From: Myxococcales bacterium
GTDB taxonomy: Bacteria > Myxococcota_A > Bradymonadia > REDH01
Direction of reading: 5' to 3'
Assembly: GCA_947496715.1 (NCBI GenBank)
Contig: CANMDT010000014.1
Location: 1-42,805 of the forward strand
DNA length: 42,805 bases
Shown: piece after piece, positions 1 through 42,805 of the stretch
Position numbering within the stretch: the stretch's first letter is position 1
How the letters are laid out: each line of letters opens with the position of its first letter
Translations under genes and position numbers: made by a program
Notes under the pieces: generated by a model
Database searches by the model: none
The model's input: only the letters and a program-made list of their open reading frames with translations
What the model was told of the DNA's origin: nothing

Positions 1-120
1 CGGTGTCAGTGGGGGTTGTGTCTACCGTGCCAGTGTCAGTGGGGGTTGTGTCTACGGTGCCAGTGTCAGTGGGGGTTGTGTCTACGGTGCCAGTGTCAGT
101 GGGGGTTGTATCGACGGTGC
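1..120. repeat. 30-bp tandem repeat, four copies
   Basis: Four head-to-tail 30-bp units, nearly identical (a few substitutions, mostly silent), continue to the window edge. Each encodes DTGTVDTTPT on the minus strand. The unit is a multiple of three, so copy-number change would lengthen or shorten the lipoprotein stalk without a frameshift. There are no unique spacers, so this is not a CRISPR array. Confidence 0.9.
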
Positions 121-427
121 CGGTGTCATCCGGCGTCGTGTCTTCGATTGCAGTATCAGAGGCTGTCGTATCTTCGATCGCCGTGTCATCGATCGTCGTG
201 TCGGCCTGCGTCGTGTCGTCGAGCGAGCCGGAACCGTCCGCCTCTTCACCGGCGTCTGAAGCGGCATCCGCGGAGCCGTCGGCGGAAGTGTCGGCCAACG
301 GCGAACCCGTGTCGACGACGGAGCCTCCGGAGCTGCCGCCCCGACCACGCGCAACAGGGGTCTCGGTGCAGGCTGCGAGCAGCGCCAAGCAAGCTAACAT
401 TGCAGTGGCAAATCGAACCGATGTCAT
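1..427 (-). CDS. Asp/Thr-rich repeat lipoprotein (5' part; runs off the left edge)
   Basis: This gene begins at ATG 427 and has no stop before position 1, so only the first 142 residues are present. Translation shows a basic N-terminus, a hydrophobic stretch and a lipobox (LLAAC, Cys about residue 20), so it is predicted to be a lipoprotein exported by Sec and cleaved by signal peptidase II. The mature part has a Gly/Ser-rich linker, then an acidic low-complexity region rich in Asp and Thr. This ends in tandem copies of the decapeptide DTGTVDTTPT encoded by a 30-bp repeat. Such acidic stalks are common after the lipid anchor of surface lipoproteins in Myxococcota and Bradymonadota; the functional domain would lie outside the window. 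A GGAG ribosome binding site 5 nt before the ATG supports the start. The opposite strand is also open here but encodes only a repetitive Val/Ser protein with no such signals. Confidence 0.8.
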   Translation of the reverse strand, partial: MTSVRFATAMLACLALLAACTETPVARGRGGSSGGSVVDTGSPLADTSADGSADAASDAGEEADGSGSLDDTTQADTTIDDTAIEDTTASDTAIEDTTPDDTGTVDTTPTDTGTVDTTPTDTGTVDTTPTDTGTVDTTPTDT

Positions 428-484
428 TCTCACTCCAGCGTAATCCAGCGCTCCCCTACCGCAGAGTTGCATGAGGGGGAAGGG

Positions 485-512
485 CTCCGCCGGCTGAACT
501 AGCGCGGCGGAG
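485..512 (-). terminator. Hairpin at the end of hrpB (possible terminator)
   Basis: A perfect 8-bp inverted repeat (CTCCGCCG at 485-492, CGGCGGAG at 505-512) encloses a 12-nt loop containing the hrpB stop codon. On the minus strand it is followed by a pyrimidine-rich run but no T tract. It could end or attenuate transcription before the downstream lipoprotein gene, but it is not a classic intrinsic terminator. Confidence 0.3.
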
Positions 513-2994
513 GCCTTCGCTTCGCGCCGCGGCTCGCCACGGCGTTCCACGGGTCGACTGGCCAGTCGTGCTTGGGGTATCGGACCCGCATCTCCTTGCG
601 GACCTCCACGTAGGTCACATTCCAGAAGTTGCGCAGATCGCGCGTCACCTGCTGCGGCCGGTAGTTCGGCGCAAGCAGGTGCAGCACCAGCGGCACCCGG
701 CCCGAGGCCACAGTCGGCGTCTCCGGCCAGCCGAACAGCTCCTGGATCCGGACGGCAAGGAAGGGCGCAGCAGGGTTCGTGTAATCCACCGCATGCTCAG
801 CGCCGCTAGGCACGCGCAGCTTGTCGGGCGCCTCGCGATCGAGCGCGCTCCGCTGCGGCGGCGACAGCGAGCGCATGAGGAGGTGGCCGACACGGCCGTC
901 GCCCATCGCATCTCTGTGGCGCGCTCCCATGCAGAGCTCCTCTGCCGCCTCTGCGAAGAAGCCTGCATCCCAGCTCGGCCAGTCGAGCTCGGCCATGGTT
1001 TCGCGGAGGAAGCCGACCCGCTGTAACAGCCGCTCGTGGCCGCCCTCTGCCGCCGCCAGAAAGGAGTCTGGGTTAGCAGCGAAGGCCTTCGCGAGCGCCG
1101 ACGCGGCTGCCTCTGCACCCGCCGGCGCCGCCCGTTCCGTAAGAACGAGGTCGCGATAGTAGGCCCGCTCGAACCCGCGCACGCCGCCCGTCGCGCTGTC
1201 GTACTCGCAGCTGCGCTCCGTGCGGAGCTGCTCGATCGGCAGCCACCGCCTTTCAATGCCGTGCGCGAGGTAGACCTGACTCTCCGCCCGCGCCTCGCGG
1301 CGGCCGGCGTCCAAGCTGACGCAGACAAACAGCTCCGAGTGGATGACCGAACTCGACGGCGCCAGCACCACGCCACGGCCGCCCGTCATCGCCGCGCGGG
1401 GCTGGTTCGGCTCCCGGCGCCGCGCAACACGGTCCGGCCAGCCCGCCAGCACGGCCCGACCGAGCGCCTCCTCGTCCCCGATTCCGTCCGCGGCTGACTC
1501 CACCTTTACACGCCCCGCCACCGCCCGCTCGAGCTGCTCCGCCGCGGCGATGAGCGGCCTGGCACCCCCGCGCGCCCGCTCCCGTTCAAGCCACTCCAGC
1601 CGATCGACAATGTCTGACTCCGAGGCGTGGCGCGCGCCCTCACGGCTCCGCAGCGGGTCACGGTCCGACAGCAGCGCCGCGACCCGCGCGCCGACCCTTC
1701 CGCGACCCAGCCGCTGCGCTTCGATAACCATGCGGGCAATCCGCGGCGCAGCGGGCAGCGCAGCCATCACCGCACCCACCGCAGTGAGCCCCGCGCTGTC
1801 GGTAGCGCCGACCCGCTCGAGCAACTCCAGCGACTGCTCCAGCGCCGCCGCGTCGGGTGGCTCATACCAGCCGAACCGGCGCGGATCCGCCTCGCCCCAG
1901 GAGAGCAACGAGAGCGCCGCACCCGCCGGGTCCACGCGCCGAATCTCCGGCTCCTCGAACTCCCGCATGGCCCGCTCATCGTGCTCCGACCAGAGGCGGT
2001 AGCAGGTGCCCGGGCCCGTTCGCCCCGACCGGCCCGCGCGCTGCTTCGCAGAGGCCAGCGAGATGCGCCCCAACTCCAACCGGTCGAGCCCCGTCGCGGT
2101 GTCGAGCCGCATCACCCGCGCCAGCCCCGCATCCACCACCGCCGACACCCCCTCCACCGTGATGGAGGTCTCGGCCACATTCGTCGCCAGCACGATGCGC
2201 CTGCGGGGGCCTGCCCGCAGCGCCCGGTCCTGCTCCGCGCCCGGCAGGTCGCCGTAGAGCGGCACGATGTCGAGCGATTGCGCGGCCGCCACAACCGAGA
2301 GCCGGTCGCCGGCGCGGCGAATCTCCTCCACGCCCGGCAGAAAGACGAGCAGGTCGCCGGCCGTCTCGCGCAGCGCCTGCACCGCGGCCGCCTCGACCGC
2401 ATGCTCCAACTTCCGCTCCTCGGGCCGGCCGAGGTGCTTGACGGTCACAGGGAAGAGGCTTCCAGCCGTGAAGACGACCGGCGCGTCGCCCAGAAAGGCC
2501 GACACCGCGCGGGTATCGAGCGTCGCCGACATGACGATGATGCGGAGGTCTGGGCGCGCCTCCCGCTGCAGCTGGCGGGCGAGCGCAAGCGCCAGATCGG
2601 ACGAGAGGTTCCGCTCGTGGAACTCGTCGAAGATCAAGGTGTTGACGCCCTCCAAGAAGGGGTCGTCGAGGAGCATCCGGACGAGCAGCCCCTCGGTCAC
2701 CACGAGCAGCCTTGTCTTCGCGGAGGCCCGCCGTTCGTGCCGGATATGGAAGCCCACCTCGTCGCCGAGCGTCCAGCCCTGCTCGCTGGCGATGCGGGCA
2801 GCGCTCGCACGGGCCGCCACGCGTCGCGGCTCGAGCATGATCAGCCGCTCGCCCTGTTTGAGCGTCCGAGCGATAGCCGGCGGCACCCGCGTCGTCTTGC
2901 CGGCGCCGGGCAGTGCCTGCACCACCACATTCCGACCCGCCGCGTGGTGGGCCAGGATTTCGGGGAGTACATCGTCGACGGGAAGCGCGAGCAT
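499..2994 (-). CDS. hrpB: ATP-dependent helicase HrpB
   Basis: This is an 831-aa DEAH-type RNA helicase. Visible motifs: Walker A PGAGKTT at residues 29-35, DEFH (the HrpB form of DEAH) at 123-126, SAT at 156-158, then TNVAETSITV and QRAGRSGRTG in the second RecA domain. The C-terminal end carries the HrpB-specific RYPKHDWP element. Length matches the family (about 810-840 aa). HrpB proteins are cytoplasmic and unwind RNA, but their physiological substrate is poorly defined in most bacteria. The gene starts 10 nt after the plsC-type gene and is probably co-transcribed with it. All motifs look intact, so activity is expected. Confidence 0.95.
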   Translation of the reverse strand: MLALPVDDVLPEILAHHAAGRNVVVQALPGAGKTTRVPPAIARTLKQGERLIMLEPRRVAARASAARIASEQGWTLGDEVGFHIRHERRASAKTRLLVVTEGLLVRMLLDDPFLEGVNTLIFDEFHERNLSSDLALALARQLQREARPDLRIIVMSATLDTRAVSAFLGDAPVVFTAGSLFPVTVKHLGRPEERKLEHAVEAAAVQALRETAGDLLVFLPGVEEIRRAGDRLSVVAAAQSLDIVPLYGDLPGAEQDRALRAGPRRRIVLATNVAETSITVEGVSAVVDAGLARVMRLDTATGLDRLELGRISLASAKQRAGRSGRTGPGTCYRLWSEHDERAMREFEEPEIRRVDPAGAALSLLSWGEADPRRFGWYEPPDAAALEQSLELLERVGATDSAGLTAVGAVMAALPAAPRIARMVIEAQRLGRGRVGARVAALLSDRDPLRSREGARHASESDIVDRLEWLERERARGGARPLIAAAEQLERAVAGRVKVESAADGIGDEEALGRAVLAGWPDRVARRREPNQPRAAMTGGRGVVLAPSSSVIHSELFVCVSLDAGRREARAESQVYLAHGIERRWLPIEQLRTERSCEYDSATGGVRGFERAYYRDLVLTERAAPAGAEAAASALAKAFAANPDSFLAAAEGGHERLLQRVGFLRETMAELDWPSWDAGFFAEAAEELCMGARHRDAMGDGRVGHLLMRSLSPPQRSALDREAPDKLRVPSGAEHAVDYTNPAAPFLAVRIQELFGWPETPTVASGRVPLVLHLLAPNYRPQQVTRDLRNFWNVTYVEVRKEMRVRYPKHDWPVDPWNAVASRGAKRRPPPR

Positions 2995-3004
2995 CGAACT
3001 GCCT

Positions 3005-3781
3005 TCAGGCCGCCGGAGGCTCAGTCGGATCGAGCAGCGACACGCCGCGCATCACCGCGATCTCCTCTCGGAGCGCCTGGATGCGGGCGCGCGCCTCGGC
3101 CTTCAGCGACTCCACATCATCCAGCGTCATCCCCTGGGTGGAGATGGGCTCGCCCACCTTCACCAGCGCCCGCGTCCGACCGATCTTCCAGCTCCCCTTC
3201 AGCATGGCATCGCGGGTGCCTCCAATCGCGATGGGCAGCACATCTGCTCCATGCTCAATGGCCAGTCGGAAGGCACCATCCTTGAAGGGCAGCATGGTCC
3301 CGTTGGGCGACCGCGTCCCCTCCGGAAAGACCATCACCGACATGCCTTTCTTGAGCCACTCAGCCGCAAAGGCCATCGCCACGGCCGTCGAGTTGCGCTG
3401 GCCGCGCGAGAGCGGGATGTCGCCCGCCATCCACATGCACCAGCCGAAGAAGGGGATCCGATGGAGCGAAGCCTTGCTCAGCCACTTCATCTCCCAGGGG
3501 AGATGGCTCAGCAGGAAGGCGTCGCCGTTGGACTCGTGGTTGCTCACCACCACCGCCTTGCGCGGCCGGTAGGCTGGCACCGGCTGCGCCACGGAGAAGT
3601 TCCAGTAGGGCGTGGCTGCGACGCAGGCTACCGCCATGTTCCGCCAGTACCGGCCCGAGATGTAGCGGCGCGGGTCGAACAGGACCGTCACCAGAAACAC
3701 GGGGATGAGCAGGATGCTTCCGACGATGATGATCGAGACCGTCGACGTCCAGAAACAGAGACTCACCAGCGTTTGCATCAT
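3005..3781 (-). CDS. plsC: 1-acyl-sn-glycerol-3-phosphate acyltransferase (PlsC family)
   Basis: A 258-aa membrane acyltransferase expected to convert lysophosphatidic acid to phosphatidic acid at the inner membrane. Two hydrophobic stretches lie near the N-terminus (about residues 10-35). The NHX4D catalytic motif is at 81-87 (His82, Asp87), and the FPEGTRS substrate-binding motif at 152-158. Both are canonical. It starts with two consecutive ATG codons (3781 or 3778), and either could be used. It precedes hrpB by 10 nt and is divergent from the acyl-CoA dehydrogenase gene. Other lipid genes lie just across that divergent gap, which suggests a shared glycerolipid context, although genomes often carry several PlsC paralogues with different acyl preferences. 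Confidence 0.9.
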   Translation of the reverse strand: MMQTLVSLCFWTSTVSIIIVGSILLIPVFLVTVLFDPRRYISGRYWRNMAVACVAATPYWNFSVAQPVPAYRPRKAVVVSNHESNGDAFLLSHLPWEMKWLSKASLHRIPFFGWCMWMAGDIPLSRGQRNSTAVAMAFAAEWLKKGMSVMVFPEGTRSPNGTMLPFKDGAFRLAIEHGADVLPIAIGGTRDAMLKGSWKIGRTRALVKVGEPISTQGMTLDDVESLKAEARARIQALREEIAVMRGVSLLDPTEPPAA

Positions 3782-3862
3782 CGTGTCGTCGTCCGAACCG
3801 GTTTGCGCGACGGGTTGTCGAGCGCCGTTACTCTGGTGCTAACCCAGACGCGCCGTCAAGAA

Positions 3863-3891
3863 TTGCCGTCAGCGCGGCGCGTTGTTACACC
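3863..3891 (+). promoter_or_regulatory. Putative promoter of the acyl-CoA dehydrogenase gene
   Basis: TTGCCG (3863-3868) and TACACC (3886-3891) are separated by 17 nt and would place a start site about 30 nt before the ATG at 3927. The match to the sigma-70 consensus is moderate and was judged by eye only. Confidence 0.35.
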
Positions 3892-3926
3892 GCCGCCGTT
3901 GCTCCATTCTCTAGCGATGGTGGAAG

Positions 3927-5102
3927 ATGTCTGGTGCCCCGTTTGACCTCTACAATCCGCGTCCCGAACACAAGCAACTCAGGGAGACCGTCTCGAAGTG
4001 GGCCGAGGCCCATGTTGACCCGCAGGCCGATGAGGCCGACGAACAGGAGAAGTTCAACGAGCCCCTTTTCCGCCGCCTCGCAACCGAACTCGGCCTCTTC
4101 GGCGTGACCGTGTCCGAGGAAGATGGCGGCCTTGGCCTCGATGCCGTCGCACTCACCATCATCTGCGAAGAGCTGAGCCGCTTCGACCCCGCCTTCGCGC
4201 TCTCCTACCTGGCCCACGAAATCCTCTTCGTGAACAACTTCTACTGCTCGTCCAACGCACGGCAGCGTGAGAAGTATCTCTCCAAGGTCATCGATGGCAC
4301 CTGGATTGCCGGCATGGCCATGTCGGAGCCCGGCGCCGGCACCGACGTGCTCGGCATGACCACCCACGCCCAGCGCGATGGCGACGACTACATCCTCAAC
4401 GGCACCAAGCAGTGGATCACCAACGCCACCGTTGGCGACGCCTTCCTCGTCTACGCCAAGCTCGACCGCAGCAACCCCCGCTCCGTCACCTCCTTCATCG
4501 TCGAGCGCAGCTTCCCCGGCTTCTCGGTCGGCAAGAAGGAGAAGAAGATGGGCATGCGCCAGTCGCCCACCGCGCAGCTCATCTTTGAGGACTGCCGCGT
4601 GCCCGTCGAAAACCGCATCGGCGAAGAGGGCGGCGCGATGGTCCACATGATGCGCAACCTCGAGATCGAGCGGGTCGCACTCGGCGCCATGTCGACCGGC
4701 ATCGCCATGCAGAGCCACCACATCCTCGCCAAGTATGCCATCGCCGAGCGCCAGGCCTTCGGGCAGCCGCTCAGTGCCTTCGGCCAGATGCAGCGCTTCA
4801 TCGGCGAGAGCTACGCCAAGACCGAGGCCGCTCGCGCGCTCATCTACAAGGTGGCCCTCGAGATGCACCCAGACCGCCGCAACTCGCTCGGCGCTGCGGC
4901 CGCCAAGCTGGTCGCGACGATGACCGCCGAGGAGGTGGCCCGCATGGCCATCCAGACCCTCGGCGGCTACGGCTACACCCGCGAGTACCGGGTCGAGCGC
5001 CTGCTCCGCGATGCCATCCTGCTGAGCATCGGCGGTGGCACCAACGAGGCCATGCAGAAGAACATTACGGGCGACCTCCGGCGCGTGCACCTCTCCCGCT
5101 AG
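3927..5102 (+). CDS. Acyl-CoA dehydrogenase (isovaleryl/long-chain-like active site)
   Basis: A 391-aa flavoprotein of the acyl-CoA dehydrogenase family, which oxidises acyl-CoA thioesters to 2-enoyl-CoA and passes electrons to ETF. The family signature MSEPGAGTD is at 132-140, and the FAD-binding LGGYGYTRE segment at 345-353. The C-terminal position that carries the catalytic Glu in medium-chain enzymes is Gly here (IGGGTNE, 368-374). A candidate base is Glu248 in LEIER, which matches the alternative catalytic position of isovaleryl-CoA and long-chain dehydrogenases. Activity is therefore likely, but chain length or branching preference cannot be read off. It is followed after 18 nt by the PlsB-like gene, so the two are probably co-transcribed. 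Confidence 0.93.
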   Translation: MSGAPFDLYNPRPEHKQLRETVSKWAEAHVDPQADEADEQEKFNEPLFRRLATELGLFGVTVSEEDGGLGLDAVALTIICEELSRFDPAFALSYLAHEILFVNNFYCSSNARQREKYLSKVIDGTWIAGMAMSEPGAGTDVLGMTTHAQRDGDDYILNGTKQWITNATVGDAFLVYAKLDRSNPRSVTSFIVERSFPGFSVGKKEKKMGMRQSPTAQLIFEDCRVPVENRIGEEGGAMVHMMRNLEIERVALGAMSTGIAMQSHHILAKYAIAERQAFGQPLSAFGQMQRFIGESYAKTEAARALIYKVALEMHPDRRNSLGAAAAKLVATMTAEEVARMAIQTLGGYGYTREYRVERLLRDAILLSIGGGTNEAMQKNITGDLRRVHLSR

Positions 5103-5120
5103 TCCGCCGCCGGAGCCACC

Positions 5121-6788
5121 GTGTCACTCTCAGACCTCCTCCCCGCGACGCTTCGCACGCGCTCGCCTATCTCCCGCCTCAACGACGAGCGCGAAGCCAT
5201 CTGCCGCGAGGTCGTCGAGCGGGTGGCACGCCGCGTTGCCTTTGAGTCGGCCACCCGCCTCGAGTATACCGTCGAGGCACTGCTCAGCGAGGCCGCCCAC
5301 GTGGAGCTCGCCCGCATGGAGGAGCGCGGCCTGCCCGCCGACAAGCAGCTCTACTGGCGCAAGCTGGCCCAGACCGTCTCCCGCGCCCGCGACGAAGACA
5401 GCCTCGAAGAGCTTCGGCGGGTGAGCGAAAAGTATGCCACCGACGCCATCGGCCACTTCTCGCAGGCGGCCTACTGGCTGGCTACCGGTGTGATCCCCGC
5501 AGGTATCGCGCTGGCCCTCTCCAGCGAGGCGCGCTGGTCCATGCTCGGCGGCGGCGGCAGCCTCTCCGGGCTCGCAGACCGGGTCCGCATCGAGGGTAAC
5601 ATCGAGCATCTGCGACGCCTCGCGCAGCGCGGAACCCTCGTCTTCGTCCCCACCCACTCCAGCCACATGGACAACCTCCTCATCGGCTGGGCCATCCATC
5701 AGGCAGGGCTCCCCGCCGTTGCCTACGGCGCCGAAGTCAGCCTCTTCGACAATCCCCTCACCGCCGCCTTCATGCGCAACCTCGGCGCCTACCGGGTCGA
5801 CAGGCGGCTCGAACACAAGCTCTACAAGGTCGTCCTCACCGAGCTCTCGCAGTGCCTCATTGAGCGCGGCTACCCGGGCCTCTTCTTCGCCGCCGGCAAG
5901 CGGAGCCGCACCAACCAGATCGAGCAACACCTCAAGCTCGGACTGCTCGGCTCCGTCGTCGGCGCCTACGTCCGAAATGTGACCACGGGCATGGTCCGGC
6001 CCGAGGTCTTCGTCGTCCCGGTCGTCATCAACTACACCCATGTGCTCGAGGCCAACACCCTCATCGAGGACCACCTCCGCCACCGCGGCAAAGGGCGCTC
6101 CATCATCGAGCAGGACGAGTTTCATCAGCCGGCCCGCGTCGCCCGTTTCATCCAGGACGCGCTCGACAAAGAGGCGCCCATCAGCCTCCGCTTCTGCAAC
6201 CCCACCGATGTCTTCGGCAACGAGCTCGACGAGCTCGGCCGCTCGGTCGGGCCCGCCGGACAGGTGCTCGACACGAGGCGCTATCTCTGGGTCGGCGGCA
6301 AGCCGGCCATCGACCGCGATCGCGACCGCCAGTATACGCATGAGCTGGGCGGACGGCTCGTCGAGACCTTCATGCGGAACAACACCGTCTCGCCGCTCCA
6401 CATCGTCTCCTTCGCGCTCTACGAACATCTGCGACGCAAGCATGGCTCGTGGGACTTCTACGCGCTCTTCCGCTTTGCCCGCGGCCTCCGCATCTCCACC
6501 TCGGTGCTGTCGGGCGAGGTCGAAAGGCTTGCGAGGCTGCTGCGGCGCGAGGCCGACGCGGGCCGTATCCGACTCTCCGAGGAGGCTGCGGCGCTCGACC
6601 CTGTGACGCTGCTCCGTGCCGCCGCGGAGGGCTGGGCGACCTATCACCGGCCCGCCGTTGCGGAGCTCAACGAGGGCTATGTGCAGGTGAGCGAGCCGCA
6701 GCTGGTCTACTTCTATGGCAACCGCCTGCGCGGATACGGGCTGGAGAACGAGCTGGCCGAAGGCACGGGAGGATACGGCCATGGCTGA
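5121..6788 (+). CDS. Glycerol-3-phosphate acyltransferase-like protein (PlsB family, variant)
   Basis: A 555-aa protein resembling the PlsB glycerol-3-phosphate O-acyltransferase, though shorter than the roughly 800-aa E. coli enzyme. Acyltransferase block I is intact (THSSHMD, residues 178-184; His179 and Asp184 form HX4D). Block III, normally VEGGRSR, reads AAGKRSR at 257-263, so its conserved Glu is Ala258. The rest of the block, including RSR, is kept, followed by a typical downstream VINYTHV strand. The start is GTG with GGAG 5 nt upstream. The last codons overlap the GpsA-like gene by 8 nt, implying translational coupling. It may acylate glycerol-3-phosphate or a related acceptor at the membrane; the altered block III leaves the substrate open. 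Confidence 0.82.
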   Translation: MSLSDLLPATLRTRSPISRLNDEREAICREVVERVARRVAFESATRLEYTVEALLSEAAHVELARMEERGLPADKQLYWRKLAQTVSRARDEDSLEELRRVSEKYATDAIGHFSQAAYWLATGVIPAGIALALSSEARWSMLGGGGSLSGLADRVRIEGNIEHLRRLAQRGTLVFVPTHSSHMDNLLIGWAIHQAGLPAVAYGAEVSLFDNPLTAAFMRNLGAYRVDRRLEHKLYKVVLTELSQCLIERGYPGLFFAAGKRSRTNQIEQHLKLGLLGSVVGAYVRNVTTGMVRPEVFVVPVVINYTHVLEANTLIEDHLRHRGKGRSIIEQDEFHQPARVARFIQDALDKEAPISLRFCNPTDVFGNELDELGRSVGPAGQVLDTRRYLWVGGKPAIDRDRDRQYTHELGGRLVETFMRNNTVSPLHIVSFALYEHLRRKHGSWDFYALFRFARGLRISTSVLSGEVERLARLLRREADAGRIRLSEEAAALDPVTLLRAAAEGWATYHRPAVAELNEGYVQVSEPQLVYFYGNRLRGYGLENELAEGTGGYGHG

Positions 6789-7770
6789 GTCACAGCGCAC
6801 CGCCATCGGCATCATCGGCGCGGGCCGCGTCGGCATTGGGCTCGCCCATGTCGTCGCCAGCCACGGCCACCGGGTGCTCCTCTACACCTCGCTCGAAGAC
6901 CGGGCCGCCGAGCTCCGCTCCACCCGTCACGCGACCCAGATTGTGCCGGAACTGGCCTCGCTGCACGCAGGCGTCGAGGTCACCACCGACCCTGCCGCAC
7001 TGCCCGCCGCCTGCACGCTTCTCTTCGTCACCACCTCCCGCGACTTCTTCCCCAGCGTCTTTGAGCGCATCGCCCCCGAGCTCGACGGCGCCCATCAGGT
7101 CGTCCACGCCATCCACACCCTCGACGGCACCGGGCTCCGGCGCGTCTCGCAGCGCCTCATCAGCCTTTCGGCCATCCGTCAGGTTGGCGTCATGGCAGGG
7201 CCTGCCCATGTCGCCGACATGCTCGCCGGCCGCCCCAACGCGGTGGTCGTGGGCAGCGCCTACCCCCGGGTGGTCGCCGCGGTACGGGCCGTCTTCGCCT
7301 CCCGCTCCATCCTCGTGGAGTCGACCGCAGACATCGAGGGTGTGGAGTATGCCGCCGCGCTCAGCCAGGTCACCACGCTGCTCGCCGGCATGTGCGACGG
7401 GCTCGGCCTTGGCGAGGCAGCCCACTCCATCCTCGTCACGCGGGGATTCGCCGAGGCCATGCGGGTAGGGCAGGCCTTTGGCGCCTCGCCGGCCACCTTC
7501 TCCGGGCTGGCAGGACTGGGGCGCACCATCGACTCGGTCCGCCGTATCGAGCCCAACTACGCGCTAGGCCAGATTGTGGGCCGCACGGGCAGCAGCTCCG
7601 CGTCGGAGTCCTTCTCTGATGCGCTGGGGCCCGAGGTTGCGGCGGCGGTCGTCAAGGCCGCAGCGCTCCGCGGGATTTCTGTGCCGATGACGCAGGCCGT
7701 GCACGACGCGCTCTCCGGTGCGACGCCTGTACGCGATGCGGTGCAGCGGCTCCTCGAAGGCGACCGCTGA
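6781..7770 (+). CDS. GpsA-like NAD(P)-dependent dehydrogenase with substituted active site
   Basis: A 329-aa protein with the overall fold signals of NAD(P)H-dependent glycerol-3-phosphate dehydrogenase. The N-terminal Rossmann motif GAGRVG is at 13-18. Family-like segments follow: MAGPAHVADMLAGRP, GVEYAAAL, CDGLGLGEAA and VTRGFAEAMRVG. The catalytic Lys of the GALKN motif is Ser195 here (AALSQV), the next Asn is Gln196, and the Asp of GxGDL is Arg248 (GLGRT). The usual SRNRRFG phosphate-binding stretch is not recognisable. A standard GpsA reaction is thus doubtful; it may bind nucleotide and act on another substrate or regulate its partner. ATG 6781 is chosen because AGGA lies upstream and the Rossmann strand follows at once. 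It overlaps the PlsB-like gene by 8 nt. Confidence 0.78.
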   Translation: MAESQRTAIGIIGAGRVGIGLAHVVASHGHRVLLYTSLEDRAAELRSTRHATQIVPELASLHAGVEVTTDPAALPAACTLLFVTTSRDFFPSVFERIAPELDGAHQVVHAIHTLDGTGLRRVSQRLISLSAIRQVGVMAGPAHVADMLAGRPNAVVVGSAYPRVVAAVRAVFASRSILVESTADIEGVEYAAALSQVTTLLAGMCDGLGLGEAAHSILVTRGFAEAMRVGQAFGASPATFSGLAGLGRTIDSVRRIEPNYALGQIVGRTGSSSASESFSDALGPEVAAAVVKAAALRGISVPMTQAVHDALSGATPVRDAVQRLLEGDR

Positions 7771-7776
7771 GCAGCC

Positions 7777-8454
7777 TCAGTTGATGGGGTAGCGGGTTGC
7801 CACGAAGACGCCCCGCTCGAGCCGCTCCGACAGCCGGACCACACGCCGTACCGCGGTCCACCAGACGGTCAGCTCCTCGATCTCGGCAGGGCCGAAGACC
7901 TCGCCGTTTTCGGCCTCCGTCATGATGCGGCCCAGCTCGCGTGGCGTCAGCGCACCGAAGGCCTCGGCATGCACAGTCACGTCGGTCGGCGGCAGGGCGG
8001 CGCGCCAGCACTCAATCGTCGTCGCCCAAGGCAGCGTCCGGTCGGAGAGGAAGTGGAGGAAGGTGAAGATGTGTTCGGCCACATCCGGGTTCCAAGCATA
8101 GAGGAAGGGCGAAACCTTCTCGAAGTGGCCAGCGAGGTCGGGCAGCTGCACAGCCTCGTCGACACAGGCCAACTCAAGAATCTGGCCGGCCGCCGCACGG
8201 TTCCACCGATTGTTGGAGAGCGACGATTCCATCCGGTCGAGGTGGGTGGCTGCCAGGTCCCGCGCTCCCTTGTCGGCGATGCCGGCGACCAGCGCGCGTA
8301 GCGTGCCTAGCGTCTCGGCGGTACCGGCTGGCTTACGTGCCCGCTCCGCCAACGAGGCCAAACTCAGCTGGAAGAGCTGGTAGTCCAACACGCCCATGAC
8401 GAAGATGGGGGGCTTGTTCGATTCGCGCTGTACCGGATCGGAGAGAGAGGCCAT
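7777..8454 (-). CDS. Hypothetical protein, 225 aa
   Basis: I do not recognise this family. It has no signal peptide or membrane segment, so it is probably cytoplasmic. It is largely alpha-helical by composition (many Leu, Ala, Glu and Arg in amphipathic spacing) and rich in Trp and Phe in the central part (about residues 110-150). No catalytic motif or metal-binding cluster stands out. The ATG at 8454 has AAGG 5 nt upstream. It lies 49 nt downstream of the large surface-protein gene on the same strand, with a hairpin between them, and converges on the GpsA-like gene with only 6 nt between the stops. The frame is clean and reads like protein, so I regard the gene as real. Confidence 0.7.
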   Translation of the reverse strand: MASLSDPVQRESNKPPIFVMGVLDYQLFQLSLASLAERARKPAGTAETLGTLRALVAGIADKGARDLAATHLDRMESSLSNNRWNRAAAGQILELACVDEAVQLPDLAGHFEKVSPFLYAWNPDVAEHIFTFLHFLSDRTLPWATTIECWRAALPPTDVTVHAEAFGALTPRELGRIMTEAENGEVFGPAEIEELTVWWTAVRRVVRLSERLERGVFVATRYPIN

Positions 8455-8478
8455 GGCACCTTGCGAGGTAGCGCTCTA

Positions 8479-8496
8479 CGCGGAGCAGGCTCCGCG
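8479..8496 (-). terminator. Hairpin after the large surface-protein gene
   Basis: A perfect 7-bp stem (CGCGGAG, CTCCGCG) with a 4-nt loop sits 7 nt past the stop codon of the 1798-aa gene. No T-run follows, so it may act as a Rho-dependent or partial terminator, or stabilise the transcript end. Confidence 0.4.
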
Positions 8497-8503
8497 CAGG
8501 CGG

Positions 8504-11500
8504 TTAGCGGGAGCGTCTGCGGCGAGTGACCAGCAGCAGGAGCGGAGCGAGCATCCAGAGCGAGAAGCCGGAGCCAGCCGCGGAGCAACCACTGGCAGGC
8601 TGCAGCGAGCCGCCCAGGTTCGGGGGGCCGGCGTCGCCGCCCGCATCCGTGACGCCGCCGTCGGTGCCTGCGTCTGAATCACCCGCGTCGGCCTCCTCGA
8701 AGTCGAGCTTAAAGACGCCGGTCTCCGACCAGGCTGACTGCGTCACGCCGTCGCTCGCCCGCACGCGCCAGTAGTAGGTGGAGGGGCGCAGGTCTTCATC
8801 GAAGAGGACCGAGGTGGTGCCATCGGCACCCTGGCGCACATTGAGCCGCTTCCAGCCGCCCTGGTCGGTGATGGTGAGCACCGGCGAGACCTGGAAGTCG
8901 TAGGTGATGAGCTGGTCCGCGTCGGAGTCAATCGCGTTCTGCACCGTCAGCGTAAAGGTGGCGTCAGGGGAGACAACGACGTCGCGACCGATGGGCGAGA
9001 TCTGCACCGGCGTCGTGGGCGCCGTGTTGGCGCCCCGTACCGTGAAGGTCGCGTCGGCGAAGGTCGAGGTGGCACCGCCATCGGTGGCGCGGACGCGCCA
9101 GGAGTAGGTTACGCCGGGCACGAGCGGCCGCGGCACAACCACCGAGACAGTCGCACCCGCGCCGCTCACGCCGCGGAAGGAGTAGCTGTCCGTACCCGGG
9201 AAGGTACCCGTCACAAACTCGCCCTCGTAGGTGACCGCATCACCGTCGGGGTCGGTGCTGGCCTCCCAGACAAGGTTGGCCTGCGAGGTCGCCGCCAGCG
9301 AAGCACCGTTGGCGGGCGAGACAATCACGGGCTGGCTAGGCGCGGCAGAACTGGCCTCCACTCGGAAGGTGCGCGAGTCAAACTGACCGTAGGCCGAGCC
9401 GTCGAAGGCCCGCACGCGCCAGATGTAGTTCTCGCGGTTGTCGAGCGTGAGCCCCGTGTCGATTGTCGTGCCCGAACCCTCGCCCGAGGGCGCGAGCGTC
9501 TCGAAGAGCAGGTTGGCTGCCACCGGCAGCGTGCCCCGGTAGAGCGCGAAGGCATAGCTGAGCGGACGGCCCTCGGGGTCGGAGGCGTTCTCCAACTCAA
9601 ACAGCGGTGACTGGGTCGAGATGGTGCCAACCGGCGCGATGCCGCGCGGCGTCGTCGGGACCGAGTTCGAGAGGTTGTAGAAGAAGCAGGCCGGCTCCGA
9701 CCAGGTACCGTCGACGTCCGAGGTCACACCACGCACGCGCCAGCAGTAGGTTGTGTCGTCCGTGAGCGCCGCGTCGACCGAGCAGATGGAGGTATCACGA
9801 TTGACATCCTCTTCCACACCCTCCTGCTGCCAGACCTGACTCGTCAGTTCGACCTCCGAGTAGAGCTCGCACTGGTAGGTAAGCGCCACGCCATCCGGGT
9901 CGTCCACGTTGCTGAACTTCAGGCGCACAACACGCTCCTCCCAGGCTGCACCGTCGACGGGCTCGACCGCAGTCGGCGCGGGCGGGCCAGAGAAGAAGGT
10001 CGGGTCGGTGAGGCCGTAGCACTCCTGCGCGGTGGTCAGCCCGTCGTTGTCCGGGTCGGCCGTATCGTCGGCAGGGTCGTTCACATCGAAGCCAAAGCGG
10101 GCCTCGCAGGTGTCGGGCGCGCCGCCGCTGTCTGCGTCGGGGATGGTCACGGTGATGTCCCACGCCTGGTTGCCGAAGCCGCCGTCGGAGTCGGTTACAC
10201 GGATGCTCACCGATGCGTTCGTGTAGACGCCCGCGGGGGCTGTCCAGCTGATGAGGCCCGTCGGCGAAATGGTCATGCCCGCAGGACCCGACACCAGCGT
10301 GTAGGTCTGCGTGTCGGCCGAGCCTGGGTCGGTAACCGTGACCTGATAGCTGTAGGCCTCGTTCTCGATGGCCGTCGTCACCGGCGCGCTGGAGACGACG
10401 GGCGCAACGTTGGTGATGCGCTGGGTCGTGGTCGCGGTGCGGGTGTCGTTGTAGCTGTCGCGGCCGATCGCACGGATGGTGTAGGTGTTATCGTCGGCGT
10501 AGGTGTGGGTCACGCTGAGGCCGGTGGCGGTCGGCGAGCTATCGCCGAAGTCCCACTCCACCTCGAAGCTGTCGCCGCCCGGGTCGACCGCCGTGGCGGT
10601 CAGCGTCACCACCGAACCTTCGGCGGCCGAGGTGGTCGCGGCGATGACGGGGAGGGGCGCAAGGTTGCGGTAGTTCACTTGGAAGGTGGCGTTGCGGCTG
10701 CCGCCATCCTCATCGGCTGCGGTCGCCGTCACAGTGTAGGTGCCGAGCGATGCATAGGTGTGGCTGAAGGTCGCGCCGGTCGCAGTCGGAGTGCCGTCGC
10801 CGAAGTCCCAAGTCACCGTGACGGTGTCTGCAGCAAGGTCGGTTGTGGTCGCCGTGCCGGTTGCAGCCACGCCCTGGTCGACGATGCGGTCTGCACCAGC
10901 CGAGACGGTCGGGGCGACATTCACAACGGTGACCTGCACGGTCGATGTGGCGGTCAGCAGGCTCGCATTGGTGACGCGGAGCGCGATGGTCTTCTCTGCC
11001 GGGCCGTCGAAAGCGGTACCGACAAGCGACGCGGTCGCGGTGGTCGCATCGGTGAAGATGCCGTCGTTGTTGAAGTCCCAGGCGTAGGTGAGCACCTCGT
11101 CCGACGGGTCGAAGCTCGGCGACCCGGAAACGCTGAGCGTGCTGCCCTCGTTCATGGTGTAGGGGCCAGTCGTTGCCGCCACGGGCACGCGGCCCACGCG
11201 GACGAAGCTGTTGATGAAGTAACCGACGATCTCCGGGATGTCGTCGCCGTTGTCATCAGCGTAGGCGAGCTGACGGGGCGCGAAGCCGTTCCAGAGGATA
11301 CGGCCCCCCTGAAGCGCGAGCGCAGCCTTGGCGCCGGTCACCCGTGCGAAGCGACCCGTCGCCACCGCGCTGCCGATGGTGGGGAGCTCGTCGCCGGCGT
11401 CGGCATAGATCTGCGTGCCGAAGGCCAGCGGCGACCGGACCGTCACGGGAGATGAGTAGAGCTGGATGCTGTCGATCGAAGGCTTCGAGATGCCTTCGAA

Positions 11501-13900
11501 GAACTGCGCCGAGCTGCCGTCGATGTGGTCGCGCACGACCTGCGTCGGGTCGGACGCTGAGGTGATGCCAAAGGCGAGCGCAATCTCGGGGTGCTCGTCC
11601 AGGTTGCTGTAGTTGACGATGAGCCCCTTCGAATTCCCAATCCAGCCCAGCAGGCGGCTCTGCACGCCCGGCTCGGCGAAGGCGTCGGTCAACTGAATGT
11701 CGACCGCAACCTGCTGCTGGCCGCCGGCATCAAAGGCCGCCTCGAATCCGCTGCCGTCGGTCACCACCGACGACCGAAGGCCGGCACGCTGCGCCGCCTC
11801 GGCAAGAATGGAGGGCGACGCGGTCTCGTCGTCGAAGATGAGCGCGAACTCAGGCGCCGCAGCTGCGTCAATCTGCGCGGCCAGCAACTCGACCATGTCG
11901 GGGGTGTTGTCCGCGTCGGTGTCGCTGGCGCCGGCGAGGCCGGTCGAGAACCCATTGACGATCGCCCGTCCGTTGTAGGTCGAGACGGCAGCAACGCCGT
12001 CAAGCAGCGTTCCTGCGCTGTAGCGCGCAACCGTCGAGCCGACGCGGGTGAGGAAGAGCGTGCTGCCGAGGTTGGTGGTTGCCGCGGTTGCGGTCAGCGG
12101 GGAGGGCACACCACCCTTGTTAAAGACACGACCGAGGTGGGTCGCGTCCTTCTTGATCCCGGTCGCTGCAGGCAGGTTGGTGTCTTCCGCCACGCCAAGG
12201 AGCGGCGCCCAGGCCAGCGAGCTAGCCACGCGATACCCGGCTGCAACCACGGGCTGGTCCAGCGCCAGCCAGTCGCTCACCGCCTGCTCGACGGAGGCGC
12301 TGCCGAGCGCTTCCGAATCGGCCCCCTCGATCTCGAGTAGCACGATGGCCGGCTCAAGCGTCGAGAAGGCATCGAGAACGTTGGCCGTCTCAGTTTCGCG
12401 GATGGAGAGGTAGCCGGCCTTGGCTGCGGCTGCCTCAAGCGCCGAACTGTCGCGGGAGTCATCCGAGATCAGCAGCGCAACCGGCCCTGCGTTCTTGGCG
12501 AAGTCGACGGCGTTCGCGAGCAGCGCGGCCATCTCCTGCTTGCCGTTGCCATCGGTGTCGGCCTGGCCATACTCCGAGGCGATGAAGGCGCCCACAACGA
12601 GGTGTCCGCTCAGCGAGCCGAGCAGCGAGGTGCCGCCGCCTGCGAACTGGCCAAGGCTGACGAGGCCGTCCGGAATCGTCGAGACAACGTCGTTGCCGTC
12701 TGCCCGCTCCGTGCCGGTGAGCGCCGTGGAGTCCACAAAGTTGGGCTGCTGGAAGAGGCGGCGCTCGAACCCCGAGGTACCGCGAACGACCGAGGCGCCG
12801 GCATGGTCACCCGACTCCACCGCGAATCCAAGGCGCGTTGCCCAAGCGGGCGCCCCATCGAAATCCGACGAGAAGAAGAGCACCTGCTTGCCCTTGGCAC
12901 GGGCGTTGATGATCGAGTTTTCGAGGCTCGCAGGCGCAGTCGAGAGATCTCGGTACTCGATGAAGAGCGTGTCGAAGTTGCCCCGGTTGATGATGTAGTC
13001 GAGCCGGTCGAAATCGGTGACCGGCGTCGCCGTCACGCCAAGCGAAGTCGAATAGGCAGTCGCAGCGGCAAAATCAGTGTCGCCCACCGTGACCACGCGG
13101 CCCACCTGCTCGTCGAGGATGAACTGAATCGCGTTGCGGTAGTACTCGGTCAGGTCGGTAACGCCGTCGGTATCGTTGTCGTAGAGCGCCATCGCATTGC
13201 CGACCAGCGCGTGCCAGAGCACCTTCTTGCTCGCGGGGAAGAGGATGGCGGGGTTGCCTGTGATTGGGCTGGCGCCAAGCCGCGCGAAGATGCGGCCTCC
13301 GGCAGGCGCGCCAGTGGCAAAGTTACAGATGTCGCCAAAGTCGGTCGTGCCGGCCCGAACGCCCGTCATCGGCGTTACGATGCGGTTGGCAGTGTCGGGA
13401 TAGTTGAAGAGGTCGACGCCGTTCGAAGGCACCGAAGTGACCGCCTGTCCAGCCGAGAGCGATGCGGTGCAGTTCAGACCCATCGCCGCCTGCAGGCTCC
13501 GTGAGATGTCGTACAGCGAGTTTCCGACGGGTTGAAAGAGAAAGGGCGCCGAAAAAATCAGCGGCCGGCCCGCAGCAAGGTGATCAAGGATGATGTTGGC
13601 GGTAACCGATGTGATCGGGCTCCGGTGGAGCTCCACGATCATCAGATCCCACCGGTTCCGCGACGCGCCCGTGGGCCCGTAGCCCGTCACAAAATCGCCG
13701 CCAGTCGGCGCGTAGGTGAAGTTCGCTGAGTCGGTCGGGATGCCGAGCAGGACCAAGGCCGCACGGGCCTCCACAAGCGGCGTGGCCTCGTTGCTCTCAT
13801 CCACCAGAATCACCCGCTGGGCCGAGGCCTCCGAGGCAAACGCGAAAGAGACCACAAGAGATGCAAGGATGATGAGACGCTTCACGATGGTGCTCGCCAT
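8504..13900 (-). CDS. Giant surface protein: four similar N-terminal units, PKD and FN3-like domains, MYXO-CTERM-like tail
   Basis: An 1798-aa exported protein. A signal peptide ends near SEASA-Q (residue 27). Residues about 29-903 form four similar alpha/beta units of 205-240 aa, each ending in an EF-hand-like acidic loop (241-249, 448-456, 660-668, 882-890). Three PKD-like domains follow (WDFNNDG 941-947, WDFGDG 1031-1036, WDFGDS 1116-1121). Next come a cadherin/Ig-like domain (about 1166-1254), a Cys- and Asp-rich thrombospondin-3-like stretch (1255-1300) and four fibronectin-III-like modules, most with WRVRA near their ends (1301-1732). After an acidic Asp/Gly linker, residues 1770-1798 are GC, a hydrophobic helix and RRRRSR, a MYXO-CTERM-type sorting tail. 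It is probably anchored at the cell surface. ATG 13900 is chosen; TTG 13927 and GTG 13885 are alternatives. A TATCCT box at 13927-13932 may be its -10. Confidence 0.9.
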   Translation of the reverse strand: MASTIVKRLIILASLVVSFAFASEASAQRVILVDESNEATPLVEARAALVLLGIPTDSANFTYAPTGGDFVTGYGPTGASRNRWDLMIVELHRSPITSVTANIILDHLAAGRPLIFSAPFLFQPVGNSLYDISRSLQAAMGLNCTASLSAGQAVTSVPSNGVDLFNYPDTANRIVTPMTGVRAGTTDFGDICNFATGAPAGGRIFARLGASPITGNPAILFPASKKVLWHALVGNAMALYDNDTDGVTDLTEYYRNAIQFILDEQVGRVVTVGDTDFAAATAYSTSLGVTATPVTDFDRLDYIINRGNFDTLFIEYRDLSTAPASLENSIINARAKGKQVLFFSSDFDGAPAWATRLGFAVESGDHAGASVVRGTSGFERRLFQQPNFVDSTALTGTERADGNDVVSTIPDGLVSLGQFAGGGTSLLGSLSGHLVVGAFIASEYGQADTDGNGKQEMAALLANAVDFAKNAGPVALLISDDSRDSSALEAAAAKAGYLSIRETETANVLDAFSTLEPAIVLLEIEGADSEALGSASVEQAVSDWLALDQPVVAAGYRVASSLAWAPLLGVAEDTNLPAATGIKKDATHLGRVFNKGGVPSPLTATAATTNLGSTLFLTRVGSTVARYSAGTLLDGVAAVSTYNGRAIVNGFSTGLAGASDTDADNTPDMVELLAAQIDAAAAPEFALIFDDETASPSILAEAAQRAGLRSSVVTDGSGFEAAFDAGGQQQVAVDIQLTDAFAEPGVQSRLLGWIGNSKGLIVNYSNLDEHPEIALAFGITSASDPTQVVRDHIDGSSAQFFEGISKPSIDSIQLYSSPVTVRSPLAFGTQIYADAGDELPTIGSAVATGRFARVTGAKAALALQGGRILWNGFAPRQLAYADDNGDDIPEIVGYFINSFVRVGRVPVAATTGPYTMNEGSTLSVSGSPSFDPSDEVLTYAWDFNNDGIFTDATTATASLVGTAFDGPAEKTIALRVTNASLLTATSTVQVTVVNVAPTVSAGADRIVDQGVAATGTATTTDLAADTVTVTWDFGDGTPTATGATFSHTYASLGTYTVTATAADEDGGSRNATFQVNYRNLAPLPVIAATTSAAEGSVVTLTATAVDPGGDSFEVEWDFGDSSPTATGLSVTHTYADDNTYTIRAIGRDSYNDTRTATTTQRITNVAPVVSSAPVTTAIENEAYSYQVTVTDPGSADTQTYTLVSGPAGMTISPTGLISWTAPAGVYTNASVSIRVTDSDGGFGNQAWDITVTIPDADSGGAPDTCEARFGFDVNDPADDTADPDNDGLTTAQECYGLTDPTFFSGPPAPTAVEPVDGAAWEERVVRLKFSNVDDPDGVALTYQCELYSEVELTSQVWQQEGVEEDVNRDTSICSVDAALTDDTTYCWRVRGVTSDVDGTWSEPACFFYNLSNSVPTTPRGIAPVGTISTQSPLFELENASDPEGRPLSYAFALYRGTLPVAANLLFETLAPSGEGSGTTIDTGLTLDNRENYIWRVRAFDGSAYGQFDSRTFRVEASSAAPSQPVIVSPANGASLAATSQANLVWEASTDPDGDAVTYEGEFVTGTFPGTDSYSFRGVSGAGATVSVVVPRPLVPGVTYSWRVRATDGGATSTFADATFTVRGANTAPTTPVQISPIGRDVVVSPDATFTLTVQNAIDSDADQLITYDFQVSPVLTITDQGGWKRLNVRQGADGTTSVLFDEDLRPSTYYWRVRASDGVTQSAWSETGVFKLDFEEADAGDSDAGTDGGVTDAGGDAGPPNLGGSLQPASGCSAAGSGFSLWMLAPLLLLVTRRRRSR

Positions 13901-14024
13901 TGAGTTGACACAGAAACGAGGGCGCAAGGATACCAGTCCCCTCCTAGACGAAAGGTGGCCTGCGAGACAAGACGAACGGCGGCAGCCTTGCCCCCTCTCA
14001 TCACCCGCTTCGGAGCGCGATTTC

Positions 14025-15044
14025 CTACCCGAGCCTCGGCCGATCTCCGGCCAGCCATCGCGTTACCAGCGAACGGTAGAGCAGCACGCCCGCCTCGTAG
14101 TCTTCGCGGCGAAGGTGCTCATGCTCGCTGTGCGCCGTCCGGATGTCGCCCGGCCCCACCAGCGTCACCGGGCAGAGGTGGCTCATGTAGGGCGCGTCGG
14201 TGTTGAAGGGCACCACATCGGTCGGCAGGTCGGGCCAGTAGGCTAGCTTCACCGGCGGGTTGCTGGCCAGCAGCCGCACAGTCGCCCGCCCTGCCACCCG
14301 ACGCTCTACCTCTTCAAGCAACGCGGCGGGATCCGACACCGCCCGAAAGAGCAGCTCGGCCGTTGCGCTCGGCGGGTAGACATTGGCAGCTACACCGGCA
14401 TGGAGCAGGCCGATGTTGAACCGGGTCGCGCCAAGCAGTGGGTCGGAGGGCCAGCCGGGTCCGCGAAGGGCTGCAAGGATATCGAGCATCGGCTCGACCG
14501 CCGAGTGACCAGCCTCTTCAAAGGCGGAGTGGCCCGCCTGGCCCGTCGTCTCGATGGCAATCTTGAGAATGCCGCGCTGCCCGGTTGCAAGCCGGTTCTG
14601 TGTCGGCTCGCCCATCACCATCCATTCCGAAGTCCACAGCGGCGCCGCGCCGGCCACACTCGCTCCGATGTGATCCACCTCTTCGCCCACCACCCAGACA
14701 AAGCCGCACTGCTGCTGCACCTCATCCGGCAGCCCGAGCACCGCCTCGACCATCGCGAGCAGCACCCCCTTCGTGTCGCAGGCGCCACGGCCATGCAGCG
14801 TGTCGCCCCGCAGCGTCGCAGGGATGTGCGGAGGCACTGTATCTACATGGGTGCAGAAGGTGATGCGCGGGCAGGGCGAACGCCGCACCCAGAGGTTCCA
14901 GCGGCTCTCCGCAACCTCCTGCCGCTCGACCTGCCAGCCCAGCCCTACAAACAGCTCCTCTAGGTAGCGCAGATAGGCCGCCTCGCCCCCCGTTGTACTG
15001 TCGATGTTGACGAGCTCCGCGAGCAGTTCAAACCCAACCTTCAT
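14025..15044 (-). CDS. M20-family deacylase (ArgE/DapE-like)
   Basis: A 339-aa zinc metallohydrolase of the M20 family, which includes acetylornithine deacetylase and succinyl-diaminopimelate desuccinylase. Metal-site residues are recognisable: THVDT at 65-69 (His66, Asp68), GACDTKG at 87-93 (bridging Asp90), GEE at 120-122, GEPT at 145-148, and a C-terminal His in AHSEHEHL. The lid domain with GQAGHSA is at about 168-174. No signal peptide is present, so it is cytoplasmic. The ArgE/DapE subtype cannot be separated by eye; short length and sequence are compatible with the ArgE/LysK/DapE group. It lies 8 nt downstream of gluQ on the same strand and is probably co-transcribed, with no obvious functional link. 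Confidence 0.87.
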   Translation of the reverse strand: MKVGFELLAELVNIDSTTGGEAAYLRYLEELFVGLGWQVERQEVAESRWNLWVRRSPCPRITFCTHVDTVPPHIPATLRGDTLHGRGACDTKGVLLAMVEAVLGLPDEVQQQCGFVWVVGEEVDHIGASVAGAAPLWTSEWMVMGEPTQNRLATGQRGILKIAIETTGQAGHSAFEEAGHSAVEPMLDILAALRGPGWPSDPLLGATRFNIGLLHAGVAANVYPPSATAELLFRAVSDPAALLEEVERRVAGRATVRLLASNPPVKLAYWPDLPTDVVPFNTDAPYMSHLCPVTLVGPGDIRTAHSEHEHLRREDYEAGVLLYRSLVTRWLAGDRPRLG

Positions 15045-15052
15045 GCCGTCTT

Positions 15053-16033
15053 CTACCTCGCGGAGAGCGCCAGTCGCAGCGCCTCCGGACCACTACTCAT
15101 CGCGGGGTGCAGATTCAACGCATCTGCGCGGAGCGGCTCGTCGCGCCAAAGCTCCGCCAACTCCGCCACGCTGCACACCTCAAGCCGGTCAGCGAAGCCC
15201 CACAGGCAGGCAAAGGCGCCCCGCAACAGCGCCGGCGTGTAGCCCACAGCCTCCAGCTCCGGGCGGCCCATCGCGCCATCTCGCTTGGCAAGCCGCTGCC
15301 CCGCAGCATCGAGCACCATCGGCACATGACAGGTCGCCGGGTAGGGCTGCCCGAGGGCCGCGGCCAGCTGCATGTGGAGTGCGGTCGAGGCCAGCAGGTC
15401 TCGGCCACGGACCACCTCGGTCACCCCCATCGCCAGGTCGTCCACCACCACAGCCAGATGGTAGGCAAAGCAGCCGTCGCGACGACGCACGATCGCATCA
15501 CCTGGGTCGGCAGCCGTGTCGACCTCAAGGCGCGCTGCCAACGCGTCTTCCACAACCACCTTGCCGCCGGCGCGGAAGCGGAGCGCATGCGGCTCGCCGT
15601 TTCTTGCCTCCGTCCGAGCACGACAGGTGCCGGGGTAGAGCAGCGAAGCAGGAAAGATGCCATGCGGCGCCGAGAGCACCTCGGCAATCTCCTTGCGTGA
15701 GCAGGTGCAGCGGTAGAGGTCTCCGGACCGTTCGAGCTGTTCGACAGCCGCAGCGTAACGGTCGAGCCGCTGCGACTGGATGTAGGGGCCGTGCGGTCCA
15801 CCGCAATCGGGGCCTTCGCTCCACTCGAGGCCGAGCCAGCGCAGGTCGTCGGCAATGGCGGCGGCGCTGCCGGCCGCTTCGCGCGGGCCGTCGAGGTCTT
15901 CGAGACGGTAGATGAGTCTGCCGGAGCTTCGCAGCGCGCGGAGCTGCGCGAGCAGGGCGGTGGAGAGGTTGCCGAGGTGGTATCGCCCGGTCGGACTCGG
16001 AGCGAGCCGGCCGATGTAGGGAGCGTCAGCCAT
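15053..16033 (-). CDS. gluQ: Glutamyl-Q tRNA(Asp) synthetase
   Basis: A 326-aa GluQRS, a truncated glutamyl-tRNA synthetase that ligates glutamate to the queuosine base at position 34 of tRNA(Asp). The class I signature appears as PSPTGRYHLGN at 12-22, where HLGN takes the place of HIGH, and LAKRDGA as the KMSKS-like loop. A zinc site CxC...C is visible (CTCSRKE then YPGTCR). There is no anticodon-binding domain, as expected for this family. The frame is open upstream to 16312, but ATG 16033 is chosen because the family begins just before the PSPTG motif and AGAGG lies 7 nt upstream. The upstream extension resembles nothing and is rich in Arg and Gly. Confidence 0.93.
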   Translation of the reverse strand: MADAPYIGRLAPSPTGRYHLGNLSTALLAQLRALRSSGRLIYRLEDLDGPREAAGSAAAIADDLRWLGLEWSEGPDCGGPHGPYIQSQRLDRYAAAVEQLERSGDLYRCTCSRKEIAEVLSAPHGIFPASLLYPGTCRARTEARNGEPHALRFRAGGKVVVEDALAARLEVDTAADPGDAIVRRRDGCFAYHLAVVVDDLAMGVTEVVRGRDLLASTALHMQLAAALGQPYPATCHVPMVLDAAGQRLAKRDGAMGRPELEAVGYTPALLRGAFACLWGFADRLEVCSVAELAELWRDEPLRADALNLHPAMSSGPEALRLALSAR

Positions 16034-16331
16034 GAGGCCGCCTCTGGTCGCCGCAGCGGGGGCTGTCAACGCGCTCCGCAGCCGCCTCCTGCCGCCGTTC
16101 GCTTGACCTTTGCCTCCCGGGTCGGCTAGGGCGCGCGCGCTGCTGTCAACGCCGCGCCCCTTCGGGCCGAAGTTGAGGCGGTCGTAGCGATGACCGGACC
16201 CTTCGCGACGCGGACCTCTCTCCATGGTGGAGACTGGCCCGAGGATGTCTTGATTCCGTGGGTTGAACACGGGCAAATTGCAGAGAACGCTCCGGAAAGT
16301 GATCGTCTGCAAGTAGTAGGATCTGTTTCAC
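16034..16331. other. Intergenic region between divergent gluQ and rpsA
   Basis: This 298-nt gap holds no convincing gene. It contains two TTGACAGC boxes on the minus strand (centred near 16066 and 16146) that could serve as -35 elements for gluQ, although clear -10 partners are lacking. On the plus strand there is a TTGACC/TAGGGC pair described separately. If that promoter is used, rpsA would have a leader of roughly 190 nt. S1 is translationally autoregulated through its leader in E. coli; a similar role here is only a guess. Confidence 0.5.
16103..16132 (+). promoter_or_regulatory. Putative rpsA promoter
   Basis: TTGACC (16103-16108) and TAGGGC (16127-16132) are separated by 18 nt. The -35 match is strong and the -10 is a GC-rich variant. 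The TTGACS-N18 arrangement recurs at other genes in this window. Confidence 0.4.
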
Positions 16332-18041
16332 ATGAGCATGAACAAGGCTGTTGAGAAGGGTGGTTTCTTCGCGAAGAAGAAGCAGGATGAGGATTCACTG
16401 AGCTTCGGAGAGCTGCTGCTCGAGACCGAGGCCTCGGGCACGCGCGAAGGCGAAATCTCCAAGGGTATCGTCCTCTCGATCAAGGATGACCAGGCACTCA
16501 TCGACATCGGCGGAAAGTCGGAAGGTCGCATTGACCTCAGCGAGTTCCGCGCCCTCGACGGCACCATCACCCTCGCCGTTGGCGACGAGGTTGAGGTCTT
16601 CGTTGTCGCTCTCGAAGACGACTACGGCCAGTGCCGCCTGAGCAAGCGCGAAGCCGACCGCATGAAGATGTGGGAAGAGATCGCCGGCAAGGTGGAGCGC
16701 GACGAGCTCGTGCTCGGCCTCGTCATTGGTCGCGTCAAGGGCGGCCTCCAGGTCGATATCGGCGTCAAGGCCTTCCTCCCCGGCAGCCAGGTCGAACTCC
16801 GCCCCTCGCGGAACCTCGACAAGTTCATCGGTCAGTCCTTCGAGTTCAAGATCATCAAGTTCAACAAGAAGCGGGGCAACATCGTCCTGTCGCGTCGCGC
16901 CCTCCTCGAGGACGAGCGCGAGCGCCAGAAGCGGAAGACGCTCGAGCGCCTTGTCGAGGGCTCCATCCTCGATGGTGTCGTCAAGAACATCACCGAGTAC
17001 GGCGCCTTCGTCGACCTGGGTGGCATCGACGGCCTCCTTCACATCACCGACATGAGCTGGGGCCGCGTCACCCACCCGGAAGAGGTCGTTCGCATTGGCG
17101 ACGAGCTCCGCGTCAAGGTCCTCAAGTTCAACCGCGAGAGCGAGCGCGTCTCGCTCGGCCTCAAGCAGCTGCAGGCCGACCCCTGGTCGGGCGCAGAGGA
17201 CCGCTACCCCGCCAATGTGCAGGTGCTCGGCAAGGTTGTCTCCATGATCGACTACGGCGCCTTCGTCGAGCTCGAGGAGGGCATCGAGGGCCTCGTCCAC
17301 ATCTCCGAGATGTCCTGGACGCAGCGGGTTAAGCACCCCTCCAAGATGGTCCAGAAGGGCGATGTCGTTCAGTGCGTGGTGCTCAAGATTGACGCCGACA
17401 CCAAGAAGATTTCGCTCGGCATGAAGCAGCTCGAGTCCAACCCCTGGTCGCTCCTCGAGGAGCGCTACCCGGTGGGCACGCAGATTGTCGGCAAGGTCCG
17501 CAACATCACCGACTTCGGCATCTTCATCGGCATCGAAGACGGCATCGACGGCCTTGTCCACATCAGCGACATGTCCTGGACCGCCAAGCTCAAGCACCCC
17601 TCCGAGGCCTACAAGAAGGGCGACGATGTTGAGGCGGTTGTCCTCTCCATCGACGTCGATAACGAGCGCTTCTCGCTCGGCATCAAGCAGCTCTCGGCCG
17701 ACCCCTGGGAGAGCCTCCCCTCCCGCCTGCCCATTGGCTCGGTCACCAACGCGACCATCACCAAGATCACCGACTACGGCGCCTTTGCCGAGGTCGAGGA
17801 TGGCATCGAGGGTCTCGTGCACATCTCCGAACTCTCCCGCGACCATGTCACCAACCCCAACGATGTGGTCAAGGCTGGCGACAAGGTGAAGGTCGAGATC
17901 ATCTCGCTCGAGCCCAAGGAGCGCAAGATTGCTCTCTCCATGCGCTCCTACCTGCAGCGTCTTGAGTCCGGCGCGCTCCGCAGCCACCGTGACGAGGGTG
18001 GAGCCACCTTCGCCGACCTGCTCGGCAAGAAGGGCGAGTAA
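16332..18041 (+). CDS. rpsA: 30S ribosomal protein S1
   Basis: A 569-aa protein with six S1 OB-fold repeats at about residues 42-106, 126-189, 210-278, 295-365, 382-453 and 468-538. Repeats three to six are the most canonical, with the pattern YGAFV-(D/E)L, GLLHI or GLVHI, and SLGLKQL. S1 bridges mRNA to the 30S subunit and helps unfold structured leaders. Repeats 1 and 2 are diverged, as is normal, because they bind the ribosome rather than RNA. Codon use is strongly biased to C-ending codons, as expected for a highly expressed gene. An AGGA lies about 10 nt before the ATG. The TolC-like gene begins 7 nt after its stop. Confidence 0.97.
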   Translation: MSMNKAVEKGGFFAKKKQDEDSLSFGELLLETEASGTREGEISKGIVLSIKDDQALIDIGGKSEGRIDLSEFRALDGTITLAVGDEVEVFVVALEDDYGQCRLSKREADRMKMWEEIAGKVERDELVLGLVIGRVKGGLQVDIGVKAFLPGSQVELRPSRNLDKFIGQSFEFKIIKFNKKRGNIVLSRRALLEDERERQKRKTLERLVEGSILDGVVKNITEYGAFVDLGGIDGLLHITDMSWGRVTHPEEVVRIGDELRVKVLKFNRESERVSLGLKQLQADPWSGAEDRYPANVQVLGKVVSMIDYGAFVELEEGIEGLVHISEMSWTQRVKHPSKMVQKGDVVQCVVLKIDADTKKISLGMKQLESNPWSLLEERYPVGTQIVGKVRNITDFGIFIGIEDGIDGLVHISDMSWTAKLKHPSEAYKKGDDVEAVVLSIDVDNERFSLGIKQLSADPWESLPSRLPIGSVTNATITKITDYGAFAEVEDGIEGLVHISELSRDHVTNPNDVVKAGDKVKVEIISLEPKERKIALSMRSYLQRLESGALRSHRDEGGATFADLLGKKGE

Positions 18042-18048
18042 TCCCGCC

Positions 18049-19470
18049 ATGCGGCGGTTTTCCTCCGCATCGGCCTGTTGGCCGCCAGCGCTCCTTACGG
18101 CAGCGTTGGCGGCCATCGCCGTTTTGCGGGCTGCGCCTGCCGCCGCAGAACCCGGCCCTGTCGTCACGCTGCAGCAGGTCCTCGAGGCCGCCGACGCCCA
18201 CCCGCTCGTCGGCAGCGAACGCTCGCAGCGGGCAGAGGCCGCTGCCCGCGCCGACGAGGCCAGCTGGGCCCGTTTCCCCCGCATCGACATCCTCGCCACC
18301 CTCGCGCCCGTGCCGAGCATCAACCTCAGCGACCCCGGCAATCCCGCCGCCGATACCCGCGACGAGACCGACCTCCTGAAAGACCTCTTCGGCGACACAA
18401 ACCCCTACTACCGCTTCGAGGCCAAGGCGGTGCAGCCGCTCTACACCTTCGGCAAGATCACCCTCGCGCGGGAGCTTGCAGCGGTGGGCGTGCGGGCCGC
18501 CGACGTAGAGGTGGAGAAGGCGCGCCTCGAGGCCCGCTTTGCCGCCTATCGCGCCTACCGCGCCGTGCAGTGGCACGGCGAGACCGACGCGCTGCTGCGA
18601 GAGGCCTTCGACCGGCTCAAGACCGCTCGCGAGAAGATTGAGGTCCGCATCGAAGATGGCGCCCCGGGCGCACGAACCGACCTCCGGAAACTCCTCATCT
18701 CCATGCCCACCGTCGTCTCTTCACGCTCTGCTTCCGACGAAGTTGGCCTGACGGCCCGCGAGTCGCTCGCCGCACAGTTCGGCCTCGAACCCGACTTCCT
18801 GCCCGAGCCCTTCGATGTGACGACGGGCAGCGAGGCACCGCCGCTCGACGGCGTCTTGGCCTTTGCCCACGCGCACCGCCCCGACGCCCGCCTGCTCCTG
18901 CTTGCTGTGCAGGGCAGGGAGCTCGAGGCCAAGCTCGGTTGGCGTCAGCTGGCGCCAGACTTCTTCGCCACCGCCAGCGTGGGTGGCGCCTACGCACCCT
19001 CCATCACCGATGTCTCCGGCCCCTTCGTCATCGACCCCTACAACCGGTTCGGAATCGGCATGTTCGTCGGAGTGAAATGGGACCCCGACCTCTTTCGAAA
19101 GCTGGCACAGACCACCCGCCTCGAAGCCCAAGCTGAATCGACACGGCAGAGCAGATTGGCTGCGCTTGCCGGCATCGATGTTGAGGTGCGCACCGCCTAC
19201 CACGAGGTTGCAGGAAAGCGGGCTGTGGTGGCGGCCTACCAGGAGGCCTTCCGCGCGGCCGATGCCTGGCTCAAGCAGGTCTGGTTCCAGTACTCGCAGG
19301 GCCTCGCCGAGTTCACGGAGGTCGAAGACCCGCTCAAGCAATACTACCAAGTAGCGGGCGCCCGTCTGAAGGCCATCCTCGAACTCCAGGTGGCCCAGGC
19401 CAACCTCGCCATCAAGTGTGGCTCAGACCAATTCGCGGCTTGGCCCGTCGGTGCAAGTGTGGTTGAATAG
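18049..19470 (+). CDS. TolC-like outer-membrane efflux protein
   Basis: A 473-aa protein of the outer-membrane efflux (OEP/TolC) family, forming the outer-membrane exit duct for type I secretion or RND efflux. A signal peptide covers about residues 1-33 (Arg-Arg start, Ala-rich hydrophobic core, AAA-E cleavage). The helical repeats include an N-terminal VLEAADAHP segment and QPLYTFGKI, typical of the first half. The second half ends with FQYSQGLAEFTEVEDPL and a long helix. The reading frame is open further upstream inside rpsA, but ATG 18049 gives the signal peptide directly and lies 7 nt after the rpsA stop. No inner-membrane or periplasmic adaptor partner is adjacent; the MlaC-like gene follows 65 nt on. 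Confidence 0.85.
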   Translation: MRRFSSASACWPPALLTAALAAIAVLRAAPAAAEPGPVVTLQQVLEAADAHPLVGSERSQRAEAAARADEASWARFPRIDILATLAPVPSINLSDPGNPAADTRDETDLLKDLFGDTNPYYRFEAKAVQPLYTFGKITLARELAAVGVRAADVEVEKARLEARFAAYRAYRAVQWHGETDALLREAFDRLKTAREKIEVRIEDGAPGARTDLRKLLISMPTVVSSRSASDEVGLTARESLAAQFGLEPDFLPEPFDVTTGSEAPPLDGVLAFAHAHRPDARLLLLAVQGRELEAKLGWRQLAPDFFATASVGGAYAPSITDVSGPFVIDPYNRFGIGMFVGVKWDPDLFRKLAQTTRLEAQAESTRQSRLAALAGIDVEVRTAYHEVAGKRAVVAAYQEAFRAADAWLKQVWFQYSQGLAEFTEVEDPLKQYYQVAGARLKAILELQVAQANLAIKCGSDQFAAWPVGASVVE

Positions 19471-19535
19471 CCACTACATCGTGCCGTCAGCAGCCCAGCT
19501 CCTTCGAGGGCCCACCTGTCACCGAGAGTAGGACC

Positions 19536-20204
19536 ATGAGAATCTCCGCCCTGTTCGCAGCCATCAGCCTCTCTTCGCTCTGCCTGCTCCCCGCGACGGG
19601 CCGCGCAGTCACGGCCCCCGCCGCTGCCCCTGCCCCTGCCGCTGCCCCCGTCGCTGCGAAGGTCACGCCAACTGCCTACGTCCAGTCGCAGGCCGCTACC
19701 GTCATCAGCATCATCAACACCCCGGCGCGTCAGGGGTCGCCTGCAGCCCGCGAGCGGGAGGCAAAGCTCAAGGGCGCCGTTCGCGGCTTCATGTCCTTCC
19801 AGCTCCTCGCCGACCGCACGCTCGGCGACCACCTCAAGGCCCGGACGCCTGCCGAACGCGCTGAGTTTCTCGGCCTCCTCACGCAGCTCATCGAGACGAG
19901 CTACGCCAAGAGCCTCGGTCGCGCTGAGGTCAAGCCGAGCGACTACACGGTTGCCTACACCGGCGAGCGGCTGCGGGGCGAACGGGCAACGGTCTCCGGG
20001 TCGGTCAAGGTCCGCTCCGATGCGCACGATGTTGAACTCAAACTTCAGCGGAGCGGGCAGGGCTGGCTGATCCTCGACATCGTCACCGACGAGGTCTCGC
20101 TCGCCGAGTCCTACTCCGAGTCGTTCGACCGCATCATCAAGCGGGACGGCTGGCCGGCGCTCATCACCCGGATGAAGGACAAACTCGCCAAGCTCCGCAA
20201 CTAG
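19536..20204 (+). CDS. MlaC/Ttg2D-family periplasmic lipid-binding protein
   Basis: A 222-aa exported protein. A signal peptide spans about residues 1-24, followed by an Ala/Pro-rich linker (28-45) that is unusually low in complexity. The remainder matches MlaC: a helical start, TPAERAEFLGLLTQLIETSYAKSL at about 108-131, a beta sheet that includes VSGSVKV, then WLILDIVTDEVSLAESY and a closing helix. MlaC proteins carry phospholipids between the outer and inner membranes or take part in related toluene-tolerance exporters. The Mla ABC components are not in the window. Its stop overlaps that of the convergent FHA gene by 4 nt. Upstream it may share the rpsA/TolC-like transcript. Confidence 0.85.
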   Translation: MRISALFAAISLSSLCLLPATGRAVTAPAAAPAPAAAPVAAKVTPTAYVQSQAATVISIINTPARQGSPAAREREAKLKGAVRGFMSFQLLADRTLGDHLKARTPAERAEFLGLLTQLIETSYAKSLGRAEVKPSDYTVAYTGERLRGERATVSGSVKVRSDAHDVELKLQRSGQGWLILDIVTDEVSLAESYSESFDRIIKRDGWPALITRMKDKLAKLRN

Positions 20205-21889
20205 GGCTGCGCGGCCGCTGCCGACTGGCGCGCTCTTGCGAGTCGAATCGCTCGTGCACTGCTGAGCGGCCCGACGTCGGACGCGGTGATGTAGTAGGCG
20301 ATGGCGTCGCTCCACCTGTTGGTTTCAAAGGCCTGATCTCCACAGAGCGAGGCCTGCTCCATGAGTGGCCTGTCGGCCATGGTAGAGGAGGGAGCCCCTG
20401 TCGACTTGGCAATCGTCTGGGCCGCCGTCCGCGCCAGATGATAGGAGGCAGCAGCCTTGGTGCAGTCTCCTGCCGTGGCGAAGCCGTCGCCGATTGCGAG
20501 ATGGATGCCGCCGAGGCTCGGATAGACACTCCCGTTCAGCAGCGTCTGTGCCTTTGCGCGGGTACTGGGCTCCTTGGCGGTCTCCTGCAGGCAGTCCTCC
20601 GCGCGGCTCAGTTCGGCGATGGCAGCTGCGTTGTTTTTCGTCGCCACAAAACGGTCGACAGCACCCTTGAAGATTGCCGCGCAGGCCTCGACCGCCCGCT
20701 CCGAGGCTGCCCGTGAACGCACGATAGAACGCTCTGCCGCAAGCGCCGCATCGTTTGGAGCACGGCGCACCGCCTCATCGTAGGCAGCCAAGCTCGCCGC
20801 CCAGTCGCCGGCCGAGGCAAGGGCCTGCGCCCGCGCGGCCGGCGACTGGGCATCGAACCTCGAGCTGAGGCTCCTGACGCGGTCGCGGGCGCCCCGCATC
20901 TGGACGGCCGTCTCTGAGGTCGGGTCGTCCAGGCGAAAGAGCGCGAACGAGATTGTCGCGGCGAGGCCGAGCATAACCAGCACCAGCAGCATCGCAATCA
21001 GCCCCTTGCGCTCGCGACGTTGGAGGTCGACCTCGGCCCCCCCCGCCGTGCTCCGCGCGAGCAGCTCCGCACGAACCGCTGGGCGGTCGGAGGCTGTGTA
21101 GATGACGGGCGTGTTGCCGAGGACGATGACCTCGCCTTCGCGGAGCACATGGCTCCGCACGGCCACGCCGTCTACCAGCACGCTGCCGGGGATACCCGTA
21201 TCGGAGATGGTCCACCGCATGTCCTGACGGGTCAGGCGCGCATGGAACCTGATCACGCCCACACGGTCGAGTTGGAGGTCATTCGACGGGTCGCGACCGA
21301 GCGTAAGCGTCTCGCTGTCTAGGATAAGTGCCTCGTTCGTACCGGGGCGATCGGTGATGAGCAGGTAGCCGACCAGCTGTGCGCGAAAGGCGCCAGACCG
21401 CGTTGCCACCTTGTTGGTGGAGACGGTCGATCGGATGGTGTCGAAGGCATCATCGGAGTCGAGCAGGCCATAGTCGTCCTGCGCAGCCGGCAGCTCCGTG
21501 GCGGGCGGAACGAAGATGGCGAAGCTGCCCGTGTCTCGAATCTCGCGAAGCTGCATCACGCGGAGCCGGTAGCCACCGATCTCGATGAGCGAGCGGTCGT
21601 CGAGCCCCTTGTCGCCCTCGATGCGGTTGCCATCCACGAAGGTGCCGTTGGCCGAGCCGAGGTCGGCGATGAAGGGGCCATCATGGTCCATCCCCACGCG
21701 GGCATGCTGGCGCGAAATGGGTGTCCCCTTGAGAAGCACCTCGCAGGGCGCAAGGCGGCCAATGGTCAACCCGTTAGGTGGGAGAGCGCGGTCGAAGATG
21801 AGCCGTCCTGCCTCATCTTCGACCGTCAGGCGGTACTGCTGTTGCGCCGTCGGCCAGCTGCCGGAATCCGTCTGGGTCGGCGTCGTCAC
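20201..21889 (-). CDS. Membrane protein with two FHA domains and a TPR-like C-terminal region
   Basis: A 562-aa protein. The first FHA domain, at about 40-112, has the phosphothreonine-binding residues GR (44-45), SRQH (59-62) and NG (81-82). The second, at about 195-265, keeps GR (198-199) and His216 but has lost the Ser of SxxH and a clear NG, so it may not bind phosphopeptide. A single membrane helix lies at about 296-318 after a basic RRERK stretch, placing both FHA domains in the cytoplasm and the C-terminal half (about 330-562, helical and TPR-like) in the periplasm. The start is GTG, 4 nt after the stop of the FHA/CpaF-like gene, so both are likely co-transcribed. Its stop shares CTAG with the mlaC-like stop. 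A link between Ser/Thr kinase signalling and an envelope complex is inferred. Confidence 0.85.
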   Translation of the reverse strand: MTTPTQTDSGSWPTAQQQYRLTVEDEAGRLIFDRALPPNGLTIGRLAPCEVLLKGTPISRQHARVGMDHDGPFIADLGSANGTFVDGNRIEGDKGLDDRSLIEIGGYRLRVMQLREIRDTGSFAIFVPPATELPAAQDDYGLLDSDDAFDTIRSTVSTNKVATRSGAFRAQLVGYLLITDRPGTNEALILDSETLTLGRDPSNDLQLDRVGVIRFHARLTRQDMRWTISDTGIPGSVLVDGVAVRSHVLREGEVIVLGNTPVIYTASDRPAVRAELLARSTAGGAEVDLQRRERKGLIAMLLVLVMLGLAATISFALFRLDDPTSETAVQMRGARDRVRSLSSRFDAQSPAARAQALASAGDWAASLAAYDEAVRRAPNDAALAAERSIVRSRAASERAVEACAAIFKGAVDRFVATKNNAAAIAELSRAEDCLQETAKEPSTRAKAQTLLNGSVYPSLGGIHLAIGDGFATAGDCTKAAASYHLARTAAQTIAKSTGAPSSTMADRPLMEQASLCGDQAFETNRWSDAIAYYITASDVGPLSSARAIRLARARQSAAAAQP

Positions 21890-21893
21890 CCTG

Positions 21894-23699
21894 TCAGCTC
21901 TCGGTCAGGAAGCGGAGCGGCCGAAGGTTGCAGACACCGTTGGTGCCGTAGAGCTGCTCGCGGGCGAACCGCGGATGGGCAGCGAGGGTGAGTTCGCTCA
22001 TGCTGACGACGAACAGCCCGCCAGCATCTGCATCCACATGGATGAGCAGGTCGATGCGGGCAGCGAGCCGGTCGTGCACCGCCGCCGACTCTGCAGCGCA
22101 GTGTTCTGCCGCAGCAAAGGCAAGCGAAGAGATGGCGTCGGCGCTCGAGCGCGCGGCCACGGCCACCAGCGAGCTCACCGCATGCCCCGTCGGACCGGCG
22201 AGCCAGATGGCGACATCCTTCTCCACGAGCGGGTCGATAATCGCATAGTCGGGCCGCAGCATGAAGGCGCGCTGCAGGTCGGAGTTCAGAGAGTTGGTGT
22301 TGTTTTCCAAACGGAGCACGTTGAAGCCGCGCAGCGTGGTGGAAGGGACCTCCTCGACAATCACGATTCGGTCGCTGCTGTCGGCCAGCAGGCCATGAAT
22401 AAAGGAGGTCGCAAGCGAGCGGTTGGGCGACGAGACAACCACGTTGGACCTGCTCCGAAGCGCCTCGTGCAGCCAAGCAACGATGGCGTCGGGGTTGCTT
22501 GCGCGGAAGGTGGAGCGAACATCGCCTGTGCTTCTGGGAGAACGGCTGATCGAGGCGGCACCACCCTCGGCGCTGTTGGCACTGTTCACGACGACCGTCG
22601 GGAAGCCATCAAGCAGGATGCGGGCCGAGCCGCCGTTGCCCACTTGGGCGGCAGTGGCCAGCCGTCGGAAGGCAAGGAGCGCTGTCTCCTGTCGGCCGAA
22701 CCCAACCGCGGCTCGCTGCAGGCTGCTATCTGCCTGGCGCTCGAAGATCTCGCCGGCTGCGTGCAGATGCACCTCGGTGGCCTCGGTGGTGTTCAGCAGC
22801 AGCTCCAGCGGACCGAGGCCCAAGAGCTCGGCGAGCAGGAGCGGCGCCAGAGCCGCCCGATCCTCGCTGTCGAATTCGGGAGGCGTTGCGAGATCCACGG
22901 CCTTCGCCACCAGCGGCGAGAAGCGGAGTACATCTTCATGGCGGATCGGGTAGGCGACGGGAAGGTCGGCTAGGCTCACACGGAGCAGCGCGCCGTTCAG
23001 AGCGGCAGCGAAGACCTCCGCGAAGGCTGCTCCCTCCGGCCGACGCAGGGGGCCAAAGACCGCGGGCTTGCGCTCGATACGGATGCGCGCACGCCGACTC
23101 GCAGCCTCGGGCGCAGCGCGGTCGTGGTCGACCGAAGCGCTGCCATTTTGCGTTGCTGCAGAGAGCCTACTGCCAGCGGAGAAGGAGGGGACGCCCAGCG
23201 TGATGCCCTCTCCAAGCACCGCATGCACCGAGGTGACGCGTGTGCTTGTCGCATCCTTGCCAAACCCTGTCGCGGGCAGGTGGGAGCCAGTCTCGATATC
23301 GCGCGGCATCACCTGCGCGTGCGAGCCGGTCAACGACGGCATGTTGCCCGACGGGCTGATCGGGGGCCCGATCACATACTCGCTCACGCTCGGCCGCGGG
23401 ACGCCAGCACCCTCATGCTTGAGGAGAACCCGGAAGTCGCCCACGACAATCGTGTCGCCCGACTTCACCTCGGTGGGTGCGCTGATCTTCTGCCCGGAGA
23501 CCGAGGTCCCATTGGTGCTCTGCAGGTCGTGGACCACGAAACGGTCCTCGGTCACAACGATGCGTACATGCCGCTTGGAGACGCTCGAACGGGCGAGAAT
23601 GATGTCGTTGCCGTAGGCGCGACCCATCACAATCTCGGGCTTGTCGAGTTCGATGCGCTCCGGCTGCTTGCCGCGTTCTGTGACCGTGATGCTGTACAT
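21894..23699 (-). CDS. FHA domain fused to a degenerate CpaF/TadA-type ATPase domain
   Basis: A 601-aa protein with no signal peptide or membrane segment. The N-terminal FHA domain (about 1-95) is canonical: GRAYGND 26-32, SKRH 41-44, STNGT 61-65. A low-complexity Ser/Pro-rich linker (100-200) follows. Residues about 210-580 follow the order of CpaF-type secretion ATPases: an N-terminal LLAELLGLGPLELLL segment, an ALRSRSNVVVS strand, RIVIVEE, LRPDYAIIDP and AGPTGH. However, the Walker A (GGTGSGKTT in CpaF) is replaced by SSPNRSLAT at 423-431. The Walker B GEVRG is DPLVE, and the terminal TTLHAN His is lost. It is probably a pseudo-ATPase that uses the fold as a scaffold or regulator. FHA-CpaF fusions with intact ATPase motifs are known in Myxococcota and Actinobacteria. 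Confidence 0.82.
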   Translation of the reverse strand: MYSITVTERGKQPERIELDKPEIVMGRAYGNDIILARSSVSKRHVRIVVTEDRFVVHDLQSTNGTSVSGQKISAPTEVKSGDTIVVGDFRVLLKHEGAGVPRPSVSEYVIGPPISPSGNMPSLTGSHAQVMPRDIETGSHLPATGFGKDATSTRVTSVHAVLGEGITLGVPSFSAGSRLSAATQNGSASVDHDRAAPEAASRRARIRIERKPAVFGPLRRPEGAAFAEVFAAALNGALLRVSLADLPVAYPIRHEDVLRFSPLVAKAVDLATPPEFDSEDRAALAPLLLAELLGLGPLELLLNTTEATEVHLHAAGEIFERQADSSLQRAAVGFGRQETALLAFRRLATAAQVGNGGSARILLDGFPTVVVNSANSAEGGAASISRSPRSTGDVRSTFRASNPDAIVAWLHEALRSRSNVVVSSPNRSLATSFIHGLLADSSDRIVIVEEVPSTTLRGFNVLRLENNTNSLNSDLQRAFMLRPDYAIIDPLVEKDVAIWLAGPTGHAVSSLVAVAARSSADAISSLAFAAAEHCAAESAAVHDRLAARIDLLIHVDADAGGLFVVSMSELTLAAHPRFAREQLYGTNGVCNLRPLRFLTES

Positions 23700-23824
23700 G
23701 GTTACCAGACCTTTGAGAGGCGTAAGGGCGCGCGTCCCTTCCGGATTCGCGCGTTTGCTCAGTCGTGTGTGCGACTCTGAACCGAAGAGTGCGAACGGTC
23801 AAGAGCGGCCGCGTCAAAGGCTTA
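23700..23824 (-). promoter_or_regulatory. Upstream region of the FHA/CpaF-like gene with an inverted repeat
   Basis: This gap lies between the transporter operon and the FHA genes, all on the minus strand. A TTGACC box (23797-23802) could be a -35; no good -10 is seen. A short palindrome, AGTCG-N6-CGACT (23761-23776), would overlap the -10 position, so it could be an operator or a weak hairpin ending the transporter operon. A second pairing, AAGGG/CCCTT, lies nearer the ATG. Confidence 0.25.
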
Positions 23825-24948
23825 TCAATCAGCTGTTTCGGACCGTTCGCGACCTGTCGTCACCGTCGTTGCGCCGCTGCGAACCTGCGATGCGACCTGC
23901 GGCTGTGACTGGCTGATGATGAGCCCCGCCCGAGCGCTCTCTGTGTAGAGATGGCAGGAGACAAAATGGCCCGCGCCAACCTCCGTAAGGACAGGCGCCT
24001 CGGTCCGGCACCGGCCGTAGGCAGCAGGGCAGCGGGTATGAAACCGGCAGCCCGAGGGCGGGTTGATGGGGCTCGGTACATCGCCCTTGAGCAGGATCCG
24101 TTCGCGCTGCTGTGTCGTGTCGGGCTCCGGAATCGCCGACAGCAGCGCCTGGGTGTAGGGGTGGGCAGGGTGCTTGAAGAGCTCGTCGGTCTCCGCGAGT
24201 TCGACCAGCTGGCCGAGATACATGACCGCGATCCGGTTGGAGATATGGCGCACCACGCTCAGGTCGTGCGCGATGAAGAGGTAGGAGAGCTTGAACTCGT
24301 CCTGCAGGTCGAGAAGCAGGTTGATGACCTGCGCCTGCACCGAGACATCGAGCGCCGAAACAGCCTCGTCGCATACGATGAACTCAGGCTTGAGCGAGAT
24401 CGCCCGCGCGATTCCGATGCGCTGCCGCTGACCGCCCGAGAACTCGTGCGGGTAGCGCGAGACATAGCTGCGCTGCAGGCCGACCTTCTCCAGCAAACTC
24501 ATCACCTCGTCGCGCACCGTGGCGGCCGTCGCGACGCCATGGATCCGCATCGCCTCGCCTACGATACTCTCGATGGTCATCCGTGGGTTGAGGCTCGAGT
24601 AGGGGTCCTGGAAGACGATCTGCATGTTGCGTCGCTCGGCGCGCAGCTCCGCAGGCGAGAGCTTGAACAGGTCGCGCCCTTTGAAGAGCGCTGAGCCCGA
24701 CGTCGGCTCGACCAGGCGGAGCAGCGTGCGGCCAATCGTCGTCTTGCCGCAGCCCGACTCGCCGACCATGCCGAGCGTCTCTCCGGGGAAGATGTCGAAC
24801 GAGACATCATCCACCGCCTTCACCTGTCCGACCGTCCGGCCGAGTAGCCCCTTCTGGATGGGGAAATACTTCTTCAGGCCAGCCACACGGACAAGCGGCT
24901 CAGGCCGCTGCGGCAGCTGCGTGGTGGTGCCGTGCGAGGGTGTGAAAC

Positions 24949-24952
<4 letters not shown>
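23825..24952 (-). CDS. Oligopeptide/dipeptide ABC transporter ATP-binding protein (OppF/DppF type)
   Basis: A 375-aa ATPase subunit of a peptide importer. Walker A GESGCGKT, the Q-loop [11 protein letters not shown], signature [10 protein letters not shown], Walker [13 protein letters not shown] and switch His ([10 protein letters not shown]) are all present. The C-terminal oligopeptide-transporter extension with CRFHTRCP is present too, as in OppF/DppF. The N-terminal half before Walker A has the typical [13 protein letters not shown] stretch. The start overlaps the upstream OppD-type gene by 4 nt (ATGA), and a good SD (GGAGAGG) precedes it. It is the last gene of the five-gene transporter operon. 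It would pair with the OppD-type ATPase to form a heterodimer. Confidence 0.95.
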
Positions 24953-26042
<1,090 letters not shown>

Positions 26043-26046
<4 letters not shown>

Positions 26047-27257
26047 TTGCGAAGCCTTGGGTCGAGCGCGTCGCGGAGGCCTTCGCCCGCGAGGTTGAAG
26101 GCCGAGACGGTAACAAAGATGGCGACGCCTGCGATGAGCATCATGGCCTCGTCGCTCGTGTCGCGGCCGTAGGCGAGGATGCGGCCCCACGAGGGGAGCG
26201 TCGGGTCACCGAAGCCCAGGAAGGAGAGCGAAGACTCGACGATGACCGACGAGGCCACGCCGAAGGTGGCCGTCACCAAAATCGGGCCGAGCGCGTTCGG
26301 CAGCACGTGGCGGAAGATGATGCGCGTGTCGGTGAGGCCGGACGCGCGGGCCGCCGTCACAAAATCAAGATTGCGCAGCCGGAGGAACTCAGCCCGAACC
26401 AGTCGCGCCGGCCCTGTCCAGCCTGTGAAGCCGATGATGACCATGACCCAGAAGATGGAGGGCTGCTCCAGGAAGCCGATGAAGGTCAGGATGAGGAAGA
26501 AGCTGGGGAAGCAGAGCAGGAGCTCGATGAGCCGCGACACGATGAGGTCCCAGGCGCCACCGAAGAAGCCCGCGACTGCGCCGAGGATGGTGCCGATGGT
26601 CACATAGATGGAGACGGCGATGACGCCGACGGCCAGCGAGACGCGGGTGCCGAAGAGGAGGCGCACGAAGATGTCGCGGCCGGCGCCGTCCTGGCCGAGC
26701 AGGTGGCGGATGCCGGGGCCCTCCGCCCCGTAGAGCGTGTCGTCAAACTGAATCCGCAGCGGTGGGAAGAGGTAGAACTGCTGCGAACTGTCGGCCAACA
26801 GCCGATAATCGAGCGTCGGCGAGCGGGGGTCGATGGCCAGCAGCCCCGCAAAGACCACCAACAACAGGGCGGCAAGCCCCAACTGGAAGTTGGTCTCGGC
26901 TGCCCGCCGCCGCGTTACCTCATGCCCCTTGATGGACCGGACGAAGAGCCGGTTGGCGAGCCAGAGGAGAGGCGCCGCAAGCAGCACCAGGTTGAAGAAG
27001 ATGTCGACGCCGTTCTCGTAGATGTTCCGGTTGAACAGCAGCGCATGCACGAGCGGGAAGGAGAGTTTGCCGCTCTCGGAGACCCAGATGAGCGGAACCT
27101 TCGAGGCGATCAGCGGGGCGACAACCGCCAGCACGAGCAGCGCGAGGATGATGTAGACCGCCACCACGCCCGTGATGTTCTTGCGGAACTGTCCCCAGAC
27201 AATGGACCAGTAGGAGGGCGGCTCGGCGACCGCGGTGGTGGGTACCTGCGTCGTCAT
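26043..27257 (-). CDS. Peptide ABC transporter permease (OppC type) with extra N-terminal membrane segments
   Basis: A 404-aa inner-membrane permease. The C-terminal two-thirds is canonical Opp[19 protein letters not shown] at 188-205 corresponds to the usual GTDELGRD element, and the cytoplasmic EAA-loop is [10 protein letters not shown] at 301-310. The N-terminal third is enlarged. After the first membrane helix (about 33-52) come roughly 95 extra residues with two more hydrophobic segments (about 85-105 and 125-142). Typical OppC is near 300 aa. ATG 27257 is chosen (GGAGTGAGG just upstream, 4 nt after the OppB-type stop). The frame opens 13 codons earlier, inside the previous gene. Confidence 0.9.
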
Positions 27258-27261
27258 GGCC

Positions 27262-29043
27262 TCACTCCAAGCTGATGCGCGGATCGACCAGCGCATAGGA
27301 GATGTCGGACAGGAGGATACCGAGCAGGGTCAGCACCGATGCAATGAGCAGCTCGCCCATGATGACGTTGTAGTCGCGGAACTGGATGGCCGTGATCATC
27401 AGCTTGCCCATGCCGTCGATGGCGAAGATGTGCTCGATGATGATGGAGCCGCCGATGAGCGCGGGCAGGGTGAAGCCGAGGAGCGTCAGGATGGGGATGA
27501 GGCCGTTCCGGACCGCATGTTTCATGATGACGATCCACTCAGGGAGTCCCTTCGCGCGGGCGGTTCTGACATAATCACTGCGGATGACATCGAGCAGGCC
27601 GGTGCGGGCGTAGCGGCTGATGGCCGCCAAGCCGCCGTAGGTGAGGCAGACAAGCGGCAGGATCATGTGCCAGGTCATGTCGCCCAACATCTGCATGGTA
27701 GTCTGCATGTTGGGGTCACCCGACTGGAATCCGGAGACGGGGAACCAGGAGAAGATGCTCTTGTTGGCGTCGGTCAGATAGGTCTGCATCAGCGTGGCCG
27801 CAAAGAAGCTGGGCAGGCTGTAGAGTACGAAGAGGCCAAGGCCGACGCCGCGGTCTGCGAATTGGTTGTGGCGCACCGCTGCAAGCACGCCGAGCGGCAC
27901 CGAGATGAAGTAGGCCAGAAAGAGCGAGGCGACCGACAGGAAGATGGAGTAGCGCCAGTGCTCCTGGATGACATCCCAGACGGGGCGCTTGAACCGGGTC
28001 GAGGTGCCGAGGTCGAGCACGATCAGGTTGCCCATATACTTGTAGAAGCGGGTCTCGGTGAAGACGCTGACCAGCGTACCAGCGGGCGTCCGCTCGAAGC
28101 GGGGCGCTGCCTTTGTGAACCAGGTGGTCCACTTGGCGATGGTTGCCGCCTTATCGGCCGGTGTTGCCTCGAGCGCGTAGGTCCACTGCGAGATCTCCGC
28201 GTTCTCCGAGAGCACATCGCGGTTTGCCGCCTTCGCCTCTGCGGTGGCCTGCTCTCCATCGTGCACCACAATCGAACGGCGCGAATTCACCGACAGCCGC
28301 TGCACAGCCAGGAAGCGCACCTTCTCGGTGATGGTGCGGTTGATAACCCAGCGCTTGCCGGCGTGCTCTAGCGGTGCCAGCGGCTTCGAAAGGTCGGGCG
28401 CGGCAGCAAGGTCGGAGGCAGAGAGGCTGAGGCCCTCGCCTGTGCCGTCTGCCGGCTCGAGCCGGAGGTAGCCCTGCGCAATCTGGATGAGGAAGGGGAC
28501 GATGGTCAGGCCCCAGTTCTCTACCTCCTCTTCAGCGGCAAAGACCTCTTTGGCGGCCGGCTTCGGAGGACGGATGGGGTCGAGTTCTACGACCTCCATC
28601 GCAAGCAGCTTGTCGGTCAGCGCCTCTTTGGCAGCCGCGTCGAGGCCGGGTTTCGTCAGCTCCGCACGGAGCGCGGTCACGTCGGCGTTGGCGATATTGC
28701 TGATGACGGAGGCTGCCGTTGCGCCCACAGCCAGCGCCTCTCGCTCGCCGGCGATCGGCGTGGCCATGTTGCTGGCGATGACATGCAGGTGGTGCTCCAC
28801 ATCGGCGCGCTGCAAACGGTAGCGGAAGTTGAGCAGGATCGGCTTGTCGAGGTTGTAGTGCTCCTTGAAGAGCCGAAAGCCTTCGCGCGAGTTGGCATTC
28901 TGGTCAGCCCGCTCACTGCCCGATGCATTCGTCGCCTGGCCCGGGTTGCCCGGGGCAAGGTTGATGATGCCGAAGATAACGATGGCGATCATCACCATCG
29001 TCGGGATCATCAGCAGGATCCTCTTGAGAATGTAGCGTGCCAC
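27262..29043 (-). CDS. Peptide ABC transporter permease (OppB type) with a large insertion
   Basis: A 593-aa permease, almost twice the usual 310-340 aa. Residues 1-73 are a normal OppB start (YILKRILLMIPT, NLAPGNPG, then NLDKPILLNF). Residues about 334-593 are the normal remainder (DLGTSTRFKRPV, five membrane helices, and the EAA-loop RTARAKGLPEW at 493-503). Between them lie roughly 260 hydrophilic, mostly helical residues with no recognised domain. They sit between the first and second membrane helices, which in OppB is the outer face, so the insertion is predicted to be periplasmic. The gene follows the binding-protein gene by 22 nt. Confidence 0.9.
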   Translation of the reverse strand: MARYILKRILLMIPTMVMIAIVIFGIINLAPGNPGQATNASGSERADQNANSREGFRLFKEHYNLDKPILLNFRYRLQRADVEHHLHVIASNMATPIAGEREALAVGATAASVISNIANADVTALRAELTKPGLDAAAKEALTDKLLAMEVVELDPIRPPKPAAKEVFAAEEEVENWGLTIVPFLIQIAQGYLRLEPADGTGEGLSLSASDLAAAPDLSKPLAPLEHAGKRWVINRTITEKVRFLAVQRLSVNSRRSIVVHDGEQATAEAKAANRDVLSENAEISQWTYALEATPADKAATIAKWTTWFTKAAPRFERTPAGTLVSVFTETRFYKYMGNLIVLDLGTSTRFKRPVWDVIQEHWRYSIFLSVASLFLAYFISVPLGVLAAVRHNQFADRGVGLGLFVLYSLPSFFAATLMQTYLTDANKSIFSWFPVSGFQSGDPNMQTTMQMLGDMTWHMILPLVCLTYGGLAAISRYARTGLLDVIRSDYVRTARAKGLPEWIVIMKHAVRNGLIPILTLLGFTLPALIGGSIIIEHIFAIDGMGKLMITAIQFRDYNVIMGELLIASVLTLLGILLSDISYALVDPRISLE

Positions 29044-29065
29044 GGTGCCAGCCTACCCCTGCGAA

Positions 29066-31018
29066 CTACTTCGCATCCTTGACGAACCAGTTCGTGGTCC
29101 ACGTGTAGGGGCGCACAACCGAGAAGGAGACATTGTCTATCCGGTCGCGCCAGGCGCCGATCTCGTCTCCACCGAACCAGAAGGTGTAGGGCTGCTCCTC
29201 GTGCACCAGCTTGTGGAAGCGGGAGAAGAGATCCTTGCGCTTCACAGGGTCGAACTCCGACCGCACACCCTCGATGATCTTGTCGGCCTCGGCGTTGCGG
29301 AAGCCAACCCGGTTGCTGCTCTTGGGAACGTCGGCCTGGCTGGAGTGCCAGATCTGGTAGAGGTCGGTGTCCCAGCCAAGCTGCCAGCCGCCCGTGTAGG
29401 CCTCAAAGTCCTTCTGCTCCATGCGTCGGACCAAGATGGCCCACTCCGCCGGTTCGATCGTCATGATGACGCCGATGGTACGGAGGTCGTTGCGGAAGGC
29501 CTCCATCGCCGCGATGAACTCGGGCCGGTAGCCGTAGGTCAGCATGCCGAAGTTGAACTCGACCGCCTTGCCGTCGATGACCTTCTCGCGGATGCCGTTG
29601 CCGTCGGCGTCGCGCCAGCCGGCCTCGTCGAGCAGCGCCGCGGCCCGCTTGAGGTCAAAGGGCCAGGGCTTGATCGACTGGTCGTAGTCCGGGCCGGCGA
29701 TGTAGAAGGGTCCGCTCAGCAGCCGGCCGAGGCCCTGCATGTTCTGCTTGAGCATCAGCTCGCGGTTGAAGGCGTGGGTCATCGCGAGCCGCACCCGGCG
29801 GTCGCCGAAGAACTTCCCGTCGGCATTCCAGCCAAGGTAGCGGTAAGAGGTGGCCAGGTAGTGGTCAGCCTTGAGTACGCCCGACTTGAAGTCCGGGGTG
29901 CCGCCGTCGAGCACCTCATTCTTGTACTGGTTGGGCTGAAGGTCGATGAAGTCCAAGCCGCCGGCGCGGAGGTTGTTCAACCGGGCGGTGGCGTCGTTGA
30001 TGACCTTGTACTCGAGCTTCTGGATGGGCGGCTTCTCGCCGTAGAAGTCCTCGTTGCGCTCAAGTTGGATCGCGCCGCCCTGTTCCCAGGAGACAAACTT
30101 GTAGGGGCCGACGCCGATCGCCTTCTGGTTGAACCAGTGGCCATTGAAGCGGCGACCGAGCTCCGACTTGTCGAAGGCGTGACCATCCTCGTCGAAGGCG
30201 AAGAGCCAGCGCGGGTAGGGGAAGAGGCCGATTGTGGTGGCCGTCGAGGTGAACTCGCTCTCCTTCCAGGTCACGATGAATTCGTAGTCGTTGACGACCT
30301 GCACCTTGTCGAGCTTCTCGAAGTAGTTCCGGTAGTGCGGCGCCTCGACCTGCGGGTTGGTGGCCAGCTCGACCATGAAGGCGAAGTCGTCGGCGACCAG
30401 CTCGTGGTCGGCCTTGAGCCAGTCGTAGCGTGCGTTGGTGAAGTCTACCGCGGGGCGGTGCCACTTCACCCCCTTGCGGAGCCAGACATGGAAGGACTTC
30501 CGATCGGGCGTGGCCTCGATGCGGACGGCCAGCCGCGGCGTCCAGCGGTTCGGATCCTTGCGGTCGCGGTCGGCGAGGCCGTCGGTCACGTAGGAGTAGA
30601 TGTCCTGCACGTCGGCGGCGTTTTCGGTGATGTAGTTGAGGCCCGGGATGTCGCTGATGGAGGCGCGGTGGAGCGTGCCGCCTTCAACCGCGCCAGCCGG
30701 CATCGTGGGCGCGTCGCTCACCTGCAGGAGGTTGCCCGGCCGGTTGTAGAGCTCCCAATCGGAGTCGGTGAAGTAGCGCTTGGCCCAACCACCGGGGCCC
30801 TCTGCAGCAGTCGCGCTGGTCGCCGGTGCCGCGTTGCCGCCACCCTGCACCTTTGACTCGAGCTTGGCGACCGCGTCGTTGAGGTTTTCTACCGATTTGC
30901 GGGTCTCAACGACGATCTGCTCCAGATGGTTCACCTGAACGATGCCTAGCACAATCAGGACGCAGAAGAGCAGGAAGAGAACAGACTGGACGATGGTCGC
31001 GACAAACTGTCGTTGCAT
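29066..31018 (-). CDS. Membrane-anchored peptide-binding protein (SBP family 5)
   Basis: A 650-aa solute-binding protein of the OppA/DppA family. In place of a cleaved signal peptide or lipobox, it has an uncleaved N-terminal membrane helix (about residues 8-30) followed by a short coiled coil (about 33-60) and a Gly/Ala/Ser linker. The binding domain follows, with family landmarks including FHVWLRKGVKWH, GVGPYKFVSWE, RLAMTHAFNRE and a C-terminal WFGGDEIGAWRDRI. It is expected to deliver peptides to the adjacent permeases while staying tethered to the membrane. ATG 31018 is preferred; GTG 31048 would add ten residues with weaker RBS support. It is the first gene of the transporter operon. Confidence 0.88.
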   Translation of the reverse strand: MQRQFVATIVQSVLFLLFCVLIVLGIVQVNHLEQIVVETRKSVENLNDAVAKLESKVQGGGNAAPATSATAAEGPGGWAKRYFTDSDWELYNRPGNLLQVSDAPTMPAGAVEGGTLHRASISDIPGLNYITENAADVQDIYSYVTDGLADRDRKDPNRWTPRLAVRIEATPDRKSFHVWLRKGVKWHRPAVDFTNARYDWLKADHELVADDFAFMVELATNPQVEAPHYRNYFEKLDKVQVVNDYEFIVTWKESEFTSTATTIGLFPYPRWLFAFDEDGHAFDKSELGRRFNGHWFNQKAIGVGPYKFVSWEQGGAIQLERNEDFYGEKPPIQKLEYKVINDATARLNNLRAGGLDFIDLQPNQYKNEVLDGGTPDFKSGVLKADHYLATSYRYLGWNADGKFFGDRRVRLAMTHAFNRELMLKQNMQGLGRLLSGPFYIAGPDYDQSIKPWPFDLKRAAALLDEAGWRDADGNGIREKVIDGKAVEFNFGMLTYGYRPEFIAAMEAFRNDLRTIGVIMTIEPAEWAILVRRMEQKDFEAYTGGWQLGWDTDLYQIWHSSQADVPKSSNRVGFRNAEADKIIEGVRSEFDPVKRKDLFSRFHKLVHEEQPYTFWFGGDEIGAWRDRIDNVSFSVVRPYTWTTNWFVKDAK

Positions 31019-31072
31019 GGCGAAGAGACTCCGGCTGCGGGCGGACACGAATCTAGGTCGAAGGCCTGCAGG

Positions 31073-31102
31073 TCGCTAGCGGCAACGCGGGTCTGTCGTC
31101 AA
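31073..31102 (-). promoter_or_regulatory. Putative promoter of the peptide-transporter operon
   Basis: On the minus strand, TTGACG (31097-31102) and TAGCGA (31073-31078) are separated by 18 nt. The -35 box overlaps the stop codon of the upstream RCC1 gene. This would give a leader of about 45-50 nt before ATG 31018. Confidence 0.4.
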
Positions 31103-32418
31103 CGCGCCTTGTCCCCTGGCGCGGAGAACTCGACAGGCACAGGCAGTTCGCCCGGGTCGTCACCCCAGTTCTCCATGCCTACCTTGCGGCTGCCGAGCTG
31201 GTTTGCCAGGCCGTTCTCGCCCCAGCAACGGAGCGAGGTGCCGAAGACGGCGCAGCTCCAGCGGGGACCTGCTGCCACCGCACGTGCGGGCAATTTGGGC
31301 CCGAGGTTGATGGTCGGCATCGCGCCCACCGCAAACTCGGCGCCCGCGTCGTCCGCATCCCCTCGGCCAAGCTGACCCGCAGCACCGCGTCCGAAGCAGG
31401 AGACCTCGCCTGCGGCTGTCGTCAAGCAGGTGTGCTGGCTGCCCGCCGACACCGAGGTAATCGCCGTGGCAAACCGGATGGGCTCCACCGACGTCACCTG
31501 CTCGTCGTCGCCAATGGCGCTGGTGCTGCCCGTGCCGAGCCGGCCATCCCAGCCGTAACCCCAGCAGCGGGCGGTCCCGTTCGCCATGAGCGCGCAGCTG
31601 TGGAGGTCGCCCGCAGAAATCGCAACGGCTGGTCCGCCAAGCGCAACGCGCTGGCCCACGGAAGGGAACCGCTGTGGTGTGTCGCCCCAACTCAGCCGGT
31701 CGCCGCGGCCGGTCTGCCCGGATTCGCCGCGGCCCCAGCAGAGTACATCGCCTCCATCGAGCAGCGCGCAGGTGTGCTTGGCGCCCGCGGCCACGCCGAT
31801 TGCCTTCGCGCCCAGAGGTACAGGTCCTCGTGCATCGGGCCGCTCTCCAGGCAGCAAGCCGTAGTCTGCCGTATCGCCGTAGCCGAGCTGGCCCGCCTCG
31901 TTGGCGCCCCAACAGAAGAGGTTGCCGCGGTCTGTCACTGCGCAGCTGTGTGCGAAGCCTGCGGCGACCCCAATCGCCCGCTCGCCGAGGCTGACGGACG
32001 ACATCTCCGAGACGGTCTCGTCGTCGCCCATGTTGTCGCGTCCGCCACGGCCAAGCTGCCCGCGGAGGTTGCGGCCCCAGCAGCGGACCTGCCCGCGATC
32101 GCTCACCGCGCAGGTGTGGTCTTCACCCGCATCGGCCGACACGACCTTGCCTGGAACGGAGACGAGGCCGCCTGCGCCTGCAAGCTCGTCGTCGCCGATA
32201 GAGAGCCGGTCGCCGTAGCCCAACTGCCCGAACTCGCCGCGGCCCCAGCAGCGCATGGTGCCGTCTGTCATCACAGCGCAGGTGTGGCCACCGCCGATCG
32301 TGGCGAAGGCCGCTGCCTCGCTCGGTCCCGATCCCTGCTGAGGCCCTCCGCAGGCTGCGAGCAAGAGCGCTGCGACGAAGGCGGCGAGGAGAGGCGTCCC
32401 TGAGTGCGAGGTCGACAT
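31099..32418 (-). CDS. RCC1-repeat lipoprotein (predicted seven-bladed propeller)
   Basis: A 439-aa lipoprotein: the signal ends in LLLAAC (Cys about residue 23). Seven RCC1-type repeats follow, each with the pattern GxxHTCAV, about ten residues, then CWG and GQLG. Seven repeats are the number needed to close one beta propeller. Most repeats carry two cysteines (HTC and RCW) at matching places, which suggests one disulphide per blade in an oxidising compartment. Several inter-blade loops have an acidic GDD or DDE motif. Such proteins are often found at the surface of Myxococcota and Bradymonadota, but their partners are unknown. ATG 32418 has GGGAG 8 nt upstream; the frame is open upstream but without an SD. 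Confidence 0.9.
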   Translation of the reverse strand: MSTSHSGTPLLAAFVAALLLAACGGPQQGSGPSEAAAFATIGGGHTCAVMTDGTMRCWGRGEFGQLGYGDRLSIGDDELAGAGGLVSVPGKVVSADAGEDHTCAVSDRGQVRCWGRNLRGQLGRGGRDNMGDDETVSEMSSVSLGERAIGVAAGFAHSCAVTDRGNLFCWGANEAGQLGYGDTADYGLLPGERPDARGPVPLGAKAIGVAAGAKHTCALLDGGDVLCWGRGESGQTGRGDRLSWGDTPQRFPSVGQRVALGGPAVAISAGDLHSCALMANGTARCWGYGWDGRLGTGSTSAIGDDEQVTSVEPIRFATAITSVSAGSQHTCLTTAAGEVSCFGRGAAGQLGRGDADDAGAEFAVGAMPTINLGPKLPARAVAAGPRWSCAVFGTSLRCWGENGLANQLGSRKVGMENWGDDPGELPVPVEFSAPGDKAR

Positions 32419-32448
32419 AAGCGTGCTCCCGAGCGATGAAGTAACCCC

Positions 32449-32478
32449 AGTATGGCCCGATCCGCGCGACAGCGTCAA
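32449..32478 (-). promoter_or_regulatory. Putative promoter of the RCC1 lipoprotein gene
   Basis: On the minus strand, TTGACG (32473-32478) and CATACT (32449-32454) are separated by 18 nt, predicting a start near 32442 and a leader of about 24 nt. This is the best -10 match of the putative promoters in the window. Confidence 0.5.
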
Positions 32479-32500
32479 CCACGCTGAGATGCGTTCGGCT

Positions 32501-33586
32501 TCACACCGCGCCAGCCTCCAGCCGAAGGCCGAGCTGCCGCGCCCGGAGCTGCCCGCAGGCACCATCGGCGCTCTGACCCACCGTGCGGCGGAGCGTCGCC
32601 GAGACCCCTGCCGCACGGAGCCGGCGCACGAAGGCATTGGCAACCGGCCAGGGCGTTGTCTCGAAGGGCATGCCCTCCACCCGGTTCCAGCGAATCGCCG
32701 ACAGGTGGCCCCGCCGGCCCGCCAGCAGCGTTGCCATTGCTTCCGACTCTTCTTCGCCATCGTTGATGCCCGCAAGCAGCACCATCTCGACCTGAAAGGG
32801 ACGGCCGGTCGCGGCTGCGAAGCGGTCGGCGGCCTCCAGCAACGATACCGGCGTCGCCTTCGTCTGCGTCGGGATGAGCGCCGCCCGCGTTTCGGCGCGC
32901 GCGCTGTGCAGCGAGAGCGCGAGCGTGAACTTCCGTCCGGTCGCGGTCAGGCGGTCGATGGCCGACGCGGGTCCGACCGTGCTGACAATCACGTGCCGCG
33001 GCCCAATGCCGGCCTCATCGCGCAAGATGTCGAGTGCGGCCGCCACCGCCTGCAGGTTCTGCGTCGGCTCCCCCGACCCCATGAAGACGATCCGTTCCAC
33101 CGAACCCCGCCTCCGCAGGTGCACCACCTGCTCCAGGATCTCCGAGACCGTGAGGTTGCGGGCTACCTTGTCGAGGCCCGACGCACAGAAGCGGCAGGCC
33201 ATCGCGCAGCCAACCTGCGACGAGATGCAGGCCGAGCCGGCTGCGGCCCGCGCCGGCCGCATCGCGGTGTCGAGGTGGGGCGGAGCGCTCGCGCCGGGCA
33301 GGTGAACGGCCTCCACCGAGCGGCCATCGTTGAGCTGTAGCAAGATTTTGCAGGAGCCGTCGCTGCTCGGCGAATGGGTCACGATGGAGGTGCCGAGCCA
33401 TGCGAAGCGCGCATCGAAAGCCTGTCGCAGCCGCTCAGGAACCGTTTCGTCTGCCATCGGGTCGCCGCCCGCCAAAAGCGTCCGCCGAAGCCGCATCGCA
33501 TGCATCGGGGCGTAGCCGGCCGTGCGCGCAGCCTCGCCCGCCTCGTTGGCCGTCAGCGAGAGAAAGGCGGGCCTACCGTCCGTCAA
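32501..33586 (-). CDS. rlmN: Radical SAM 23S rRNA methyltransferase, RlmN family
   Basis: A 361-aa radical SAM enzyme. The iron-sulphur cluster motif is CAMACRFC at 127-134 (Cys127, 131, 134). Cys120 in ACISSQVGC and Cys344 in GACGQL correspond to the two mechanistic cysteines of E. coli RlmN, Cys118 and Cys355. The usual GMGEP reads GSGEPTQN here. RlmN methylates A2503 of 23S rRNA and A37 of some tRNAs; the GEP form supports RlmN over Cfr. TTG 33586 is chosen because it overlaps the ferredoxin-like stop (TTGA), has AGAGG just upstream, and is followed by a family-like N-terminal helix. The frame is open further, inside the previous gene. Confidence 0.88.
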   Translation of the reverse strand: MTDGRPAFLSLTANEAGEAARTAGYAPMHAMRLRRTLLAGGDPMADETVPERLRQAFDARFAWLGTSIVTHSPSSDGSCKILLQLNDGRSVEAVHLPGASAPPHLDTAMRPARAAAGSACISSQVGCAMACRFCASGLDKVARNLTVSEILEQVVHLRRRGSVERIVFMGSGEPTQNLQAVAAALDILRDEAGIGPRHVIVSTVGPASAIDRLTATGRKFTLALSLHSARAETRAALIPTQTKATPVSLLEAADRFAAATGRPFQVEMVLLAGINDGEEESEAMATLLAGRRGHLSAIRWNRVEGMPFETTPWPVANAFVRRLRAAGVSATLRRTVGQSADGACGQLRARQLGLRLEAGAV

Positions 33587-33999
33587 GCGGCCTCTTCGCC
33601 GCGGAGCCCTGCCAGCAGTCGCACGATGGGCAGCCCCGATGGGCAGAGTGGCTCGCAGGCGCCGCAATCGGTGCAGCCCAGCCTGTCGGCATCCACCTTC
33701 GCGGAGGCCGCCGCCGTCCCGTCACGGCCTGCAGCCAGCATGAGCGCCGAGAGGCTCAACGGGCCGTCGGCAGAGGAGGCGGCGGGCAGGCAGACGGCAT
33801 CACAGAGTCCGCAGCCGATGCAGCCCATGGCCCTCGGGCGGAGCTTCCGCTCGGACCGGCTGAGCGGCTCGATCTGGTCGGGCCGGTAGTTCGACAGAAA
33901 GCGGCTCTCCCCGCCCGCGTCGTAACGGAAGGTCACTTTGAGCAGCCAGTGGCGCCAGAAGTAGTAGGCAAGCAGCGCGAGCGCGTGGAGTCGCTTCAT
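33583..33999 (-). CDS. Short GlpC-like iron-sulphur protein
   Basis: A 138-aa protein with two ferredoxin-type cluster motifs, CIGCGLCDAVC (about 59-69) and CTDCGACEPLCP (about 110-121), expected to hold two [4Fe-4S] clusters. The N-terminus has an amphipathic-hydrophobic stretch (ALALLAYYFWRHWLLKVTF) that could attach it to the membrane. Its place after glpA and glpB matches GlpC, the subunit that carries electrons from glycerol-3-phosphate to the quinone pool. However, standard GlpC is about 400 aa and carries two CCG cysteine-rich domains absent here. The start overlaps glpB by 4 nt (ATGA), and the stop overlaps the TTG of rlmN. Confidence 0.82.
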   Translation of the reverse strand: MKRLHALALLAYYFWRHWLLKVTFRYDAGGESRFLSNYRPDQIEPLSRSERKLRPRAMGCIGCGLCDAVCLPAASSADGPLSLSALMLAAGRDGTAAASAKVDADRLGCTDCGACEPLCPSGLPIVRLLAGLRGEEAA

Positions 34000-35213
34000 C
34001 GGCCAGCCTCCTCGAGCGCCTGCTTTGCGGCCTCGATGGCGGTCGCTACGGAGAGCCCGAAGGCTGTCTGATCGCGCGCAGCATCGTGGCCCGCCAGCGC
34101 GCCACCGCAGGCGAACAGACCTGCCGCGCCCGCTACGGCAAGCCGTCGGTCGGTCTGGAGCCCGCGCTGCCCCTGACGCTGCGGGAGCCAAGGCTCCGCT
34201 GCCGTTGCATCCAGCGAGGCGCCCGTCGCATTCAGCCAGCGCTCATCGATGGCAGCGCTGCCGCGCCAGCCCTGCGAGCCGGTGGCAAGAATGACCGCGC
34301 CTGCCTCCGCCTCTTCGACCCCGGCAGCGATGTGCCAGCTATCCGCTCGCCGCGTGGGCGGCGCTGCGATCACGCCAAACCGTGCCACGCCCGCAGCCGA
34401 CAGCGCCCCATCGAGCTGCGCACGGAGCCGCATCCCCCAGGCCGGCTCCGTTGTCGAGGCCAGCTCGAGCACCTGCCGGCCAAGACGCTCCGACAGCGCA
34501 GCGCGCAGCATCGCGGCCTGCTCGAACGACCTCCCCAGCAGCGGCGGAAGCACGATGGGTCCCTCACCAGGCGCCGGGCGAAGAAGTTCGACCCATGCCT
34601 CTGCATCCCAAGCAGCCGTTGCCGCGGTCGCCTGAAGCAGCCCGCCCCAGCGATGCGCTGTCGCAATCTCAACAGACTCCGTCTCGCCCAATCCCGCGTC
34701 CCGCCACATCGCGGCGAGCCAGGTCGCGGAACAGCAGGGCATGCCAGCAAAGCCAACAAAGGTGGGGCTCCGCTGCGCTGTGGTCATCATCCCGGCTGGA
34801 ACCAGGTCTGCACTCCGGACAAGCCCCTCGGTTACCGGCAGACCGAGCGCCCGCGGATGCACGGTTGCCTCGATCCCGAGCAGCCGAAGCGCACGCTCCG
34901 TGCGACGCTGCACCTCATCTGCGCCCCAGCCGAGCTGCACAAAGGGATGGTTCGGACAGGCCTGGGACAGCGCCGCAATCCGTTCACCCGAACCCCACTT
35001 TCGGCTGCTGCTCGCCACTGTCGGAAGGCTCCCTAACGCGGCCGGTGGCGGCGCGATCGGCCCAAAGAGGTGGCCCATCCCCGACCAGTGGAGGCTCGCG
35101 CCCTGGCCGGCGTCGCACACAAGCACCTTCGCACCCGACTCCGCCGCAGCGAGCGCAGCGGTCGCTCCAGCGAGCCCCGCACCCACGACGATGAGGTCGA
35201 ACCGCTGGCTCAC
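33996..35213 (-). CDS. glpB: Anaerobic glycerol-3-phosphate dehydrogenase subunit B-like
   Basis: A 405-aa flavoprotein-like subunit. It begins with a nucleotide-binding strand and GAGLAGA (about residues 10-16), then GASLHWSGMGHLFG, comparable to the SALHFSSGSLDLL segment of E. coli GlpB. Other shared features are the central GFAGMP stretch, EPAWGMRLRAQLDGAL (PPSVLGIRLQNQLQRQF in E. coli), ILATGSQGWRG and a C-terminal ACGGALAGHD. GlpB works with GlpA and GlpC to oxidise glycerol-3-phosphate to DHAP and reduce quinone. GTG 35213 is chosen: a full GGAGGT lies 5 nt upstream and it overlaps the glpA stop by 4 nt. The open frame extends another 74 codons inside glpA. Confidence 0.82.
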   Translation of the reverse strand: MSQRFDLIVVGAGLAGATAALAAAESGAKVLVCDAGQGASLHWSGMGHLFGPIAPPPAALGSLPTVASSSRKWGSGERIAALSQACPNHPFVQLGWGADEVQRRTERALRLLGIEATVHPRALGLPVTEGLVRSADLVPAGMMTTAQRSPTFVGFAGMPCCSATWLAAMWRDAGLGETESVEIATAHRWGGLLQATAATAAWDAEAWVELLRPAPGEGPIVLPPLLGRSFEQAAMLRAALSERLGRQVLELASTTEPAWGMRLRAQLDGALSAAGVARFGVIAAPPTRRADSWHIAAGVEEAEAGAVILATGSQGWRGSAAIDERWLNATGASLDATAAEPWLPQRQGQRGLQTDRRLAVAGAAGLFACGGALAGHDAARDQTAFGLSVATAIEAAKQALEEAGR

Positions 35214-36889
35214 AGCCCACCTCCGAGGCCAGCCAGCAGCGCATGCGCCGCCCGCGTCTCGGCCATCGCAGCTCCACCGGTCATGAGTCCGCGCCGGTCT
35301 TCCCAGCGAGACTGCATGAAGGCCAGCGCCACATCGGTCATGCAGGAGGGAGCCAACCCGCGCTCCTCGCAGAAGATGCGCGCCGCAGGCAGAATGGAGC
35401 GCACGCCAAAGTCGCCGCCCACGCCCAGCCGGCATCGCCGCTTGAGGTCGTCGAACTGGACCACCGCCTCGTTGCGCAGGCAGTAACGCAGCTCCGCCTC
35501 GATGACCGGTTCGGCCGGATCCACGATGGCCGCCATGGAGGGCGTTTCGCGGACCATCGCCAGAATCTGCTCCGCGCGCGAGCCGTGACGGTAGAGGATA
35601 CGGCTACCTGCCACCGCACTCACACCGGCCTCCACAAAATCGCGGACCATCAGCCCGTGGTGTTCGCCACCGGGAAGGGCGCGCGTCGAGGTCTCGCAGG
35701 CCACGCTCCGGCCGAGCGATCGCAGGAGCGCATCGGTCGCCTCCTCGGCCATGATCCGGTAGGTCGCCAGCTTGCCGCCGGCGATGGAGAAGAAGCCGTC
35801 TAGCCCCTCGCTCCGGTGGTCGTAGATGCGGTGAGCGCGGCTGAGGTCGTCTTCGTTCTGCCCGTAGCCGTGAAGCGTTGCGCGGCATCCAACGGTTGTT
35901 CCGATGAGCGGATAACGACGTATGGTTGGGAAGATAGACTCCACTCCTTGAAGCAGATACTCAATCTCATCTTCGAGTACCGGGATGCGCTCTAGGTCGC
36001 CGTAGTAGTCGTCGTCTGTCGTCCCAATCAGCGTGGTGTTCTGCTGCGGGCAGATGAAAATCTGGCGCCCGTCGACCGCGTTCGCCAGCACCGCGTAGTT
36101 CGTCACCCGGCCAGCTGTGATGAGGTGAACCCCTTTTCCGGGCCGAACCTTCACCGACGAAGCCCCCTCCTTCGCCGCAATCCCCATGCTCCAGGGGCCG
36201 CCCGCGTTGATGACCCGCGACGCAAAGAGCTCCTTGCGCGCGCCCGAGAGCCGGTCTACCAGCCGGACTCCAAGCACTCGGCCGCTCTCGCGAATCAATC
36301 CTTCTGCCTTGTGGTAGGTGAGAATCTCCGCCCCGTGTTCTGCCGCATCGAGGGCGTTGATGAGCGTCAAACGCTGCGCATCGATGCCCCACTCGTCCAT
36401 CGTGATGGCGCCGAGCAGGTTCTTGGCCAGCCCTGGCTCCACGCGGAGCGCCTCCTCCCGGGTGAGACGCGTGTGCATCAGCCCCCGCTTGAGCGGCTGG
36501 TAGCGGTCGTAGACCGTGAAGAAGACCTCCGCGAGCTCCAGCATGACCCGCTCTTGGATACCACCCTCCTGCCAGGGGAGCAGGAAGGGGATGCGGAAGA
36601 TGAGGTGGGGCGCAATCTGCTGGATGAAGCCCGAGTCGAGGCAGGAGAGCCTCGTCACCGAGGGGTCGGAGGTCAGATAGCGCAACCCGCCGTGGATCAT
36701 GCCTGAGCTGGCCCAGGTGGCGCCGGTCGCGAGGTCGCGCATCTCGCACAGCGTCACATGGAGGCCACGCAGTGCGGCGTCGCGTGCAATACCTGCACCG
36801 TTGATGCCACCGCCGATGACGACCAGGTCGAGCGGCTGCTCACGCGTTCCCGCGGGACGAGGCCCAGTCTGGCATGATGTAGCCGCCAT
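35210..36889 (-). CDS. glpA: FAD-dependent glycerol-3-phosphate dehydrogenase (GlpA/GlpD family)
   Basis: A 559-aa flavoenzyme that oxidises glycerol-3-phosphate to dihydroxyacetone phosphate. The dinucleotide-binding motif GGGINGAG is at 26-33, and the FAD/substrate signature GATWASSGMIHGGLRYL at about 56-72 is typical of the family. The C-terminal DAO_C-type domain is present, with two cysteines near its end. The bfd-like [2Fe-2S] domain found at the C-terminus of E. coli GlpA is not evident, so the gene could equally be called glpD. I favour glpA because glpB and a short glpC-like gene follow with 4-nt overlaps. It starts 5 nt after the aspS stop; the ribosome binding site is weak. Confidence 0.9.
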   Translation of the reverse strand: MAATSCQTGPRPAGTREQPLDLVVIGGGINGAGIARDAALRGLHVTLCEMRDLATGATWASSGMIHGGLRYLTSDPSVTRLSCLDSGFIQQIAPHLIFRIPFLLPWQEGGIQERVMLELAEVFFTVYDRYQPLKRGLMHTRLTREEALRVEPGLAKNLLGAITMDEWGIDAQRLTLINALDAAEHGAEILTYHKAEGLIRESGRVLGVRLVDRLSGARKELFASRVINAGGPWSMGIAAKEGASSVKVRPGKGVHLITAGRVTNYAVLANAVDGRQIFICPQQNTTLIGTTDDDYYGDLERIPVLEDEIEYLLQGVESIFPTIRRYPLIGTTVGCRATLHGYGQNEDDLSRAHRIYDHRSEGLDGFFSIAGGKLATYRIMAEEATDALLRSLGRSVACETSTRALPGGEHHGLMVRDFVEAGVSAVAGSRILYRHGSRAEQILAMVRETPSMAAIVDPAEPVIEAELRYCLRNEAVVQFDDLKRRCRLGVGGDFGVRSILPAARIFCEERGLAPSCMTDVALAFMQSRWEDRRGLMTGGAAMAETRAAHALLAGLGGGL

Positions 36890-36894
36890 GTCGC

Positions 36895-38676
36895 TTAACC
36901 GCGGGGCTTGGCGAGGGCGATGCCCAACTCGCGGAGCTGCGCGTCGTCAACGGGCCCCGGTGCCTCGGTCATGAGGCAGGAGGCGCTGGCCGTCTTCGGG
37001 AAGGCGATGACGTCGCGGAGGCTGGTTGCGCCAGACAGCAGCATCATGAGCCGGTCAAAGCCGAAGGCGATGCCGCCGTGCGGCGGTGCGCCGCTCTTGA
37101 GGGCCTTGAGCAGGAAGCCAAACTTCTGGTTGGCCTCCTCCTCGCCAATGCCGAGCAGCGAGAAGAGCTTGCTCTGCAGCCGGGTGTCGTGGATTCGGAT
37201 GCTGCCGCCGCCAAGCTCGATGCCGTTGAGCACCAGGTCGTAGGCGCGCGCGCGAATCTCGCCGGGGTTGGTGTCGAAGAGCGGCACATCCTCCGGGCGG
37301 GGCGAGGTGAAGGGGTGGTGCATCGCCACCCAGCGACCGGCCTCCGCATCGTAGTCGAGAAGCGGGAAGTCGGTCACCCAGACGAACTTGTAGCTGTTCG
37401 CCGGGATGAGCCCGCGCTCCGCCGCAACCAGCTTGCGGAGGTTGCCGAGCGCCGGATTGGCGACCTTGGCAAGGTCGGCGACGAAGAGGAGCAGGTCGCC
37501 CTCGTTCGCGCCCATGGCGCCCGCAATCTTGGTCTGCCAACCGGCGTCGAAAAACTTCGAGATACCGCCCGTCCATCCCTCGGCCGTCAGCTTGGCCCAG
37601 CCGAGCCCCTTGGCGCCGAAGATGGCAGCCTTGGCGGTGTACTCGTCGATGCTCTTGCGGCTGATCTCGCCGCCGTTCGGCACCACGATGCCCTTGACCA
37701 CGCCGCCCTTGGCGACCGCGTCGGCAAAGAGGGGGAAGGGGAAGCCGTCGGCCGACAGCGCGCTGATGTCCTGTAGCTCCAGCCCGTAGCGCATGTCGGG
37801 GTTGTCGACGCCAAAGCGAGCCATCGCCTCGTCATAGGAGATGCGCGGGATGGGCAGCTGAATCTCATGCTGGTGCACGTAGTTCCAGATGCGCGACATG
37901 AGCCGCTCGCAGAGCTCGTAGATGTCCTCGCGGTCGATGAACGACATCTCCATGTCGATCTGGGTGAACTCGGGCTGCCGGTCGGCGCGGAGGTCTTCGT
38001 CTCGGAAGCAGCGGCAGATCTGGTAGTAGCGGTCGAAGCCGGCGACCATGTAGAGCTGCTTGAAGAGCTGGGGCGACTGGGGGAGGGCGTAGAACTCACC
38101 GCCGTGCACGCGGCTCGGGACGAGGTAGTCGCGGGCGCCTTCGGGCGTCGACTTGGTGAGGATGGGGGTCTCGAGCTCGAGGAAGCCGTTCTCATGGAGG
38201 AACTGGCGGACCACGTGGGTCACCTCGGCGCGGAGCACGATGTTCTTCTGGATGGGCTTGCGGCGCAGGTCGACGAAGCGGTGCTGCAGGCGGAGCTCCT
38301 CGCTCGCGGTGACCTCGTCACGCACGGGGAAGGGCGGCGTCTCGGCCCGGTTGAGCACCACAATCTCGGTCGCCTCGACCTCGATTTCACCCGTCGGGAT
38401 CTGCTTGTTGGTGTTGCTGCCGCGGCTGACCACCACGCCCGTGATGGCGACCACCCACTCCGGTCGAACCTCAGCGGCCGCTGCTGCCAGCGCCGCGTCT
38501 ACGGTGGGGTCGAACTTCACCTGGGTCACGCCGTAGCGGTCGCGCAGGTCGATGAAGGCGCAGCCACCCAGGTCGCGGTTGCTTGCTACCCAGCCATCGA
38601 GCGTAACCGTCGCGCCAATATCGGAGGCGCGGAGTGCGCCGCAGGTGTGTGAACGGCGGGGAGGGACTTCAAACAT
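36895..38676 (-). CDS. aspS: Aspartyl-tRNA synthetase
   Basis: A 593-aa class II synthetase of the bacterial type. It has an N-terminal OB-fold anticodon-binding domain (TLDGWVASNRDLGGCAFIDLRD) and motif 1 around FLELETPILTKSTPEGARDYL. Motif 2 is CFRDEDLRADRQPEFTQID, followed by the GAD insertion domain and motif 3 (GIAFGFDRLMML). Length matches the family. It charges tRNA(Asp); the sequence does not show by eye whether it also charges tRNA(Asn). It follows ligA by 29 nt and precedes glpA by 5 nt. GluQ, encoded 20 kb away, modifies the same tRNA. Confidence 0.96.
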   Translation of the reverse strand: MFEVPPRRSHTCGALRASDIGATVTLDGWVASNRDLGGCAFIDLRDRYGVTQVKFDPTVDAALAAAAAEVRPEWVVAITGVVVSRGSNTNKQIPTGEIEVEATEIVVLNRAETPPFPVRDEVTASEELRLQHRFVDLRRKPIQKNIVLRAEVTHVVRQFLHENGFLELETPILTKSTPEGARDYLVPSRVHGGEFYALPQSPQLFKQLYMVAGFDRYYQICRCFRDEDLRADRQPEFTQIDMEMSFIDREDIYELCERLMSRIWNYVHQHEIQLPIPRISYDEAMARFGVDNPDMRYGLELQDISALSADGFPFPLFADAVAKGGVVKGIVVPNGGEISRKSIDEYTAKAAIFGAKGLGWAKLTAEGWTGGISKFFDAGWQTKIAGAMGANEGDLLLFVADLAKVANPALGNLRKLVAAERGLIPANSYKFVWVTDFPLLDYDAEAGRWVAMHHPFTSPRPEDVPLFDTNPGEIRARAYDLVLNGIELGGGSIRIHDTRLQSKLFSLLGIGEEEANQKFGFLLKALKSGAPPHGGIAFGFDRLMMLLSGATSLRDVIAFPKTASASCLMTEAPGPVDDAQLRELGIALAKPRG

Positions 38677-38705
38677 GCATCAACCAGCAGTGAGGGCGTG
38701 ACGGT

Positions 38706-40643
38706 TCACGCAGAGGGAGAATCGGGTGTAAGCATCGGCAGGAAATCGCGCTCAGGAATGATCAAAATACGACCTCCCGCTTCGCGCAGGCCCTTAGCCT
38801 TCTTGAGCTTCGATGACATCTTTCCCGCGACCATCTTGTCGTAGTCGGCATCGCCCACAACGAGGAAGTCGACCTCGCCGCTGACCGAACTCGGCGTCGC
38901 GCCACCGAGCGCTCGGACCTGTTCCTGCGCTGCCTCTCGAGACATGGAGGCGAGGCTCCCGGTGAATACGAACTTCTTACCGGCGAGCGGTCCAACGGCC
39001 GCCGACTTCGGTGGCCAGGTGAGCGTCACGCAGGCCGCGAGCCGCTCGATCCAGGGCCGGTGTTCGGCCACAAAGGTGAGCAGGGCCGATGAGACCCGGG
39101 GGCCGACGCCGGCAATGGCGGTGAGCTGGTCGGCGTTGGCGTCGAGCAGGCCGTCGAGGCTGTCGAAGTTGGCCTCGAGGTCGCGCGAAAGCTGCTCGCC
39201 AACCTCGGGCGCGCCGAGCGCGTTCAGGAAGGAGGCGAAGCGGAGGCTACGCCGCTCCTCGATGCTCGCCAGCAGGTTGGCAGCGGTCTTGTCGCCGAGC
39301 CTGTCGAGCGTGCGGAGCCGCTCGGCGGTGAGTGCATAGAAGTCGGCGGGCTCCGCGAGCAGTCCGGCTGCAAAGAGCTGTTCGATCAGCTTGGGCCCGA
39401 AGCCATCGAGGTCGAGCGCGCTGGCCACATGTAGGAGCCTGCGCGAGGCCGCGCCGGTGCAGGTGGCGGCGTGGTCTGCCATGAGGATGTCTTCGCGCAC
39501 CTCCGTGGCCGCGCCGCAGCTCGGGCAGGCGGAGGGCGGCAGCAGCAACGCACCGGCGCCCGGCTTGAGCACCGACTCGATGTGGGGAATCACGCCGCCA
39601 CGACGCGTCACGGCAACCTGCGCGCCGACGGCCAGCGGCGATTCGCCGGCCAACTTCGCCATGATGGAGAGGTTGTGCAGCGAGACGCGCGACACAGTCA
39701 CGCCCGACAGGGAGACAGGCACCACGAGCGCGACGGGGTTGATGGCTCCCGTCCGCGAGACCGACCACTCGATGCCGGTCAGCTCAGAGAGGCCCGACTC
39801 ACCCTGGTACTTGTAGGCGATGGCGCCGCGCGGGTGGTGTGCGGTGTTGCCGAGTCCGTGCTGCAGCGCGAGGTCGTTGACCTTGAAGACGATGCCGTCG
39901 GTCTCGTAGTCGAGCTCGTTGCGGGTCGCGGCGAGCGCATCGAAGCTGCGCTGCCCCTCCTCCCGCTCGCAGACCAGATAGGGCGAGACGGTGAAGCCGA
40001 GGGCGCGCAGCCGCTCCATCTCCTCCGCCTCGGTCGTCACGGTTGGGTCGCCCTGCAGGTCGTAGGCCAGGAAGTGGAGTCCGTAGGCCTCGGTCTTCGC
40101 TGGGTCCTTCTGCTTGAGGGCGCCTGCCGCCAGGTTGCGGGGGTTGGCGAAGGCCTCGGCGTAGCGGGCGCTGAAGGTGGAGACGGGCATGAAGGCCTCG
40201 CCCCGCACCTCGATATTGGCGGCCGCGACCTGAGACGGGACGCCGCCGACCATCAGCATGTTGGCGGTCACCAGCTCGCCCGTCTCGCCGTCGCCGCGGG
40301 TTGCCGCGAGCACCAGTCTGCCGGCGCCGTCGTAGCGTAGGCTGACGGCGAGGCCGTCGATTTTCTGGGTCGCAATCGCCGCGCCTTCGATGCGGGCGAA
40401 CCAGCGGTCGAGCTCTTCGGCGGAGTAGCACTTGTCGAGGCTGAGCATGGGCGCGCCGTGCCGCACCTTGTCTCCGGTGATGGTCGAAGAGGGCACGCGA
40501 TGGAGAAGCGGCGAAAGTGGGTTTCGCTTCTGGAGTTCGCGCACGAGCAGGTCGAACTCCGCGTCGGTGATCTTGGGTTCGTTGAGCTCCCAGTACTTCT
40601 GGTTGTGTTCGACGATCGAAGCCTCCAACTCCTCGACAGGCAT
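38706..40643 (-). CDS. ligA: NAD-dependent DNA ligase
   Basis: A 645-aa ligase that seals nicks with NAD. The N-terminal Ia domain has the NMN-contacting EHNQKYWEL...DAEFD pattern (12-31). The adenylation motif is KIDG, with the nucleophile Lys94. ATRGDG is at 114-119, followed by the OB fold, helix-hairpin-helix repeats and a C-terminal BRCT domain. The zinc finger seems incomplete: Cys373, Cys376 and Cys395 are found, but no fourth Cys follows. ATG 40643 is used; GTG 40673 is an alternative, and neither has a clear SD. A TTGCGC/TCTAAC pair near 40707-40735 could be its promoter. It is probably the first gene of a run reaching rlmN. Confidence 0.94.
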   Translation of the reverse strand: MPVEELEASIVEHNQKYWELNEPKITDAEFDLLVRELQKRNPLSPLLHRVPSSTITGDKVRHGAPMLSLDKCYSAEELDRWFARIEGAAIATQKIDGLAVSLRYDGAGRLVLAATRGDGETGELVTANMLMVGGVPSQVAAANIEVRGEAFMPVSTFSARYAEAFANPRNLAAGALKQKDPAKTEAYGLHFLAYDLQGDPTVTTEAEEMERLRALGFTVSPYLVCEREEGQRSFDALAATRNELDYETDGIVFKVNDLALQHGLGNTAHHPRGAIAYKYQGESGLSELTGIEWSVSRTGAINPVALVVPVSLSGVTVSRVSLHNLSIMAKLAGESPLAVGAQVAVTRRGGVIPHIESVLKPGAGALLLPPSACPSCGAATEVREDILMADHAATCTGAASRRLLHVASALDLDGFGPKLIEQLFAAGLLAEPADFYALTAERLRTLDRLGDKTAANLLASIEERRSLRFASFLNALGAPEVGEQLSRDLEANFDSLDGLLDANADQLTAIAGVGPRVSSALLTFVAEHRPWIERLAACVTLTWPPKSAAVGPLAGKKFVFTGSLASMSREAAQEQVRALGGATPSSVSGEVDFLVVGDADYDKMVAGKMSSKLKKAKGLREAGGRILIIPERDFLPMLTPDSPSA

Positions 40644-40820
40644 CAGCTGGATTTGGGGGAGATTCAGGGGCACGACGAGACCGAGAGCAGGGTGGAGAGC
40701 GGCTAGGTTAGAACAGCGACCGAAGGGGGCGCAAGGGCCGAGAGGGGTTGGCGAGCGGCTCTCGCTGCGGCGACGACTTTCGTTGACGACCGGCGCAGCC
40801 GCGGGGTAGTTCCGGCGCAG
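40644..40820. other. Divergent intergenic region ligA / Ser-Thr kinase
   Basis: This 177-nt gap holds divergent promoter-like boxes and no gene. On the plus strand, TTGACG and TAGTTC lie close to the kinase start. On the minus strand, TTGCGC with TCTAAC (16-nt spacing) is a weak candidate for ligA. Confidence 0.45.
40783..40812 (+). promoter_or_regulatory. Putative promoter of the Ser/Thr kinase gene
   Basis: TTGACG (40783-40788) and TAGTTC (40807-40812) are separated by 18 nt. The predicted start of transcription would be at or within a few nt of GTG 40821, so the mRNA could be leaderless, or translation could begin at TTG 40830. Confidence 0.35.
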
Positions 40821-42734
40821 GTGCCTTCCTTGCCGTCTCAACCGCTTCAGATTCTCGGCCATTACACCCTGCTGGAGCGCGTGAGCGTTGGCGGGATGGC
40901 GGAAGTATTCCGTGCGCGCGACGATCGCGAGCACCCGCCCAAACGCTTTCTGGCCCTCAAGCGGGTGCTGCCCGGGCTAGCCGAAGACAGCGTCTTCCTC
41001 GACATGTTCGTGGAGGAGGCGCGGCTCGCAGTGCAGCTCCACCACGCCAACATCTGCGACATCTTCGAACTCGGTCAGCAGGGCGACCTCCTCTATCTCG
41101 TCATGGAGTTCATCGCCGGCCGCGACCTGCTCCAGCTTCAGCGCCACCTCGTCGGACAGGGCCGCGTGATGAGCGGCGCCCAGGCCATCCACATCATCCT
41201 CGAGCTCCTCGACTCCCTCGACTACGCCCACCGCAAGGTCGACGACGCCGGCCAGCCGCTCCACCTCGTGCATCGCGACATCAGCCCGCAGAATGTGATG
41301 GTCTCCTTCGACGGAGAGGTGAAACTCCTCGACTTCGGGATTGCGCGGGCCGGCACCAGCGCTGGCCGTACGCGGGCCGGCGTCCTCAAAGGCAAGTTCG
41401 CCTACCTCTCGCCGGAACAGGCAGACGGATCGCCAGCCGACCAGCGGAGCGACCTCTTCGCCGTCGGAATCCTGCTCCATGAACTGCTCACGGGCAGCCG
41501 CCTCTTCAGCGCACCCTCCGAGTTCGAGACGCTCGACAGGGTCCGCTCGCTCCAGCCGCCCTCCGTCTGTCTCTCTCAGCCACACCTGCCTCCCGCGCTG
41601 GATGCGATCCTCGCCCGGGCGCTCGCCAAAGCACCGTCGGAGCGATTCCCCTCTGCGGCGGCCTTTGCGGACGAGCTCCGGGCCCTGCTTGCCGGGCAGC
41701 CAACGCAGTATGGCAGGGCCGACCTCCGCGCCTTCATGCAGCGCGAGTTCCCTGCCGAGTTCGCGTCGGAGCGCGACAAGTTGGCCCGCGTCGCCACCTT
41801 TGCGCCCGTCGCGGCAGCGGAGCCTCCCATGCTTGCGCCGCACACGCCTGTGTCGGCGCAGCGGTCACCGCAGCCGTTGCCTGCGCCATCCGCACCCGTT
41901 GCCGGCCGCTCCACGCTCTCGCGCCTGCTGCTCCCCTTCGGCATCGCCAGCGTTGTCGCGCTTGGTGCTGTCGCCCTGCTCGACGACACGGCCGGACCGG
42001 CCACGGGCGATACCACCATCGGCAATCCTGTTGTCCAGCTCCTGGTTTCTCCGCCGAGCGCGCAGCTCTTCCTGCAGGGCAGTCAGAAGTTCGGGGCGGG
42101 CTCCCAGCGGAGCTTTCGCATCCCCGCGACGGGTCTCGCCATCATCGACATCTTTGCCCCGGGCCATGCGCCGCGCCGGCTGGAGATCGACCCATCCAAG
42201 CTGCAGGGCCTGCCCATCGAGGTCACGCTTGCACCCACCTCCGCCCGCCTCGTCGTCACCGCCGACGCCGATGCCCAGCTCAGCATCGACGGCTCCGGCA
42301 TCCCCGAAGGCTCCGGCATATCCGACGGCTCCGGCAGCTGGACCGTCGCGGGGCTCGACCCCTACCGGCCGCACGAACTGCTCCTCACGCCGCGCACCAC
42401 TGGCCTGCTCCCGCTCCGGCGCCAGGTCATCTTTGACGGATTCAGCGAGCAGCGGCTCCAACTCCGGCTACCCCGCGTCGGCAGCGAATCGGAGCCCGCA
42501 GCCCCTGTAGGTTGGCTGACCACCGACACGACCGACGGCCCCTACCGGCTGCTCATCGACGGCCGCGATGTGGGGCTCTCGGCGCCCATCTCGCCCGACA
42601 GTCCGTTGCCGCTTAAGCCCGGCCAGCGTCGCATCACCTTTGTCCGCGGGCCACACCGCAAGGCGCTCCTCGTGACCATCGTGGATGGACAAACGGCGCT
42701 CCTCCATCTCCCCAACCCTCAACCCCCCCCCTGA
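40821..42734 (+). CDS. Transmembrane Ser/Thr protein kinase (Hanks type)
   Basis: A 637-aa protein kinase. The cytoplasmic kinase domain has a glycine loop (VSVGGMAEV, 21-29), ATP-binding Lys47, Glu66 of helix C, catalytic loop HRDISPQN (151-158; Asp153), DFG (171-173) and SPEQ (197-200). Having Ser in place of the Lys of HRDLKPEN is usual in myxobacterial kinases. A Pro/Ala-rich linker (330-362) leads to one membrane helix (about 369-387). The periplasmic part has repeated beta-rich PEGA-like segments (VQLLVSPPSAQLFLQG, ARLVVTADADAQLSIDG). It may phosphorylate targets recognised by the FHA proteins encoded at 20-24 kb, but that is a guess. It starts at GTG 40821 (TTG 40830 possible) and ends in a C9 run just before the stop. 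Confidence 0.92.
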   Translation: MPSLPSQPLQILGHYTLLERVSVGGMAEVFRARDDREHPPKRFLALKRVLPGLAEDSVFLDMFVEEARLAVQLHHANICDIFELGQQGDLLYLVMEFIAGRDLLQLQRHLVGQGRVMSGAQAIHIILELLDSLDYAHRKVDDAGQPLHLVHRDISPQNVMVSFDGEVKLLDFGIARAGTSAGRTRAGVLKGKFAYLSPEQADGSPADQRSDLFAVGILLHELLTGSRLFSAPSEFETLDRVRSLQPPSVCLSQPHLPPALDAILARALAKAPSERFPSAAAFADELRALLAGQPTQYGRADLRAFMQREFPAEFASERDKLARVATFAPVAAAEPPMLAPHTPVSAQRSPQPLPAPSAPVAGRSTLSRLLLPFGIASVVALGAVALLDDTAGPATGDTTIGNPVVQLLVSPPSAQLFLQGSQKFGAGSQRSFRIPATGLAIIDIFAPGHAPRRLEIDPSKLQGLPIEVTLAPTSARLVVTADADAQLSIDGSGIPEGSGISDGSGSWTVAGLDPYRPHELLLTPRTTGLLPLRRQVIFDGFSEQRLQLRLPRVGSESEPAAPVGWLTTDTTDGPYRLLIDGRDVGLSAPISPDSPLPLKPGQRRITFVRGPHRKALLVTIVDGQTALLHLPNPQPPP

Positions 42735-42747
42735 TTCCCGAGGCATC

Positions 42748-42805
42748 GTGCTTGTTCAACCAGAAGGCGTAGGCTGGATCGAAGTCATCTGCGGACCCAT
42801 GTTCT
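42748..42805 (+). CDS. tdk: Thymidine kinase (5' end only)
   Basis: From GTG 42748 the frame reads MLVQPEGVGWIEVICGPMF and runs off the window. The GWIEVICGPMF stretch is the conserved start of thymidine kinases, just before their GKTEEL Walker A motif. GAGG lies 5 nt upstream, and the start is 13 nt after the kinase stop, so the two genes are likely co-transcribed. Only 19 codons are visible. Confidence 0.75.
   Translation, partial: MLVQPEGVGWIEVICGPMF

Follow-up and report, generated by a model that had tools for sequence, protein, structure and literature searches.

We analyzed a 42,805-nucleotide stretch of DNA from a Myxococcales bacterium (hereafter, the window). On its reverse strand lies a gene that fuses an FHA domain to a degenerate CpaF-like domain, followed by a second FHA-protein gene. 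Genomes are labeled Gnnn (the window's own is G000), loci and proteins Lnnn, and the families of the window's class f1 to f7. The features are as follows.

17929..19470, + strand: TolC/OEP-family outer-membrane protein, convergent, conserved synteny (PF02321, 9.5e-21)
19536..20204, + strand: MlaC-family protein, convergent, conserved synteny (PF05494, 5.6e-24)
20201..21889, − strand: partner gene, 562 aa, GTG start, 4 nt downstream of the pseudo-ATPase gene; two FHA domains, one predicted transmembrane helix (about aa 297-318), and a TPR-containing C-terminal part
21894..23699, − strand: FHA-CpaF pseudo-ATPase ("pseudo-KilF"), 601 aa, ATG start, intact frame (ORF, family searches)
21897..23009, − strand: CpaF-like domain, aa 231-601, comprising a three-helix bundle, N-terminal domain, and degenerate ATPase core (AlphaFold2 and Foldseek)
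22152..22166, − strand: VAVAA, replacing TTxHxN; Ala515 at the motif His position
22221..22238, − strand: IDPLVE, replacing the Walker B region VGECRG; Pro490 at the E357 position
22404..22433, − strand: SSPNRSLATS (residues 423-432), replacing Walker A; Ala430 (nt 22410-22412) at the K287 position
23070..23399, − strand: linker, aa 101-210, under low constraint
23439..23633, − strand: FHA domain, Pfam aa 23-87 (PF00498 and alignment)
23825..24952, − strand: OppF-type ABC ATPase of an oligopeptide transporter, upstream; synteny common to several relatives

The arrangement recalls the Kil (Tad-like) predation system of Myxococcus xanthus. Its FHA-fused ATPase is KilF (MXAN_3107) (PMC8460266, PMC10433427, PMC12075869), and the next gene after kilF is kilD (MXAN_3108), which encodes an FHA-domain protein (PMC8460266, PMC10433427). 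The window protein, too, carries an N-terminal FHA on a CpaF-type ATPase (KilF architecture from PMC8460266), and an FHA-protein gene follows directly in both cases, KilD being compared by gene order and published description only. However, KilF drives a pilus and is encoded beside the secretin KilC, while the window protein lacks the catalytic residues and no TadB/TadC is found in its genome. We use "KilF-type" for proteins with the published architecture and secretin/TadB/TadC neighbors, not by reference to the M. xanthus sequences.

A conserved fold with a degenerate active site

We find a strong match to PF00498 at aa 23-87 (2.7e-17; 63.4 bits against a gathering cut-off of 20.7), in keeping with the canonical FHA domain of the initial annotation. 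Residues G26, R27, S41, H44, S61, N63, and G64 are invariant in 86 of 86 members, pseudo and intact alike. This invariance suggests that the FHA domain binds phosphothreonine.

The CpaF-like part matches the NCBIfam TadA ATPase family (TIGR03819, 3.8e-10, aa 265-562) at 39.5 bits, below the curated cut-off of 373. The intact Kil-locus protein L075 also falls under this cut-off, scoring only 312. PF00437 (T2SSE) has no Pfam match at all in the window protein. The AlphaFold2 model of aa 231-601 (mean pLDDT 88.2, pTM 0.80) is built on an alignment of 51 sequences, intact paralogues among them, which helps the fold but makes it rest on homology; that homology to CpaF is seen independently by sequence searches. 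Foldseek places the CpaF structures 9e24, 8rjf, and 8rkd at the top of the PDB (9e24: E=2.9e-19, TMq 0.66-0.69), followed by FlaI, archaeal GspE, and VirB11. As modeled, the window protein has a CpaF/TadA (VirB11/PilT superfamily) fold. The HMM search and structure prediction that the initial annotation had proposed as checks thus favor CpaF rather than an unrelated fold. Its claim that CpaF-type segments follow residue 210 stands as to homology but not as to the start, with residue ~210 still within the linker. Over its C-terminal 371 aa, the window protein shares fold and domain order with Caulobacter crescentus CpaF, which itself has no FHA.

We mapped the catalytic positions through the intact paralogue L097, as aligned to C. 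crescentus CpaF in the PDB, with residue roles taken from PMC12019362. A functional CpaF/TadA motor has a GxxxxGK[ST] Walker A with Lys287, together with Glu357, the motif His, and the Arg fingers R217, R223, and R347. In the window protein, G284 is replaced by Arg, K287 by Ala430, E312 by Ser, E357 by Pro490, and the motif His by Ala515. All three Arg fingers are absent (R217 to Ile, R223 to Pro, and R347 to Met480). T288 and E308 alone are kept, and Glu stands for D309. Seven of the seven KilF-type (Kil-locus) paralogues compared from the same class keep all of the tabulated positions. Thus, the initial reading of the gene holds: the frame is intact, SSPNRSLAT occupies Walker A at precisely residues 423-431 (nt 22407-22433), DPLVE puts a proline at the Walker B Glu, and the TTLHAN His is gone. 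The Walker A replacement is not a chance effect, because the model matches CpaF and the change has become fixed throughout the genus. We infer from these residues that the window protein no longer hydrolyses ATP.

Active-site positions are retained at 27%, against 38% for other KilF-invariant positions (permutation p=0.06), so that erosion specific to the pocket is suggestive only. Since active-site erosion is only modestly stronger, the CpaF-like domain has diverged broadly and not only at the pocket.

Selection and history of the paralogue

Two genus-mates have full copies, with 87% (G001) and 91% (G002) identity to the window protein. SSPNRSLATS is identical in all three species, and the motif is therefore conserved as such among close homologues. 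In the dead ATPase core (aa 406-601), dN/dS is 0.084 between the window and G001 and 0.087 between G001 and G002. Values are 0.11-0.15 for the whole gene, 0.05-0.08 for the FHA, 0.21-0.28 for the linker, and about 0.11 for aa 211-405. The core comparison of the window with G002 gives a ratio of 0.27 from 9 synonymous and 7 non-synonymous changes, too few to inform. For that pair (G002 copy, L050), synonymous divergence at 21897-22484 is 0.06 in the core versus 0.67 in the preceding 195 codons, which suggests that this segment was recently exchanged by recombination between the window species and G002.

Low dN/dS, open frames, and a motif shared by three species agree with the initial view that the gene is selected and not decaying. 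Simple damage to a copy that is intact in close relatives is ruled out: the genus-mates are identical at the motif, and the intact relatives sit in another family of the class. By homology, fold, lost residues, and selection, the window protein is a paralogue of KilF that has lost its catalytic residues.

Two explanations compete with this at the level of the protein itself. One is that relaxed selection eroded the active site of a decaying gene, for which one might cite the very long branch of the window's genus (2.5-2.8 changes per column) and the loss of the gene from some related genomes. We find this scarcely credible given dN/dS of 0.11-0.15 gene-wide and about 0.085 in the dead domain (both comparisons with G001), a frame open in all copies, the same replacement in three species, and retention in 50/57 class genomes. 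The other is that the protein is a slow ATPase or nucleotide sensor with an unconventional nucleotide site. Equivalents of T288 and E308 do remain, and one family of the class keeps Lys, Glu, and His, so that some members of the clade may still bind nucleotide. However, the loss of the Lys, the Walker B Glu, the His, and three Arg fingers, with the Walker A loop glycines replaced, makes such a role improbable in the window protein; in C. crescentus CpaF, K287A alone abolishes ATPase activity (PMC12019362).

The ATPase-like part of this orphan paralogue was found in 50 of the 57 genomes of the window's class (21 in f5, 10 in f2, 6 in f3, 5 in f7, 4 in f1, 3 in f6, and 1 in f4). This class is the Bradymonadales group (GTDB Bradymonadia): contig C122 of G016 carries a gene sequence identical to that on JACCWM010000154.1, which belongs to a MAG of the Lujinxingiaceae in the order Bradymonadales. 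It is missing from some high-completeness class genomes (e.g., G004, G012, and G026), and the gene is thus dispensable in some lineages. Degenerate members extend beyond the class to Polyangium sp. y55x31, a Polyangiaceae MAG, and several other Myxococcota families. Most of the genomes are draft MAGs, with few named cultured organisms. Contigs of G006, G008, G009, G014, G015, G023, and G055 break inside the FHA-CpaF linker and split the gene over two, so that the fusion will often go unnoticed in automated annotation.

At the Walker Lys position, Lys occurs in the class in 17 f5 genomes only. The residue is Arg in f2, f3, f4, f7, g23, and G039, Asn in G038, Gln in f6, and Ala in f1, window included. 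Family-wide, the position is K/R/A/Q/N/V/H/L/T/D or deleted, whereas the FHA residues are unvarying. The Lys-retaining f5 proteins keep Lys, Glu, and His, but their activity is uncertain because the R347 finger and E312 are missing.

In a tree of 102 rows with motif columns removed, the orphans form a clade of 73 rows (support 100/100) that branches from KilF-type FHA-CpaF proteins. Within it, Lys persists in the 17 f5 rows, in L125 (Kofleriaceae), and in L151, and nowhere else; L125 has a nearly full catalytic set. A single clade of all Lys-less rows is rejected in the class tree (AU p=0.001), and 12 Dollo losses of the Walker Lys, without regain, fit the 102-row tree. Unweighted parsimony, with 3-4 changes (4 on the 102-row tree) and Lys regain, was set aside because joint regain of Lys, Glu, and His in one family is implausible and L125 keeps its nearly full catalytic set inside the clade. 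Branches are long, the window's among them, and the exact branching is uncertain. Judged by this tree, the Walker site was apparently lost repeatedly, about a dozen times, in related lineages. Nor is loss of catalysis strictly confined to genomes without KilF: a dead copy and an intact KilF-type copy coexist in G034, G038, G129, and G087 (judged by split matches in G034 and G038).

The partner gene and the missing pilus machine

Of the 49 class loci with sufficient sequence, 48 have a double-FHA gene directly 3' of the orphan; the exception is G039. No such gene follows the Kil-locus paralogues of the class (L075 and L097-L102). The partner is short in f2 and f6 (about 250 aa), and the second FHA of the window's partner, as read from its sequence, is without the usual Ser and Asn residues. 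TagH, GltG, and SctD-type proteins resemble the pair in having an FHA or FHA-like domain, and the partner in its transmembrane helix and TPR (weak NCBIfam/Pfam matches). None of them has an ATPase-like domain, and the TagH and GltG matches are far under the family cut-offs.

Beyond the orphan pair, convergent MlaC and TolC genes are found in f1, f2, f5, f6, and f7. A secretin, an intact FHA-ATPase, and a double-FHA gene occur together at L139, L143, L146, and L204, and the outgroup locus L139 additionally carries the MlaC/TolC pair. The gene set of L139 ties the orphan position to a Kil-type locus. Thus, the FHA-ATPase/double-FHA pair looks like a relic of a Kil locus.

We detected no other CpaF and no TadB/TadC in the window's genome (draft assembly G000, 93% complete). 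It does encode PilB/GspE/PilT-type ATPases, and its platform proteins are only of the PilC/GspF type, with paired domains. Likewise, the drafts G001, G002, G005, three f3 genomes, G009, G033, and G039 have no TadB/TadC, only PilC/GspF-type domains, and the family profile finds no second CpaF in f1, f3, f4, and f7 genomes. Single-domain TadB/TadC are detectable by this approach, being found at the Kil locus in the positive controls G010 and G016. No secretin adjoins the pseudo-ATPase gene in the window. The initial annotation had suggested that the protein scaffolds or modulates a Tad-like machine; this is unsupported in the window's genome and in its genus and family mates. Without TadB/TadC, the Tad/Kil apparatus cannot be the partner here, unless these genes are missing from the drafts. 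Any link to a Tad apparatus would, in the window's genome, be historical rather than current.

Six Kil-type loci from other Myxococcota families (L205, L207, L208, L209, L212, and L213) each encode a pair of CpaF-type ATPases separated by about 4.5 kb, one of the FHA type and the other of about 390-600 aa without a detected FHA. The M. xanthus Kil system, in contrast, is described with a single ATPase.

The window's 3.56-Mb genome encodes about 43 Hanks kinases. One Hanks-type Ser/Thr kinase lies within the window itself (40863-41651, + strand; ORF 40821-42734), about 17 kb from the FHA genes.

A proposed phosphorylation-gated scaffold

We consider it probable that the window protein is a catalytically dead KilF paralogue that now serves, with its double-FHA partner, as a phosphorylation-gated scaffold at the inner membrane. 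The pair would have originated in a Kil-type secretin-ATPase-FHA locus. Most lineages would then have lost motor activity, and that of the window also the pilus machine, while scaffolding was kept. The pseudo-ATPase, presumably no longer hydrolysing ATP, may assemble into a multivalent cytoplasmic platform, probably as a ring by analogy with CpaF. Its FHA domains could dock proteins that the many Hanks kinases of the cell have phosphorylated on threonine. The partner, with two FHA domains presumably in the cytoplasm, one transmembrane helix, and TPRs presumably in the periplasm, might tether the pseudo-ATPase at the membrane, and phosphorylation would gate the resulting scaffold.

The same proteins could instead serve machines that persist in the genome. 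As a regulatory or structural subunit of the remaining type IVa pilus or type II secretion machine, the pseudo-ATPase might dock on PilC/GspF without ATP or enter kinase-controlled mixed rings with PilB/PilT/GspE. The genome keeps these ATPases and PilC/GspF-type platform proteins, the CpaF fold is preserved, N-terminal domain included, and lineages without Tad still keep the pseudo-ATPase. We regard this role as unlikely, however, as the loci examined show no synteny with type IV pilus or type II secretion genes, and CpaF-type motors normally pair with TadB/TadC and not with PilC. Involvement in envelope lipid or efflux transport, where the protein would be a phospho-regulated cytoplasmic organizer for MlaC and TolC, would account for a convergent pair kept across five families and the outgroup L139. 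Against it, MlaC and TolC are convergent and not co-transcribed with the FHA genes, and both are missing at this position from f3 and Polyangia-type loci that still have the pseudo-ATPase. The oligopeptide transporter, moreover, is also syntenic in many of the loci that carry the MlaC/TolC pair, and we give a lipid or efflux role very little credence. A pseudo-ATPase scaffold that kept the phospho-reading function of a KilF-like motor is the simplest account.

More tentatively, a broader history is conceivable, in which Myxococcota repurposed a killing-pilus motor of the Kil type, about a dozen times, as an ATP-independent, phosphothreonine-reading ring scaffold. With its double-FHA inner-membrane partner, this scaffold would form a previously undescribed, kinase-controlled envelope complex that outlives the pilus.

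In the open-access literature, we found no protein of the CpaF/KilF line described as catalytically dead. Here, such a protein is fixed, selected, and widespread, with its ATPase lost repeatedly and its putative phosphothreonine-reading domain unchanging. Repeated loss of the ATPase beside a constant FHA separates force generation from phospho-signaling in an FHA-fused motor. The role of the many FHA domains is an open question in the Kil papers, and genomes that have the FHA protein and its partner, but neither motor nor pilus, offer a direct test, as they would show which part is signaling. The larger pattern, which the initial annotation had no means of seeing, is that of an old KilF paralogue that has repeatedly lost catalysis and has its own dedicated double-FHA partner gene.

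The OppF-type neighbor is probably a bystander. Beside the oligopeptide transporter, the window also encodes a 558-aa RCC1-repeat protein (31099-32775, − strand). A 1807-aa protein (8504-13927, − strand) resembles in part both the C-terminal portion of the myxosortase-dependent M36 peptidase family and a polycystin (PCC) model.
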